From Idiomarina rhizosphaerae (GTDB taxonomy: Bacteria > Pseudomonadota > Gammaproteobacteria > Enterobacterales > Alteromonadaceae): DNA of 64,000 nucleotides. Shown here piece by piece: positions 1 to 64,000 of this stretch. A program made the translations under genes and the position numbers. The first letter of the stretch is position 1, and each line of letters starts with the position of its first letter. The DNA is taken from assembly GCF_024159085.1 (NCBI RefSeq), contig NZ_JAMZDE010000006.1, forward strand, positions 310,001 through 374,000, given 5' to 3'. The notes under the pieces were generated by a model. The model was not told where the DNA came from, made no database searches, and saw nothing but the letters and a program-made list of their open reading frames with translations.

Positions 1-862
1 CATAAAACGTGTCGTAGCTGTCCTGCAATGAGTCAACAAACTGCTGGTCTTTCGCTTTAATCACATTAACCCGCTGATACATGGGGTCTGATTCAGCCGG
101 AGCGCCGTTCAGCGTAATAGTGGTTCTATTCGAAAGAAAGCCACTAGACTCACCGAGGTAACCGCCGAAAGCCTCAGGACTGTACATTGCGGCATAGCGC
201 ATATCTGAAACCGCCTGAATGGTTTTCTTCTCTTCTTCAGACTTTTGAATTAGCAAGTCATAAACATAACCCGCAATGCTTTTAAAAATAGGGCCATAAG
301 GGTTCTCACCCTTTCTTAACGCGTCACGGTAAAAGCCTGCGCCTACCTGATACTCAAACTCTTCCTCGCCCCAAATTTGGTTACTGGCGTCCATAACACG
401 AACACCAATTTCAACGGTTTCGGTGTCTGAGTAATTAATTTTTCCTAAGACGTAAACATCGGCACTGACATTAGCATTGGGAGTAACGTTAATAGCACCA
501 AAGGCCTTAGTATCAGAGAGTGCTTCGCGGGTATTTACGGCGAAACGGTTCGCTTCTAAACGGCGTACCTGCGGCCAAATATCTTCTTCAACAATGGCTT
601 CATCATCAATATTACCGTAACTGTCTTTCGGCAAACCCGGGTCAAACACCGGAATAGCAACGTTAAGGTAAACATTAGAGTTGTAGCTGTAGCTACGCTC
701 TTCTTTTCCTAAAGCTTTAGAGCTTCCCGGCCCGCTCATACTTGGGCCAACGCTGGTGACATTGGTTTGAGTTGACTGGCAGCCGGCTAATGTAAACATT
801 GCAGAAAGCGTCATAACGACTGAAAATCGTTTTAGTTTTTTTAATTGAGCTAGTGTATTCAT
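1..862 (-). CDS. Uncharacterised lipoprotein, incomplete at window edge
   Basis: An open frame runs on the minus strand from an ATG at 862 off the left edge of the window, so at least 287 codons are present and the C-terminus is missing. The N-terminus is a lipoprotein signal peptide: a basic start, a hydrophobic stretch and the lipobox LAGC with the acylated Cys at about residue 27. The start is supported by GGAAGAAG just upstream. The mature part is polar, with acidic and Tyr-rich stretches, and I recognise no catalytic motif. It follows the Ser/Gly-rich secreted protein gene by 20 bp, so the two are probably one operon. I infer a membrane-anchored periplasmic or outer-membrane envelope role; the exact function is unknown. 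Confidence 0.75.
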   Translation of the reverse strand, partial: MNTLAQLKKLKRFSVVMTLSAMFTLAGCQSTQTNVTSVGPSMSGPGSSKALGKEERSYSYNSNVYLNVAIPVFDPGLPKDSYGNIDDEAIVEEDIWPQVRRLEANRFAVNTREALSDTKAFGAINVTPNANVSADVYVLGKINYSDTETVEIGVRVMDASNQIWGEEEFEYQVGAGFYRDALRKGENPYGPIFKSIAGYVYDLLIQKSEEEKKTIQAVSDMRYAAMYSPEAFGGYLGESSGFLSNRTTITLNGAPAESDPMYQRVNVIKAKDQQFVDSLQDSYDTFY

Positions 863-882
863 TGTTCTTCTTCCGTTAATTA

Positions 883-1422
883 TTAACATCCGTACTCGGC
901 CATTAAGCCTTTAAAATGCTCTTTCTCGGCTTCTGTTGTTGCAGAAGCCATGCCTTCTTTCACTGCGTCGCACACGGCCGAACTGCCACCACCGCTGTTG
1001 CCACGCTTATGATCTTTTGTATCCACCGAACTTTCCGATGCCATTGACGTAGATTGCTGTTGCTGCTCACTCGAGTTTGCGCCGCTATTACCTGAGCTGC
1101 CGGCAGAGCCCGAAGCACCACCTGCAGCACCAGAACCGCTACCGCTGGCAGCATCAGCAAGGCTGCCGGAAGCCGACGTGGTCGCCTCTTCCATACACTC
1201 TGCCGAGTCATCTAAAGAGGCAAATAACGCAGCCTCTTCAAGAGCAATGCGTTCTTGCAGAGTGAGAGTGCTGGGGTCGACGTCGTCAAACTCTATGTAG
1301 GCACAATCGGAATAGCTTTTATCCTGCGCTTCAGCCACACCACTGCCCAAGCAAAACACCGCCAGAAAACACACAGGCGTGTAGGCAAAGAAGTTGATGA
1401 GTGATGAACTGATTTTATCCAC
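883..1422 (-). CDS. Ser/Gly-rich secreted protein of unknown function
   Basis: This 179-residue protein begins with a plausible signal peptide (hydrophobic residues 9-30, then AEA before QDK). A Tyr/Asp/Glu-rich segment follows at about 35-80. Residues about 85-150 are low complexity, rich in Ser, Gly and Ala with a short Gln run, and probably a flexible linker. The C-terminal 30 residues look folded and contain two Cys (SAVCDAV and the terminal YGC) that could form a disulfide. It lies 20 bp upstream of the lipoprotein gene on the same strand, which suggests an envelope complex or secreted partner. I do not recognise the family. Confidence 0.65.
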   Translation of the reverse strand: MDKISSSLINFFAYTPVCFLAVFCLGSGVAEAQDKSYSDCAYIEFDDVDPSTLTLQERIALEEAALFASLDDSAECMEEATTSASGSLADAASGSGSGAAGGASGSAGSSGNSGANSSEQQQQSTSMASESSVDTKDHKRGNSGGGSSAVCDAVKEGMASATTEAEKEHFKGLMAEYGC

Positions 1423-1550
1423 GGCTAGGAAACTATAAAATGACTTGAGGGCAGTACTCAGATAACGTTAAGTTAAGGTTATTATATTCCCGAATGTAAA
1501 TAAACTGTAAATGTAAATTTTTTGTGGGGAAGCCGTTCGTTTGCTGCTAT

Positions 1551-2477
1551 TTACAGCACTCCATCATTACCTTGAAAACGCTGTAGCATAAAATCAATAA
1601 ACAGCCTTACCCTGTATGGAATATTTTCTCTGTCCCGGTAGAGCATTTCACACCCGCGAGCCTGGTTGCTCCAGTCCGGTAAAATGTGTTGAATTTTGCC
1701 TGACTCGAGCAGAGATTGCGCGTGGTAGTCGGGAATAAAGCCAACGCCTATGCCACCGGCTATTACTTCAGTCAGTAAACTCATGTCATCCACTTTTAAG
1801 CGTATGTTGTCGGTAGCCGTATAAGCCTGCTTTTCACCCGAGTGAATATGCTGCAGACTCCAGATCAACATAGGCGAACATAGTACCGTGGGTAACCCGG
1901 CTAAGTCGGCGGGAGCCTTTATGTGGGATACGTCCAAATTTGCCGGACCGCAAATAGCAAAACGAATATTGGTTAATTGTCGGCCAATCCAGTGAGTTGC
2001 GCTGTGATGACCAATGCGAAAAGCCAAATCCATGGCTTCTTCATCAATGTCGATAGTTTGGTTTGATAGCTTTAAGTCGAGCTCAATGTCCGGATACTGC
2101 CTCATAAACGCATTAAAATGATGAACCAGTACCTGAACGCTGAAATTAATTGGGGCAGAAATTCTTATCGTACCCTTGGCCTCGTTTCTGTCCTGCTGCA
2201 GGCACGCAGCCACATTGTCCAGCTCGTCGAAAATAGGCGCACTTCTGCGGTAATACCGTTGCCCCGCAAAAGTTAGTTGCACACGGTGAGCGTCGCGATT
2301 AAAGAGCCGCAACGCTAAGTCTTGTTCCAGCTTGGCAATTCTGCGGCTGAGTGTGGAAAGCGGCATTTGTAAGGCAACCGCCGCTTGTTTAAAACTGCCA
2401 TACTGCGCCACCATACAGAAGCAGCGCATGTCATCCAGTGAGTAATTAGGTTTCATATTTGGAATTTTAATTCCCAT
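1551..2477 (-). CDS. LysR family transcriptional regulator
   Basis: A 308-residue protein of typical LysR length. Residues about 12-72 form the winged helix-turn-helix (FCMVAQYGSFKQAAVALQMPLSTLSRRIAKLEQDL). The rest is a periplasmic-binding-protein-like effector domain. It resembles the subgroup with short C-termini that regulates adjacent transporters or oxidoreductases. It is divergent from the EamA transporter gene at 2556 with a 78-bp gap, the usual arrangement for a LysR protein controlling its neighbour and itself; that target is inferred. A second in-frame ATG seven codons downstream (MKPNYSL) could be the real start. Confidence 0.9.
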   Translation of the reverse strand: MGIKIPNMKPNYSLDDMRCFCMVAQYGSFKQAAVALQMPLSTLSRRIAKLEQDLALRLFNRDAHRVQLTFAGQRYYRRSAPIFDELDNVAACLQQDRNEAKGTIRISAPINFSVQVLVHHFNAFMRQYPDIELDLKLSNQTIDIDEEAMDLAFRIGHHSATHWIGRQLTNIRFAICGPANLDVSHIKAPADLAGLPTVLCSPMLIWSLQHIHSGEKQAYTATDNIRLKVDDMSLLTEVIAGGIGVGFIPDYHAQSLLESGKIQHILPDWSNQARGCEMLYRDRENIPYRVRLFIDFMLQRFQGNDGVL

Positions 2478-2555
2478 TTTCTCTTATTTATACCGTAAAT
2501 AGAATCTATACACTGTCAGTCATGATTTCTCAAGTTTCTTCCTGCGGAGATACGT

Positions 2556-3482
2556 ATGAACCGTTCAGCCAATACAAACGCTGTTTTGCTATTACTATTA
2601 TGCGCTTTCTTCTGGGGAGCTTCCTTTCCCGTGGGCAAACACGCTCTGGGAGAAGTTCACGCCCTGACGTTAGTTATTTGGCGTTTTGCCATAGCCGCCG
2701 CTTGTCTGTTTGCTTTCATAAAGTGGAAGCGCATACCCATACCCGAGTTAAGAGCTAAACAATGGCTGTGGGTCGTTGGTGTCTCAATTGTTGGCGTAGG
2801 CGGACTCAACCTAGGGCTATTCACCGGCCTGGCTCAAACTAACGCCAGCAACGGTGCCTTGATTATGGCGCTAAGCCCGTTAACCACATCGCTAATTGGC
2901 TCTTTATTGCAGCGTAAGCTGCTGACGCGCGGTGCCGTATTCAGCCTGGTGGTGTGCTTGTCGGGCGTGTTGCTTGTGCTGACCAACGGCGAACTGAAAC
3001 GCTTACTCAGTTTCGAATTTAACCACGGCGACCAGATCATCTTTTTAGGTATGTTGTGCTGGAGCCTCTACACCTACTTAACGCAAGGTATTAGCCGCTG
3101 GATGCCCATGATCCCCTATACCTTTATTGGCATGTTAGCCGGCCTTGGCGTTATTTCTGTAGTAGCGGCGTTTAGCGCGGAAGCCCACCCTGTTCAGGAA
3201 AGCCTGGCAATAAGCCAAATTGTCTTAGCCGACTTACTCTTCATTGGAGTTTTTGGCACCGTGGGTGGCTACCTTTTATGGATTTCCGGCGTCAAACAGC
3301 TTGGTGCCGCAAACGCCTCTTTGTTTTTTAACTTCGTGCCAATTTTTGCCGCACTTACCGCCGTAACTTTCGGCCAGAACGTTACCGGTTTGCAGCTGCT
3401 TGGTATGGCGGTTGTAATTTCAGGGCTGCTGCTACCCCGACTAACTCATTGGCGACAGCAGCGTTTTGCGCGCATGGGTTAA
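2556..3482 (+). CDS. EamA/DMT family transporter
   Basis: A 308-residue, highly hydrophobic protein with about ten predicted membrane segments in two repeated halves, as expected for EamA (DUF6) transporters of the drug/metabolite superfamily. The N-terminal half carries the family signature FFWGASFPVGK at about 17-27. Substrates in this family include amino acids, their derivatives and other metabolites, and cannot be read from the sequence. The ATG at 2556 has a Shine-Dalgarno-like GCGGAG upstream. It is divergent from the LysR gene, so induction by that regulator is likely. Its 3' end overlaps the convergent DUF486 gene by 4 bp. Confidence 0.88.
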   Translation: MNRSANTNAVLLLLLCAFFWGASFPVGKHALGEVHALTLVIWRFAIAAACLFAFIKWKRIPIPELRAKQWLWVVGVSIVGVGGLNLGLFTGLAQTNASNGALIMALSPLTTSLIGSLLQRKLLTRGAVFSLVVCLSGVLLVLTNGELKRLLSFEFNHGDQIIFLGMLCWSLYTYLTQGISRWMPMIPYTFIGMLAGLGVISVVAAFSAEAHPVQESLAISQIVLADLLFIGVFGTVGGYLLWISGVKQLGAANASLFFNFVPIFAALTAVTFGQNVTGLQLLGMAVVISGLLLPRLTHWRQQRFARMG

Positions 3483-3853
3483 GACAAATAAGCCATAATT
3501 TGAGGGCGGAAAATAAAAAACACCGCCGCCAACAAACATAAACCAGCCCAAACAAAGTCCAGCCGGAACGGCTCATTCATATAGAAAATAGCAAAGGGTA
3601 CAAACACACTTAGGGTAATCACTTCCTGAATAATCTTGAGTTGCCCTAAGTTCAGAACCGTATAGCCAATTCTATTAGCCGGAACCTGAAATAAATATTC
3701 CAGCAACGCGATGCCCCAACTAACCAATGCGGCAATAATCCATGGCTTATGGTTCAGGTCTTTAAGATGCGCATACCAGGCAAAGGTCATAAATACATTG
3801 CTGATTACCAGCAAACCAATTGACCATACAACAGGGTGAATTCCGTAAATCAT
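3479..3853 (-). CDS. DUF486 family small membrane protein
   Basis: A 124-residue protein with four predicted membrane helices, matching the DUF486 family, a small-multidrug-resistance-like branch of the DMT superfamily. Recognisable features are the N-terminal VISNVFMTFAWYAHLK, the central EYLFQVPANRIGY and the C-terminal helix ending in FIFRPQ. The function of the family is not established; transport is assumed by homology. An AGGGA sits about 9 nt upstream of the ATG. It converges on the EamA gene and is probably transcribed alone. Confidence 0.85.
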   Translation of the reverse strand: MIYGIHPVVWSIGLLVISNVFMTFAWYAHLKDLNHKPWIIAALVSWGIALLEYLFQVPANRIGYTVLNLGQLKIIQEVITLSVFVPFAIFYMNEPFRLDFVWAGLCLLAAVFFIFRPQIMAYLS

Positions 3854-3946
3854 GATGAAAAGTCCCTAGATTACTTTGAGCAATATTGTTGTTAAACGAA
3901 ATAATAAGCTCTTGCTTATCGGATACCAGGATAGTATCTTATAAAA

Positions 3947-4366
3947 ATGTCTAATTCTAATACACAATTTTCAATCGCCGTTCATATGCTGGTAGGCATG
4001 GCAAAACATGGCAAAGTGAGCTCTGCGGTGCTCGCCGAAACAGTGAATGCTAATCCAATTTTCTTGAAAAGGATTCTTGCGAAACTATCAAATGCAGGTC
4101 TTATTAGCACAGTATCGGGAAGAAATGGAGGCTGCATGTTATCTCGGCAGCCCGAAAAGATATCATTACTTGACGTGTATAAGGCTGTTGAAGCACCGAA
4201 AGCTTTCGCTATCCATCGTTACGTAAAGAATAACTCTTGTGCTATCAGCTCTAATATACAGGGCGTATTGGCCGGGGTTCTGACCAAAGTTCAAATATCG
4301 CAGGAGGAGATCCTGAGCAGTAAATCAATCCTTGATATGTCAAATGAAGTGACAAGAAAGGAGTAA
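3947..4366 (+). CDS. Rrf2 family transcriptional regulator
   Basis: A 139-residue protein with the Rrf2 winged helix-turn-helix: FSIAVHMLVGMAKHG, then NANPIFLKRILAKLSNAGLI and the wing SGRNGGCML at about 8-70. Rrf2 proteins such as IscR and NsrR use three Cys for an Fe-S cluster. This one lacks that set in the usual loop (only one Cys, near residue 98), so it is closer to the YwnA-like cluster-free members. It sits 54 bp upstream of the SDR oxidoreductase gene on the same strand and is probably its regulator; this is inferred from position. Base composition is more AT-rich than the flanking backbone. Confidence 0.85.
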   Translation: MSNSNTQFSIAVHMLVGMAKHGKVSSAVLAETVNANPIFLKRILAKLSNAGLISTVSGRNGGCMLSRQPEKISLLDVYKAVEAPKAFAIHRYVKNNSCAISSNIQGVLAGVLTKVQISQEEILSSKSILDMSNEVTRKE

Positions 4367-4420
4367 CTTTTTTTTACCTAAATTAGATACTTTTTTAGTA
4401 TCCATTAAGAGGAGTTTAAC

Positions 4421-5167
4421 ATGGCTAAATTAGACGGAAAAATCGCTCTCGTAACCGGCGGTAACTCGGGCATTGGCTTTGCCATTGCAAAACAGTTTAT
4501 TGATGAAGGCGCGTTCGTTATCGTTACCGCTCGAAGAAAGTCTAAGCTTGAGGAGGCAGTTTCAGAACTTGGAGACCGCGCGGCAGGTTTCACTGCCGAT
4601 GTTTCAAACCTTAAAGCATTAGACGACCTGTACCAGTACATCAAAGAGAAATTCGGGAAACTGGATATCGTAGTAGCCAACGCTGGCGGTGGTAAATTTC
4701 AGTCACTAGGTGAGATAACGGAAGATAATTACTATTCAACATTCGACACCAATGTGAAAGGGGTAATCTTTACTGTACAAAAAGCACTGCCACTTCTTTC
4801 CTCATCGTCATCAATTATTCTTACGGGCTCCAGTACTTCGGTTAGTGGAACACCCGCATTTAGCGTATACAGTGCTAGTAAAAGTGCCGTTAGAAATCTT
4901 GTCCGTAGCTGGATTATTGACTTGAAAGGCACCGGAATTAGAGTGAATGTTCTTAGTCCAGGTACAACGAAGACTCCAGGACTAGTTGGCCTTGTTCCCA
5001 AAGAGCAGGAAGATGAATTCTTACATGCGTCTTCATCAGAAATTCCGCTTGGACGATTAGGTGAACCACAAGAGCTAGGTAAAGCTGCCGCTTTTCTTGC
5101 GTCTGATGATGCTTCCTTTATCAATGGCATTGAGCTATTCGTTGATGGAGGTCAGGTTCAAGTTTAG
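4421..5167 (+). CDS. Short-chain dehydrogenase/reductase (SDR)
   Basis: A 248-residue classical SDR. The Rossmann cofactor motif TGGNSGIG is at 12-19, the NAG motif (VVANAGGG) near 90, the catalytic Ser in the GSSTSVSG segment, and the catalytic YSASK near 155. The C-terminus INGIELFVDGGQ is typical of the family. An Arg/Lys cluster after the second strand (TARRKSKL) favours NADP(H). It is an oxidoreductase of unknown substrate. GAGGAG lies 8 nt before the ATG. Pairing with an Rrf2 regulator suggests a stress- or aldehyde-responsive gene pair, which is inference. Confidence 0.9.
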   Translation: MAKLDGKIALVTGGNSGIGFAIAKQFIDEGAFVIVTARRKSKLEEAVSELGDRAAGFTADVSNLKALDDLYQYIKEKFGKLDIVVANAGGGKFQSLGEITEDNYYSTFDTNVKGVIFTVQKALPLLSSSSSIILTGSSTSVSGTPAFSVYSASKSAVRNLVRSWIIDLKGTGIRVNVLSPGTTKTPGLVGLVPKEQEDEFLHASSSEIPLGRLGEPQELGKAAAFLASDDASFINGIELFVDGGQVQV

Positions 5168-5308
5168 AACCCAAATTGAAGTGGACGAAGAAACAGGCGA
5201 GATTAAATCGACCAAGTACACTTGTTACATCAGTAGAAAGTTAACTGGTTTAAAAGCGGATAATGAACGCTTAACTACCCGCTTTCACACATGCCTGCTG
5301 TGTCTTTA
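5168..5308 (+). pseudogene. Possible transposase remnant (ISAs1-like)
   Basis: Directly after the SDR stop, one frame reads through TQIEVDEETGEIKSTKYTCYISRKL and ends at 5307. The pattern, with an acidic GE loop followed by a YIS motif, resembles the stretch before the HW-IEN region of ISAs1-family transposases. There is no start signal and no further transposase sequence, so if correct this is a decayed fragment. The resemblance is from memory and weak. Confidence 0.25.
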
Positions 5309-5328
5309 GGAGCCGATTAATCGGCTCC
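5309..5328. terminator. 20-bp palindrome, probable transcription terminator
   Basis: GGAGCCGATTAATCGGCTCC is a perfect 20-bp inverted repeat in the gap between the convergent SDR and Fic genes. It lacks a clear T-tract on either side, so termination is inferred from position. An operator is the alternative. Confidence 0.4.
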
Positions 5329-5393
5329 ACTTGGAGTGCTGAGAGTACTTGCCATGGATAGCTCACGCCTTGCTATGAATCGCCACCAGTCCA

Positions 5394-6578
5394 CTAAACT
5401 CGAACAAGATCCATCAAGGGCTCAAATGAATAAAGGGCAGCCCTCCTACCGGACGCTTCTTCAACTGTTTTAAGGATACCTTGATCAAGTAATACTCTCG
5501 TGAATCGCGATGCTGTGGCTGAAGGAATACCGCTACCTGCACTAAACCTATTATTTCTAAAAACTGGGTTAGTGAATACAAAATCTAATGCAGCTAAGCT
5601 CCATTTTGAAGATAACAAATCCGCAAACGTTTGCTTCATCTCTTCGTATAGACCTCTAATATTTTCTGCAACAGATAAATTTCTGATAGCTTGCTGCTCA
5701 ATTGCTTCGAGAAAAAAGGAACACCACTCATCCCAGTTTCCGGTCTCAGAAACACGTCTCATAGTATCAATGTATTCATCCTTATTCTCTTCAAGGTATC
5801 CACTTACATAGAAATGAGGAGCTGATATAGAGCCTGCTTGCCAAAGCATTAACGTGATCAGCATCCTACCAATCCTTCCATTTCCATCCTTAAATGGGTG
5901 CAGGGCTTCAAACTCAATATGGGTCATCGCAGCTTTAATTAAAGCTGGGTCTCCATTGTTTTCTATATAGTCAAACAAAGTATCAAGCCCGTCTTGTAAT
6001 TTTTCTGGGCTAATTGGCACAAAGAGTATTCTCTTTCGGCCTTTGTCAGCTAGATAGTTTTGCTCATTTTTGAACTTACCGGGTGATTTTGAAGCTCCTC
6101 GACCAAAAGAAAGTAATCGCCCATGGATGGTTCTAATTAAAGATTGCGAAATCGGGTATCCATCAATAATAGCTCCCTGTGCTAGTTTCAGTGCTCTCTG
6201 ATACAGCAGGGTTTCGATTACTTCAGACCTTACTCCCTCAGGAGTTGTCGTTTCATTTTCATGGTCTGCCTCATATTTGAGGATCTCATCCATCGTACTG
6301 ACCGTTCCCTCCATCCTCGAGGAGATGACAGCCTCCTGGTTTCTAAGAGGAGCTAGCAATATCTCACTGTTATGCATGTTTTTCAGCATCTGGTCATATC
6401 GTGCTATTGCATCCGTAGCTTTAAGTAATGCGCCGACGAATTTACTATAGTCCAATTTTTGAGGTGGGAATTTTTCATAGTGATAGTGAACTGCATGTTC
6501 TAGGTTGAGTTCCATTTTTGAGTTTGCCGTTTTAGTAAAGGTTTTAGCATCTAAGTGTATAGGTTTATAATATTTCAT
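5394..6578 (-). CDS. Fic family protein, class II (self-inhibited AMPylase-like)
   Basis: A 394-residue protein with a Fic_N region and then a Fic domain. The inhibitory motif [S/T]xxxE[G/N] is seen as SSRMEG at 86-91, placing it in class II, where an N-terminal helix blocks ATP binding. The active-site motif HPFKDGNGRIGR is intact at 227-238, with H227 the catalytic base. A C-terminal winged-helix-like region covers about 320-390. Such proteins transfer AMP or another nucleotide to protein hydroxyls; the target here is unknown. No antitoxin gene is adjacent, consistent with built-in inhibition. The gene is AT-rich and lies in the accessory patch next to tRNA-Ile2. Confidence 0.88.
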   Translation of the reverse strand: MKYYKPIHLDAKTFTKTANSKMELNLEHAVHYHYEKFPPQKLDYSKFVGALLKATDAIARYDQMLKNMHNSEILLAPLRNQEAVISSRMEGTVSTMDEILKYEADHENETTTPEGVRSEVIETLLYQRALKLAQGAIIDGYPISQSLIRTIHGRLLSFGRGASKSPGKFKNEQNYLADKGRKRILFVPISPEKLQDGLDTLFDYIENNGDPALIKAAMTHIEFEALHPFKDGNGRIGRMLITLMLWQAGSISAPHFYVSGYLEENKDEYIDTMRRVSETGNWDEWCSFFLEAIEQQAIRNLSVAENIRGLYEEMKQTFADLLSSKWSLAALDFVFTNPVFRNNRFSAGSGIPSATASRFTRVLLDQGILKTVEEASGRRAALYSFEPLMDLVRV

Positions 6579-7074
6579 AAAGTTTGAATGTCAAATAACT
6601 CAAAAAGTGATAAACAAAAATATTTTGACGCGAATCGATCAAGCCCTAAATTCATTTGTTTCTCATTTTTGGCAGTTATTGATTACCAATTGGATTTGAT
6701 GTGCATATATTAGCATCTACTGGTTTTGCCTATCACTTTTGTGATTTTTTGATAGACAAGTGTTTTTGACGTGAATTCGTTAAGCTCTAAGGTCTTTGTC
6801 CTTCATTTCAAAAGATATTTGGTACGCAAAAGACATTAAACAGCAGTTATTAGACTAACTATGAATCAAGAGCTAGCTTCTCATGACCACTACATTCGGG
6901 CGGGAGAGACGAAAAGGTCGGCTACCTTAAATGTTCAGAACTATTAGATCCTAAATATATCTCAGGAATAGCATACTATTATGCGACGTGGAGGGAAGAG
7001 CTTACAATAACGTTAAATAGCTAACTTCATCAAAGCATTAAAGAGATAATTAATGATGAACATCTTTGTATAAG
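6579..7074. other. Gene-free AT-rich stretch between fic and tRNA-Ile2
   Basis: This 496-bp stretch holds the presumed fic promoter and an imperfect direct repeat described separately. It also has a short open frame without a start, about 6888-7022 on the plus strand, whose translation contains VGYLKCSELLDP and AYYYATWREEL and could be the 3' remnant of a lost gene. No intact gene is visible. Confidence 0.5.
6608..6812 (+). repeat. Imperfect direct repeat of about 60 bp
   Basis: Two related segments begin near 6608 (TGATAAACA) and near 6750 (TGATAGACA). Both contain a block of the form TTTTGACGYGAAT followed by AAGCYCTAA, and both end in a T-rich CATTT. The spacing is about 142 bp. They differ at many positions, so this is an old duplication or paired regulatory sites upstream of fic. 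Confidence 0.45.
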
Positions 7075-7150
7075 TGGTGGCCCCTCCCAGATTTGAACTG
7101 GGGACCAACCGATTATGAGTCGGGTGCTCTAACCACTGAGCTAAGGGGCC
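7075..7150 (-). tRNA. tRNA-Ile2 (anticodon CAU, lysidine type)
   Basis: The minus strand folds into a full cloverleaf of 76 nt including an encoded CCA. The 5' acceptor strand GGCCCCT pairs with AGGGGCC. The anticodon stem-loop is CCGACTCATAATCGG with CAT as anticodon, and the T-arm contains GTTCAAATC. The acceptor GGCCCCT and the GACTCATAATCGG arm match E. coli ileX/ileY-type tRNA-Ile2, whose C34 is changed to lysidine by TilS to read AUA, rather than elongator tRNA-Met. It lies just downstream of the kinase-like gene and borders the accessory patch at 3900-7074. Confidence 0.93.
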
Positions 7151-7195
7151 ATTTTTGATTGAAAGCTGTGAAGCGGCGCAAATTATACGAACTTT

Positions 7196-8614
7196 TTAGG
7201 CTTTTGTCATGGGTATCAGCACGTTAAATCGTGAAGTTTTATCAACTTTTTCATAACTGATGTCGCCACCCTGGCTGTGCAGTGTGTCCCGCACTACCTT
7301 AAGGCCTATGCCGTAGTGCTTTGGGGCCAGCTCGTCGGCGTGGAAGAGTAAATGCTTGTTTTTCTCTTCTATACCCGAGCTTTCGTCGCTAACGGCAATT
7401 TTTATAAAGTTTTCTTCGGTGGTTGCCTGCAGCATAATTTCGGAATTTACCGGCACAAAGCTCATTATATGGCGTATTAAGTAGTCCATTGCAAAGCGCA
7501 CAAGTAATGGGTCGGCCTCTAGCTTCAGCCCTTTTTCTGCTATGGCGGTTAGCGTAATATCTTTTTCGTTACCATGGCCTTCGTGGTAGTCGGCTAGGTT
7601 CTGCAGAAAGTCTTCTACATCCAGTGACACGGTTTTGCCATTGCCCATTTCTGAGGTAACTTTCTCAAACGAATTAAACAGTTCGGTTAGCTGCGAAACC
7701 TTGCGCTTAATGTCGTCTTCACTCATTTTTGAGAGCTTGCGCTGCATGTCTTCCAGATCAGTTAATGCCAGCGCTGTCATTGAGCGGGCAATGCGCCCTA
7801 CCAGCGTTTTCTGGTTAGCCATAATAACTTTGTTCATCTGCTGGCTAAGCTCACGCTCTTTGGCCTGAATTTTCTGACGCGCCTGATACAACAGCAACAA
7901 CAACGGCTGTATTTCTGGTATTTCAGTGGTTACGGTAACGGCCTGAGAGCTGTCTTCAGCCTGCGCCACAATGCGGTCACGTTCAGAGTGCCAGTTGCGG
8001 TTAAATACCGACTCGCACACCACCAGTATGCCGCCAATAATGGCAAGCAACACAAACAGTACGCTTACAATAATAGAGAAGTCGGCAGGTACCAGCTGTA
8101 CTTCTTTTTTAAGCCAAATGCCCAGGTTGTAATGGTTTGTCTCGGGGCAAGCAGCGACTACTGTCGCGACCCGGTCATTCGACTGTACCGAGACCACCTC
8201 GCGCTGCTGCTCTAATGAGCGCTGTACTGCAGAACGGACAATAGGAACATCGTCATTACTAATGCCAATTTCCGAGGCGCTACTGCCGCTGGTAGGGAAT
8301 GCGAAACCCATAAAGCCTTGGGCTGTGTGCCAGAAACCACCTTTAACGCCCTGAGTATCCGCTATAGCGTCGCTGAGTGCCTGATGCATTAAGTCGGGGT
8401 TGGCTACTTGTTGTTGCGGTGATTCAGAAGCAGGGAAAAGGCTATTTACCGCTAATTGCACATTCTGGCAGGAACGGCTCATGGCATTTTGATTGCGCTG
8501 CAGGGTTTCGCTTGCCGAAAACCAGAACGCAACTAACAAACCGCCGACAGCCACTGCAATTAACGCAATAGCCAGACGGCGGTTATATTTAGTGTGAGAT
8601 GAGAGAGACTGCAC
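7196..8614 (-). CDS. Histidine-kinase-like membrane protein with degenerate catalytic motifs
   Basis: A 472-residue protein with a membrane segment at about 12-32, a periplasmic sensor region, a second segment near 178-205, a coiled linker, and a C-terminal HATPase-like domain (YGIGLKVVRDTLHSQGGDI). Where a kinase should have its phospho-accepting His (VGRIARSMTALALTDLEDMQ) there is none. The N-box reads LLVRFAMDYLIRHI without the usual Asn, and the G1 box is DESSGI. It may therefore be a pseudokinase that senses or scaffolds. No response regulator is adjacent. GAGG precedes the ATG. Family membership is clear; lack of activity is inferred from the motifs. Confidence 0.75.
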   Translation of the reverse strand: MQSLSSHTKYNRRLAIALIAVAVGGLLVAFWFSASETLQRNQNAMSRSCQNVQLAVNSLFPASESPQQQVANPDLMHQALSDAIADTQGVKGGFWHTAQGFMGFAFPTSGSSASEIGISNDDVPIVRSAVQRSLEQQREVVSVQSNDRVATVVAACPETNHYNLGIWLKKEVQLVPADFSIIVSVLFVLLAIIGGILVVCESVFNRNWHSERDRIVAQAEDSSQAVTVTTEIPEIQPLLLLLYQARQKIQAKERELSQQMNKVIMANQKTLVGRIARSMTALALTDLEDMQRKLSKMSEDDIKRKVSQLTELFNSFEKVTSEMGNGKTVSLDVEDFLQNLADYHEGHGNEKDITLTAIAEKGLKLEADPLLVRFAMDYLIRHIMSFVPVNSEIMLQATTEENFIKIAVSDESSGIEEKNKHLLFHADELAPKHYGIGLKVVRDTLHSQGGDISYEKVDKTSRFNVLIPMTKA

Positions 8615-8632
8615 TTACCTCACTCTCTGTTT

Positions 8633-9409
8633 TTAAGGTAAATTGTAAAAACTGCGGGCATTTTGATAAAAGACTTTATCAACTGCCTCTTCGCTATCCA
8701 GAGCATTCACAATATTAGTGATGTCTGAAGGCTCGAATGAACGATTACTGCGCGTGCCCGGTAAATCGGTACCAAACATCAACGCGTCCGGGTTCGTTTC
8801 ATTCAGGGTTTTAATAGCCTCTTCAATATTCACTTCGGTACGACCAAAACCACTGGCTTTAATTTTTACGCCACCTTCAGCTAAACGACGAACCTGGGAC
8901 AGGCCAGACTTCGCCATACCTAAATGGTCAACACTGAGTTTCGGCAATTTAAGCAGCGTAGGAACCATGTCGTCCAGCTCGCGGCTGTCAACATATATTT
9001 CCAGGTGCCATCCGGCTAAGTCCCAAATGCGCTTACCAAAATCAACAATACCTTCAATATCACGATGCACACCGCGTTTTAAGTTAACGCGCACACCGCG
9101 AATGCCGTGCTCTTTCAATTGCTGAATTTTTTCATCGCTAACGGTTCCCGGCAACTGGGTAACACCCACAAAGTTGTTGCCCAGGTTTTCCAGTGCGGCT
9201 TTCAGGTAGCGCTGTTCAAAACCCTGGAACGAACCTGACACAATGACTCCACCTTCAATAGGCATGCCTCGTACCAGGTTACGATAGTCATCAATGTAAA
9301 AAGGCTCAGGGATATGACCTTGGTTTTCAATTAGCGGAAACTCGTCATCATAAATGTGCAAATGCGAGTCAATAATACGTTTCGGCCAATTGTCACGGTT
9401 GTTACCCAT
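8633..9409 (-). CDS. Amidohydrolase-family (TIM-barrel) hydrolase
   Basis: A predicted metal-dependent hydrolase of the amidohydrolase-2 type, about 258 residues. The N-terminal motif IIDSHLHIYDDE supplies two metal-ligand His. Later motifs are KLSVDHLGMAK and DALMFGTDLPGTRSN with the catalytic Asp. It resembles 2-pyrone-4,6-dicarboxylate lactonase-like enzymes, but the substrate is unknown. I chose the ATG at 9409 because a strong AAAGGAGG lies 6 nt upstream; the longer frame from 9442 would overlap rpoD and has no such site. It lies 25 bp after rpoD and may be co-transcribed with it. Confidence 0.85.
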   Translation of the reverse strand: MGNNRDNWPKRIIDSHLHIYDDEFPLIENQGHIPEPFYIDDYRNLVRGMPIEGGVIVSGSFQGFEQRYLKAALENLGNNFVGVTQLPGTVSDEKIQQLKEHGIRGVRVNLKRGVHRDIEGIVDFGKRIWDLAGWHLEIYVDSRELDDMVPTLLKLPKLSVDHLGMAKSGLSQVRRLAEGGVKIKASGFGRTEVNIEEAIKTLNETNPDALMFGTDLPGTRSNRSFEPSDITNIVNALDSEEAVDKVFYQNARSFYNLP

Positions 9410-9434
9410 GCTGCCTCCTTTGTCAGAGAATATC

Positions 9435-11264
9435 TTACTCATCCAAGAACGATTTAAGCTGCTCTGAGCGGCTTGGATGGCGAAGCTTTCTTAATGCTTT
9501 GGCTTCAATTTGACGAATTCGTTCACGTGTCACGTCAAACTGCTTGCCCACTTCTTCTAAAGTATGGTCGGTATTCATATCAATACCAAAGCGCATACGC
9601 AATACTTTAGCTTCACGTGCTGTTAAACCACCAAGTACATCACGAACCGAGTTACGCAGGCTTTCTGATGTTGCCGAGTCAATTGGCAAGTCCAGCGTGT
9701 TGTCTTCAATAAAGTCACCCAGATGCGAATCTTCATCGTCGCCAATTGGGGTTTCCATTGAAATAGGCTCTTTCGCTATTTTAAGTACTTTGCGAATTTT
9801 GTCTTCCGGCATCATCATGCGCTCTGCCAGTTCTTCCGGCAGTGGCTCGCGACCCATTTCCTGCAACATTTGGCGAGAAATACGGTTCAGCTTATTGATG
9901 GTTTCAATCATATGAACCGGGATACGAATAGTACGCGCCTGGTCCGCAATTGAACGGGTAATTGCCTGACGGATCCACCAGGTTGCATAAGTTGAGAACT
10001 TATAACCACGGCGGTATTCGAATTTATCCACGGCTTTCATCAAACCAATGTTACCTTCCTGAATTAAGTCCAGGAATTGTAAGCCACGGTTGGTGTATTT
10101 TTTCGCAATAGAGATAACCAAACGCAGGTTAGCTTCAACCATCTCTTTTTTCGCACGGCGCGCTTTGGCTTCGCCAATGGACATGCGACGGTTAATTTCT
10201 TTAACCTTACCAATGGTTAAGCCAGTTTCACGTTCTACATCAACCAGCTTGTTTACGCAGCGTTCAATTTCGCCGCGAACTTCTTTCAAGGTGTCGGAGT
10301 AGCTCGCACCAGAGTCAATTTCTTTATCAACCCAGGCCATGTTGTTTTCATGGGTAGCAAAAGCTTTCATGAAGTTGCGTTTAGGCATTTCGCCCTGTTC
10401 AACGCTTATCTTCATAATAATACGTTCCTGCACACGAACACGCTGCATCATGGCACGCATATCTTTAACCAAACGGTCAAATTGCTTAGGAACCAAACGG
10501 AACTGTTTGAATAAGTCGCTTAACTTGTCGATTTCAACACGAGCGCCCGCGCCATCACGACCATGTTTAGCAATGGCCTGACGTGTCGCTTCGTATTGTT
10601 CGCGCAGTGCATTAAATTTGCTGCGTGCAAATTCCGGATCAATACCGGTATCCGCTTCTTCCTCGTCTTCGTCATCATCGTCGTCTTCTTTTTCCAGCTC
10701 TTCGCTTGGAAGTTCAGAACCCACGTTAGTAGCAGCTACTGGCGCTTCGTCTACTTCGTCTGGGTCGATGAATCCGGAAATAATGTCGGTTAAGCGCAGC
10801 TCTTCGGCTTCGTAGGAATCCCACTGCTCAAGCAAGAAGTTAATGGCTTCAGGGTATTCAGCAACAGAGCACTGAACCTGGTTAATGCCTTCTTCAATAC
10901 GCTTGGCAATGTCAATTTCGCCTTCACGAGTCAGTAGCTCAACGGTACCCATTTCACGCATGTACATGCGCACTGGGTCAGTTGTGCGACCAATTTCGCC
11001 ATCGACAGAGGCTAATGCTTGCGCGGCTTCTTCGGCAGCGTCTTCATCTGCAGCACTTTCTGCCATCATCAGATCATCGGCATCGGGTGCGCTTTCAAAC
11101 ACGCGAATACCCATGTCGTTGATCATGCGAATAATGTCTTCAACCTGATCGGAATCAACAATTTCCTGAGGTAAATGGTCATTGACCTCAGCAAATGTCA
11201 AAAACCCTTGTTCTTTGCCTTTCGCAATAAGGACCTTAAGTTGCGATTGCCGATTCTGCTGCAT
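9435..11264 (-). CDS. rpoD: RNA polymerase primary sigma factor sigma-70
   Basis: The 609-residue housekeeping sigma factor. Region 1.1 is at 1-80 and region 1.2 at [17 protein letters not shown] strongly acidic non-conserved insert ([10 protein letters not shown] near 195) follows. Region 2 contains [22 protein letters not shown] and the -10 recognition helix [15 protein letters not shown]. Regions 3 and 4 end in the -35 helix-turn-helix [20 protein letters not shown] near 575-595. Its length matches E. coli RpoD (613). It is the last gene of the rpsU-dnaG-rpoD macromolecular synthesis operon, downstream of dnaG by 102 bp. Confidence 0.98.
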
Positions 11265-11366
11265 ACAGACGTTCCACCTGTGACTGTGAATGTAGAGTAT
11301 CCAAAATGACCAAATAGTATATCAGAATACTGATTTTGAAGCTAGCGTAAGGCGTACCCAGATGTA

Positions 11367-13112
11367 CTATCTTGCCTTACTCAAATACTGAATCAGCGTC
11401 TGATATTCCTGACGCTCAACTCGTGTTAATGCGCCTTCCTGCTCTTTCTTTAAAAGTGCGTTCGCGCGCTGCTCAAAATATTGGTCAATTAGATAAATAA
11501 ATATATCGTTAAATTCTTGCTCAACGTTGTCTTCGTCAAGCTGATGTTGCCATAACGCGAGTTTCTGCAAAGGCTGGTAAAACTCGGTATCGCGCCAGCC
11601 TTCTAACACCTGCGCTGTGGTCATTTGTCGTTCTGCACACTGCTTGTGCAAAGCAATTAGTAAATCAATGCCGCTAACCTGCAGCTCTAACAGTTCTTCA
11701 CGAACCGGAACCGACTGCGCCAGTTGCGGGTACTGCAGTAACAAAGCAATAGCTTTGCGTAACGGCGTCATTTTTACGCTTTCTTTTGGTTGCGACTGAC
11801 GTTGCGGCTTTTCAAACTGACGCTCCAGTTGCGACGTTTCGCGGCGAAGCTTTTCTGCTAACCGCTGCATTAAGGTGTCGCGATAATATTCACTAGCCAC
11901 TTTCTCAATTAAGGGTTTTGCAATATTCAGTAATTGAGAGCGTCCGGCGTCGCTACTAACGTCAATGTCGGCCTGTAAATGCTCGAAGAAATATTCAGTG
12001 AATGGTGTCGCCTTTTTTAATTCACGTTCAAAGGCTTCGGCGCCGTGCTCGCGCACAACTGAATCTGGGTCTTCACCTTCCGGCAAGAACAGAAACGCCA
12101 TATCCAGACCGTCGCGCAACAGTGGCAAGGCATTTTCTAATGCACGCCAGGCGGCGTCGCGGCCTGCGCGGTCACCGTCGTAACAACAAACAATTCTGCC
12201 ACTAGTACGGAATAACCGCTGTAATTGTTCACTGGTAGTAGCCGTACCCAAAGACGCAACGGCGTAGTGAATGCCCGCTTCGGACAAAGCCACCACGTCC
12301 ATATAGCCTTCGACAATACAAACCTGTTCTGGTTTCCTTACGGCCTGCTGCATATGCCAGTAACCGTATAACTCACTGCCTTTGTGAAACAGTCGGGTTT
12401 CCGGAGAGTTTAAGTACTTGGGTCCGTCGCCATCAATAATGCGACCGCCAAAGCCCACCACCCGGCCACGCCGGTCATGAATAGGAAACATGACCCGGTC
12501 ACGAAAAAAGTCGTAATGCCGACCTTTCTCGTTGCGGTTAATAAGCTTTAATTCCAGTAACTGCTGGCGTTGCGGGGCCGAGCTGCCAAACGTACTTAGC
12601 AGGCTGTCCCAGGCGTCCGGTGCATAGCCAATTTGAAAGCGTTTTACCGTTTCGCCGCTTAAGCCCCGACCTTTTAAGTAATCTATAACCCGCTTTGAGT
12701 TTTCATGGTGCTTTAACTGATGCTGGAAAAAACGAGCTGTTTTACTCATAAGCTCGGAGTCATCCTGCACCTGTTGCTGCTTCTTTTGTGCTAACTGAGG
12801 GTTCTCCGGTTGTTCCCGAGGAACCTCAACTCCCATAATGCCGGCCAGTTCTTCCACCGCATCGGGGAAGTTTAAGCCGTCAAACTCCATCAGAAAATCA
12901 ATAGCGTTACCGTGCGCTCCACAGCCAAAGCAATGGTAAAACTGCTTGTCCTGGCTAACGGTAAACGACGGTGTTTTCTCATTATGGAACGGGCAACAGG
13001 CCTGATGGTTTCTACCGGCCTTTTTCAACGGTACGCGGCTATCAACTATTTCAACAATGTCTGCTCGTTCGAGCAAATCATGGATAAAGCTTTTGGGGAT
13101 CAGGCCTGCCAT
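11367..13112 (-). CDS. dnaG: DNA primase
   Basis: A 581-residue primase that makes RNA primers at the replication fork. The N-terminal zinc-binding domain has the CHC2 pattern: CCPFHNEKTPSF near 39-50 and HCFGCGAHGNAIDFL near 60-75. The catalytic core contains VGFGGRIIDGDGPKYLNSPET. The TOPRIM domain has CIVEGYMDVVAL near 264-275 and the acidic CYDGDRAGRDA near 310. The C-terminal about 140 residues are the DnaB-binding domain. Gene order rpsU, dnaG, rpoD is conserved. Expression relative to rpsU is probably limited by the hairpin between them. Confidence 0.97.
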   Translation of the reverse strand: MAGLIPKSFIHDLLERADIVEIVDSRVPLKKAGRNHQACCPFHNEKTPSFTVSQDKQFYHCFGCGAHGNAIDFLMEFDGLNFPDAVEELAGIMGVEVPREQPENPQLAQKKQQQVQDDSELMSKTARFFQHQLKHHENSKRVIDYLKGRGLSGETVKRFQIGYAPDAWDSLLSTFGSSAPQRQQLLELKLINRNEKGRHYDFFRDRVMFPIHDRRGRVVGFGGRIIDGDGPKYLNSPETRLFHKGSELYGYWHMQQAVRKPEQVCIVEGYMDVVALSEAGIHYAVASLGTATTSEQLQRLFRTSGRIVCCYDGDRAGRDAAWRALENALPLLRDGLDMAFLFLPEGEDPDSVVREHGAEAFERELKKATPFTEYFFEHLQADIDVSSDAGRSQLLNIAKPLIEKVASEYYRDTLMQRLAEKLRRETSQLERQFEKPQRQSQPKESVKMTPLRKAIALLLQYPQLAQSVPVREELLELQVSGIDLLIALHKQCAERQMTTAQVLEGWRDTEFYQPLQKLALWQHQLDEDNVEQEFNDIFIYLIDQYFEQRANALLKKEQEGALTRVERQEYQTLIQYLSKAR

Positions 13113-13175
13113 ATTGTTTCAATACCGAAGTTGCGAAAACAAGAAAGTTGCGAAAACAAAAAGTAGCAGAAACAC

Positions 13176-13205
13176 GAAAGCCGCGACGATATAGTCACGG
13201 CTTTC
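13176..13205 (-). terminator. Hairpin between rpsU and dnaG (probable attenuating terminator)
   Basis: On the minus strand GAAAGCCGTGAC and GTCGCGGCTTTC form a 12-bp stem with a 6-nt loop. It sits after the rpsU stop and before dnaG, where the E. coli operon has a terminator that reduces dnaG expression. The T-tract is interrupted, consistent with partial read-through. Confidence 0.6.
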
Positions 13206-13251
13206 AGCACTTTACGGAAAAGTGAACACTCAAATTGTCGTAGGTATGGTC

Positions 13252-13467
13252 TTAGTAAAGACGAGTACGACGAGCGTTATCACGAGACAGTTTTTTCGCG
13301 TGACGCTTTACCGCAGCAGCTTTCTTGCGCTTACGCTCTGAAGTCGGCTTTTCATAGTGCTCGCGACGACGAACTTCAGAGAGAACACCTGCTTTTTCAC
13401 AAGAGCGCTTAAAGCGACGCAAAGCTACGTCAAACGGCTCGTTTTCTTTCACTTTAACGACTGGCAT
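13252..13467 (-). CDS. rpsU: 30S ribosomal protein S21
   Basis: A 71-residue, very basic protein with the S21 pattern: [28 protein letters not shown] and [16 protein letters not shown], ending in TRLY. Its length equals that of E. coli S21. It is the first gene of the macromolecular synthesis operon. An AGGTGA precedes the ATG. S21 helps 30S subunits engage natural mRNA at initiation. Confidence 0.98.
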
Positions 13468-13523
13468 TAAAAAATCACCTCGGGTAAATTATCTGTTTCG
13501 GTTAAAAATTAACCACTACGGGT

Positions 13524-14324
13524 TCAATTGGTGCTGAATTGTACCGACTCAGATTCGCCTTGTAAAGTGTTATCCGAAGCATCCCATCCAGGGTCATTAT
13601 CGCTAAGCAGTTCGCGGACTGGCGTAGAGTGCAGGAAAAGCTTACTGACTAAATCCTGTAAATTATTTGGTTTTTCTTTGTACGACAAACCAAGTTGCCA
13701 TAACTGCGGGCCGACCGACCTGATGCTTCGGGTTATTAACTGCTGAAGCAAAATGGTTTCGTCGTCTGTTTTGACTCTGACTTCAGCTTCTAAGCCTCTG
13801 CTGTCCTCGATATTAACCGGTGAGGTGCCAAAGTAATTGAATGCGATACCTTTATTGGAAATATCCACAATTTTCCCGGTTAGAGGTTCACCGAGTTTAT
13901 CTTTTAGCTGCAACTGGAGTCTTGCATCGCAGTTTACTCCAACCCTTGGCGAAGACCGCAGAATTTCCACACTGGCATTTCTGGGGTAACTGACAAACAG
14001 AAGTTTTTGCGGGTATTGGGTAATATGGAGAATGTCGACTACGCCGGTTACCTGCTCACCTTTTGGAGAGACCGTTTTTATTGCAACATTCTTTTCTGTA
14101 GCCAGCATTGGCAAGATATCTTGCCAGCAATACTGTCTGGAAAGTTCCAGAATAAGATAATCAGGATGCTGTTGACCCACCAGCGTCATATTTAAGCGTT
14201 TATAGCTCTGCTTATCTTTAATCTGGACTTCGACGGACTGCCTGAATCCACTGTTTGCCAAAACATCGCTGTTCTCCCGCATCAGTGTTAACCCCTGCTT
14301 TATTATTTTTATGAAACTCATCAT
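13524..14324 (-). CDS. PilZ domain protein (probable c-di-GMP receptor)
   Basis: A 266-residue cytosolic protein. A YcgR-like N-terminal domain covers about 30-125. The PilZ domain follows, with the RxxxR-type nucleotide-binding segment LRSSPRVGV near 125 and the partner motif DISNKGIAFNYFG near 160. PilZ domains of this kind bind cyclic di-GMP and control motility or exopolysaccharide. The gene lies between rpsU and the divergent Ser/Thr kinase gene, with no obvious motility partner nearby. The domain call is solid; the output is unknown. Confidence 0.85.
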   Translation of the reverse strand: MMSFIKIIKQGLTLMRENSDVLANSGFRQSVEVQIKDKQSYKRLNMTLVGQQHPDYLILELSRQYCWQDILPMLATEKNVAIKTVSPKGEQVTGVVDILHITQYPQKLLFVSYPRNASVEILRSSPRVGVNCDARLQLQLKDKLGEPLTGKIVDISNKGIAFNYFGTSPVNIEDSRGLEAEVRVKTDDETILLQQLITRSIRSVGPQLWQLGLSYKEKPNNLQDLVSKLFLHSTPVRELLSDNDPGWDASDNTLQGESESVQFSTN

Positions 14325-14429
14325 AGCTTATATCTAAGGTTTTTTAAGCCACAGGCCAATTATTTTTATTTGATGTCAATTGACGTCATTTAATGCGTAC
14401 ACTGTAAGCTCTTCCTCAAAACCTGTTGT

Positions 14430-16924
<2,495 letters not shown>

Positions 16925-16943
16925 TCACTTCAGTGTATTAAGT

Positions 16944-17999
16944 TTAGCGCTGTAACAGCATGGCGTCGCCGTAGCTAAAAAAGCGATAGCGCTCTTTAAT
17001 GGCTTCATTATAAGCATTCATAATTAAATCACGACCAACAAATGCCGAAACCAGCATAATGAGCGTAGACTCGGGCAGGTGAAAGTTGGTTATCATGCTA
17101 TCGACCACTTTAAATTCATAACCCGGATAAATAAAAATATCGGTGTCATCAAAAAACGGTTCAATGGTTTCGTTAGTTGATGCCTGAGCAGCCGATTCCA
17201 GCGAACGAACCGAGGTTGTGCCTACAGCAATAACCCGGCCCCCCGAGGATTTGGTCTGCTTAATGGCATTACAGGTTTCAGCACTGACTTTCGCGTATTC
17301 GCTGTGCATAACATGGTCGTTAATGTCTTCCACACGCACCGGCTGGAAGGTTCCGGCGCCTACGTGCAGGGTAACATAGGCGAAGTTCACGCCTTTATCG
17401 CGCAGTTGTTGCAGTATTTCGTCGTCAAAATGCAGACCGGCGGTAGGGGCAGCAACGGCACCCGGCTCGCGGTTATAAACGGTTTGGTAACGCTCTTTGT
17501 CAGAACTTTCATCCGGACGGTCAATGTACGGTGGTAATGGCATATGCCCGTATTGCTCAAGTAGTTCGAGCACAGTCTCGTCATGTTCAAACTTCAGTTC
17601 AAAGAGTGCGTCGTGGCGCGCCAGCATAGTGATTTTTACCTGGCCTTCCAGCAGCAATTCGGCACCCGCTTTGGGTGCGCGGTTAGCGCGGACATGAGCA
17701 AGCACGCGATGGTCGTCCAGCAAACGTTCAACCAAAACCTCAACTTTACCACCGGACACTTTTTCGCCCAGCAAACGTGCAGGAATAACCCGGGTATCAT
17801 TAAATACCAACAAGTCGCCAGCGTTTATCTCATCCACAATATTTTTAAAGTATTTATGCTCAATTCTGTTTTCATTGGCTTTTACCGAGAGCAACCTACT
17901 GGCACTGCGTTGCTCCTGCGGATAGCGGGCAATAAGCTCATCGGGTAGCTCAAATGAAAAGTCACTGACTTTTAAAGTAGAATGATTGGTATCTGACAT
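16944..17999 (-). CDS. queA: S-adenosylmethionine:tRNA ribosyltransferase-isomerase
   Basis: A 351-residue enzyme that converts preQ1-tRNA to epoxyqueuosine-tRNA using the ribosyl part of SAM. It shows [13 protein letters not shown] at the N-terminus, the motif [15 protein letters not shown] near 65-80, [10 protein letters not shown] near 185 and the C-terminal [15 protein letters not shown]. It is the first gene of the queA-tgt pair. Function and start agree with family members. Confidence 0.97.
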
Positions 18000-18051
18000 A
18001 TCCGTGCTGTAATTGCGAGATGTAGTGAAGCGCGGATTTTACTGGAAAGTA

Positions 18052-18078
18052 GGCAGCCTGTCACTGTTGCAGGCTGCC
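18052..18078 (-). terminator. Hairpin after the pit operon
   Basis: On the minus strand GGCAGCCTG and CAGGCTGCC form a 9-bp stem with a 9-nt loop, beginning 15 bp after the phosphate transporter stop. The downstream T-tract is poor, so it is a likely but not classic terminator. Confidence 0.55.
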
Positions 18079-18092
18079 CGTTTATCGCAAGT

Positions 18093-19364
18093 TTATGCTA
18101 CGCCGAAAATTGCTTTTAAAATGTAGAAGAAAATAATCGACATAATAGCACCCGCCGGCAGTGTAACCACCCATGAAATAACGATATTGCGAACAACACC
18201 AAGATTCAGAGCGGCAATACCGCGCGCCATGCCGACACCTAACACTGCACCTACCAGAGTTTGCGTGGTTGATATTGGCAATCCGGTACCTGAGGCAAGA
18301 ACCACGGTTGACGCAGCAGCTAATTCCGCTGCAAAACCACGGCTTGGGGTTAAGTGCGTAATACCGTTACCAATGGTGGCAATAACGCGTTTACCCAGCA
18401 TAGCAAGACCAGCCACAATACCAACAGCGCCTAAAGGTAATACCCACCAGGCTAATGTCGCTTTACTGCCAATATCACCACCGCTGGTAACTACGCTCAC
18501 TACAGCGGCCAGCGGCCCGATAGCGTTAGCAACGTCATTTGAACCATGAGCAAAGGCCATAGCACAGGCGGTTACAACCATTAATATCGCAAAGACTTTT
18601 TCCACGTTGGTGTAGTGCATGTCTTTGTCGTCTGAAGGGTTAAACTTAAGACGTCCAATTGCCATCTTACCAATAGCAAAGACCAGTACCGCAATACCTA
18701 ATGCCCACAGGTAACCTTCAATGCTGCCAAGGTTCAGCCCTACGTGCTTAAGACCTTTTTTAATAGTGACCAACGACAGTACAAAGCCCGCTAACCCCAT
18801 ATAATAAGGCACATAGCGCTTAGCCATTGCTAACGGATTAGAACGATCAAAAATGAGCTTCTGTGCACTCATAAATATGAGGTATGCAATGAACCCGGAT
18901 ATAGCCGGAGTGACGACCCAGCTTCCAACGACACCTCCCACTTTCATCCACTGAACCGACTCCATGCTAACGCCAACGGCGGAGAAACCAACAATAGCGC
19001 CAATAATGGAGTGAGTGGTTGATACCGGCCACCCCAGATAAGAGGCAATTAAGAGCCAGAACCCGGCAGCTAATAACGCCGAAATCATACCGAACACAAG
19101 CAGTTCTGGTTGATTAACGAAGTAGCCGGAATCAATAATGCCTTTTCGAATGGTTGAGGTAACTTCGCCGCCGGCCAAATAGGCACCGGCAAACTCAAAA
19201 ACCATAGCAATGAGAATTGCTTGTTTTATTGTCAGAGCTTTAGAACCAACCGACGTTCCCATAGCGTTGGCAACGTCATTTGCCCCAATACCCCAGGCCA
19301 TAAAGAAACCGAAAACCGCGGCCATCCCGATAAGCAGGAGGCTATAGCTAGAAATAATATCCAT
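18093..19364 (-). CDS. pit: PiT family inorganic phosphate transporter
   Basis: A 423-residue membrane protein with about ten helices and the duplicated PiT signature: GANDVANAMGTSVGSKALT near 27-45 and GSNDVANAIGPLAAV near 270-285. Paired STTHSIIGAIVG and STTQTLVGAVLG motifs mark the two inverted halves. It imports metal-phosphate complexes with protons or sodium. It lies 14 bp downstream of a DUF47 gene, the usual PiT partner, so the two form an operon. Confidence 0.93.
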   Translation of the reverse strand: MDIISSYSLLLIGMAAVFGFFMAWGIGANDVANAMGTSVGSKALTIKQAILIAMVFEFAGAYLAGGEVTSTIRKGIIDSGYFVNQPELLVFGMISALLAAGFWLLIASYLGWPVSTTHSIIGAIVGFSAVGVSMESVQWMKVGGVVGSWVVTPAISGFIAYLIFMSAQKLIFDRSNPLAMAKRYVPYYMGLAGFVLSLVTIKKGLKHVGLNLGSIEGYLWALGIAVLVFAIGKMAIGRLKFNPSDDKDMHYTNVEKVFAILMVVTACAMAFAHGSNDVANAIGPLAAVVSVVTSGGDIGSKATLAWWVLPLGAVGIVAGLAMLGKRVIATIGNGITHLTPSRGFAAELAAASTVVLASGTGLPISTTQTLVGAVLGVGMARGIAALNLGVVRNIVISWVVTLPAGAIMSIIFFYILKAIFGVA

Positions 19365-19378
19365 AAGTCAGACTCCGC

Positions 19379-20059
19379 TTAGACGCGCGCTAGCATTAGT
19401 TCGAAACGTGCACCGACTCGTTCAGCCAGGTCAGCTAAGTCGCCAACCCAGTCGAGAATACGGTATAAGAACATCGCATCTACAGGGTTCATATCGAGCT
19501 CGATTTTGCGTAGATCCTGACGCAGTTTAATTTGAAGTTGATCGGTGTCGGCTTCAATGGCATCAAGTTCTATAATGAAGTTATCGACAAGGTCTCGTTC
19601 ACGGCCTTTAAAGCCGGTTTCCAGCAAGTCATCAAACTCGCCGATGGTTTCGCGGGCTTTATCGGTTGCATCCAGACAACGGTTTAAGTAAGCATCAAAA
19701 TCTTTAACCAGAGGCTCGGGAATAACCAATTCACGCCCCGTAACCAGACCGGAGATGTCTTTGGCTTTATTGGCAATTTTGTCCTGTTGAGAGACAAGTT
19801 CAAGCAAGTCGGCTCGCTCTACAGGCATAAATAAGCCACTGGGGAGGTTCAGACGGATTTTACGCTTCATATCATCCGCGGTTGATTCGTGTTTTACGAT
19901 GGTTGCACGAGCCACTTCTGCGCTCTTCCAATCCTTCGAATAAACCGCTTTAAAGAAATCTTTAAGCGCATAGGCGCAGCGGTGCACTTCGTCCATGTGC
20001 TCAATCATCGGTTTAATAGGGGACTTTGCAAATACCCCAAGAAATGAGTTCACTGACAT
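19379..20059 (-). CDS. DUF47 (PhoU-like) phosphate transport regulator
   Basis: A 226-residue all-helical protein of the DUF47/TIGR00153 family, related to PhoU. Visible features are the N-terminal FAKSPIKPMIEHMDEVHRC, a heptad-like central part with RLNLPSGLFMPVERADLLELVSQQDKIANKAKD, and the acidic IELDAIEADTDQLQ. These proteins are encoded next to PiT transporters and are thought to modulate them. It is the first gene of the pair with pit. Confidence 0.9.
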   Translation of the reverse strand: MSVNSFLGVFAKSPIKPMIEHMDEVHRCAYALKDFFKAVYSKDWKSAEVARATIVKHESTADDMKRKIRLNLPSGLFMPVERADLLELVSQQDKIANKAKDISGLVTGRELVIPEPLVKDFDAYLNRCLDATDKARETIGEFDDLLETGFKGRERDLVDNFIIELDAIEADTDQLQIKLRQDLRKIELDMNPVDAMFLYRILDWVGDLADLAERVGARFELMLARV

Positions 20060-20149
20060 AACATTATCCGATTTTTTCAGCCGATGTTAGCTGCGGCGAA
20101 TGTTAGCGAAATCTAAAGGTAAAGGGAACCGTAAGATTTGATTAATTCA

Positions 20150-22072
20150 TCACTCACTGAACGCCCGTTCTATTTGAGTTCGCTGAGTATCCACCTCAGC
20201 TTCTACTTGTCTTAACAACTGGTGTGCGTTGTCCATTTCGTTTACTAATTGCTGTAACTGCACTGAGAATCCGTTCACTTTGTCTGTCTGCTGTTCCGCC
20301 AACCGGAATGACGTTTTAGCTTCTTCGGTTGAAGCCTGCGCCTGAGCAGAAACCTCATTTGCAGTTTCCACCAGGCGTTCAACGAATTGCTGTTGCGAAT
20401 GACTTGCTTCGGCAATTTCCTGGTAGCCACTTTCAATAGAAAGCGATGCCTCCGTCAGCTGATTCAGAGAGTCATTAATGCCACCAAGAGAGGACTGTGT
20501 TTTCTGCGCCAGCTGCCGGACTTCATCAGCCACCACCGCAAAACCACGGCCCTGCTCACCCGCTCTGGCAGCTTCAATGGCGGCATTCAGCGCCAGCAAA
20601 TTGGTCTGGTCGGCAATGCCTGAGATAATGGAGAGCGCGTCTTTTACCTCTTTTACCGAGTGATCCAACTCTTCGGCGGAGCGTTTGGCTGTTTCTATGG
20701 CTTTTTCATTCAGCTCTGAGGCATCTCTTAATTTAAGAATATGCTGACGGCTCTGTTTCATTGAATCTTGAGTATCCAGTGCATTCTTTTCCAGGGTACG
20801 AGTGCACTGATTTAACTCGTCGGTTAACTCACTCAGCTCGGTAATACCGTGAATAGTGACCGATGCAGATGACTGCGTGTTGGCAGAGGATTGCACAATG
20901 TGTTGCAGCTCTTGTATTACTCGCTTCAGGGCTTCGTTGACCACAGTCATTTGCTGGGACTTTTCTTCGTCGCGAAGCTGAGTCTGCTCGAGTATGCCGT
21001 TAAAGAACCGGGCAATCTCCGCCATCTCGGTGTCTCGATCGGCGTTAGGTAAATAGTTGAGTTCCTGCTTAACCAGTAAAGTTTCCATGGCATTGCGTAA
21101 GCTTCGCAGAGGGGTCAGAACCATGCGTTTGAGTAACACAAAGTTCAGTATGGCAAACACCAATAGCACCGCCACCAAAGCCACAAGACTCAGCTTTATC
21201 TGCATCAGGCTGGCTTGCTGGTCTTTCAAGAGGCTCTGTTCTACTTTTACGGCCAGCGATTGAATGTTGGCAATGTCATCGGAAATTGAAGCAAAGGCTT
21301 CACGTCTCGACTGAATAAGCTGTAATGTAGAGGACAGCTCTTTTGGGTATCGCTGAATTAAGCTGTTCATTTCTGAAATAATTTTCGGACCCAACTCTTT
21401 GGCTTCTCTTGGCACAAGCATCATTGACTGGTCGGGAAGCTCTTCTTTTACACCCAGCTTGGGTAACTGCTGCAACCGGGATATTTCTTTTTGCATCGCG
21501 CTAAGCACTTGCTCTAATGCCTGCTCCTGCGCTTCCCCGTTGGATAAACGTTCCCGCGTATGCACCAGGTCAGCAATTAATAACACTAAGTCGCTACCGA
21601 TACTTTGATAACGTTCGGCAGCCGCCGGGTTATTGCTGCTGCCTTTTTGCACGTAGTCAAACAAACGCGACAACTCGTTGAATAGAGACCGCTCGGCATT
21701 TACCAGCAGAGCAGCCTCCTGACCAGAAAGTTTACCTATGGCGCGGTAGTCATCAGAAATTCGGCTGCGGATGATATCCAGTTGTTCTTGCATAACCGAA
21801 GTGGAGGCTAAATTCAGTGTACCAAGCTGGGCGTTCACCTCATTCACCGAGGCCTCGGCTTGATTCAATAAAAGCGCATTACCCGATTGCAGATAACCAC
21901 TGAGCTCAGTGACTACTTCAACCATCAGTTTCTCTTTTATCGATGAGTAAATATTCTGCTGCTGTTCAAAATGCTTTAATTGATTATTAGCCCAGATAAG
22001 AGCTGACAAAAAAACTAACGACAAACCCAGCAAAGAAAAAGAAGAGACACGACTAAAAGTTGAAACGCGCAT
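20150..22072 (-). CDS. Methyl-accepting chemotaxis protein
   Basis: A 640-residue receptor. One membrane segment is at about 10-28, followed by a long helical periplasmic sensor, then a second segment near 293-313 and a HAMP-like region. The cytoplasmic signalling tip is diagnostic: [20 protein letters not shown], then [20 protein letters not shown] near 490-530. It signals to CheA/CheW. The ligand is unknown, as the helical sensor is of the poorly defined four-helix type. It is transcribed alone. Confidence 0.93.
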
Positions 22073-22130
22073 AAATAAGCCCAGTTGATATCACGGGGCT
22101 AGCTTAAGACGGTTTTGTGACAGCTTAATG

Positions 22131-22157
22131 AAAAAAGCCGCGGCAATTGCCACGGCT
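22131..22157 (-). terminator. Rho-independent terminator of the DUF481 gene
   Basis: On the minus strand AGCCGTGGCAATTGCCGCGGCT folds on itself with one mismatch pair and is followed by a run of T. It lies about 35 bp past the DUF481 stop. Confidence 0.75.
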
Positions 22158-22190
22158 CTGAGGTTTTCTGAGGTATAGCGCTAAGTTTTC

Positions 22191-22976
22191 TTAGAAAGAA
22201 TAAACCAGCGTAACAGCTGTTTCAGTATCAAGTTTCTCGATAGTTTCATCAGCAACCTGAGAGTTATGATTTGCTCCCAGTGACACCTTCATAGCCAGCG
22301 AACTGTTGATGTTCGCTGAGACTGACAACTCGGCTTTACTCTTCGTATTGTCTTCACCAACTTCAGAAGAAAGTAAGGCGCTGAAACGTGAGTTTTCACT
22401 GATTTTCCAGTTTAAGCTACCAGCTACACGCAGAATCATTGAGCCATCGGATTCAACCGGCGGCTCACCTTCAACCTGCACAGGTTTGGTGCGTGAATAA
22501 CCGGGACCAATTTCATAGTCGGCGTAAATGTCTTGATCATAACGATAACGAGCACCATAACCCGTTGCGACAGTAGCCTGATAGTTAAAACCACTGAATT
22601 CATCTTCTTCATAGGAACCGAAGACAAATAATGAATCGCGGCTATCAGGTGCAAACTTATAGTTACTCTGCGCCGAAATGAACATCCGGTCTGCAGTTTC
22701 GTTCATTTCACCTGTATCCTGATCTTTCTGCTCCGAGGTGTAATAATCGAATACGCCTTTATGGCGCCAGTTCTGCACGTCCCGCGATGCGGTAAACTTG
22801 CCTTTCAGACTTTCTGTTTCAGTGTTACCTGAGGTGTAAAGCAGGCCGAATTCGGCGCTGGCTTCCCACTCTTCTACGGTTTCAGTATCAATGTCGTCAG
22901 CATCGTCAAACATAAACGTTTGCGCACTTGCTACAACGGGTAAAAACAAACTAGCGAATAATAAAGAAAGTCGCAC
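22191..22976 (-). CDS. DUF481 family outer-membrane protein (YdiY-like)
   Basis: A 261-residue protein with a signal peptide (LLFASLFLPVVASA, cleavage before QTF). Alternating polar and aromatic strands then indicate a beta-barrel, starting with the DUF481 hallmark EASAEFGLLYTSGNTETESLKGK and ending in the aromatic C-terminal TAVTLVYSF used for barrel assembly. The family is related to E. coli YdiY; its function is not known. It has its own terminator downstream. Confidence 0.85.
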   Translation of the reverse strand: MRLSLLFASLFLPVVASAQTFMFDDADDIDTETVEEWEASAEFGLLYTSGNTETESLKGKFTASRDVQNWRHKGVFDYYTSEQKDQDTGEMNETADRMFISAQSNYKFAPDSRDSLFVFGSYEEDEFSGFNYQATVATGYGARYRYDQDIYADYEIGPGYSRTKPVQVEGEPPVESDGSMILRVAGSLNWKISENSRFSALLSSEVGEDNTKSKAELSVSANINSSLAMKVSLGANHNSQVADETIEKLDTETAVTLVYSF

Positions 22977-23013
22977 ACTAACCTCGTATCTGTATCTTTT
23001 ATAAAGTTCTTAA

Positions 23014-24078
23014 TTACTTAACTATGGCGTCTAATTCGCCGTTTTCGTAACGCTGAAACATTGTTTCTAAATTAATTGGCTTTATTTTACTCGCCATACC
23101 CGCACAACCAAAGGCTTCATAGCGCGCGCGACAAATGTCTTCCATCGCTTTAGTTGCCGCGGTAAAGAATTTGCGCGGATCAAAGTTTGACGGATTCTCG
23201 GCCAAATGACGACGAATAGCACCCGTTGAAGCCAAACGTAAATCGGTATCAATGTTCACTTTGCGAACGCCGTGTTTGATACCTTCCTGAATTTGTTCAA
23301 CCGGTACACCATAGGTTTCCGGAATTTCGCCGCCAAATTCGTTAATAATTTTCAGCCATTCCTGCGGTACAGATGATGAGCCATGCATAACTAAGTGTGT
23401 ACCCGGAATGCGACGATGAATCTCTTTAATGCGGTCAATGGCTAAAATATCGCCTGTTGGCGGACGAGTAAACTTGTAAGCACCGTGTGACGTACCGCAG
23501 GCAATTGCCAGCGCGTCAACATTCGTTGCTTTAACAAATTCAGCCGCTTCTTCAGGGTCGGTCAGTAGCTGTTCGTGCGACAACTTGCCTTCGGCGCCAA
23601 CACCGTCTTCTTCGCCAGCTTCACCGGTTTCCAGTGACCCCAGACAACCCAGTTCACCTTCCACAGAAACACCACAAGCGTGGGCCATTTCTACGGTCTG
23701 TCTGGTTACTTTTACATTGTAATCGTACTCTGCAGGCGTTTTGCCATCGTCCAGCAATGAGCCGTCCATCATTACCGAGCTAAAGCCCAGTTGAATAGAA
23801 CGCTGACATACCGCTGGCGAAGTACCGTGATCCTGATGAACAACCACCGGAATATGAGGCCATTCTTCAACCGCAGCCTGAATTAAGTGGCGCAGGAAAG
23901 GTGCTCCGGCGTACTTACGAGCACCAGCTGAGGCCTGCACGATAACCGGGCTGTCAGTGGCATCGGCGGCTTGCATAATTGCGCGCATTTGCTCTAAGTT
24001 GTTGACGTTAAACGCCGGTACGCCGTAATCGTGTTCTGCGGCATGGTCTAGTAACTGTCGTAATGACACCAGGGCCAT
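23014..24078 (-). CDS. fba: Fructose-bisphosphate aldolase, class II
   Basis: A 354-residue zinc-dependent aldolase. The metal-binding HQDHG is near 81-85 and the family segments [15 protein letters not shown] and [11 protein letters not shown] are present. The substrate loop [13 protein letters not shown] is near 270. It cleaves fructose-1,6-bisphosphate in glycolysis and forms it in gluconeogenesis. AAGGAG is well placed before the ATG. It is the last gene of the tkt-epd-pgk-fba cluster, 30 bp after pgk, and is of the long class IIB/Calvin type judging by length and the acidic insert [13 protein letters not shown]. Confidence 0.95.
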
Positions 24079-24108
24079 AAAAATACTCCTTAATTAAAAA
24101 ACTTGTGT

Positions 24109-25290
24109 TCAGGCGTCTTTAGCCCGTTCTTGTAAAATAGCAACGGCTGGTAATGTTTTACCTTCGAGGAATTCAAGGAACGCCCCGCCACCTGTCGAGA
24201 TATAACTAATCTTATCAGCGATAGCGTATTGATCAATTGCTGCCAGGGTGTCGCCACCTCCGGCAATAGAGAACGCATCGCTTTGCGCAATCGCTTCGGC
24301 TATGGTTTTTGTACCATGCCCAAACTGCTCAAATTCAAAAACACCAACCGGCCCGTTCCAGACAATGGTTCCTGCGTTTTTCAGCATAGACGCTAATTGC
24401 TCTGCGGTTTCAGGACCAATATCAAAAATCATATCGTCGTCAGCAACAGCATTCACGGCTTTAGTTTCTGCCTTGGCTTCTGCGCTGAACTCTTTACCTG
24501 TTACTACATCGACAGGTAATGGAATGTCGCCGCCTTTAGCTTTTGCCTGCGCCATTAAACGGTTAGCTTCGTCGGTTAAGTCCGCTTCGTAAAGCGACTT
24601 ACCCACATTATGGCCTGCTGCCGCAACAAAAGTGTTAGCAATACCGCCGCCCACAATTAACTGGTCAACAACAACGGACAAAGACTCTAATACCGTCAGT
24701 TTTGTCGATACTTTAGAACCACCGACAATAGCCACTAGCGGGCGCTTCGGATTTTCCAGAGCCTTACCTAAAGCTTCTAATTCACCAGCCAGCAAAGGCC
24801 CTGCGCAGGCAACGGGGGCGTATTTAGCCACACCATGAGTGGATGCCTGAGCGCGATGCGCGGTACCAAACGCGTCCATTACATAGACATCACATAAGCT
24901 GGCTAATTTTTTAGCAAGCTCGTCGTTATTCTTCTTTTCGCCAACATTAAAGCGGACATTTTCAAAAACTACCAGTTCTCCGGCCTTTAATTCAATACCG
25001 TCGAGGTAGTCTTTACATAAGCGCACCGGGCAATCCAGCGCCTCTTGCAAGTAATCAACAACGGGTTGCAACGAAAACTGCTCATCGTACTCACCTTCGG
25101 TTGGACGGCCAAGGTGAGACATTACCATGACTTTAGCGCCAGCTTTCAACGCTTGCTGAATGCTGGGCAGTGCGGCTTTTAAACGCGCATCGGATGTCAC
25201 TTTCCCATTCTTAACCGGAACGTTTAAATCTTCCCGAATCAGTACGCGTTTGTTATTTAAATCCAAATCAGTCATAGCAATGACAGACAT
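24109..25290 (-). CDS. pgk: Phosphoglycerate kinase
   Basis: A 393-residue glycolytic kinase. The N-terminal signature [20 protein letters not shown] and HLGRP near 60 bind 3-phosphoglycerate. [15 protein letters not shown] and the C-terminal nucleotide segment [20 protein letters not shown] are present. Length and motifs match bacterial Pgk. It follows epd by 18 bp and precedes fba by 30 bp. Confidence 0.97.
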
Positions 25291-25308
25291 GCGATATCCT
25301 CTCTAAGC

Positions 25309-26334
25309 TTAATGTTCTGTTTGTTCAGCCATCGTTTTTGCTGTATCCAGCAACCGGTTCGCAAAACCCCATTCGTTATCACACCAGCATAACAGCTTAA
25401 CCAGTCGCTTATGACTAACGCGGGTTTGCGTGCCATCAACAATGGATGAATGTGGATCATGGTTAAAATCTATTGAGACTAAAGGCTCTTCGGTGTAATC
25501 CAGTATGCCCGCCAGCTGCTGCTCGCTCTGCTCACGTAAAACCTGGTTTATCTGCTCAATAGTGGCGTCGCTGTTTAGCGTAACGCTTAAATCCATAGCG
25601 GTCACATTGGTGGTTGGCACGCGCACGGCAATGGCTTCAAAACGGCCTTCTAAGTGCGGCAGTATTCGTTCAATGCCTCGTGCCAGCCGGGTGTCTACAG
25701 GAATAATAGAACGTCCGGCGGCGCGGGTTCGTCTTAAATCCGGATGGTATGCATCAATAACCTGCTGGTCGTGCATAGCCGAGTGAATGGTTGTAATCGC
25801 ACCGGAGTCTATTCCGAAAGCATCGTCCAGTACTTTAATGACCGGTACAATGCAGTTTGTTGTGCAGGAGCCGTTCGATACCACTTTATGGTCAACGGTG
25901 AGCTCTTTTTCATTCACACCGTAAATTGCGGTGAAATCAACGTCCGGCTTGCCGGGATGAGAAAACAGCACACGTTTTACGCCTTGTTGCAGATAAAGCT
26001 GACCGTCGGCCTGACTGCCAAATACACCGGTACAATCAACAACAAAATCAACCTCATGAGCGCGCCAGTCAATGGCTTCAATCTCAGTCTGGTGAGTTAA
26101 AGCAATATCATCTCCGGCAACCGTCAGCGCATCACCCGACTGCGTTACTTTTTCTCCAAAGCGACCGTGGCTTGAGTCGTATTTAAGCAAATGCGCTATC
26201 GCTTCCGATGCCGCAGGCTCGTTAATAAGCACTACCTGCACACTGTCACGATAGCCGTTTTCGTACAGCGCGCGCAAAAAGCTTCGGCCAATGCGGCCGA
26301 AACCATTAATCGCAATACGAGCCGGTTCGCTCAT
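25309..26334 (-). CDS. epd: D-erythrose-4-phosphate dehydrogenase
   Basis: A 341-residue GAPDH-family enzyme with NAD-binding [15 protein letters not shown] at the N-terminus and the catalytic Cys in [14 protein letters not shown] near 155. The segment [30 protein letters not shown] is typical of Epd rather than glycolytic GAPDH. Position between tkt and pgk is the conserved epd context. It makes 4-phosphoerythronate for pyridoxal phosphate synthesis. Side activity on glyceraldehyde-3-phosphate cannot be excluded. Confidence 0.92.
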
Positions 26335-28335
26335 TTAAGCTCCCAACAAACGTTTAGCGGCAGCCACGGTATTTTCTGTGGTAATGCCAAAGTGTTTGTA
26401 TAAGTCGCCGGCCGGAGCAGATTCACCAAAGGTTGTCATGCCAACGACTTCACCGTTAAGGCCAACATATTTGTACCAGAAGTCGGCAATACCAGCTTCA
26501 ACGGCAACTCGACGCGTAACGCTGGATGGCAACACCGACTCTTTGTATTCATTATCCTGAATATCAAACACGTTGGTCGATGGCATAGAAACAACGCGTA
26601 CGTTATGACCCTGATCAGTCAGTTGCTCAAAGGCGTTAACGGCTAAATCAACTTCAGATCCCGTAGCAATTAGAATAACGTCCGGCTCGCCGTCACAATC
26701 TTTCAGCACATAACCACCGCGGGCAATGTTCGTTAACTGGTCGTCATTGCGCTCTTGCTGTTGCATGCCCTGACGGCTGAACACTAACGCCGATGGGGTT
26801 TTACTGCTTTGTACTGCGGCTCCCCAGGCTACGGCTGTTTCAACCTGGTCGCACGGACGCCAGCACTGCAGGTTTGGTGTCTGACGTAAGTTAGCCAGTT
26901 GCTCGACAGGCTGGTGCGTCGGCCCGTCTTCACCCAAGCCTATAGAGTCGTGAGTGTAAACAAAAATACTGGGCTGCTTCATAAGCGCTGACATACGCAC
27001 GGCGTTGCGTGCGTATTCCATAAACATTAAAAAGGTAGCGCCGTAGGCTTTAAAGCCGCCGTGTAAAGTCACACCGTTCATAATGGCAGACATACCAAAT
27101 TCACGAACACCGTAGAACACATAGTTACCACTAGCGTCGTCGGCAGTAATGCCTTTTGCGTCGTTCCATAAGGTTAGGTTAGAACCGGCCAGGTCGGCAG
27201 AGCCACCCAACAGCTCAGGTAATTTAGGACCAAACTCATTCAGTACATTCAGTGAGGCTTTACGAGTTGCTACCGCTTCAGGGCTGCTCTGTAACTGCTT
27301 CGCGTAGTTATGCACAGTATTCTCAAACCCTTCCGGCAGTTCGCCATTTAAACGGCGCTTCAATTCTTTTGCCAGTTGCGGATACTCCTGCTCATACGCC
27401 ACCCAGCGCTTATTCCAGGAGGACTCTACCGCTGCACCTTTATCCACCGCAGACCATTTTTGGTATACGTCTGCCGGTACTTCAAAGGCTTGGTGTGGCC
27501 AGTTCAGTTGCTTACGCGCAGCAGCAATTTCGTCGTCACCCAGCGGGGCACCATGGCAGCTCTCAGAACCTTGTTTGTTCGGTGCGCCATAGCCAATTAC
27601 GGTTTTACAGATAATAAGAGTCGGTTTGTCTCCATTCGCACGGGCTTCATCAATCGCACGGGTTATGGCAGCTGAATCGTGTCCATCAACTTTATTAATT
27701 ACGTGCCAGCCGTAAGACTCAAAACGTTTTGCGGTATCGTCGGTAAACCAGCCTTCCACTTCTCCGTCAATGGAAATGCCGTTGTCATCGTAAAAGGCAA
27801 TGAGCTTACCTAAGCCTAAAGTGCCGGCCAGAGAGCAAACTTCGTGCGAAATGCCTTCCATCAAACAGCCGTCGCCCAGGAAAGTGTAGGTGTGGTGATC
27901 AACAATTTCATGGTTGTCGCGGTTAAATTGCGCAGCCAGTACTTTCTCAGCCAGCGCCATACCTACGGCATTTGCAAGTCCTTGTCCCAGCGGCCCGGTT
28001 GTAGTTTCTACACCAGGGGTATAGCCGTATTCAGGGTGACCCGGGGTTTTTGAGTCTAACTGACGGAACTGCTTAATGTCTTCAATGCTCAGGTCATAAC
28101 CGGACAGGTGCAATAGCGAGTAAATTAGCATTGACCCGTGTCCGTTCGATAACACAAAACGGTCGCGGTCAGCCCAGCTGGGGTTGTGAGGGTTATGTTT
28201 TAGGTAGTCACGCCAGAGAACTTCGGCAATATCTGCCATACCCATGGGTGCTCCGGGGTGGCCTGATTTGGCTTTCTGAACCGCATCCATACTAAGCGCA
28301 CGGATAGCATTGGCGAGATATTGACGTTCTGACAT
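26335..28335 (-). CDS. tkt: Transketolase
   Basis: A thiamine-diphosphate enzyme of the pentose phosphate pathway, 666 residues from the chosen start. N-terminal [32 protein letters not shown], the ThDP motif [14 protein letters not shown], and the C-terminal [20 protein letters not shown] are all clear. I chose the ATG at 28335 because it has AGGGGG at a good distance and matches family N-termini; the frame extends 17 codons further without homology. It abuts epd directly: the stop and the next start are adjacent. Confidence 0.96.
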
Positions 28336-28426
28336 GAAAAACCCCCTGGAAGATGAAGAGCAACTTGCGATGCGCGTATTCTCCACATTTCAGGGGGTAC
28401 AAGCAAATTTATAGGCAATATTTTGT

Positions 28427-29572
28427 TTAAATATCAGCCTGTAAATCGGCAGCTTTGTCGGTTTGTTCCCACGGCAAGTTGTCCCGGCCAAAATGCCCGT
28501 ATGCCGCTGTCTGTTTATAGATTGGGCGTTCCAGGTCAAGCATTTTGATTAATCCGTATGGGCGCAAGTCAAAATGACGACGCACCAGCGCAATTAATTG
28601 CTCTTCTGAGTGCTTCGACGTACCGAAGGTATCGATGCTGATAGAGGTTGGCTCTGCCACACCAATAGCGTAAGAAATTTGCAGTTCACAACGTTCAGCC
28701 AGACCAGCAGCGACCAGGTTCTTAGCAACATAACGCGCGGCATAAGCTGCACTGCGGTCAACTTTTGACGGGTCTTTACCCGAAAAGGCGCCGCCGCCAT
28801 GACGAGCCATGCCGCCATAGGTATCAACAATAATCTTACGCCCGGTCAGCCCGCAGTCACCCATAGGCCCGCCGACCACGAAACGACCGGTTGGGTTAAT
28901 GTGAAACTGTGTGTCTTTTGAAACCCACTGCTCCGGCAATACAGGCTTGATAATTTCTTCCATCACCGCTTCGCGCAGCGTTTCCTGAGTAATATCTTCT
29001 CTGTGCTGAGTGGAGAGCACGACGGTATCAATGGCCACCGGCTTACCGTTTTCATAAACGAAGGTCAGCTGACTTTTCGCGTCCGGACGCAACCAGTCCA
29101 GTGTACCGTTATTGCGTACTTCCGACTGACGCTGCATAACGCGGTGGGCGTAAGTAATAGGAGCCGGCATTAAAACGGAGGTTTCGTTTGAAGCATAACC
29201 AAACATTAAGCCCTGATCACCTGCGCCCTGCTCTTCCGGGTTAGCACGGTCAACGCCCTGATTGATATCACCGCTTTGCTTACCAATAGCGTTTAACACA
29301 GCACAGGACGCACCATCAAAGCCCATGTCAGAGTGCCGGTAGCCAATATCTTTTACGGTTTGACGCGCCAAGTCTTCAACATCAACCCAGGCCTTTGTCG
29401 AAATTTCACCACCAACCAGTACCATGCCGGTTTTCACGTAGGTTTCACAAGCAACACGGGCTTTAGGATCTTTTGCTAAAATTGCATCTAAAACTGCATC
29501 GGATATCTGGTCGGCAATTTTGTCCGGATGCCCTTCGGACACTGACTCTGAGGTAAACAGGTGACGTGACAT
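28427..29572 (-). CDS. metK: S-adenosylmethionine synthetase
   Basis: A 381-residue enzyme that makes SAM from methionine and ATP. Motifs are [19 protein letters not shown] at 14-32, [12 protein letters not shown] near 115 and the P-loop-like [19 protein letters not shown] near 258-276. Length matches E. coli MetK (384). It is transcribed away from rsmE with a short divergent intergenic region. I see no SAM-riboswitch-like structure in front of it. Confidence 0.97.
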
Positions 29573-29687
29573 ATGCCCACTATTCCTTAATTTTAATGAA
29601 ATCGTTTAATACTGGTTGCATAATGTAACCGATCACTCTGTTTTTTTCTACTTCTGGACGTCTAAAAGTCCGAATAAGGCTGACGAC

Positions 29688-30419
29688 ATGCGAGTACCGC
29701 GGATTTATCACCCCGCCTCTATAAGCTTACAAACTGAAACCGAATTGAGTCCGGATGCTTTCCAGCACCTGATCAAAGTATTGCGTTTGAACGTAGGTGA
29801 TAGCATTGTTTTATTTAACGGTGACGGTCAGAACTACGAGGCGAAAATTACCTCAGTTCAAAAAAAATCCGCGCAATTTGTTGCAACCAACAGTCAGGCT
29901 AACGCATCTGAGTCATCGGTCAATGTTCATTTAGCACAAGTTGTTTCGCGCGGTGACCGTATGGACTTTGTACTGCAAAAGTCGGTAGAACTGGGGGTAA
30001 CCGAAATTACCCCGCTGTTCAGTGAGCGCTGCGGTGTTAAATTAAGTGGCGACAGGCTGGAGAAGAAACAGCTGCAATGGCAGAAAATTGTCCATTCTGC
30101 CTGCGAGCAATGTGGCCGTAGCGTGGTTCCACAAGTGAATCCAGCACAGCAACTCACTGGCTTTATTGAAAGCGACTTCGAAGGGTTGCGCCTAACGTTA
30201 GACCCAACCGCCACCCAGCCGTTGTCGTCATTTCAGCAGGCCGAGAAGGGAATACAATTATTGATTGGTCCAGAGGGCGGATTCACTGATACTGAAGTCA
30301 GTGCCGCCGAGCAACAAGGGTTTAAACCCATGCGTTTAGGACCAAGAATACTACGAACAGAGACCGCCGCGCTTTCAGCGCTAACCGCCGTGCAGTACCA
30401 GTTTGGCGACTTAAGCTAA
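29688..30419 (+). CDS. rsmE: 16S rRNA (uracil1498-N3)-methyltransferase
   Basis: A SPOUT-fold methyltransferase of 243 residues from the start chosen. The ATG at 29688 (MRVPRIYHP) matches family N-termini, while the frame from 29616 adds 24 unconserved residues. Visible are the PUA-like N-terminus with HLIKVLRLNVGDSIVLFNGDG, then QKSVELGVTEITPLFSERC, and the SAM-binding knot LLIGPEGGFTDTE followed by RLGPRILRTETA. It is the first gene of a run with gshB, yqgE and ruvX. Confidence 0.95.
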   Translation: MRVPRIYHPASISLQTETELSPDAFQHLIKVLRLNVGDSIVLFNGDGQNYEAKITSVQKKSAQFVATNSQANASESSVNVHLAQVVSRGDRMDFVLQKSVELGVTEITPLFSERCGVKLSGDRLEKKQLQWQKIVHSACEQCGRSVVPQVNPAQQLTGFIESDFEGLRLTLDPTATQPLSSFQQAEKGIQLLIGPEGGFTDTEVSAAEQQGFKPMRLGPRILRTETAALSALTAVQYQFGDLS

Positions 30420-30429
30420 AGGAGTTTAC

Positions 30430-31374
30430 ATGAAGAAGTTAGCTATGGTGATGGATCCTATCGCCACCGTTAAGACCGAAAAAGACACCAGTTTTCGTTT
30501 ATTGCTGGAAGCTCAGGCGCGTGGTTATCAGTGTTTTTATCTGGAAATGGGCGACTTAGTTATTGATAACGGTCAGCCAATGGCCTTTGCACGGGAAGTT
30601 CGCGTTCAAGATCAAAAAACGGACTTTTACAGCCTAAGCGACAGTGAATACCGGCCGCTTGAAGATTTTGACGTCATTATGATGCGTAAAGATCCACCGT
30701 TTGACAGCGAGTTTTTATACGCCACGCAAATTCTGGAACTGGCCGAGCAACGCGGTAGCCTGGTGGTGAATAAACCGCAGAGCCTGCGTGACTGCAACGA
30801 AAAACTCTTTACCTCGTGGTTCGCGGATTCTATTGCCGACACTCTGGTGAGTTCCAGAGCGGATGTCATTAAAGCTTTCCATAAAAAGCATGGTGAGGTG
30901 ATTTTAAAACCGCTGGACGGTATGGGTGGCGCTTCAATTTTCAAAGTCGGTGCCGATGGCAGTAACTTAGGCGTTATTATTGAAACTCTGACCGAAAAGG
31001 GCCAGCGCTACGCCATGGTACAAAAGTACTTGCCAGAGATTAAAGACGGCGACAAGCGCATTTTAATTATTGATGGTGAGCCTGTGCCTTATTCTTTAGC
31101 ACGTATTCCCAGCGCCGGGGAAACTCGCGGCAACCTGGCAGCCGGTGGCAGCGGGCGCGCTCAGCCTTTGTCGGACAGTGACTGGGCTCTGGCTCGTAAA
31201 GTCGCACCGGAATTGAAAAAACGTGGGCTCATTATTGTTGGACTGGACGTTATTGGTGACCGCATTACAGAAATTAATGTGACCAGCCCAACCTGTATGC
31301 GCGAAATTGAAAACGCCTATGACATTAATATTGCTGAGTTGGTCTTTAAAGCCATAGAAGAAAAGCTGAATTGA
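30430..31374 (+). CDS. gshB: Glutathione synthetase
   Basis: A 314-residue ATP-grasp ligase that joins gamma-glutamylcysteine and glycine. Motifs are the N-terminal MVMDPIATVKTEKDTSF, VVNKPQSLRDCNEKLF, the ATP-grasp loop LKPLDGMGGASIF and the C-terminal EINVTSPTCMREIE. Length equals E. coli GshB (315). AAAGGAG precedes the ATG. The gshB-yqgE-ruvX order is conserved in gammaproteobacteria. Confidence 0.97.
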   Translation: MKKLAMVMDPIATVKTEKDTSFRLLLEAQARGYQCFYLEMGDLVIDNGQPMAFAREVRVQDQKTDFYSLSDSEYRPLEDFDVIMMRKDPPFDSEFLYATQILELAEQRGSLVVNKPQSLRDCNEKLFTSWFADSIADTLVSSRADVIKAFHKKHGEVILKPLDGMGGASIFKVGADGSNLGVIIETLTEKGQRYAMVQKYLPEIKDGDKRILIIDGEPVPYSLARIPSAGETRGNLAAGGSGRAQPLSDSDWALARKVAPELKKRGLIIVGLDVIGDRITEINVTSPTCMREIENAYDINIAELVFKAIEEKLN

Positions 31375-31434
31375 AATTCAACTATGCGCCCCCATGTTAT
31401 CAGTAAAGATTATCGTTAAGGAGTCGGTGAATCG

Positions 31435-31992
31435 ATGAACAGTTTGCAGAACCATTTATTGATAGCAACACCTATGCTGAACGATCCAATGTTTAAACGG
31501 ACCGTGACCTACATCTGCGAGCACAATGAAGAAGGCGCTATGGGCTTAGTTATTAATCAGCCTGCCGATTTAAGCGTGACCTCGCTACTGGATAAACTGG
31601 AAATTGTTTACCCGGAAAATAACCAGCACTTACAGGGCAACGTTTACCAGGGCGGACCTGTAGGCCGTGAACGTGGCTTTGTGATCCACCCTCCACAGGA
31701 CAATTGGCGCGCCAGCCAGAAGATGAGTGACGATATTATGGTGACCACCTCGCGTGATATTCTGGAAGCGCTTGGCTCATCTGCTGCGCCACCTCAGTTT
31801 CTTCTGACTTTAGGCTACGCAGGCTGGGAAGCCGGACAACTGGAAGAGGAGCTGGGGGAAAATTCCTGGCTGGCTATTCCGGCAGACCCGGAGCTGCTAT
31901 TCAATACTCCACCTTCCGAGCGTTGGCAAAAAGCCACCGAGCAACTGGGGTTTGACGTGTGGCAACTGGGGCCGGATGTAGGACACGCATGA
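31435..31992 (+). CDS. yqgE: UPF0301/AlgH family protein YqgE
   Basis: A 185-residue protein with the family N-terminus [40 protein letters not shown], the central [16 protein letters not shown] and [14 protein letters not shown]. The biochemical role is not established; the family includes AlgH. It overlaps the start of ruvX by 4 bp (ATGA), which suggests translational coupling. Confidence 0.94.
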
Positions 31993-32423
31993 GCACAGTA
32001 ATAGGCTTTGATTTTGGCACCAAAAGTATTGGCGTTGCGGTGGGCCAGACCATAACAGCAACCGCATCGCCCTTAGCAGCTCTTAAAGCCAAAGAAGGCA
32101 TTCCCGACTGGCAACTGATTGAGAAACTGTTTGCCGAATGGCAACCCGAACAGTTAGTGGTGGGTCTGCCCTTAAATATGGATGGCACCGAACAGCCGCT
32201 AACTCAAAGAGCTAAAAAATTTGGTAACCGGTTACGTGGACGCTTCGGTTTACCCGTGGCATTTCAGGACGAACGGCTGACTTCGACCTCGGCACGAGAA
32301 AGCCTGTTTGCTGAAGGTGGTTTTCGTAAACTGAAAAAAGGTGCGGTTGATAGTCAGGCTGCATTAATTATTGTTGAAGATTTTATGAACGGTTATTTGC
32401 CAAAAAGCGATAATTCGTTATAG
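31989..32423 (+). CDS. ruvX: Putative pre-16S rRNA nuclease YqgF/RuvX
   Basis: A 144-residue RNase-H-fold protein starting [17 protein letters not shown], with the metal-binding Asp in GFDFGT, then [24 protein letters not shown] and the C-terminal acidic [13 protein letters not shown]. The family matures the 5' end of 16S rRNA. The ATG at 31989 overlapping the yqgE stop fits the conserved arrangement; the frame extends ten codons upstream without homology. Confidence 0.94.
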
Positions 32424-32460
32424 TGTCGTCAGTAATAAGTTAAAGCGATAGGAGCTGGCC

Positions 32461-32751
32461 TTGTTTGGTAATGAAGAACCCTATTCAGTAACCGGTAACA
32501 CCATTTTACTGAAAGACGAAAATAAAAAACTGCTTTTAATTACTGGTCCTCGTTACCAAAACATATTGGTTTCGCGCGGCTCTGTAGAATTAACGGACAT
32601 GTCGGCTGAGCGTCGCCCGGGTTTCCGGATTGTGACTCTGCAGGAAGTCTTTAAAAAAGATAAAACCTACTTTTTTGTTCGTGCCGGTGGCGTCGAGTAT
32701 CAAGTTGACCTTAAATTCGAAGACAGTCCTATTACAGAAATGAAGTTCTAG
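32461..32751 (+). CDS. Small protein of unknown function
   Basis: A 96-residue protein with a TTG start, supported by AGGAG 6 nt upstream. It is polar with alternating strands (NTILLKDENKKLLLITGPRYQNILVSRGSVEL) and no signal peptide or membrane segment. It lies 37 bp after ruvX and 21 bp before the transglutaminase-like gene, so it is probably in the same operon. I recognise no family. Confidence 0.65.
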   Translation: MFGNEEPYSVTGNTILLKDENKKLLLITGPRYQNILVSRGSVELTDMSAERRPGFRIVTLQEVFKKDKTYFFVRAGGVEYQVDLKFEDSPITEMKF

Positions 32752-32772
32752 AAATTAACGGGAGTAGCCAGA

Positions 32773-33732
32773 ATGACACATAAACTCTGTGCTGTTGTCT
32801 GGTTACTCTTTGTCATCCCCTCTGTCGCCTACAGCCAAAACTTTTTCCAGCTTAATGAAACCGATAACGAACAACTCGTTTTTTCTTACCAGTGGCGCGA
32901 TTTCGATGACCGTCAACAGTCATTCAGTTTCCAGGTTGATAAAAAAGAGTTCCTACAGCCACTAAAACGTTACCGCGGGTTTAATCGTGAACGCAGTCAG
33001 CGTGAACTGGCACATCAACTCAACCGTTATATAAAGCAACAGCAATGGCAAGGCATTCAGGCTCGTTTAACCCCGCGCCAGCAGTCCGTTGAGTTAGTTA
33101 CGGCAAACGCCAGAACAGCACAAAAGCAGCAACAGTTTAACGACTACAAAAGGCGTTTACGTGACTACTACCATGAGCGTTGGGACAACTATCTGAATGC
33201 AAACTTCTACCGTCAGTTGACCCTGCCTCCCGGAGAGCAAGGTATTATTCCCGACCATCCTGCGATAGCCAATGAAGTTACTCCAACTCTAAGGCCGTTA
33301 ATACAGGCTATTGGTGAACAGCTGGGTACGAATACTCAACGAAATTACATCAACTATGTCGCCAGTTTTATTCAGCAAATACCCTACAACGACTTAAACA
33401 ACAAACTGGATAGCCGGGGTGATGGTTTTGTCCCTCCGAACCAGCTGCTTTATTACAATCAGGGGGACTGCGACAGCAAAGTCACCTTAATGACCTCGGT
33501 TATAACGCAAATTATCGAAACGCCAAAAATGGCGATTATTTATTTACCTGAGCACGCAGTTTTTGGCATTGCTATTAGCAGGCAACCCGGGGATACGGCA
33601 GTTAAACACCAAGGGAATAACTACGTGCTGGTTGATGTAACTGGCCCCGCGGCAATGCCGATGGGCCAGGTTAGCGAAAAGACTAAATTTCAGATAGAAA
33701 CTCAGCAGTACACAGTGGTACCACTCAACTGA
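32773..33732 (+). CDS. Secreted transglutaminase-like protein
   Basis: A 319-residue protein with a signal peptide (residues 1-21, ending in VAYSQ). The C-terminal half has a transglutaminase-like active site: Cys in YYNQGDCDSKVTLM near 236, His in PEHAVFGIAI near 266 and a probable Asp in YVLVDVTGP near 289. The N-terminal half is rich in Gln and Arg with helical character. It is probably a periplasmic papain-fold protein of unknown substrate. GGGAG precedes the ATG. It is the last backbone gene before the inserted element and converges on the stranded phoH tail. Confidence 0.8.
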   Translation: MTHKLCAVVWLLFVIPSVAYSQNFFQLNETDNEQLVFSYQWRDFDDRQQSFSFQVDKKEFLQPLKRYRGFNRERSQRELAHQLNRYIKQQQWQGIQARLTPRQQSVELVTANARTAQKQQQFNDYKRRLRDYYHERWDNYLNANFYRQLTLPPGEQGIIPDHPAIANEVTPTLRPLIQAIGEQLGTNTQRNYINYVASFIQQIPYNDLNNKLDSRGDGFVPPNQLLYYNQGDCDSKVTLMTSVITQIIETPKMAIIYLPEHAVFGIAISRQPGDTAVKHQGNNYVLVDVTGPAAMPMGQVSEKTKFQIETQQYTVVPLN

Positions 33733-33858
33733 CTACAAGTGCTCTTCCGCAAATTTTGCGAGTGGACTACGCACTACGCCGTTTAAGTTGATGGTGGCGC
33801 TGCCCGGATAGTCTTTAAACCGCTCAACGATGTAAGTCAGCCCCGAGGTTACCGCGGT
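33733..33858 (-). pseudogene. Stranded 3' end of the backbone phoH/ylaK gene
   Basis: On the minus strand the frame TAVTSGLTYIVERFKDYPGS and onward to KFAEEHL, then TAG, is the typical C-terminus of a PIN-PhoH ATPase (VTSGLTYVVERF in relatives). It has no start and an in-frame stop lies just upstream inside the element. It continues exactly the protein encoded at 53521-54780, which breaks off after IDSYYL. Together they give a normal 461-residue protein, so this is the part cut off by the insertion. Confidence 0.9.
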
Positions 33859-33895
33859 TACCCCATTCTTGATATGTTACCAGCACCCCATTCTT
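33845..33895. other. Left attachment junction of the integrative element
   Basis: Host phoH sequence GAGGTTACCGCGGTTA ends at about 33860, and element sequence begins with ACCCCATTCTT at 33860-33870. The same 11 bp recurs at 33885-33895 (start-to-start 25 bp). The first copy is the inverted counterpart of AGAATTGGGT at the right end (9 of 10 positions). The 4 bp GTTA at 33857-33860 is shared with the right junction and marks the crossover zone. Confidence 0.7.
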
Positions 33896-33945
33896 TACTC
33901 ATCGTTATTTTCATGTCACCATGCAGTATAGCCTGAGGGAATAGC

Positions 33946-35427
33946 ATGATAACTAAAAGCTCGACTAAGATTATTACGACCGAAGTAAATTTAGGAAAAA
34001 TACCCTTTTTCTTAACTAATGAAACAAACGATCTCTCTGAGCTCGAAACTCCTCCGCATGGTCTGCGAGCATTGAGTTATCACACCGACCAAATTATTGA
34101 GGATTTTCCTCTCATATCCTGCCCAGATAGAATAAAAGAATGCATGGAGTTTAATCTATTTATTGCGGATCGAAAAACTGGCGCATTTTCAATCAAAAAA
34201 AATAGATATTCGCAAAACGAGCAGTATGTATGGAGTCAAGGATATCTTGGAGCTAAGAAAGGTTCAGGGCTGAAAACTAAAAGCCTAATGCCAATTGCAA
34301 AAGATTTACGTCGATTCTTAGACTGGATGATAGACGAAAATATCACCTACGAAGAAATTATTGCGGTACCAATAGATTATGATCCGAATAGCATAATGGA
34401 AGCTGAAGAACTACTTCCTGTTTGGAGATTTCAACAACACCTCACTGATCTTGTTGAAAGACAAAAGTTATCATTCGAATTAGCAGATCGAGTTCTTCAA
34501 AATGTGAGAACATTTTATTTGTGGAGTTACAGAAGAGGTGAGAGTAACGCACTACCGTTCTCACACAAAATAAAGAATATAAGGGTGACTCGAAGCGAGA
34601 ATGCTGATGCAGTTTTCGCTATGCCGGGCACTAGAGCAGCGAACAAAAGAGCACTGCGGTCATATGTAAGCAATTTACGTATCCCGAAAACCGCTATCCA
34701 AAAAGATAAAACCCCAAAAAAGAAACTAATGGCTTACTCTGGAGCCGAGCTAAAACTGCTGATAGGTACAAGTCTTTATGCTCACCGTACATATGGATTA
34801 TTCATCAAGTGTGGCTTATTCGCCGGGCTACGAGCTTTCGAAGTAGTACAAATCAATCATGATGAAATAATCAGCCCATCAGAAAAACGAGTCTCCTTTT
34901 CACTTTCATTGCTTCGTAAATTTAGCAAACCAATAAACCTCAGGATTTCTCCAAAGCTCATGGAGGAGTTGTGGAACTACACTCAAGACAAAGAGTATTT
35001 GAGACGGCGCGAGTTACATGAACGCAGATACGGAGCCAACAGTTCAGAGCACCCTCTCCCTCTTTTTCTAAACAAGAGTGGAGAGCGGATGTCAGAAAAC
35101 AGTGTTAAAAATTCGATAGCTAAAGTCCGGCTTGAGCTTAAAGAATTAGGCCTGCCAATAATTGAAAGAACATTTCACGATCTCAGAGCTACATTTGCCA
35201 CACTCTGGGCTATTGCTCTAATTCGAAAAGATTATGAGCCCAGCGAAATTAAAGCCAAGCTAACGCTTCTTCTCTCACATGAGAACTTTCACACAGTTCA
35301 AAGGTACCTCGATTTTGCGACAGAGGGACGTGTAGGCTATCACGGCGCAATGGACCCTTGGGTGGTGGACATTTATCAAGAGGTTGCAGCAAGAGCTGAC
35401 AAGTCGGGGCAAAATAATGATTCCTGA
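33946..35427 (+). CDS. Tyrosine recombinase (IntA-like)
   Basis: A 493-residue site-specific recombinase. The N-terminal about 180 residues are the DNA-binding core-arm part. The catalytic domain has a full active-site set: R296 in FAGLRAFE, a candidate Lys in LLRKFSKPI, H411 and R414 in FHDLRATFA, H445 in LLSHEN, and the nucleophile Y454 in VQRYLDF. It should cut and join the element's ends. GAGGGA precedes the ATG. It is the first gene inside the element and overlaps the next gene by about 11 bp. It matches IntA of SE elements by position and may equal the GmtY recombinase; both names are inferred. Confidence 0.88.
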   Translation: MITKSSTKIITTEVNLGKIPFFLTNETNDLSELETPPHGLRALSYHTDQIIEDFPLISCPDRIKECMEFNLFIADRKTGAFSIKKNRYSQNEQYVWSQGYLGAKKGSGLKTKSLMPIAKDLRRFLDWMIDENITYEEIIAVPIDYDPNSIMEAEELLPVWRFQQHLTDLVERQKLSFELADRVLQNVRTFYLWSYRRGESNALPFSHKIKNIRVTRSENADAVFAMPGTRAANKRALRSYVSNLRIPKTAIQKDKTPKKKLMAYSGAELKLLIGTSLYAHRTYGLFIKCGLFAGLRAFEVVQINHDEIISPSEKRVSFSLSLLRKFSKPINLRISPKLMEELWNYTQDKEYLRRRELHERRYGANSSEHPLPLFLNKSGERMSENSVKNSIAKVRLELKELGLPIIERTFHDLRATFATLWAIALIRKDYEPSEIKAKLTLLLSHENFHTVQRYLDFATEGRVGYHGAMDPWVVDIYQEVAARADKSGQNNDS

Positions 35428-38182
35428 TAGAAGCTTAAAGCTTGTAAAGCAGTTTGAGACCCTTTCAAAGCCCCTTGGTCAAAATGTACTAAGAATTTTA
35501 GAGGAGTCCTGCAAACCCTCAGATAAAAGACGCTGCGCGGGACATGACGTAACCGAAGAAAGATTGAAAGATCTTCTTAAGTACATAGAGCAAGCTACTA
35601 GCTCATTTAACAGCATTCATTTTCTACGGTTTGTCGAAACAGGATTCGATTTACTTAAGGATAAAATTGAATGGGCTAGAGTTGAAAAAGAGCTCTACGA
35701 AGTTGAAGCAGTTCAAGTATATACACGCCGTAAGGGCTCAATCCTTGCCTCGTTAATACATTTAGCTAAAACATATTTTGATGACCCGTCCCTGAGTTCT
35801 CCCTCCCGAGTTCGCTCATCAACATCAGACCTCTCGATAGATATATCGAAACTATACATATATTCCGCCGAGACGGTCGTAGATTGTAGTGATTTGTTTC
35901 TTAACGTATTGAAAAAACCTAATGGCTACAATAAATATAAATCAGGAGTGCACTGGATTTCACAAGCTTTGGTCAACGCTAAAGGCGATGAAGCTTTAAA
36001 AAGAGCCTTTGAGAAAAAGAAGACTGTTGTGGACATTATCGATGATGACACTACATTTGAAATGCTCAAATCAAAGATCCCCTCAGATAATCACAGCAGA
36101 ATTATTAAGTTTCGCAGTGCTCACAACCCCCAATTACACGGGCTTGAGTCAAAATCAGCTAAAAAGTCCTCTCATGTGTTAAAGGCAGGTAATATCAAAC
36201 GTGGAGCTGTTTGGATATATGAACTGTCGCCCGTTTGGTTCATACAATGCCAAGAATATGTGAACGAAGTACACAAAACACGAGGCAAAACGGCGGCCTT
36301 GAGTGCCATAACCCGTTTAACGAAGTTAGGTAGCGCGATTTATGATCACAAAAATAAATTACCTGACTTGAAAGACTTCAAAAGCGAAGGTGTTTTAGCG
36401 TTTTATAAAAATGGTCATTCTCTAGCAAAAAGCGTCTACCAAATCAAAGAAAAAAGAGTAGCTGACACGCTAGGAGAGCTTATAGCCGTACATAACTACG
36501 TTTACGGGAGTGATTGGAAAATAACTAGCCTATTAAACTTAGTCGTAAAATTTGACAACGAATCGAGTGACGACTCTGAAAATCATATAGTGCTAGACCC
36601 ATTGCTTGATAAATTTCCACATCTTGCCCAATCAATTTTCGATTTCGCACAGTATGAACTAAACCGTATTGATGGGGATAAGAACTCAAGGAACACTGTT
36701 TTCAGCCAAGTTTCAATATTAAAAAACATTTTTAAAAATCATTTAGGCACACTCCGCAAGGCAGAAGTTAAACCTCTACAAGAGCATGGCGTAGAAGGTT
36801 TAGCGATGAATGATTGTCGCCTAATAAAGAAGATCAGGTTTATTATTAGAGATAAATATCAGACTGGTGAGTTTACGCTACAAACTGCGCGTTTTTCACA
36901 GTCAGTACTAAGTTTGTTTTGCGACCATTTCAACCTTCCAAAGGTAAAGTCCTACAGTATTTCCAAAACTAAGAGAAAAGCTAACGAAGACAAAAACAAA
37001 GCTTCCGATTACTATTCGTTAAGAGATGTTGCTTCTCTTGCCTATTCAATAGAAGTAGGGTTACTAGATAACAGCCTATCGAGCAAAGATGAGCTCTTCC
37101 TCAGACTTGGTAGAGTTTTACTAAAGACTGGCTGGAACCTAGATCCAGTGTTGATGCTAGAGATTGACGACTTGTTGAAATTAGATGCACCAATAATTGG
37201 CAAAACTACGAATTTTGTTAGATTGTTCAAGAAGAGAGCTGGTTATAAAACTCAATTTTATGAATTCAATATCGATGAAAAGGGAATTGAAAAAGAAGGG
37301 CTAGTTTTCGGAAAAGAGGTGACTAATGCTCTATCTGACCTTGAATATATCAGAGACAAAATCTCCGCTCGAATCCGTCCATCACTCAAAGAGAATAGTA
37401 AGCTAAAATATCGTTTATCGCTTTACCGGGCCTCAAATGGACGCATTTATAGTCCATCATTTAACAACTTTAACTCGCAAATTAATCAGATTTTACGCAA
37501 GTACGAATGTTCTATATCGTTCAATGTCCAAAGAATTCGTAAAGGCGGTCTCAATTACGTATATAAGAGCTACGCAAAAAAGTTCAAGAAGTACTACGAA
37601 GCTGGTCAGCATTCTCTGAGTGTTTTTCTTGATGTTTATCTTCGAGATGATGGGCTAGAGTCTGAGGAAACTATTTCTTCTGCCACATCTATCATGGCTG
37701 ACTACTTTACCGGTCGGCCTCTAGCAGAAGAGATCATCATCGTTACCGACATTCCTCCTGAGAGTAAACAAACACCTAGCGGACGGTGCGTTTCCACAGG
37801 AAATGATGAAGAAGCTGAAGCGTTCATGAAACTACGCCGCAGATTAAATCGAGAATCGGGCAGTGACAACTCTCAGTGTGGTGACTTCAACGCATGCCTA
37901 TTTTGTCGCCACTATCGGCTTGTTGCGGATGCAGAGCACGTTTGGCGTCTATTGTCTTACCAGAGCTACGTGGTCGGTGAAATGGAAAGAGGAATTAGTG
38001 ATTATGAGAGCTCTACTGATCAATCAGAGTATATCAATCTGTTGAATAAGCGGGTTGAAAAGATACTAGCCGATGTTGAAGAAATAAATAGCGCGGCAGT
38101 AAGAGATGGAGAGTATGAATTTAAGACCAAGGGTTGTCACAAGGATTGGGCCTTTTTCGCTAGTTTTGGGAGTGAGTCGTGA
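35417..38182 (+). CDS. Large recombinase-fold protein with altered active site (Tfp-like)
   Basis: About 921 residues from the ATG at 35417, which has GGGG upstream; the frame extends 11 codons further up. The C-terminal third looks like a tyrosine recombinase domain but is incomplete. The GLRxxE region reads LLKTGWNLDPVLML with no Arg, and HxxR is replaced by QRIR. QHSLSVFLDVY keeps a His and a Tyr nine residues apart. A Cys cluster follows (GRCVSTG, then QCGDFNACLFCRHY), possibly zinc-binding. It lies between two intact recombinase genes and overlaps the next start by 4 bp. It fits the tyrosine-recombinase-fold protein of SE elements. I infer a structural or DNA-binding role in the recombination complex. 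Confidence 0.8.
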   Translation: MIPDRSLKLVKQFETLSKPLGQNVLRILEESCKPSDKRRCAGHDVTEERLKDLLKYIEQATSSFNSIHFLRFVETGFDLLKDKIEWARVEKELYEVEAVQVYTRRKGSILASLIHLAKTYFDDPSLSSPSRVRSSTSDLSIDISKLYIYSAETVVDCSDLFLNVLKKPNGYNKYKSGVHWISQALVNAKGDEALKRAFEKKKTVVDIIDDDTTFEMLKSKIPSDNHSRIIKFRSAHNPQLHGLESKSAKKSSHVLKAGNIKRGAVWIYELSPVWFIQCQEYVNEVHKTRGKTAALSAITRLTKLGSAIYDHKNKLPDLKDFKSEGVLAFYKNGHSLAKSVYQIKEKRVADTLGELIAVHNYVYGSDWKITSLLNLVVKFDNESSDDSENHIVLDPLLDKFPHLAQSIFDFAQYELNRIDGDKNSRNTVFSQVSILKNIFKNHLGTLRKAEVKPLQEHGVEGLAMNDCRLIKKIRFIIRDKYQTGEFTLQTARFSQSVLSLFCDHFNLPKVKSYSISKTKRKANEDKNKASDYYSLRDVASLAYSIEVGLLDNSLSSKDELFLRLGRVLLKTGWNLDPVLMLEIDDLLKLDAPIIGKTTNFVRLFKKRAGYKTQFYEFNIDEKGIEKEGLVFGKEVTNALSDLEYIRDKISARIRPSLKENSKLKYRLSLYRASNGRIYSPSFNNFNSQINQILRKYECSISFNVQRIRKGGLNYVYKSYAKKFKKYYEAGQHSLSVFLDVYLRDDGLESEETISSATSIMADYFTGRPLAEEIIIVTDIPPESKQTPSGRCVSTGNDEEAEAFMKLRRRLNRESGSDNSQCGDFNACLFCRHYRLVADAEHVWRLLSYQSYVVGEMERGISDYESSTDQSEYINLLNKRVEKILADVEEINSAAVRDGEYEFKTKGCHKDWAFFASFGSES

Positions 38183-40251
38183 AGATTTTTGACCTGATAG
38201 AACACATATCTGTAGCTGACGAAACTGGCCTTTTGAGAATAAAGCCACTTAACGAAATTGATTACAAAAAAATTGCTTCGACAAACATCTACGAATCCGA
38301 AAGCGTCCACCAAAACAGTCATAAGAAAACCAAATTTAACGATGACGTATGGCGGATATCGGGCAATAAGTCTATGAACTTTTCTGATTTACAAGGCGCA
38401 CTGAAATATGAAGTAAAAGCTGCCTTTTTAATCGCGAACTACTGTGGTGTTTTTGAGGGTGGGAGAGGTATAAAATTTCAATCCGCAAAAATACAAACTT
38501 CACACTTAATAAAATTCGCGAAAACATTGCAGAAAGCAGGAGTTAATTCACTCCTTATGTTCGACTCACTTAGCGGGTTGATAAAGAGAAACTATATTAT
38601 TAAATTCATAGAAATCAATTTTATCGCTCGTGGAACTTACACTTTCGAAAGTTTTCAACGTCGATTCTTTGAAGAAAAGCTGAACTATGGCTTATTTTCA
38701 AATGATACGGTTTCAATTTTCCAGGAAGAGTTTTTCAGACATAACCTATCATCTGAAGCTCAAGATTCGGTGCTATCCCATCCAGTTGTTCCATCTGGAG
38801 TATTGCAAAGAGCAATTCAAGAGTGTGACAAAAAGATATCAGGCGCGAAAAACCTTATTTCTGATTGGGAACTTGCAAATAAGGGTTTTACAAAAGCAAT
38901 AAGACAGATGAATGGAGGCATAGGTAAACACAATACTGTATCAAGTATTACGAAAGGCCTTACTTCGCAAACCACCGACCCACTCAGGATTGGATTTAAA
39001 GCACTGGATAACCTTAAGTTATCCGTACTAATGTACCTACTTACATTCACAGGTATGCGGAAGGAAGAAGCTCTCTCATGCACCATCGGTTGTGCTGAAT
39101 ATAAAGACAGTAAATATTATATTGAAGCTACTTTGAGCAAGACTGATGATACAAAGATCAAAATGAAATGGGTGACAAATAAGGATACCTACGACGCAAT
39201 TAAGTTACTTGAGCGTTATGTAATCGGCATGCACGACAGAGCAAGAGCTATCTTGAACAACCCTAACCTTAGTATTACGTCAAAATTAAAACATCAGCTA
39301 TCCCATGGTTTAGTTAAAAAGCATATATTCGGTGTAGCTGATACCCTTAAAACCGTTAGGTTTACAAACGCTGCGTTAGGGATCAATTCTGACTATGATA
39401 GTAGCGTGTTTGGAAATAAAGACTCGAAGTTCTCTCTACAACTATACAAGTACCAACTGACTGAAAAAGATATCGATCAACTAGAATCGCTAGGTTGCAA
39501 TTACAAAGCGGTTAGAGGACGCTCAAAAGGAGAAAGTTATGTTGTGGGAGATACTTTTAGAATCACACCGCATATGCTCCGCCACACTTTTGCGTGGTTC
39601 ATTATAGCCAATAGGCTTGGTCAACTGGACGATATAAAACATCAGTTTAAGCATTTAGCAAGCTCAATGACAATGGTTTATGCGTTCAGGGGGTATGACA
39701 GCACTGATGAAATGATCGACTTGTTCGAAGATTTTGAGGAGCTCTTGGTTGACAATATAGCCTACGAAATAGCATCACAAGCAACTAACGGCACGCTGAA
39801 AGGAGAAGGAGGGAAACGCCTAAACGACGGTGCCAGAAACCTTGTCTTCAATGTTACTGCTTCTAATGGGTCTCAAACGGAAAGAACTATCAAGCAAATA
39901 CACTTTAGTAGCTTAGAAGCGTACAAGGCATTTTTAGTCCAGAACTTGAAAAATATCCGGGGGCTTCCTCATGGATATTGTACTGGTGGTTCTGAATGTA
40001 AATTAAAAAATGTCGGCATTCCAAGTGGTTGTGTTTATTGCCCTAATTACATTGTTTCCGAAAAGCAACGGATACATTGGCAAGCTATGAAAAATTTTGC
40101 CGATGACAAACTACTCATTTACAAGCAGTTATCTGATGAACAACAAACAGAATACTCTTTGATGGCCGAGGCGTGGAGAGATACCAGCAACGCTGCCTTA
40201 ATAATTCTAAAAAATTCAGCGCCTGATAACGCTGAGGAGAGTTCAGCATGA
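38179..40251 (+). CDS. Second tyrosine recombinase (IntB-like) with Cys-rich tail
   Basis: A 690-residue protein starting at GTG, which overlaps the previous stop by 4 bp. The catalytic domain is intact: Arg in TFTGMRKEEAL, Lys in LSKTDDTKIKMKW, HMLRHTFAW, then His and Tyr nine residues apart in FKHLASSMTMVY. The C-terminal tail has a Cys pattern C-x5-C-x10-C-x2-C (GYCTGGSEC, then GCVYCPNY), similar in style to the preceding protein and probably zinc-binding. It is larger than typical integrases because of a long N-terminal part. Position matches IntB of SE elements, possibly GmtZ. It likely acts with IntA on the two ends. Confidence 0.85.
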   Translation: MKIFDLIEHISVADETGLLRIKPLNEIDYKKIASTNIYESESVHQNSHKKTKFNDDVWRISGNKSMNFSDLQGALKYEVKAAFLIANYCGVFEGGRGIKFQSAKIQTSHLIKFAKTLQKAGVNSLLMFDSLSGLIKRNYIIKFIEINFIARGTYTFESFQRRFFEEKLNYGLFSNDTVSIFQEEFFRHNLSSEAQDSVLSHPVVPSGVLQRAIQECDKKISGAKNLISDWELANKGFTKAIRQMNGGIGKHNTVSSITKGLTSQTTDPLRIGFKALDNLKLSVLMYLLTFTGMRKEEALSCTIGCAEYKDSKYYIEATLSKTDDTKIKMKWVTNKDTYDAIKLLERYVIGMHDRARAILNNPNLSITSKLKHQLSHGLVKKHIFGVADTLKTVRFTNAALGINSDYDSSVFGNKDSKFSLQLYKYQLTEKDIDQLESLGCNYKAVRGRSKGESYVVGDTFRITPHMLRHTFAWFIIANRLGQLDDIKHQFKHLASSMTMVYAFRGYDSTDEMIDLFEDFEELLVDNIAYEIASQATNGTLKGEGGKRLNDGARNLVFNVTASNGSQTERTIKQIHFSSLEAYKAFLVQNLKNIRGLPHGYCTGGSECKLKNVGIPSGCVYCPNYIVSEKQRIHWQAMKNFADDKLLIYKQLSDEQQTEYSLMAEAWRDTSNAALIILKNSAPDNAEESSA

Positions 40252-40712
40252 GCCCCAAAGACGAAAAATCTGGTCAAGAACTTATGATGGACGCGTTAAA
40301 CGAGTTGATCGCAACTCCCAACGCAAAAATTAATAGAAATATAGTCGCTAAGCGGGCTCGTTTGAGTCATACCTTACTTAGAAAGAAGTCATATAGCGAT
40401 GTTGAAAAGAGAATAATCAAGGCTGAGAAATTAAGAGCCATTGAAATGGAAGATAGAAGCAAAGACCAGCGGATAAAGCAGCTCGAAAATATGTTAGTGG
40501 CTGCTAATATCAAGTTAAAGAAGTTGACCGAACGCTCACAAGCACCATCATCAAAAACCATAAAAAAAATAGAAGGTGACTTAGTAGCTCAGCTTTTAGA
40601 GATGTATAGGTATAACGATCTATTGAGGGCTAGGTTGGCGGAAAAGCATGGCGAAAGTATAGACAAAGAGACAGGCGAGGTTATACATATCAACCGGATC
40701 AAACGACGTTAG
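40248..40712 (+). CDS. Small coiled-coil recombination accessory protein (Srap-like)
   Basis: A 154-residue, Lys/Glu-rich protein, overlapping the IntB-like stop by 4 bp (ATGA). An N-terminal helical part (MMDALNELIATPNAKINRNIVAKRARLSHTLLRKKSYS) resembles the helix-turn-helix start of DUF6262-type proteins encoded next to integrases. A coiled coil follows at about 65-100 (RSKDQRIKQLENMLVAANIKLKKL). It is the fourth gene of the module and corresponds in place and size to srap of SE elements or GmtX. I infer a DNA-binding or directionality factor. Confidence 0.65.
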   Translation: MSPKDEKSGQELMMDALNELIATPNAKINRNIVAKRARLSHTLLRKKSYSDVEKRIIKAEKLRAIEMEDRSKDQRIKQLENMLVAANIKLKKLTERSQAPSSKTIKKIEGDLVAQLLEMYRYNDLLRARLAEKHGESIDKETGEVIHINRIKRR

Positions 40713-41090
40713 GTCAGGGGAAACTGGACTTCCCATACTTTGCTAGACACTTGTGAAAGTTACAATTTCTCGCAAACCTATCGAGCGTCTATTTATGATG
40801 TAATCTTCCCCTAGGGCGCACGTGCTACACTTCATCACTGGATAAGAGAGTGTATTAGGTTTACATGCCCCTAGAAGTGACAGCGCATGACACTGTATAC
40901 TGTTAGACTACTGGTCATTTACGCGACTTCTCCCCACCCGATCTTGTATCATACTCCTTTATGAGGGGGCGGAGGTTGAGTTCTGCGATGTCTTTGTAAT
41001 ATCAATTCTTAAGAGCAAGACTGAGAAGGGTTTTTAGACCCCTTTTGCTATAATGCTCGCTCAGCTACGTCAGCATATCGGTACTGTCCA
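40713..41090. other. Gene-free stretch between the recombinase module and R-M operon
   Basis: This 378-bp gap contains no convincing gene. Near its end a weak hairpin (AAGGG and CCCCTT followed by TTTT, 41027-41046) could end transcription of the recombinase module, and a TATAAT box follows at 41049. Confidence 0.5.
41049..41054 (+). promoter_or_regulatory. Candidate -10 box of the R-M operon
   Basis: A perfect TATAAT lies 36 bp before the first possible ATG of the methyltransferase gene. No good -35 hexamer stands 17 bp upstream, so the promoter may be weak or need an activator. Confidence 0.4.
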
Positions 41091-42524
41091 ATGCTTAGTA
41101 AGGCTGAAAATCGAAAAATCATAACGATGAGTATAAATCCGAAAATGGCTAGAAAAAGTAGAATTCTTGATTTGTGCGAACGAGCATCGAGCCTGAACCA
41201 GAAGCAGCTGTTAACTCTAGAGTCTCAATTTGATGTTAATGTTGTAGGGGGCTTGGAGAACCTTGTAAATTACTCTCCAAAAAGTGAGCGACCTATCCAT
41301 AGATGGTTCCGTTATCGTGAGGGATATTCTATCGAATTAGTCAAGAGCATGCTGAGTGAACTACCCAAGAACTCAGTCATTTTAGACCCTTTCTGTGGTG
41401 CAGGAACGACTCTTTTAGCTGCAAAAGAGCTGGGTATGAAAGCTATCGGACTAGACGTTAATCCAATGTCGGTGTTGATAGCAAAGGTTAAAACTCGAAA
41501 TTATAACAGCTCGCAAATAGATGAAATTAGGAAGCTTACCGACTCTGTATCGTCCCTTACCCTAGATAGCGCTTCTGACGAAGCCCCTGAACTTAAAATT
41601 ATTGATAAAGTTTATCACCCAGAGATTCTAAAATCCCTATTGATAATAAGGTGCTTCATTAAAGCAATTCAAAATGAAGTATCAAGAGACTTCTTCAAAG
41701 TGGCTTGGCTATCTATTATTGAAGGTACATCAAATGTCTATAAAGAAGGGAACGGGATTAAATATAGAAATAAAAAGCGTTCTAAGTCAGGTTCATACAC
41801 AATACCAATTGAAATATGGCAAGAGGAATATTTCCCGCAAGATAAGTTTCGATTTGTTTTAGAAACTTTCTTAAAGAAGTTGGCGGAGATGCTAGATGAC
41901 ATAGCTATACCAGCACCAGACAGCGGTATTACGCCAATAGTAAAATGTGCAAAGGCTGAAGAGATAAGCAACCATGTGAACAGTGAAACAGTGGACTACG
42001 TTATTTTTTCCCCACCTTATTGTAACTGCTTTAACTATTTTAAAATTTTCAAGATAGAGCTCTGGATGGGAGAATTCATTGATTCATATGAAGACATGCG
42101 AAAACTCAATAGTCAGGCTCTGCGTTCCCACGTAGAAACCACACTGAAAAGAGATTCAGATAAGCGTCTCCCAGCTGTAGAAGCGATAGTGAACCTTGTA
42201 GATAGGGATAAGGTTTGGGACAAGAGAATACCCGATGCTATAACTGGGTATTTTGTTGATATGAACTCCGTGTTGGAACAGTGTAAAATCGTTTTGAAAG
42301 ATAAGGGTTTTTGTTCTGCGGTTGTAGGTAACTCAGTTTATGGAGGAATTGTAATCCCTACCGATCTAATTTTAGCTAGCCTTGCAAGGGATTTAGGTTA
42401 TGAGAACCAGCATATATCTATAGCTCGATTATTACCTACGAGTGCACAACAGCAGAAATCATTAGGTGATAAACGGCGGTATATGAGAGAAAGCATAATT
42501 ACCCTGAGAAAGGGGGAATTATGA
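41091..42524 (+). CDS. DNA amino-methyltransferase 1 of the R-M operon
   Basis: A 477-residue DNA methyltransferase. The SAM-binding motif I is LDPFCGAGTT with the Asp at about 99, preceded by a motif X-like HRWFRYREGYS. The catalytic motif IV is SPPY at 307-310, which favours N4-cytosine methylation, though N6-adenine is possible. Motif I precedes IV with about 200 residues between them, a place for target recognition. No restriction domain is present. The start is uncertain: ATG 41091 lacks a ribosome site, and MSINPKM at 41127 is an alternative. It overlaps the second methyltransferase gene by 4 bp. Confidence 0.85.
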   Translation: MLSKAENRKIITMSINPKMARKSRILDLCERASSLNQKQLLTLESQFDVNVVGGLENLVNYSPKSERPIHRWFRYREGYSIELVKSMLSELPKNSVILDPFCGAGTTLLAAKELGMKAIGLDVNPMSVLIAKVKTRNYNSSQIDEIRKLTDSVSSLTLDSASDEAPELKIIDKVYHPEILKSLLIIRCFIKAIQNEVSRDFFKVAWLSIIEGTSNVYKEGNGIKYRNKKRSKSGSYTIPIEIWQEEYFPQDKFRFVLETFLKKLAEMLDDIAIPAPDSGITPIVKCAKAEEISNHVNSETVDYVIFSPPYCNCFNYFKIFKIELWMGEFIDSYEDMRKLNSQALRSHVETTLKRDSDKRLPAVEAIVNLVDRDKVWDKRIPDAITGYFVDMNSVLEQCKIVLKDKGFCSAVVGNSVYGGIVIPTDLILASLARDLGYENQHISIARLLPTSAQQQKSLGDKRRYMRESIITLRKGEL

Positions 42525-43861
42525 TTGATGATCCAATTAACAACCAAAAAAAAATGACAGTTGAAGAGCCTGAATTAATCTACGTAGACGAGATCCCAAA
42601 AAATGTAACTCACGGAAAGAATAAGGTATTTGTTATAAAAAATTCTGGGCTAACTCGGGCTACTCATAAGTTTCACCGATATCCGGGTAAGTTCATTCCA
42701 CATGTACCGAGGTGGGCTTTAGATAAGTACTTAAGTCCCAATGATAGCTCAAAGTTAGTTCTTGATCCATTTATGGGATCGGGCACCACCCTCGTCGAAA
42801 GCAGTATATTCGGTGTATCATCTTATGGCTTAGATATAGATCCAATTGCACGTCTCATATCTAAAGTCAAAACTGCTTCTTACGACTTAAGGGCCCTACA
42901 GAGCCATGTGTCCGAACTGAAAGCAATATTAATGTCGAACCAAGTGGCTGAACTTTTTACACCAACGCTCCCGACTCTATCACATTGGTTTAATGAAGCT
43001 GCGGTGAAGCAACTTGGAGCTATTCGCGCAACAATTGATAGGTTCAAATCTGAAAAAACCACATACGATTTTTTTCTCGTATGTTTTATCGCCATAATAA
43101 GAAGAGCATCGAATGCCGATAATCAAACTCAGAAAACCTATGTCTCGCATACACATCCGAAAATTCCAGAACCTGCCCTACCTTTATTTCTAAAAACAAT
43201 CGACGATTACTACAAGCGTGTAGTTGAATTTTCGGAACTGAGCTCCACAGATGTGCAAGTTAACATTCTAGAAGAATGCGAAGCTAGAAACGTCGGAGAC
43301 TTTTGGAGAGAGCACGGCCTACCAAAGATAGATTTGGCAATCACGTCGCCACCTTACGTAAAAAGTGTTGATTACGTTTACAATCAAATGTCCGAATACT
43401 TTTGGATTGGAGATCTTTTTGAACTGGAAAGTCAGGCGAAACAAAACTTACAAAAGAAATTGTATGTTGGCACTGATAAAGTTTTCGCTTCGGAGTATCG
43501 AGAACAGAATTTTCTGGGGATCGCGACAATAGATAAAGTCTTAGAGCAACTGTATGAATCTAATCAGAAAAGTGGATACATTGTATATAAATATTTCTCT
43601 GAAATGCTTCAACATTTTCACCAGATGCGGTCGGTACTAAAGGAAAACTCTAGATACTTGGTTGTAGTTGGCGATAGTGTAGTTAGTGGCATTCCAATTG
43701 AGACACACGAGCTATTAGTCGATTGCGCTGAATCTGTTGGATTTTGTCGAGAAAATACGTTTGGATATGAGATAAGGAATCGACATATGCGGTTCCCTCG
43801 TCAAGGAAACGGCGGTATTGTAAAGTATGACTGGCTCTTAGATTTAAGGAACTGTAAGTAA
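42521..43861 (+). CDS. DNA amino-methyltransferase 2 of the R-M operon
   Basis: A 446-residue paralogue of the preceding enzyme with the same layout. A motif X-like KFHRYPGKFIPHV lies near 50, motif I LDPFMGSGTT has its Asp near 85, and motif IV TSPPY covers about 275-279, again of N4-cytosine type. Two methyltransferases in one operon usually protect the two strands of an asymmetric recognition site; this is inferred here. It overlaps the upstream gene by 4 bp and the downstream McrB-like gene by 1 bp (TAATG), so all are translated together. Confidence 0.85.
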   Translation: MIDDPINNQKKMTVEEPELIYVDEIPKNVTHGKNKVFVIKNSGLTRATHKFHRYPGKFIPHVPRWALDKYLSPNDSSKLVLDPFMGSGTTLVESSIFGVSSYGLDIDPIARLISKVKTASYDLRALQSHVSELKAILMSNQVAELFTPTLPTLSHWFNEAAVKQLGAIRATIDRFKSEKTTYDFFLVCFIAIIRRASNADNQTQKTYVSHTHPKIPEPALPLFLKTIDDYYKRVVEFSELSSTDVQVNILEECEARNVGDFWREHGLPKIDLAITSPPYVKSVDYVYNQMSEYFWIGDLFELESQAKQNLQKKLYVGTDKVFASEYREQNFLGIATIDKVLEQLYESNQKSGYIVYKYFSEMLQHFHQMRSVLKENSRYLVVVGDSVVSGIPIETHELLVDCAESVGFCRENTFGYEIRNRHMRFPRQGNGGIVKYDWLLDLRNCK

Positions 43862-45585
43862 TGTCTGAAGATTTTTACTGGCGAGTACCAAGAGATAGCT
43901 TGATCACAAACTCTGCATTGCAGATGTTCCAGTTACTATATCAAAGAAAAGGCTCAATATTCGATGAGGTTAAGGCTGATATAGATAAAGATTATTCAAC
44001 ACTAACTGGAAAAGAGTATAAAAAGCATGGTGGGCTAATCCAAACATGGGTAAAAGTATTTCAGGAGGCCGGCTGGGTCGCATTAATCCCGAATAAAGAC
44101 GGAAAAGAGCTGATTGAGATAACCCCAGCCGGGGAGCAAGGGTATCAAATACTTATAAAATTACCTGATTTCCACAAGGCTGCTCCCTACTTTGTAATTG
44201 AACTACTTAGTCGAGCACAGTTAAATAACCCTGCGAAACCCAAGTTGACCAAAGACACTGAATATGAAGAAAAACTCTCTTCAAGTGATATATTTCCATA
44301 TTGGACTCTTTTTAAAATTATTATTGAACTGGAAGATTATATTACTGCTGACGAGCTGAAACGCTTTGTATTCAAACTTCACAGTTCTTCTGAAATTGAT
44401 AATGCAATAGAAACAATTCGTGCTTATAGGATAGACAAGCATAAAGGCCTCAGTAAAAGTGAGCTTGATACTAAATATAGCGCTGAGCTAGAAGGAGCTA
44501 AATCTGAGCCCAAGTACTATATGGGACGACTCGGGACACAAGTTGGTAAATATCCTGCTGTTCTTGAAAAAGAAGGGACTCAGAAATGGGTCCTAAATAA
44601 ATATTATAAGCCTACTATTCTTGAGATTCTTAAAGAAGAAAAGTCATTTAAGTTATTTGAATCAATTATTGATTGGACACAACATATTGGCAAACCAGTT
44701 GATTTAGATGGCGAGTCGCAAAACAACTTGGATAGAGAGGATGATCCTGAACCGGAATTGATACCTCCTGAAATAGACAGTAGTGACAAAATTTTCCAAC
44801 AATTCAAAGAGCTAATTGATTCAGGTAGTAGAAATTTTATACTATCTGGACCTCCCGGTACTGGCAAAAGTTGGTATGCTCGACAGGTAGCTCTATTACT
44901 ATCCTCTGGAAAGACTAAGTATATAGAAAGCACTCAGTTTCATCCAAACTTTGGCTATGACGAATTTGTAGAAGGCTATGTTCCATCGTTTGATGAAAAT
45001 CAAAAGAGCAACGGATTTGAAATTAGACCTAAAGTATTCTTAAAAACGTGTAGTCGCGCTAAGCGCGAGCCTGATAAACTTTTCATAATAGTCATAGACG
45101 AATTTACTAGGGGTGACCCAAGCAGGATATTAGGAGAGGTATTAACTTACATAGAACCTGATTATCGGGATAAATACTTTCGTCTTGCATATTCGCAAAG
45201 AAAAGAGCAGATTCCTAAAAACCTGATCATTATTGCAACAATGAATCCATACGATAAATCTGTGTCGGATTTGGATGATGCATTAGAAAGAAGATTTGAA
45301 AGCATCCTTATGAATCCTGATAGAGAAGTATTGAAGTCATTGTTGGAAAGGAACGGAATGGAGCCTGCACTTCAAGGACGTGTAATTAATTTCTATAACA
45401 AGGCTAATAAGTCTTCACCTCATGGTTTGGGACATGCGTTATTTTCGAAGGTGTCCAACCAAAGCGACTTAAGACGTCTTTGGAAACACAAGTTAGAGCG
45501 TATTTTTGAAAAGATGTTTCGCTTTGAAATGGAGAAGTACAATGAGCTCAATCAACTCTACAATGAAACAGTTTTGAATGAGTAG
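43861..45585 (+). CDS. McrB-like AAA+ NTPase restriction subunit
   Basis: A 574-residue protein. The N-terminal about 110 residues look like a winged-helix domain (WRVPRDSLITNSALQMFQLL, then LIQTWVKVFQEAGWV) that may recognise DNA. The AAA+ domain has Walker A GPPGTGKS at 330-337, Walker B IVIDEF with D413-E414, and the McrB-type segment ATMNPYDKSVSDLDDALERRF from about 460. Typical McrB has MNTAD, here MNPYD, so GTP versus ATP use is uncertain. By analogy with McrBC and LlaJI it translocates DNA and drives the nuclease encoded next, with which it overlaps by 8 bp. Confidence 0.85.
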   Translation: MSEDFYWRVPRDSLITNSALQMFQLLYQRKGSIFDEVKADIDKDYSTLTGKEYKKHGGLIQTWVKVFQEAGWVALIPNKDGKELIEITPAGEQGYQILIKLPDFHKAAPYFVIELLSRAQLNNPAKPKLTKDTEYEEKLSSSDIFPYWTLFKIIIELEDYITADELKRFVFKLHSSSEIDNAIETIRAYRIDKHKGLSKSELDTKYSAELEGAKSEPKYYMGRLGTQVGKYPAVLEKEGTQKWVLNKYYKPTILEILKEEKSFKLFESIIDWTQHIGKPVDLDGESQNNLDREDDPEPELIPPEIDSSDKIFQQFKELIDSGSRNFILSGPPGTGKSWYARQVALLLSSGKTKYIESTQFHPNFGYDEFVEGYVPSFDENQKSNGFEIRPKVFLKTCSRAKREPDKLFIIVIDEFTRGDPSRILGEVLTYIEPDYRDKYFRLAYSQRKEQIPKNLIIIATMNPYDKSVSDLDDALERRFESILMNPDREVLKSLLERNGMEPALQGRVINFYNKANKSSPHGLGHALFSKVSNQSDLRRLWKHKLERIFEKMFRFEMEKYNELNQLYNETVLNE

Positions 45586-46897
45586 TGATTTGGAATTGCA
45601 AGACGTTTCTGTAAAAAAACCAACTGAATACATTTTTGATATTCACGAAAATGAATATATCGACATCCCTAATGATTTTATTATCGGGGCTTCGGGTGAT
45701 ATAGAAATAAATAAGGAGGTTTTCGAACATAGCTTAGTAGAAGTAAGCTACCGAAAGGGTAAAATATCTGTTCGGTCGGGAAACTATATTGGTGAAATAA
45801 GACTTAACAAAAATGTAATTTTAAATATTAAGCCTAAAGCTCCAATTGCAAATCTCATGCATATAATTTCATGTGCGAATAGTGAAATAAAAATATTAGA
45901 ATATTATAAACGGTTTTACGGAATTTCGAGTATAGAATCTCAAAATTTAAAACACTTTCTTGTATCTTGCTTCATAGTTGAGCTTAGACATCTTTTATCT
46001 GAAGGTATTTTCAAGGTTTATATTGAAAAAGAAGATATCGTCAATTCACCTAAGGGTAAAATATCGTTCTCTAAAACTATTTCTCAGTGCGTTGCTAAAA
46101 ACCATCCTAATAAGTTAGCAGTTATTGACTACAATTTCACTTCAGACCATGAGTTGAATCAGTTAATAAAATATACAATTTGGTTCTGTTTATATCAGCT
46201 ACCAAATTTCGATGGTGAAAAATCAAAGGCATTGAAAAAGAATTTATATGAGATTTACGAACAATTCGATAATGTGACATTGGATCTAAGCAGAAAATTC
46301 ATTGAAAAAGTTAATAAAATAATTTTAGATAACTCAATTCCTACGCTTAGAAGTTATTATTACAATATAATCAACTTGTCAAAGGAAATTATAAATGCTT
46401 CGATATTGGATCTTGAAAAAAACACTAATAATATCTCTTTATCTGCATTCGTAATTAATGTAGCTTACGTTTTCGAATCTTATTTACTTAACCTATTCAA
46501 ATCTAATCAATATGGATTTAATGTCTTTGATGGAAACAGTGACGGTAAGAAAAAATTATTTAATGACAATAATACTTATGAAGCTAAGCCTGACTATATT
46601 TACGAAGATAAAGATAATAACATACGGCTCGTTGCGGATGCAAAGTATAAAAAGTCAGCAAAGGAAACCGACCGCTATCAATTGATTTCTCATGCGCTTT
46701 CTTACGGAGCTAATATCGCAGTGTGTATTTTGCCAAGCTTTATTACTCGGGAAGAATCATTAGTGTACATTGGCGAGATTGGTGGCGGTCATAAAATTAA
46801 TTTCTATAATTATTATCTAGATTTACAAAATGAAAACATTGAACTAGTTGAGCAGCAGCTTATTGATTGCATCAGTCGCTTAGTAAATGAAGCTTGA
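45578..46897 (+). CDS. McrC-like PD-(D/E)xK nuclease subunit
   Basis: A 439-residue protein with the McrC-family order. The N-terminal half is strand-rich (IKPKAPIANLMHIIS) and expected to contact the McrB ring. The C-terminal nuclease domain has a PD-(D/E)xK-like signature, P338-D339 followed by D354-A-K356 (KPDYIYEDKDNNIRLVADAKYKKS region). It is the last gene of the four-gene operon and starts within the McrB-like gene. It should cut unprotected or wrongly modified DNA. It is very AT-rich compared with the backbone, consistent with transfer. Confidence 0.85.
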   Translation: MSSDLELQDVSVKKPTEYIFDIHENEYIDIPNDFIIGASGDIEINKEVFEHSLVEVSYRKGKISVRSGNYIGEIRLNKNVILNIKPKAPIANLMHIISCANSEIKILEYYKRFYGISSIESQNLKHFLVSCFIVELRHLLSEGIFKVYIEKEDIVNSPKGKISFSKTISQCVAKNHPNKLAVIDYNFTSDHELNQLIKYTIWFCLYQLPNFDGEKSKALKKNLYEIYEQFDNVTLDLSRKFIEKVNKIILDNSIPTLRSYYYNIINLSKEIINASILDLEKNTNNISLSAFVINVAYVFESYLLNLFKSNQYGFNVFDGNSDGKKKLFNDNNTYEAKPDYIYEDKDNNIRLVADAKYKKSAKETDRYQLISHALSYGANIAVCILPSFITREESLVYIGEIGGGHKINFYNYYLDLQNENIELVEQQLIDCISRLVNEA

Positions 46898-47022
46898 TTA
46901 TATTCAAGCTGCTTAGATTCCCACGTTAGTTCGGAAACTAATAAAAATAGGTATGCTTTCTAGAGAATGCTAATACTCGAAGCTTGCAAGGTTTTGAGAG
47001 ACCTGAGCAACAACACTCTCGT

Positions 47023-47144
47023 CACCTGTAAGTTATTCGATTAATCTGTACCAAGACAGCCTCACAGCTGTGAGCTATTCGACTAATCTGTACCAAAACA
47101 GACCCGCACCTGTGAGTTATCTGATTAATATTTACCATAACGCC
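47023..47144 (+). repeat. Three tandem 42-bp repeats
   Basis: Copies begin at 47023, 47065 and 47107, exactly 42 bp apart. The consensus begins CACCTGTGAGTTATTCGA and continues TTAATCTGTACCAAAACAG. The third copy is more diverged and shorter. There are no unique spacers, so this is not a CRISPR array. They lie after the R-M operon and before the helicase remnant, with no function apparent; iteron-like protein-binding sites are one possibility. Confidence 0.8.
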
Positions 47145-47198
47145 TTGAAATAAAAAGATTCAACATGCTTCTCTATCATCAATTGTAGTGCTCAAGAA

Positions 47199-47519
47199 GG
47201 CGTTAACGAATATGGGAATAAACGTATCATTAAGGTCGATTGGCAACTATTCGAGTATATCCATCTTGCCTATTGCTTAACGCTTCACAAGTTGCAGGGG
47301 TTACAAACGAAAAACGTAATCATACTTGTTGAGCGAGGCTTTTTACTTGACCGAAGTTGGCTATATACGGCTGTATCCCGAGCCGAAGATAAACTGCATA
47401 TTATTGGCAAAAAGTCAGATTATCGATATGGTGTCAAGAAGAAAGGGGCTTACGATACCCAAAAAACTGCCTTAGCTGAAATGCTGAAGTACTCATACAC
47501 AAGCGATACACAAAGATGA
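47199..47519 (+). pseudogene. 3' remnant of a RecD/UvrD-like helicase gene
   Basis: The frame reads GVNEYGNKRIIKVDW, LAYCLTLHKLQGLQTKNVII and LLDRSWLYTAVSRAEDKLHIIG before the stop at 47519. These match helicase motifs V and VI at the end of RecD2/UvrD-type enzymes (THKSQG and YTAxSRA). The frame is open only from about 47154, with no start signal and no upstream helicase motifs, so this is the last about 100 codons of a lost gene. Confidence 0.75.
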
Positions 47520-47566
47520 CTTTCGTTGCAGAGCTAATAAACTTGTAACTTTACATCAGACACAAA

Positions 47567-47589
47567 AAAGCCGACACAATGTCGGCTTT
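47567..47589. terminator. Bidirectional rho-independent terminator
   Basis: AAAGCCGACA and TGTCGGCTTT form a perfect 10-bp stem with a 3-nt loop, flanked by A and T runs. It serves the small gene on the minus strand and may also end the helicase remnant on the plus strand. Confidence 0.8.
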
Positions 47590-47608
47590 ATACGGAGCTG
47601 CTTAAATA

Positions 47609-47737
47609 TTATTTAATTGAGAGACGAGTCTTTGTGCGGATTCTGCCTTCTTGCTTAGCTTTAGCGATAGCGGTGTGAAGCATGTGCAAACCGGCGACTT
47701 TCCTCTCAGAAACTTTACGAGTTTGGTTTGAATGCAT
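47609..47737 (-). CDS. Very small basic protein (42 residues)
   Basis: An ATG at 47737 has GGAG at a good distance. The reading frame gives a 42-residue, Lys/Arg-rich peptide (MHSNQTRKVSERKVAGLHML, then AIAKAKQEGRIRTKTRLSIK) ending 20 bp before a strong terminator. The combination of ribosome site, basic composition and terminator supports a real gene. It overlaps the end of a possible upstream frame at 47715-47939. No family is recognised; nucleic-acid binding is a guess from charge. Confidence 0.5.
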   Translation of the reverse strand: MHSNQTRKVSERKVAGLHMLHTAIAKAKQEGRIRTKTRLSIK

Positions 47738-47939
47738 AAAAATCTCCAGAATCACTGTCGTGGGGGTTATTTATTAACCGATAGTTCCATCTTAACGCAA
47801 CACCCTTATAGTTGGCCAGTTTCTTATAGAAAGCATTCAACTTAGAGTATTGAGCTTCCGCAACATACACTGAAGGCGTTATCTCACTACACGCATAGTG
47901 CGATTTTAAACCGTCCGTGATAACAGGGTAGAACCCCAC
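47715..47939 (-). CDS. Possible small protein (74 residues)
   Basis: A frame from GTG at 47939, with GGAAG about 6 nt upstream, encodes an aromatic-rich peptide (GFYPVITDGLKSHYACSE, then KLANYKGVALRWNYRLINN). It overlaps the start of the 42-residue gene by 23 bp, so the two could be co-translated. No family is recognised and coding status is uncertain; it could also be the end of a decayed gene. Confidence 0.35.
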   Translation of the reverse strand: MGFYPVITDGLKSHYACSEITPSVYVAEAQYSKLNAFYKKLANYKGVALRWNYRLINNPHDSDSGDFYAFKPNS

Positions 47940-48015
47940 CGAGACTTCCAGTAGCTAATTTCGCTTGTTGGGCCAGCTATGAGCCTAATTTTTGCTAAAT
48001 CGAAACAAGTTATGT

Positions 48016-48044
48016 TTGACATTCATAACCTTTCAGCTTAATTT
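48016..48044 (+). promoter_or_regulatory. Candidate sigma-70 promoter
   Basis: TTGACA at 48016-48021 is followed after 17 bp by TAATTT at 48039-48044. It lies about 120 bp before the ATG of the gene at 48167. Confidence 0.45.
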
Positions 48045-48166
48045 TGAGTGGTACGTAAATCATCCGGGATCAATAACCTACGTACTTAGAACAACTCATC
48101 AACCAATGACAAGTTGCTAGTTCACTCCATGCTGATCGAGATCCTATCAGGGGTGAAGGAGTAATT

Positions 48167-49174
48167 ATGTCTATCTACAACATTTTCTTAAGCCAAAAAG
48201 ACAAGGCTTTTCTGAAGGCTCTGGCCAAAACCATCAAATCAGAGTGTTCCCCTGAGTCAGAACTTACATCTATTCAAAACACTATCGCGTCCAGTTTAGG
48301 CTACAACAGTTGGAACGCCCTGCAAAAATTTAATCAATGCGATGTTCAATTCACCGATCTGGCATCAATCCTGAAAATCGCTATTTCACATACGGTAACA
48401 GAGTTGTTTAATGCTACCGATGTCAATGACGCTAGTAACGAGCTTTATAGCTTGTTTTTCGGCTCCTCGGTATGGACTGAATATGGCGACAATACTCCCG
48501 GTAACACGATTAACATGTGTTTACTACCACTCGACCATCAGGGGCAATACGAACTAGTTGGCTTCACGAGTGAGCTAGATCTTGTTAAGAAGATAGAAAG
48601 CCGTCTCAGTACAAGTCTGGTAATGAATCCCGTTATTAGCATTGACAGAAAACTGATTAGCCGTCGTGAGCGTCCATATGCTGCGCGCCGCCCTATCCTA
48701 AAATACTTTGAATCAGTAGAAGGGATTGTGTTTATAGAGTCCGATACGAAAATCTGCCATTTTGATTATATCTCATCGTCGGAGATTAATATCACTAGTG
48801 ATGATATCAAGCACGCTTTAATGCGTTGTGCTTTTCTTAGTCCATCGTCCTACATATACCAATTTCGAATTGAGAAAGATTTATTTGTAGCTCGGGTCTA
48901 TCGTGAAGAAATTAATAGTAGCAGAAACAGCTTGGCGGGTGCGGTAAAAATTGATAGCGAAAACCGCGATCTTCTAAAATCTCGAACGCACCCTGTAGAG
49001 GGCTATTCATGCGTAGAGGATGCTTTAATCTATGCTGCTTTTGATGACAATTTTCACATGACGCCTAATGAGAACCATAGTTACTTTGATTTTTGCCGAT
49101 ATAGCATTGCAAAGATTTTCGAACTTCAGTCCTTTGCGTCCGATCTCGTCAAGGTGGCTGATACCTTTAGATAG
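48167..49174 (+). CDS. Unknown protein with glyoxalase-related N-terminal motif
   Basis: A 335-residue cytosolic protein. The segment ELTSIQNTIASSLGYNSWNALQKF near 32-55 resembles the N-terminal domain seen in glyoxalase-related plasmid proteins, where a LGYxxWxxL motif recurs. The rest has no recognised domain. Residues about 170-190 are Arg-rich (SRRERPYAARRP). GAAGGAG precedes the ATG and a good sigma-70 promoter lies upstream. It stands alone on the plus strand as element cargo. Function is unknown. Confidence 0.65.
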   Translation: MSIYNIFLSQKDKAFLKALAKTIKSECSPESELTSIQNTIASSLGYNSWNALQKFNQCDVQFTDLASILKIAISHTVTELFNATDVNDASNELYSLFFGSSVWTEYGDNTPGNTINMCLLPLDHQGQYELVGFTSELDLVKKIESRLSTSLVMNPVISIDRKLISRRERPYAARRPILKYFESVEGIVFIESDTKICHFDYISSSEINITSDDIKHALMRCAFLSPSSYIYQFRIEKDLFVARVYREEINSSRNSLAGAVKIDSENRDLLKSRTHPVEGYSCVEDALIYAAFDDNFHMTPNENHSYFDFCRYSIAKIFELQSFASDLVKVADTFR

Positions 49175-49627
49175 AAAGTCGCTGACCTAATTCGAGAATA
49201 CTCAGGTTTCATTTAAAAACTCACCACTTCTGGAAACGTCATCAGAATAGGTATGTTATGACAAAACGACCTAAGTATATTGGCTACTGGGTTAATGGCA
49301 ATTTGATGGGCGTTATATGCCGGATGGAGAGAAATGAACATTTTTATTACTATAGTGGCTGATCGAACCTATTCATGAGTTTCGTAGGCTCAAGGGCGAA
49401 GTTCTCTTCACTTGCCGTTAACTTCCAGTCTAAGTAAACTCTAATTAATTTGAGCTGCAAACGTCATGTAAATATTTGCCCCAAACTTCACTTGTACTCG
49501 GGGGACGCCGTCAGAATGCGATTAAAGAGAGTACGAGCAGCACTTTTAGACTCACCATAGTTTCTCGTCATTAATCATGTGTGTGCTAGCACGAGCATAT
49601 ACTGGAATCTTTATAACTACGTTACGT
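49175..49627. other. Gene-poor stretch
   Basis: This 453-bp gap has only a possible 34-residue frame at 49258-49362 (MTKRPKYIGYWVNGNLMGVI) with a weak ribosome site. Otherwise nothing is recognised. Confidence 0.4.
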
Positions 49628-49843
49628 CTACTCTTCTACTGACAGTTGAATAACGCCACTGCCTGCCATAAGCAGAAGCCTTTCCTTTTCGGTTAATTGG
49701 GCTTCAGCTGCTTGACCAAGGTATGCCCAGCGCTCAATCACTTCTGAGGCTGATTTAGGCTGACGCTCAAATACTGCCTGCGCTTCATTGATGAGAAACT
49801 GGTCAAGCTCGACTTTACCTATGCCTTGTTGCTCTTCGTCCAT
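49628..49843 (-). CDS. ParD-like antitoxin-type protein
   Basis: A 71-residue protein whose centre, KVELDQFLINEAQAVFERQ followed by SASEVIERWAYLGQAAE, fits the ParD-like family (ribbon-helix-helix, with the IExWAxLG motif). GAGG precedes the ATG. Such proteins repress their own operon and neutralise a toxin. No toxin gene is visible on either side, so it is an orphan or serves as a regulator. Confidence 0.6.
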   Translation of the reverse strand: MDEEQQGIGKVELDQFLINEAQAVFERQPKSASEVIERWAYLGQAAEAQLTEKERLLLMAGSGVIQLSVEE

Positions 49844-50175
49844 TTGCTACCTCGTGAATTAGGAGTGCTATTTCGCGCAACTTGACTGTTGGGCGGAGCG
49901 ACTACTCGTTGGGTTCAACTAAACATAGCTTCCCTATCTTTATTAAGCAATAGCAATCTAAACATAAAGGATTGATTAATAACAAAAAATTTAAATTTGT
50001 CAGTGTTTTTTAATTCGTTTTTTTATTCTGTATCTGGAGTAACTGACTGTATAAAAACACGATATTGGGTATTAATTGTATGAAAATATAATGGTATGAA
50101 AAGTCGAAAATTCAATAGTAAACAATCTCACTTTTTTCCAAGGTATCCGTCATTAAATGATGCAAATAATTGCTA
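49844..50175. other. AT-rich gap, nothing recognised
   Basis: A 332-bp AT-rich stretch with A and T runs between the ParD-like gene and the next minus-strand gene. It probably holds the promoter of the ParD-like gene; I see no gene. Confidence 0.4.
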
Positions 50176-51405
50176 TCACTCACTCATAGACTTTAGATAG
50201 CGGCTCATTGCCTCTTCAAAAATGTGTTCATCGCCAAAGTCATCAGTTATTAATGCGGCTGCTTCACCATTAACAATTGGGTCAATTGCATCAATAACGG
50301 AATAGGCCCATGATGAAAAGTTAGCCTTTTGCTCCTGAGAGCCATGCTGATAAATATCGGCTCCGTTTAGCTCGCTCAGAAACATTCGGCAGTCCCTAGC
50401 TCGCTGCCATTTCATAAATAGCGCAAGAAAGGTCTTTATGCGGCTGTGCTCCGAGGTGACTCGTCTTTCATGCTCTTCGCGACGCAGCCTCAACTTTTCG
50501 AATCGTTGTCTCCCTGCTTCTCGCTCAGCTCTTACCACTTTTGTTTGCTCGGATGACTGCTCCAGTGTAGTCATCACGTGAGCAAGCTGCTGTTCAAGGG
50601 AGAGGGTTGGCTTATCCTCAAAAACGCCTTTTACTCCGGCTGGCATCGGACCTTCAATAATGAGCTGTAGACAACCACTAGGAACATTGATTTTTTCATG
50701 CCAGACACGACCATATTTTGTTTTCTCTTCAATCTCCTTTTTCTCCAGTTCACGCTTTTGTTGTTTGAGGCGCTCACGCAAGCGAAACGGAACGGGCTCC
50801 CCATTGATTGTCACCAAGTTAGTTAAACGTTTCGCATAGCGATGCTTTTCGACTTTTACTATCCAGCCTTTCTTCTCGAAGGATTCAAGTAGTGTATAAA
50901 AAATATAAATAGCCCGAGTTTGCTGCTCTGGAGATACATCCAGCCTCATCACTTTATCATTGTCGTATGGCTGAACCATCAGGAAGTCATACTTGTAATG
51001 AGGTTTGGACATCGACGATTTAATCGATTTTAGCAAGGGGTAACGAGATATCGGTTTTGTGGGCTTTGGTAGTGGGGCTGGAACTAATTTGGACTTTTCA
51101 CGCTTAGTTCGTTGTAGTGGAGTAAGGTCAATAACAAGTGAGGGTGATACCGACTTAGGTAAAGGTGTTACTGAAACCTTTTTATTCAGAGCCTTCTGGG
51201 CCCAGTAACCGCTTTTAGGTCTTGGGATACTATGTCTATCAAGAAGTTTCCCCAGTCCATTTGCATCCACTTGCCAACAGGCTGCTAATTTATTTAGCGG
51301 TGAACTCCACACCGCATAATAAAGTTCAGCAATGGTGTATTTTCGTTTTATCATTTTGTAGACCGCCTCATCCTTAGGTTCCTGACTGCACAGTTGGTTG
51401 TTCAT
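50176..51405 (-). CDS. Unknown protein with N-terminal helix-turn-helix motif
   Basis: A 409-residue protein. Residues about 22-70 (YTIAELYYAVWSSPLNKLAACW, then LGKLLDRHSIPRPKSGYWAQ) match a recurring bacterial motif of the form LYxxVWxxP...IPxPxxGYWA, thought to be a DNA-binding helix-turn-helix. A Lys/Pro-rich linker, a central mixed domain and a strongly charged coiled coil near 285-340 (REAGRQRFEKLRLRREEHERR) follow. I chose the ATG at 51405, which has GAAGAAGG before it; the frame continues to a TTG at 51426. Element cargo; function unknown. Confidence 0.65.
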   Translation of the reverse strand: MNNQLCSQEPKDEAVYKMIKRKYTIAELYYAVWSSPLNKLAACWQVDANGLGKLLDRHSIPRPKSGYWAQKALNKKVSVTPLPKSVSPSLVIDLTPLQRTKREKSKLVPAPLPKPTKPISRYPLLKSIKSSMSKPHYKYDFLMVQPYDNDKVMRLDVSPEQQTRAIYIFYTLLESFEKKGWIVKVEKHRYAKRLTNLVTINGEPVPFRLRERLKQQKRELEKKEIEEKTKYGRVWHEKINVPSGCLQLIIEGPMPAGVKGVFEDKPTLSLEQQLAHVMTTLEQSSEQTKVVRAEREAGRQRFEKLRLRREEHERRVTSEHSRIKTFLALFMKWQRARDCRMFLSELNGADIYQHGSQEQKANFSSWAYSVIDAIDPIVNGEAAALITDDFGDEHIFEEAMSRYLKSMSE

Positions 51406-51928
51406 AAGCCTTCTTCCGATGCCCAAATAATAGCCGGAAATTGTCTATGATTCTCTGTTCAATCCATAGAAGGGCTGGAAAGTGTCTAGGTTAGTGATGG
51501 CGGTCCACTATTCATGTTTCATCGAACGCACTTGCAACAATCTGTGTCCGACGCGTAACATTTGGGCGTGGCATATAGACACATTATTTACTCAAAGCCA
51601 AATAATGGTGTGAGGTTCACGCATTTGGACATAAGCTATTGATAAAGATGAGTAAAGTTGACAATCCAACTGGTATTTTTTTATCTTTTGCTGAAATCAT
51701 TTGAGAGTAAAGTCCTTTTGACTAAGAGGCGTCTACTAGGGCTAAGCAGCAATTTCACCGACGAAACCCATTATCAAGCAGTTATCAAAATCATACTTAA
51801 CAGGAAGTGAATGCCTTTTAAGGCTATCAACGTGAAGCCGCAGAATGCGGCTTCACGAACGATGCACTTTTCTTGTCCAAATATTAGGATAAACAGTGAT
51901 CAACCTGCCTTTCGCATTGATTAAAAAT
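51406..51928. other. Gene-free stretch with a perfect hairpin
   Basis: A 523-bp gap between two minus-strand genes. Apart from the hairpin at 51831-51857 and the likely promoter of the helix-turn-helix gene, no gene is recognised. Confidence 0.45.
51831..51857. terminator. Perfect 12-bp hairpin after the element-borne phoH
   Basis: CGTGAAGCCGCA and TGCGGCTTCACG form a perfect 12-bp stem with a GAA loop, about 70 bp past the stop of the element's phoH gene on the minus strand. No T-tract follows, so it may act as a terminator or as an mRNA 3' stabiliser. Confidence 0.5.
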
Positions 51929-53305
51929 CTAAAAGTAAGTTTCCGTAAACTCAGCCAACGCACTTCGTTCAACTTCATCAAATACTAGAATGCTAGCCCT
52001 ATCGAATTTTCGGTAAATATTTATCGCAGCGCTTATCCCCGCGCTGGCAGGTGTCACAAACTTATCGTCAATTTGAGCCAAATTGCCCAATAAAATTGTC
52101 CGGCAATTTGTCCCTCCGCGACTGAGGACACCTTTCATCTGTGCTCGAGTAAGGTTCTGACACTCATCTACAATGAAGCATGTATCATCAAAACTCCTAC
52201 CTCGAACATACGCCAAGCTAGTAATTTCAATATTGGCGCTTTCCATGATGTGCTCTACAGTCGTAGCAGTTGCTAGCTCATCTCCGACTTCACCATGCAT
52301 CGAAATTAAAGCATCAGTGACACCACCAAGAAGGGGTAATGATTTTTCTTTCAAATCGCCCGGCAGAAACCCCGGATCGTCGTCCATAAAATCTCTTGAG
52401 CGAACAATGACGATTCGCTTATATCGCTTGTCTTCCAAAACTTGATGCAGTGCGGCTGCAACGGCAAGAAAAGTCTTACCTGAACCTGCTGGCCCCATTA
52501 AGATGTTTAACTCGTAATGCGGATCTGTAAGCTGGCTTAGTGCTATCGTTTGTCTCGGGTTTTTCGGCAAGATGCCCCACACTTTGGATGGCTTTCGTGG
52601 AAGAAGCTTTGTGAATATATACTTTTCTGTTACCTCAGACACCATACCAATGTGACCAGCTTCATCGTACCAATGACTGTTGTATTGGATATCGTCTCTA
52701 AACAATGAACGATCTAACTGATAAATGTCACCTGACAATTTGAAATCATCATCTGTTGTGAGTTTTGCAAACAGGTCACCCTCGAAAAATTGAACCCCCG
52801 TGTAAAGTAAGTCTAAATCTGAGATATCATTATCAATCGGTACATCTTCAGCAGAGACACCAACTGTCCGGGCCTTTAACCGCATATTGATATCGCGACT
52901 CACAATCGAAACTGGTCTTTCAATTATTCTTTGTAATTGCAGAGCGTAGTTTATAATCCTATTATCAGCCTCGCTGCCAATACCATGTGATAACGCATTG
53001 TCTAAATCGATCTCCGTATCAATTGCGATAAACAATTTGCCCCGACTTCCCGTTTCACCGTTACCTAAGTCAACTCCATTAGCCAGTTCATCAGTATCAT
53101 AGCCTGAGACAATATCTTCGAGCATTCGAATACATGCACGCGCATCAGCGCTCACAGACTTGTCTCTTCGTTCTTTAAGATTATCCAGCTCTTCTAGAAC
53201 CGTCAGGCAAATATAGATATCATCTTCATACGCGTATAGGGATTTCGGATCGTGAACTAAGGCTGAGGTATCAAGCACTCGAGGTGTATTAGTCTTTTTA
53301 ATCAT
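51929..53305 (-). CDS. Element-borne complete PIN-PhoH ATPase (YlaK/PhoH2-type)
   Basis: A 458-residue protein. The N-terminal PIN-type RNase domain has acidic residues in RVLDTSALVHDP and CLTVLEELDNLKERRD, then SADARACIRMLE. The C-terminal PhoH ATPase has Walker A MGPAGSGKTFLAVAAAL, Walker B CFIVDECQNL and the end motif LGNLAQIDDKFVTPASAGI. It ends normally (VERSALAEFTETYF). It is a diverged homologue of the backbone protein broken by the insertion. Its ATG overlaps the stop of the truncated host gene by 1 bp (TAATG) with GAGG upstream, so it is read from the host phoH promoter. It probably replaces the lost function. Confidence 0.88.
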   Translation of the reverse strand: MIKKTNTPRVLDTSALVHDPKSLYAYEDDIYICLTVLEELDNLKERRDKSVSADARACIRMLEDIVSGYDTDELANGVDLGNGETGSRGKLFIAIDTEIDLDNALSHGIGSEADNRIINYALQLQRIIERPVSIVSRDINMRLKARTVGVSAEDVPIDNDISDLDLLYTGVQFFEGDLFAKLTTDDDFKLSGDIYQLDRSLFRDDIQYNSHWYDEAGHIGMVSEVTEKYIFTKLLPRKPSKVWGILPKNPRQTIALSQLTDPHYELNILMGPAGSGKTFLAVAAALHQVLEDKRYKRIVIVRSRDFMDDDPGFLPGDLKEKSLPLLGGVTDALISMHGEVGDELATATTVEHIMESANIEITSLAYVRGRSFDDTCFIVDECQNLTRAQMKGVLSRGGTNCRTILLGNLAQIDDKFVTPASAGISAAINIYRKFDRASILVFDEVERSALAEFTETYF

Positions 53306-54780
53306 TATGCTGCCTCGCTGAAGTTTGTGTCAATTAACGAAGTATTTGTGACCCTGCTACAGTATTTAATAGTGAGATGGGATGACACAGACTTAGCGAG
53401 TTCAAATTTTTTGTTACTGAATGAAGTCATTTTTACAGTTTTTTCTGTTACCCCAGTCTCAAGCCAGTAAAAACAAGAAGGTGACAACTTTTCCAACTCT
53501 TTTAGAATTGGGTATTTTGTTAAATAGTAACTATCAATTTGCGCCAGGTTACCCGACACCACTAATTTGGTGTTCTCGCCACAGCGGGTAATAAGCGTTT
53601 TTAGCTGAGACGCGGTTAAATTCTGAGCTTCATCCAGAATAACAATGGCATTTTGTATGCTACGCCCGCGCATAAAGTTCAGCGATTTAAACTGAATGTT
53701 GGCCTTTTTCATTATGTAATTGAGGCTCGATTCCATGCTCTCATCCTGCTTATGCAAAGCTTCCAGCGAATCAGTTATGGCCGACAGCCAGGGAGCCATT
53801 TTTTCTTCTTCGGTGCCGGGCAAATAACCAATAGATTCGGCAATTTCAGGCGTATTACGGGTAACGATAATTTTCTCATAAATGCCCTGTTCCACCACCA
53901 TTTGCAGTGCAGCCGAAAGCGCAAGAAAAGTTTTACCACTGCCGGCAGGTCCGGTTAGAGTCACCATGTCCATACTGGTATCTAATAAAGCGTGCATTGC
54001 CATAGCCTGATAAATATTCTTAGGGTGAACACCCCAGGCTCCGTAAGACATCATCCGTTCTACGCTTAAATCCATCAGCGTTACGGTTTCGCTGTCGTAT
54101 TCTTCCACCCGCGCCGCAAAATTATTGGTTGAGTCAATAATGTATTCATTAGCGAAAACCTGAGGCAGCAGTTCACGGCTCACCGTATGGTAGGCATCAC
54201 GACCTTCCTGCTGCGTTTGCACTTCTCCCACCTGCGACCAGAAGTCGCCTTCAAACTTATAAAAACCTTTGGTCAGCAAGCGAATGTCGTCAATAAGCTG
54301 GTCGGTGCGATAATCTTCAACATACTTCATACCTGCGCCTTTGGCCTTCAGGCGCATGTTGATGTCTTTGGTAACCAGCACCACGCCAGCCGGCGAGCGC
54401 TCCCGTTGAATTTCCAGTGCCGCCTGAATAATGCGGTGGTCGTTCTCTGCCAGCGACAACACTGACTCGGTCTGCTCTAGCTGATAGTCGGGGAAAATGG
54501 CCAGGGTTCCGTTCGCTGTGTGCTCACCTTGCACCCGGTTTAACGGAACACCAGCAACAATTTCTTCCGGTGTGGCTTCTTTTAAAACCTCTTCCAGTGA
54601 GCGAATAGCGACCCGGGCTTCTCGGCTCACGTCTCTATTGCGGTCTTTTATATTATCGAGCTCTTCCAGAACCACCATGGGGATAACCACGTTGTGTTCA
54701 TCGAAGTTGAGAAAAGCGAGAGGGTCGTGCAGAAGAATATTGGTGTCCAGGATAAAGAACTTGCCAGCGTTTGTTGTCAT
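53305..54780 (-). CDS. Backbone PIN-PhoH ATPase, C-terminally altered by insertion
   Basis: The first 420 residues are native: PIN domain with FILDTNILLHDP and PMVVLEELDNIKDR, then the PhoH ATPase with Walker A TGPAGSGKTFLALSAAL, Walker B IVILDEAQNL and GNLAQIDSYYL. At 53520 the sequence enters the element and gains 71 unrelated residues starting TKYPILKELEK and ending in FSEAA. The normal last 41 residues are at 33733-33858. The missing part is the conserved end of the ATPase domain, so activity is doubtful. The original start has AAGGT upstream. The new stop overlaps the start of the element's own phoH. Confidence 0.88.
   Translation of the reverse strand: MTTNAGKFFILDTNILLHDPLAFLNFDEHNVVIPMVVLEELDNIKDRNRDVSREARVAIRSLEEVLKEATPEEIVAGVPLNRVQGEHTANGTLAIFPDYQLEQTESVLSLAENDHRIIQAALEIQRERSPAGVVLVTKDINMRLKAKGAGMKYVEDYRTDQLIDDIRLLTKGFYKFEGDFWSQVGEVQTQQEGRDAYHTVSRELLPQVFANEYIIDSTNNFAARVEEYDSETVTLMDLSVERMMSYGAWGVHPKNIYQAMAMHALLDTSMDMVTLTGPAGSGKTFLALSAALQMVVEQGIYEKIIVTRNTPEIAESIGYLPGTEEEKMAPWLSAITDSLEALHKQDESMESSLNYIMKKANIQFKSLNFMRGRSIQNAIVILDEAQNLTASQLKTLITRCGENTKLVVSGNLAQIDSYYLTKYPILKELEKLSPSCFYWLETGVTEKTVKMTSFSNKKFELAKSVSSHLTIKYCSRVTNTSLIDTNFSEAA
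53504..53530. other. Right attachment junction of the integrative element
   Basis: Element sequence AGAATTGGGT at 53504-53513, the inverted counterpart of the left-end ACCCCATTCT, is followed by ATTTTGTTA and host phoH sequence AATAGTAACTATC. The shared GTTA is at 53519-53522. The rebuilt host site is GGTTACCGCGGTTAAATA followed by GTAAC, with GGTTAC and GTAAC as imperfect inverted arms. Confidence 0.7.
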
Positions 54781-54929
54781 TAGCGCGTACCTTTGCTTGT
54801 GATTATTCTTTTCTTACAGCTTAGCCTAAAATTCATGACACAACGGTTACAGAAATAAATTTTTCCTCGGAATTGGCGAGCGAATTAAGTACCATTGCGA
54901 CCTTGGAAAATGGCGCGCGGGAGTGTGTA

Positions 54930-57590
54930 GTGAGCGAGTTTAGAGTTGGACAACGTTACCTTAGTGAAACTGAAACCGAATTAGGGCTAGGCATGATCAC
55001 CCAGGCCGAAGGTCGTCACTTAACCGTGATGTTCCCCGCAACCGGTGAAGTGCGACTGTATTCAGCTCAGGAAGCCCCTCTGGCGCGTTATCAACTGCAA
55101 GTACAGCAACAGGGCAAACACGCCGACGGCTGGAGCTTCACAATTCATGAACTGACAGAATCACAGGGTATTGTGACCTACCATGGTTTACGCGATGACA
55201 ATCAGGAGTCTGTTGTGGTTCCGGAAACCCAGTTATCGCATCAGGTGGACAGTAACCCAGCATTGACTCGTTTACTGGCAGGCCAGGCCGACCGCCTGGA
55301 TATGTATCAGTTGCGCTGCGAGGCCAGTGAACATCTGGCGCATCATCAGGCCAGCGAAGTTGCTGGTTTATTAGGTGTTCGCACCCATTTGCTGCCGCAC
55401 CAGTTGTATATTGCCAAAACCGTTGCCGACCGTTACCACCCGCGCGTGCTTTTAGCCGATGAAGTGGGCTTAGGAAAAACCATTGAAGCCGGCATGATCA
55501 TCAAACGCCGCCTGAATACCGGCCGCTCACAGCGGGTCTTGATTGTGGTACCGGAATCGTTAATGCATCAGTGGCTGGTTGAGTTACGCCGCCGCTTTGC
55601 GCTGAACTTTACCCTGTTTGATGATGAGCGTTGCGAACAAGCGGAAGCCGACAGTGAAAATCCGTTTTTAACTGAACAGCACATTATTATCAGTAGCCGC
55701 TTTATGCACGAGTCGCGCTGGAGTCAGGCGTTGCTTGAAGCGGAATTCGATCTGCTGATTATTGATGAAGCACACCATTTACAGCCAGAGGCGCCCGAAT
55801 TTAGTGCGGTTAAAAACCTTTGTGAAGCGGTGCCCGGCTTGTTGCTGTTAACGGCAACCCCTGAGCAGGAAGGTGCCGAGGGCCATTTCCAGCGACTGCA
55901 GCTGCTGGACCCGGACAGATTCTCCGACTTTGCCAGTTTTCAGCAAGAGCAAACCGAGTATAAAGAATTAGCAGAACAGGCCGAGTCAGTTACTGACCAG
56001 GCCAAACTCGATGACCTGCTGGATAAACATGGTACCGGCCGTGTGATGTTCCGTAACCGCCGGGCCGATATCGGCGGTTTTCCTGAACGCCATTTTCATC
56101 CGGTAGAACTGGATGAATGCGAACCCGATGAAGACATGCCCTGGTGGATGGAAGATCCGCGCATTGACTGGTTATTGAATCACATTAAACAAAACCGTTC
56201 GGAAAAAGCACTGCTGATATGCAAAACGGCAGAGCAAGTTCTGGATTTATCCGAAGCCCTGCGGGTATTGGCTGGTGTGCAGGCGGCAACCTTCCATGAA
56301 GGTATGACACTGACCGAACGAGACCGTTCTGCCGCCTTTTTTGCCAGCGAAGAAGACGGTAGCCCTATTCTGCTGTGCTCAGAAATTGGCAGTGAAGGCC
56401 GTAACTTTCAGTTCGTGCATCAGCTTATTTTATTCGACTTGCCGAGCAACCCGGACTTGCTGGAACAACGCATTGGCCGCTTAGACCGCATTGGTCAACA
56501 GCAGAATATTGATATTTATCTGCCTTACTGCAAAGGCTCGGCTGAAGCCATATTGCTGCCCTGGTACGAGCAGGGTATGAACGCCTTCTCTCAGTGTAAT
56601 GCGATAGGCCGTAAACTGTATGATGCTTTTGGTACGGACATTGAGCAGGCTGTTGCTGAGCAAAAGCCACTCAGTGACGAGTTGCTGGAGCAGACGAAAG
56701 AACTGCACAAAACCTGGCTGGAACGGAACCGTGAAGGGCAGGACAAGTTGCAGGCACTAAACGCCTGCCGTCCTGAAACCGCTGAAAAAATCATAGAACA
56801 AATTCATAGCGACAGCGATACCGACACCCTGGCCGACTTTATGATTGCCTTCTTTGACCGTTTTGGCGTGACTAACGAAGTGCTGGACGAAGAGCGCTGG
56901 TTTATTCGCCCGGGTGAGCATATGCGTGTCGGCAGCCTGCCGGGACTGCCGGATGATGGCATCACCATAACCTTTGACCGGGTCACCGCGCTGAACTTTG
57001 AAGATACTGACTTTTTAAGTTGGGATCACCCTATGGTACAAGCTGCACTCGAACTGTTGACTGCAGATGACTTTGGCAGTACTTGTGTGGCGGAACTGAA
57101 AAATCCAGCGATTCCAGCGGGTAGCTGGTTCCTGGAACTGGACTTTGCCAGCATAGTACCGGCACCTAAAGCCGCGGCGTTGCAGGAGTTCTGCCCATTG
57201 CAGAGTTTACGTCTGTTGTTTAATGGTCAGGGTCAGGAGCTTTCCGCTAAAGTATCGCGCGAATTGCTCGATCAACAATCCAGCTTTATTGATAAAAAAA
57301 CCGCGCGACAGATATTGCGTCAGTTACGCGACCCTGCGCAAAAAATTATTCAGTCCGGCCAGCAACAGGCTCGTGAGTGGCAGCAAAAGCAGTTGGATGA
57401 AGTAAAGCAAAATGCATTGGCCTCGCTGCAACACGAGCGCACACGACTGCTCGAATTGCGGAAGAAAAATCCGTCAGTACGCAGCAGTGAAATAGAGGCT
57501 ATAAATTGGCGCGAAGAGCAAATTACAGCGGCGCTGGAAAGCCCGCAGTTATCGCTTCAGGCCGTGCGTATTCTGGTTAATAACCATTAA
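54930..57590 (+). CDS. rapA: RNA polymerase-associated ATPase RapA
   Basis: A Swi2/Snf2-type ATPase of 886 residues from the start chosen. The N-terminus SEFRVGQRYLSETETELGLG matches RapA (GQRWISDTESELGLG in E. coli). I chose the GTG at 54930 with GGGAG upstream; the frame extends 19 codons further to a TTG. Helicase motifs are ADEVGLGKTIEAGMI, LLIIDEAHHLQ, LLLTATPEQ and LEQRIGRLDRIGQQ. It recycles RNA polymerase after transcription. Overall length is shorter than E. coli RapA (968). It runs divergently from phoH and directly into the pseudouridine synthase gene. Confidence 0.93.
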   Translation: MSEFRVGQRYLSETETELGLGMITQAEGRHLTVMFPATGEVRLYSAQEAPLARYQLQVQQQGKHADGWSFTIHELTESQGIVTYHGLRDDNQESVVVPETQLSHQVDSNPALTRLLAGQADRLDMYQLRCEASEHLAHHQASEVAGLLGVRTHLLPHQLYIAKTVADRYHPRVLLADEVGLGKTIEAGMIIKRRLNTGRSQRVLIVVPESLMHQWLVELRRRFALNFTLFDDERCEQAEADSENPFLTEQHIIISSRFMHESRWSQALLEAEFDLLIIDEAHHLQPEAPEFSAVKNLCEAVPGLLLLTATPEQEGAEGHFQRLQLLDPDRFSDFASFQQEQTEYKELAEQAESVTDQAKLDDLLDKHGTGRVMFRNRRADIGGFPERHFHPVELDECEPDEDMPWWMEDPRIDWLLNHIKQNRSEKALLICKTAEQVLDLSEALRVLAGVQAATFHEGMTLTERDRSAAFFASEEDGSPILLCSEIGSEGRNFQFVHQLILFDLPSNPDLLEQRIGRLDRIGQQQNIDIYLPYCKGSAEAILLPWYEQGMNAFSQCNAIGRKLYDAFGTDIEQAVAEQKPLSDELLEQTKELHKTWLERNREGQDKLQALNACRPETAEKIIEQIHSDSDTDTLADFMIAFFDRFGVTNEVLDEERWFIRPGEHMRVGSLPGLPDDGITITFDRVTALNFEDTDFLSWDHPMVQAALELLTADDFGSTCVAELKNPAIPAGSWFLELDFASIVPAPKAAALQEFCPLQSLRLLFNGQGQELSAKVSRELLDQQSSFIDKKTARQILRQLRDPAQKIIQSGQQQAREWQQKQLDEVKQNALASLQHERTRLLELRKKNPSVRSSEIEAINWREEQITAALESPQLSLQAVRILVNNH

Positions 57591-58246
57591 TGACGCTGCT
57601 CCATTATCAGCCGCCGACAACACCATTTCTTCAGGTTATTTATGAAGACAGACAGTTGCTGGTGGTTGATAAGCCCAGCGGGCTACTCAGTGTTCCGGGT
57701 AAGCGACCAGAGCATAAAGACTCGGTTTATACCCGCGTACAGCGCGTGCATCCGGAAATAAGAGTGGTCCACCGGCTGGATATGGCAACTTCCGGAGTTC
57801 TTTTACTGGCAAAAACCAAAGCCGCGCAAAGCCACCTGAACCGACAATTTCAGAATCGCACAACCAGTAAAAGATATATTGCACGCGTTTGGGGCAAATT
57901 GCCCGCTCCGCAGGGAGAAATAGAGTTGCCGTTGTCCTGCGACTGGCCAAACCGCCCACGTCAGCACATGGATTTTTTCACCGGTAAACCCAGCACGACT
58001 TTTTATCGGGTAACGAATTTTGATAACGGTTGCAGCCGCGTTGAACTGACACCTCATACCGGACGCTCACATCAGCTAAGAGTTCATATGCAGGCCATTG
58101 GCTGCCCCATTCTGGGGGATAAGTTCTACGCCCACAACGAGGCCTTCAATGCCGCCGAGCGCTTGTTGCTGCACGCAGAATACCTTGGCGTAACCCATCC
58201 GCAAACCGAACAGCCCATAGAGTTCTCCAGCCCCGTTCAGTTTTAG
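57590..58246 (+). CDS. rluA: RluA-family pseudouridine synthase
   Basis: A 218-residue enzyme with the catalytic motif VHRLDMATSGVLLLAKT near 60-76, the N-terminal YEDRQLLVVDKPSGLLSVPGK and the C-terminal TPHTGRSHQLRVHMQAIGCPILGDKFY. Length equals E. coli RluA (219), which modifies U746 of 23S rRNA and U32 of some tRNAs, and it lacks an S4 domain. The gene follows rapA directly, overlapping by 1 bp, as in related genomes. The assignment to RluA rather than a sister is likely but not proven. Confidence 0.88.
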   Translation: MTLLHYQPPTTPFLQVIYEDRQLLVVDKPSGLLSVPGKRPEHKDSVYTRVQRVHPEIRVVHRLDMATSGVLLLAKTKAAQSHLNRQFQNRTTSKRYIARVWGKLPAPQGEIELPLSCDWPNRPRQHMDFFTGKPSTTFYRVTNFDNGCSRVELTPHTGRSHQLRVHMQAIGCPILGDKFYAHNEAFNAAERLLLHAEYLGVTHPQTEQPIEFSSPVQF

Positions 58247-58290
58247 CAATTTGCACTCAAGCTAGCGCCGCTTCAGCCGATACAGGCTGC

Positions 58291-59079
58291 ATGAAGCGCT
58301 ATCTGTTATTGCTGCTGCTGACGCCGGTGTTTATCAGCCCCGCAGTAAGCCAGGACGACTTAGAACGTTATTTGCCACAAAACCAGCTCCATTGGTTGAC
58401 CGGAAATGACGACGAACGCTATTTGGCGTTAAAGAAAGAATACTTGCAGGCCTTTGAGCGCGGACAAATGGTGCTTTTACCAGATTGGTACTACCATCCA
58501 CTGCAGTCTTTTTATATTCGTCCGATTTATGAAAACGCACCGGATTTTGGCTGGACCACCTGGGCTTTAACCCCGCCTGACCATGACATACGCACAGACA
58601 ATTTGCAGACACCTGCTACGACAACGCATTTCCCTGAGGCTGCGGACGAAGAGGTATTTACGCCCCCAGTTAATGCCTTACAGCAGCGCATGACTCTGCT
58701 GCTGGACGAGACACTGGATCGCCCGGGCTTTTCTGTATGGGTAGTAGAGGGAATTACTGCAGACATCGCTCTGCGTTTGCTGGAAAGAGAGCCCTCAATA
58801 ATGCCCGATGCGATTGTCCTGGTTAACGCTTATGTGCCTCAGTTTCAGTATAACCGCGCTCTTGCCGAACGCATTAGCCAGTCGCAACTGCCGGTTCTGG
58901 ATATTAGCAGTGCGGAAGCTAACCGTTGGGTGAGTGAACACTGGGCCTTGCGTAAAAAACTAGCGAATAAATACCAGCACCCAGCGTACCGCCAGCGTCA
59001 GCTGGTTAATTCCGGTAACACCGGGCAGCGGGAATTAATCTCCACCATAAAAGGCTGGCTGGAATTTCACGGCTTTTAA
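58291..59079 (+). CDS. DUF3530 family secreted protein
   Basis: A 262-residue protein with a signal peptide (LLLLLLTPVFISPAVS before QDD). The region VLLPDWYYHPLQSFYIRPIYEN and FGWTTWALTPPDHDI match the DUF3530 family, which has an alpha/beta-hydrolase-like fold. The nucleophile elbow is not obvious: the VVEG segment near 152 lacks GxSxG. It is probably periplasmic and of unknown function. It follows the pseudouridine synthase by 44 bp and converges on djlA. Confidence 0.75.
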   Translation: MKRYLLLLLLTPVFISPAVSQDDLERYLPQNQLHWLTGNDDERYLALKKEYLQAFERGQMVLLPDWYYHPLQSFYIRPIYENAPDFGWTTWALTPPDHDIRTDNLQTPATTTHFPEAADEEVFTPPVNALQQRMTLLLDETLDRPGFSVWVVEGITADIALRLLEREPSIMPDAIVLVNAYVPQFQYNRALAERISQSQLPVLDISSAEANRWVSEHWALRKKLANKYQHPAYRQRQLVNSGNTGQRELISTIKGWLEFHGF

Positions 59080-59101
59080 CCTTTCCAGCCCCAACGTTTT
59101 T

Positions 59102-59932
59102 TTAACGGATGCCGCGCTTTTCTTTGATCTTCTCATAAGCCGCCTGAATGTCCTGAGCACGTTGCTGGGCTTGCTTCATTACCTCTTCCGGTAACCCCTT
59201 AGAAGCCAGCTTGTCCGGATGATGCCGGGCCATTAATTTACGATAAGCTTTCTTAATTTCGGCGTTACTGTTTTGAGCTGTTACGCCAAGCACTTCATAA
59301 GCGTTTTGAATTTCATCCTGGCTGGTGGTTTTGCGCTGTTGCTGATGCTGTTGCCGACGATGCTGATGAAAACGAAAAGCCGCTTTTTCCATCATCAACC
59401 ATTGGTCCAGCTGAAAGCGAGTAAAACCAAGGTGTTTAGCCACGTTAACCAGAACTTCATGCTCTGACTTTTCCAAAACACCGTCATTTAACGCCAGACC
59501 AATCAGCTGCTCCATAAAAAGCTGCAGAACATCGCGATTGCCGTAAAAGGAGGCACTAAAATCCTTCATGACTTGTTGCAGAGGAAACGTCGGTTCTTTA
59601 CCTTCGCGAAAGGCTTCCTGTGCTTCGCGGGTCGCGTCCTGATTTAAATTCAAACGACGCATTAGCTCCTGAGCCTGAGAAATATCGCTAGTGGTGACTT
59701 TACCTTTTGCCTTAGCAACGTGGCCCATTACCGCGAACAGTGTGTAAATAAAATTGGCGTCCCCGGCGGCTTGCTCTGCCCCATACAAAAAACGCCCCCA
59801 GGCGCCTTTTTGGGAAAAGTCCTGAGCCATTCCCCGATCAAACCAGTGACCAATGAGCGCCCCCAGAATAGCACCCGGCCATTTCATAAACGCAAAGCCA
59901 GCCAGTGCGCCGACTACCTTTCCCCAAACCAT
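59102..59932 (-). CDS. djlA: Co-chaperone DjlA
   Basis: A 276-residue membrane-anchored J-domain protein. A Gly-rich N-terminal membrane segment (VVGALAGFAFMKWPGAILGALIG) is followed by a TerB-like helical domain at about 55-170 and a Gln/His-rich linker. The C-terminal J domain has YEVLGVTAQNSNAEIKKAYRKL and the HPD motif in RHHPDKL near 238. It stimulates DnaK at the inner membrane. It lies next to the nucleotidyltransferase gene, 1 bp apart. Confidence 0.95.
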   Translation of the reverse strand: MVWGKVVGALAGFAFMKWPGAILGALIGHWFDRGMAQDFSQKGAWGRFLYGAEQAAGDANFIYTLFAVMGHVAKAKGKVTTSDISQAQELMRRLNLNQDATREAQEAFREGKEPTFPLQQVMKDFSASFYGNRDVLQLFMEQLIGLALNDGVLEKSEHEVLVNVAKHLGFTRFQLDQWLMMEKAAFRFHQHRRQQHQQQRKTTSQDEIQNAYEVLGVTAQNSNAEIKKAYRKLMARHHPDKLASKGLPEEVMKQAQQRAQDIQAAYEKIKEKRGIR

Positions 59933-59933
59933 G

Positions 59934-60611
59934 TTATTTCTCCAGCCGCTGGTTAAGTTGATGCAGGCGTTCCGGTGTACCTACGTCTGTCCAAAATCCA
60001 TCGTGATAGCTTGCTGCCAGTTGCTTCTTATCTATTGCCCTGTCGAAAAAAGGCTTTAATGGCTGTTTCCCCTCAGGGTATGGCGCCAGCAATTCTTTGC
60101 GATACAAACCAACACCGGAAAAGGTTTTACGGGCATCATTCTCATTTTCCCCATTAACCAACAATCCGTTTTCAATAGCAAAGTCACCATTTGAATGATG
60201 AATCGGATTATCTACCATAATTAAATGTCCCAGCAGCCCTTTTTCCAGGTCCGTTGGTAAATCTCGGTAATCCCAGTCTGTCCAGATATCACCATTAATA
60301 ACCCAAAACGGGTCCTCTCCGAGCAGTGGCAAGGCTTTAATAATCCCCCCCGCAGTCTCAAGTCCCCCCTCAGGTTCCACAGAAAATGAAACCTGCAGAC
60401 CCCACTGGCTGCCGTCCCCGACAAAATCTTCAATTTGCTCACCATGCCAGGCGTGGTTGATAACCACCTCGTTAACTCCAGCACTCGCCAGTTTTTCCAG
60501 GTGATAACCCAACAAGGGTTTTTCCGCTACGGGTAACAAAGGCTTTGGCTGATTATCCGTTAACGGACGCATGCGATTGCCCCGGCCAGCAGCTAAAATC
60601 ATCGCTCTCAT
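59934..60611 (-). CDS. murU: Sugar-1-phosphate nucleotidyltransferase (MurU-like)
   Basis: A 225-residue nucleotidyltransferase with the N-terminal signature MILAAGRGNRMRPLTDNQPKPLLPV, the metal-binding Asp in WVINGDIWTDWD near 105 and the C-terminal FWTDVGTPERLHQL. Size and pairing with the following kinase-like gene match MurU, which makes UDP-MurNAc from MurNAc-1-phosphate in a peptidoglycan recycling bypass. Its ATG overlaps the upstream gene's end by 4 bp. The exact sugar is inferred from the pairing. Confidence 0.85.
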   Translation of the reverse strand: MRAMILAAGRGNRMRPLTDNQPKPLLPVAEKPLLGYHLEKLASAGVNEVVINHAWHGEQIEDFVGDGSQWGLQVSFSVEPEGGLETAGGIIKALPLLGEDPFWVINGDIWTDWDYRDLPTDLEKGLLGHLIMVDNPIHHSNGDFAIENGLLVNGENENDARKTFSGVGLYRKELLAPYPEGKQPLKPFFDRAIDKKQLAASYHDGFWTDVGTPERLHQLNQRLEK

Positions 60612-61627
60612 AAGGTGTCCTTCCAGGCTGGGATGATGCGCTCACGCAACCAGCGGTTGTAATTTGAAAGCTGCGGATAGTTAGCACTTACTCGCTGCAA
60701 ATACCCCAGGGTTCTGGGCACATCCTGTAAATAGCCAGGCTTATGATCACGATGCGCCAACCGGGCAAAAATACCTGCCGCTTTGGTGTGTCTCTGCAGT
60801 CCCATCCAGTCAAACCAGTGTTGCCATTGTTGTGGTTCAACCTGCGCCGCTAAGCAGTCAGACTCAACCAGATGTTGCCTCAACCCTTCACTCAATTCGT
60901 TAACCAATTCTTCTGGCCACTCAATATAACAGTCGCGCAATAAAGACACAGCGTCATAGGTCACCGGACCCAGTACCGCATCCTGAAAATCGATAATACC
61001 GATACGGTCATCGTCCAGTAGCATTAAGTTGCGTGAATGAAAGTCCCGATGAACTCCCACCTGCGGTTGCTGCAATGCGTTATCAATCATTTGCTGGCTA
61101 AACTGGCTCCAAATGTCATCGTCCCCGGTATGCCAATCCAGATTCAGGTGGTGTTTTAACAACCAGTCTTTAAATAAAGAAAGTTCACGTTCCAGCAAAG
61201 CGGTATCGAAAGCGGGCAGCTCACCCTGTTCAGTCCGGCGTACAGACATAATGTCAGGCAGCGCGGCAAGTGCCTGCTGGTAGTATTGCCGGGCATTTCG
61301 CGGATGCAGTTTACTCAGCAACAATATCTGACCAAAATCGGATTGCAGCATAAAACCCTGGTCTAAATCCGCCGCAATAATCTCTGGCACAGTAACGCCT
61401 GCTTCAGAATAGGCTTGTGCAACGGCCAAAAAAGGCTTCATTGGTTCTTTTTCGGGAGGGCAGTCCACCGCTATCAGGCTTTCCTGCCCATTAGTTGCCC
61501 GAAAATAGCGACGGAAACTGGCATCACCGGATACAACTTCTAAAGTTGGTTGTGAAACGCCTGTCTGGGCTTCACACCAAGCCTGCAGAGCCACTTCTCG
61601 TTTGTCTTCCAAAATATCCTCCACCAA
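60608..61627 (-). CDS. amgK: Sugar kinase of the aminoglycoside-phosphotransferase fold (AmgK-like)
   Basis: A 339-residue APH-family protein. The catalytic loop is VGVHRDFHSRNLMLLDDDRIGIIDFQDA near 190-217, with HRDFHxxN and the metal-binding IDF-D. The N-terminal part has SGDASFRRYFRA as the ATP-binding loop. AmgK phosphorylates the anomeric position of MurNAc/GlcNAc and is encoded with MurU, as here (4-bp overlap). It is divergent from lptD, as in many gammaproteobacteria. Substrate is inferred from context. Confidence 0.85.
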   Translation of the reverse strand: MVEDILEDKREVALQAWCEAQTGVSQPTLEVVSGDASFRRYFRATNGQESLIAVDCPPEKEPMKPFLAVAQAYSEAGVTVPEIIAADLDQGFMLQSDFGQILLLSKLHPRNARQYYQQALAALPDIMSVRRTEQGELPAFDTALLERELSLFKDWLLKHHLNLDWHTGDDDIWSQFSQQMIDNALQQPQVGVHRDFHSRNLMLLDDDRIGIIDFQDAVLGPVTYDAVSLLRDCYIEWPEELVNELSEGLRQHLVESDCLAAQVEPQQWQHWFDWMGLQRHTKAAGIFARLAHRDHKPGYLQDVPRTLGYLQRVSANYPQLSNYNRWLRERIIPAWKDTL

Positions 61628-61748
61628 ATTTGTCGCAAAGCCTTAAAACTAGCAGTGTACCAAATAGCGAAACAAACAAAATTGCTTTATTATACCCTCG
61701 CGCTGCAAAACAGAATAAATGCATTTAACAACAACGACGGAAGATTAA

Positions 61749-64000
61749 ATTGCTGCAACGGTTTATTACTTCGCTAATGCTACTGCCCTTTTCCGGCAGC
61801 GCGCTAGCGGCTTTACAAAATCAAGACGCACCACAACACATGACTTGCACCGTGCCTCAGTCTACTGAGAGTACGATTACCGCCGTCCAGTTGCAGGAAA
61901 CCGATGCAGGAACTATTGGTGTTGAATCGCGTAGCGCCGAAATTCTGGCCAATGAAAAAGCGTATTTTACCGGTAACGTCATCATTCAGCGTAACGGCCA
62001 GTGGCTTTCAACTTCAAAAGCCACTATCGATCAGCAGCGGGGTGAAATTATCGCCTCAGACGGCATTACTTTTAATGACGGCTATTTAAGCGTTACGGGT
62101 GATTCGTTATCGCTAGACTTAAACGATGACGAGGCCAAACTCTACAACAGTGATTACCGCCTGCGAAATCATAACGCGCGTGGCCACGCAGAGTTGCTTT
62201 CATTGTCCCGGCAGGAAGTGTTATTACAGGACTCAAGTTTCACCACTTGCCCGGGTGAAACTCCGGCCTGGCAATTACGCGCAGAGCGTATTCAGATAAA
62301 TGAAACCAGTGATTTCGGTGAAGCCTGGCACGCCCGATTTGAATTATTCGATGTACCGGTACTTTATTTACCCTATTTTAATTTTCCTTTAAGTGACGCG
62401 CGTAAAACCGGTTTGCTCTACCCCACGTTCGACTCATCATCAACCAGTGGTTTTGAAGTAGAAGTTCCCTACTACTTTAATATTGCTCCCAATATGGATG
62501 CGACAATAGCTCCGGTTTATATGTCCGAGCGCGGCACCATGATGAAAGGCGAGTATCGCTATTTATTTGAGCAAAATGCCGGACAATTCAATTTAGAATA
62601 TTTAGGCAATGACGACACCCGCATTGCAAATAAAAAACGTTACCTTTGGCACGTTCAGCATTCCGCGCAAATAAACCAAAATTTGAGTTTTTACCTGGAT
62701 GCGACTGAAATTAGTGACGACAACTATCTGAATGACTTTGGCAGTGACTTTGCAGGCCGGGCCGACACTCACTTATATCGCGTAGCCCAGCTTGATTACG
62801 ACAATGAAAACTGGACCGCACAATTACGCACCGAAGACTATGAGCTTATTGGTGACTACCGCAGTCCGTATCGCACACTGCCGCAGCTCAGTATCGACTA
62901 CAATACCGGCGACTTCGTTGGCTTTAGTGCCAGCTTATACAACGAGCTAACCTATTTTCAGAATCAGGATCAGACACGCGAATACGCGACTCGGGCACAC
63001 ATAGAGCCGAGTATTCAGTACCGTTTTGAAAAACCCGCTTTTGATACAGAAGCCGAGCTTTCTTATCTTTATACGCGCTATTGGCAGGAAAGCCCGGACA
63101 GCAAGATTGCCGAGGAAGTTACACGAGCGCTTCCGCGCGCTCGTGTAAGAGCCCGTTTGCACCTGGAACGCGCCATTGAACTCGGTGACAGCCAATATCG
63201 GCAAACGCTGTCGCCACAAATTCAGTACTTGTACGTGCCTTATGAAAACCAACAGAACATTGGTATTTATGATACCTCCTTATTACAGGATGATTACCAC
63301 GGACTGTTCCGTAGCCGCCGCTTTTCGGGGTTGGATCGCATCGCCGAGGCTAATCAAATAACATACGGTGTCAGCAGCAGCTTATTCACCCAGAATGAAC
63401 GAGAAGTTTTACGCGCCAGTATCGGGCAAATTTACAATATTAATGACAGTCGCACGCAATTGTTTGCCAGCAATGAAGAAACCACAACTTCCAGTAACAG
63501 TGAGTGGGTTGCAGACATTAACTGGGCCGTTGATGAGAACTGGTCAATACGCAGCTCAATTCAATACGATACGGAACTTAACTCCACCCGTAAGAGTCAG
63601 ACCGCGGTAGAGTTCCGTAAAGATGAATCAAACCTGATACAGGTCAGTCATCGAACCGCTACCAACATTCTGAACAACGATATTGAACAAGTTGGAACGC
63701 AGGCGGTTTGGTCAGCAAGTTCGCGCTGGCAAGTCGCATCAAATGTCTTTTACGATCTCACACATGATCGTTTAAATGATGCTATGGTGGGCATTCAATA
63801 CAGCAGTTGTTGCTGGGCCTTACGGGTTAGCGCATACAGACGCATAAACCGTGATCTTGAGCCGGCTTTTAGTGCGACTCAGATAAACGGCGAAACTCAA
63901 TTTGACAATGGCATTAGTATACAATTTATTATCAGCGGTTTAGCTTCTGATAGCAGTGGTCTAATTAACATGCTTGAGAAAAGTACGTACGGTTACCGCC
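61749..64000 (+). CDS. lptD: LPS assembly protein LptD, incomplete at window edge
   Basis: The frame begins at TTG 61749 with GGAAG 7 nt upstream; an upstream in-frame ATG at 61719 is closed by a stop. A signal peptide (FITSLMLLPFSGSALA) leads into the OstA-like domain (AEILANEKAYFTGNVIIQRN, then SDYRLRNHNARGHAE). The beta-barrel follows, beginning with YLPYFNFPLSDARKTGLLYPTF. Cys residues expected for the disulfide switch are seen in MTCTV, FTTCPGE and the late SSCCWALRV pair. About 750 residues are present and only the extreme C-terminus is missing. It inserts lipopolysaccharide into the outer leaflet. Confidence 0.95.

What the first reader, a model, noticed from the sequence alone, without database searches (positions are those of the whole stretch)
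41091..46897. Hybrid R-M operon: two SPPY-type methyltransferases with McrB-like and McrC-like proteins
McrBC normally works alone against methylated DNA. Here it is translationally coupled to two amino-methyltransferases. LlaJI is the known precedent for two methyltransferases with McrBC-like restriction, but its enzymes are, as I recall, cytosine-C5 type. Two N4-cytosine-like enzymes with this effector would be a different flavour, probably with an asymmetric site.
Basis: partly seen in the sequence, partly recalled or inferred. Interest (0 to 1): 0.65.

Follow-up and report, generated by a model that had tools for sequence, protein, structure and literature searches.

The report
Restriction operon with interchangeable cutting machinery
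A mobile bacterial defence operon carries two DNA-marking enzymes and a DNA-cutting machine whose DNA-reading part resembles that of ordinary restriction enzymes, and in relatives the same kind of markers and reader is joined to quite different cutters, which suggests that such defences are built from swappable parts.

Summary
Four overlapping intact genes (41091-46897, +) encode two amino-methyltransferases with SPPY motifs, an McrB-like AAA+ protein and an McrC-like nuclease. McrBC-methyltransferase association is already in print, and LlaJI is the m5C precedent. New here: the first ~290 residues of the McrB-like protein are not a known methyl-cytosine reader. They are homologous to the N-terminus of HNH endonucleases, and their predicted structure matches the recognition domains of type IIS enzymes BspD6I (Z 17.4) and BpuJI (Z 14.4). 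The operon is cargo of a 19.7-kb island absent from four relatives. Site, m4C versus m6A, nucleotide and activity are untested.

The parts
41091..42524 (+). M1: amino-methyltransferase, SAM motif DPFCGAGTT before motif IV FSPPY, 477 aa
   Evidence: PF01555 5.5e-12; SPPY invariant in 21 of 21 rows; AF2 pLDDT 87.2, generic Rossmann methyltransferase fold
42521..43861 (+). M2: second amino-methyltransferase, motif IV TSPPY, 446 aa; ATGA overlap with M1
   Evidence: PF01555 1.4e-10; TSPPY invariant in 19 of 19 rows; distant paralogue of M1, 25% identity
43861..44730 (+). Reader: N-terminal ~290 aa of the McrB-like protein, a type IIS recognition-domain fold (BspD6I/BpuJI type)
   Evidence: Homologous to the N-terminus of an HNH endonuclease and to a stand-alone protein behind a homologous methyltransferase pair; AF2 and fold search; partial PF09491 RE_AlwI match, 24.1 bits against a cut-off of 23.1
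44760..45585 (+). McrB-like AAA+ motor: Walker A GPPGTGKS, signature MNPYD (NxxD type)
   Evidence: AAA_5 5.3e-18; E. coli McrB in the PDB 1.2e-29; motifs
45578..46897 (+). McrC-like subunit with PD...DAK nuclease motif, 439 aa
   Evidence: PF10117 1.6e-30; motif PD-(14)-DAK
33861..53518 (.). Island that carries the operon
   Evidence: Window 33860 joins 53519 with a 4-base overlap in four same-genus genomes
33946..40712 (+). Overlapping recombinase module: 493-aa and 690-aa tyrosine recombinases, 932-aa and 154-aa proteins of unknown family
   Evidence: Phage_integrase 4.1e-7 and 3.8e-7; no Pfam hit for the other two; ORFs

Best explanation
This is a restriction-modification system for one short asymmetric site. 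M1 and M2 each methylate one strand of the site, so host DNA is protected. The N-terminal reader of the McrB-like protein binds the same site when it is unmodified. The McrB-like ring then hydrolyses nucleotide, moves along DNA and drives the McrC-like nuclease to cut foreign DNA away from the site. Shown by computation: gene order, families, reader homology and predicted fold, different effectors behind homologous cores, and the island with empty sites in relatives. Inferred: recognition of unmodified DNA, one strand per methyltransferase, translocation, phage defence. Unknown: site, m4C or m6A, GTP or ATP.
For: The L020 reader (HNH_2) is 59% identical to readers of split McrBC systems, and the L011 reader (NOV_C) 50%. 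On the M1+M2 tree L023 (split McrBC) is sister to three HNH systems at 100, and L020 (HNH_2, with contig-cut L022) is sister to split McrBC systems at 95. Reader and methyltransferase distances correlate: r 0.906 and 0.909 for 21 rows, 0.873 and 0.874 for 18 after near-duplicates were dropped, 0 of 2000 permutations as high each time. BstNBI/BspD6I read GAGTC, and type IIT enzymes are in general accompanied by two methyltransferases, one per strand (passages of PMC4081073).
Against: No activity, site or methylome was measured. The fold match is to a predicted model, at 12-15% sequence identity. Profile-profile comparison with the AlwI family is weak (probability 29, E 5.9e-4, only two AlwI sequences). 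Of 27 pairs, 5 have no reader: L016 stops at the contig end, L015 has 1.3 kb and L033 (broken M2 reading frame) about 1.6 kb left, but L008 and L012 look like lone pairs. The McrC-like partner in the split loci is weakly supported: in L006, L018 and L023 its Pfam matches are all below the curated cut-offs, and in L019 no profile finds it, only the PD...DAK pattern. The window and L009 readers are 36% identical to each other but only 20-26% to their next nearest, so their sites may differ. Nearly all these loci were found through M1, not at random. The correlation of distances shows joint inheritance, not a shared site. M1-like genes without partner were also seen (L040, L041 in the same genus). 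The signature MNPYD differs from E. coli McrB, so nucleotide use is open; R1.LlaJI showed no GTPase activity in vitro (passage of PMC1459862).
Confidence: 0.77

Rival explanations
1. A type IV system: the McrB-like protein reads methylated DNA, and the two methyltransferases are separate or act as a lure or regulator.
For: N-terminal-domain/winged-helix/McrB-like-NTPase fusions with McrC partners have been mentioned beside 6mA-dependent enzymes, their own activity untested (passages of PMC11037411). E. coli McrBC is modification-dependent (passages).
Against: The operon would attack DNA marked by its own enzymes. A homologous reader is fused to HNH behind a homologous pair. LlaJI, the tested analogue, restricts unmethylated DNA (passages of PMC1459862).
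Confidence: 0.08
2. A LlaJI-family system whose methyltransferases have changed: an ordinary member of a known kind.
For: Same gene count and order: two methyltransferases, McrB-like, McrC-like, asymmetric site (passages of PMC1459862 and PMC12707154). L082 has an m5C pair with the same kind of reader and motor.
Against: Methyltransferases are PF01555-type, not PF00145. Homologous pairs and readers also go with non-McrBC nucleases.
Confidence: 0.12
3. Four genes sitting together by chance in a defence island, without joint function.
For: The operon is cargo of a mobile island, and such islands collect genes.
Against: Start-stop overlaps at all three junctions; the same order in L009 and a split form in 14 loci from several phyla.
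Confidence: 0.03

Closest known systems
LlaJI (Lactococcus plasmid pNP40)
   Same: Two methyltransferases followed by McrB-like and McrC-like subunits; asymmetric site; unmethylated DNA is the target (passages of PMC1459862, abstract included)
   Different: LlaJI has m5C enzymes and a B3 reader (passage of PMC12707154); here PF01555 enzymes and a BspD6I/BpuJI-type reader
Type IIS enzymes BspD6I/BstNBI, BpuJI, AlwI
   Same: Fold of the recognition domain for BspD6I and BpuJI; AlwI has two methyltransferases in one chain, type IIT systems two enzymes, for an asymmetric site (passages of PMC4081073)
   Different: Their nuclease is PD-(D/E)XK in or with the recognition protein (BspD6I from the passages, the others recalled); here it is McrBC. 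The two AlwI-family loci examined (L079, L080) have other methyltransferases by inspection and own profiles
Methyltransferase-associated McrB clades of Bell et al. 2024
   Same: NxxD GTPases beside predicted DNA methyltransferases (PMC11090510, passages and section 6)
   Different: That paper defers these clades to a forthcoming publication; the passages seen name no type IIS-like reader and no effector exchange
E. coli McrBC
   Same: McrB motor core and McrC nuclease families
   Different: Alone, reads 5mC through its own N-terminal domain; the window protein has no hit to such a domain
Plasmid systems L002, L003, L004
   Same: McrB core 37-39% identical to the window's, with McrC

Membership tests
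McrBC restriction machinery | McrB AAA+ core with Walker A and N-xx-D signature | tested here: met
   AAA_5 5.3e-18, PRK11331 3.8e-28; GPPGTGKS and MNPYD
McrBC restriction machinery | McrC partner with PD-(D/E)XK site | tested here: met
   PF10117 1.6e-30; PD...DAK; no PDB match by sequence up to 0.1
McrBC restriction machinery | N-terminal reader of modified cytosine (DUF3578/ADAM type) | tested here: not met
   No such Pfam hit up to E 0.1; the region as a whole matches a type IIS recognition fold instead
McrBC restriction machinery | GTP-driven translocation and cutting between sites | not testable with these tools
   needs protein
LlaJI | Two m5C methyltransferases | tested here: not met
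   Both are PF01555; no PF00145 hit up to E 0.1
LlaJI | McrB-like plus McrC-like restriction subunits downstream of two methyltransferases | tested here: met
LlaJI | B3 reader domain on the McrB-like subunit | tested here: inconclusive
   No B3 structure was compared directly; the domain as a whole matches N.BspD6I (Z 17.4, 3.9 A, 244 aligned) and is mostly helical in the model
Type IIS/IIT restriction systems (BspD6I, BpuJI, AlwI) | Recognition-domain fold | tested here: met
   Foldseek 2.6e-6; Z 17.4 and 14.4, on a predicted model
Type IIS/IIT restriction systems (BspD6I, BpuJI, AlwI) | PD-(D/E)XK nuclease domain in the recognition protein | tested here: not met
   The C-terminal half is AAA+; RE_AlwI matches only profile positions 48-116 of 441
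Type IIS/IIT restriction systems (BspD6I, BpuJI, AlwI) | Two methyltransferases for an asymmetric site | tested here: inconclusive
   Two genes present; the site is unknown
m4C methyltransferases | N4-cytosine product | not testable with these tools
   SPPY in all aligned rows only suggests it, by a recalled rule; nearest solved folds are RNA and other methyltransferases
Gamma-Mobile-Trio islands | The three named Gmt proteins | not tested
   No sequence of the trio was available; known to me from memory and from one citing passage (PMC12715929)

The most novel reading that the evidence does not exclude
A type IIS-like reader acts as an adaptor in bacterial restriction. One reader family and its methyltransferase pair are coupled in nature to several cutting ends (fused McrBC, split McrBC, HNH of two Pfam kinds, NOV_C), and the same kind of reader plus McrBC is also paired with m5C methyltransferases, so marking enzymes, reader and cutter are exchanged independently. 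It adds to McrBC a reader class that recognises unmodified DNA.
Probability: 0.65. Interest if true: 0.68.

Novelty: new variant of a known kind. Interest (0 to 1): 0.58.

Why it matters
Methyltransferase-associated McrBC was noted in print without a mechanism in the passages seen. A reader shared with HNH enzymes suggests one: sequence-specific recognition of unmodified DNA. Because homologous cores occur with a plain nuclease and with a motor-driven one, natural pairs now exist to ask what a translocating effector adds, for instance against phages with few sites.

Tried and rejected
m5C type for the window pair: no PF00145 hit. PADLOC gave generic methyltransferase and weak REase_II models, PHROGs generic methyltransferases: no specificity. 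PDB by sequence: reader profile gave no credible hit (best E 0.02), McrC none up to 0.1. Structure of M1 to separate m4C from m6A: generic Rossmann methyltransferases, nearest Trm11 Z 15.4, 2.9 A, 179 aligned. AlwI-family loci as possible carriers of the same pair: the two examined have other methyltransferases, judged by inspection and weak scores of my M1 and M2 profiles, no Pfam run. Reader in plasmids beyond L005 and L006: nothing new. Phage records: 4 match M1, 20 match the motor; none opened. Plasmid records: 303 match the McrB-like protein, I opened 3 (H1-H3); 39 match M1, I opened 3 (H41-H43). Effector labels on the methyltransferase tree: 4 changes for 4 classes in 21 labelled tips (3 is the least possible); shuffles mean 5.8, lowest 4 of 1000, the number reaching 4 not printed. 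So effectors cluster and exchanges are few. Promoter scan: 18 sites, 21.4 expected in shuffles, so no evidence. B3 and DpnI-like winged helices are not among the listed fold matches, which excludes nothing. Papers: searches. McrB together with BpuJI occurs in no held paper; the deferred paper of Bell et al. was not found. Of the 6 papers listed for McrBC with AlwI I looked into one (PMC4081073). Passages of PMC10853773 and PMC11779793 were seen and not used.
Full report
WHAT IS THERE. Four intact genes on the + strand overlap head to tail: M1 41091-42524, M2 42521-43861, McrB-like 43861-45585, McrC-like 45578-46897. M1 and M2 match PF01555, with the SAM-binding motif before motif IV and about 200 residues between. 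They are distant paralogues (25% identity). SPPY is invariant in 21 of 21 M1 rows and TSPPY in 19 of 19 M2 rows (rows chosen from the loci found). The third protein is an AAA_5 ATPase in its C-terminal half and matches E. coli McrB in the PDB at 1.2e-29. The fourth is PF10117 with a PD...DAK motif.

THE N-TERMINAL HALF OF THE McrB-LIKE PROTEIN. Pfam gave only a partial RE_AlwI match, profile positions 48-116 of 441 (2.1e-5, 24.1 bits, cut-off 23.1); L009 gives a weaker one below the cut-off (1.2e-3). Direct comparison showed that this half is homologous to the N-terminus of an HNH endonuclease in Pseudanabaena (L005) and to a separate protein in Cryobacterium (L006), each behind a homologous methyltransferase pair. 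An AlphaFold2 model of residues 1-310 on 18 rows has mean pLDDT 78.2 and pTM 0.78. Foldseek's first eight PDB hits are all the BspD6I nicking endonuclease (best 2.6e-6), followed by the BpuJI recognition domain (1.1e-3). VIA-align gives N.BspD6I 2ewf Z 17.4, rmsd 3.9, 244 aligned, and BpuJI 5hnh Z 14.4, rmsd 3.4, 221 aligned; MarR-type rows follow at 9.9 or less. BstNBI/BspD6I reads GAGTC (passage of PMC4081073). That BpuJI is a type IIS enzyme with an asymmetric unmodified site is recalled; the PDB titles say only that its recognition domain was solved with cognate DNA.

CENSUS. One scan of genome contigs with an M1 alignment gave 25 loci, one of viral contigs 6, and plasmid records L002-L007 were opened by hand. 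Profiles of M1, M2, reader, AAA and McrC were run on all ORFs of these 37 loci. In 27 of 37, M1 and M2 are adjacent or fused; the other ten are L002-L004 (fetched through McrB), L007, L025, L026, L028, L030, L032 and L038. Effectors of the 22: 14 split McrBC (reader, AAA and McrC-like as three genes; L006, L010, L013, L014, L017, L018, L019, L023, L027, L029, L034, L035, L036, L037), 5 reader-HNH fusions (L005, L020, L021, L024, L031), 1 reader-NOV_C fusion (L011), 1 reader-AAA fusion with McrC like the window (L009), 1 cut by the contig end (L022). Five have none: L008 (pair fused, next gene on the other strand), L012, L015, L016, L033. L036 is the same DNA as L027, and L034, L035 and L037 are close relatives, so the independent number is smaller. 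The McrC-like proteins of the split loci are divergent: Pfam matches in L006, L018 and L023 are below the curated cut-offs, and in L019 no profile hits. A PD...(D/E)xK pattern is found in 11 of 13 McrC-like proteins examined, not in L006 and L002. Not in the census: a later M2 scan of viral contigs (11 loci), of which L051-L054 and L056 are contigs already counted, L050 starts in M2 and has a reader identical to L035's, and L055 and L057-L060 are M2-like at 26-29% without a reader at 1e-3 and were not studied further. Two M1-like genes in the same genus (L040, L041) have no M2 or reader in the 4 kb held. A reader profile scored 22 of 1097 ORFs below 1e-5 and none of 1097 shuffled ORFs at E up to 10; 17 of the 22 were in the profile.

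EXCHANGE OF PARTS. On the M1+M2 tree the split-McrBC locus L023 is sister to the HNH loci L005, L021 and L024 (support 100), and the HNH_2 locus L020, with contig-cut L022, is sister to L018, L027 and relatives (95). Several deeper nodes are weak (46-49). L020's reader is 59% identical to split-McrBC readers and L011's (NOV_C) 50%. Reader distances follow methyltransferase distances (r 0.906 and 0.909 for 21 rows; 0.873 and 0.874 for 18 after dropping L034, L037, L017; 0 of 2000 permutations as high). This fits joint inheritance of core and reader, with the cutter changing. In the HNH and NOV_C loci no AAA or McrC was found in the flanks held. The motor has its own history: the window's AAA is 39% identical to L009 and 37-39% to single-methyltransferase plasmid systems with another N-terminus (L002-L004), but only 17-19% to the split AAAs. 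So the methyltransferase pair can also be of another chemistry. This rests on one contig of an unnamed draft genome.

MECHANISM. Two methyltransferases are usual for an asymmetric site (passages of PMC4081073). LlaJI, the tested analogue, restricts unmethylated DNA through McrB-like and McrC-like subunits (passages of PMC1459862), and its reader is a B3 domain (passage of PMC12707154). Translocation is inferred from McrBC; R1.LlaJI showed no GTPase activity in vitro, so this step is the least sure.

SURROUNDINGS. GC falls from 45-51% to 36-43% across the region. In four same-genus genomes the sequence left of 33860 joins directly to 53519 (91.8, 91.6, 78 and 77% identity on the left side), so the island is about 19.66 kb. 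It begins with a recombinase module. Its right end lies in the 3' part of a gene (53305-54780, -) that looks like PIN-PhoH by its sequence, and it brings a PIN-PhoH gene of its own, 51929-53305 (PF02562 and PF13638). Versions of the system also lie on IMG/VR contigs (L034-L037), so prophages probably carry it too.

WHAT IS KNOWN. McrBC next to DNA methyltransferases is reported in PMC11090510 (passages and section 6), with details deferred to a later paper that I did not find. Winged-helix-McrB fusions with McrC are mentioned in PMC11037411 (passages). I found no paper naming a BpuJI- or AlwI-type reader on McrB, but of six papers listed I looked into one, and most subscription journals are not held.

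VERDICT. Observation confirmed; interpretation partly right. The operon itself is a new variant of a known kind. The more interesting result is the shared reader and the exchange of cutters and methyltransferases around it.

Noticed in passing
window 33861-53518: 19.66-kb island with a four-gene recombinase module, absent from four same-genus genomes; resembles Gamma-Mobile-Trio or Tn554-like modules from memory only.
   Followed up: partly
window 51929-53305 and 53305-54780: The island ends inside the 3' part of a chromosomal gene that looks like PIN-PhoH and carries a PIN-PhoH gene right beside it (Pfam for the island copy only).
   Followed up: partly
window 47292-47519: Fragment of a RecD-like helicase C-terminus (PF13538 2.2e-7), probably a relic in the island.
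   Followed up: no
L082 1-7975 (G400:C124): LlaJI-like operon: two m5C methyltransferases, stand-alone type IIS-like reader, short McrB core, McrC.
   Followed up: yes
L002, L003, L004: Plasmid operons of one site-specific methyltransferase, an McrB-like protein with another N-terminus, and McrC; a second combination of motor and reader.
   Followed up: partly
L008:8836-11583: M1 and M2 fused into one 916-aa protein in a Woesearchaeota contig, with no effector next to it.
   Followed up: no
L025, L026, L028, L032: M1-like enzymes behind a 621-623-aa protein that also scores as a methyltransferase near its N-terminus; a different pairing in archaea and Gastranaerophilales.
   Followed up: no
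L034, L035, L036, L037: Split-McrBC version on IMG/VR contigs of 41-52 kb, probably prophages; L036 lies within DNA of Paraburkholderia eburnea L027.
   Followed up: partly
L006, L018 and other split loci: The stand-alone reader protein (381-404 aa) has 100 or more further C-terminal residues of unknown fold, perhaps the dock for the McrB-like ring (no Pfam hit for L006 and L018).
   Followed up: no
L040, L041 (same genus): M1-like methyltransferases with other neighbours, one beside a 354-aa unknown protein.
   Followed up: no
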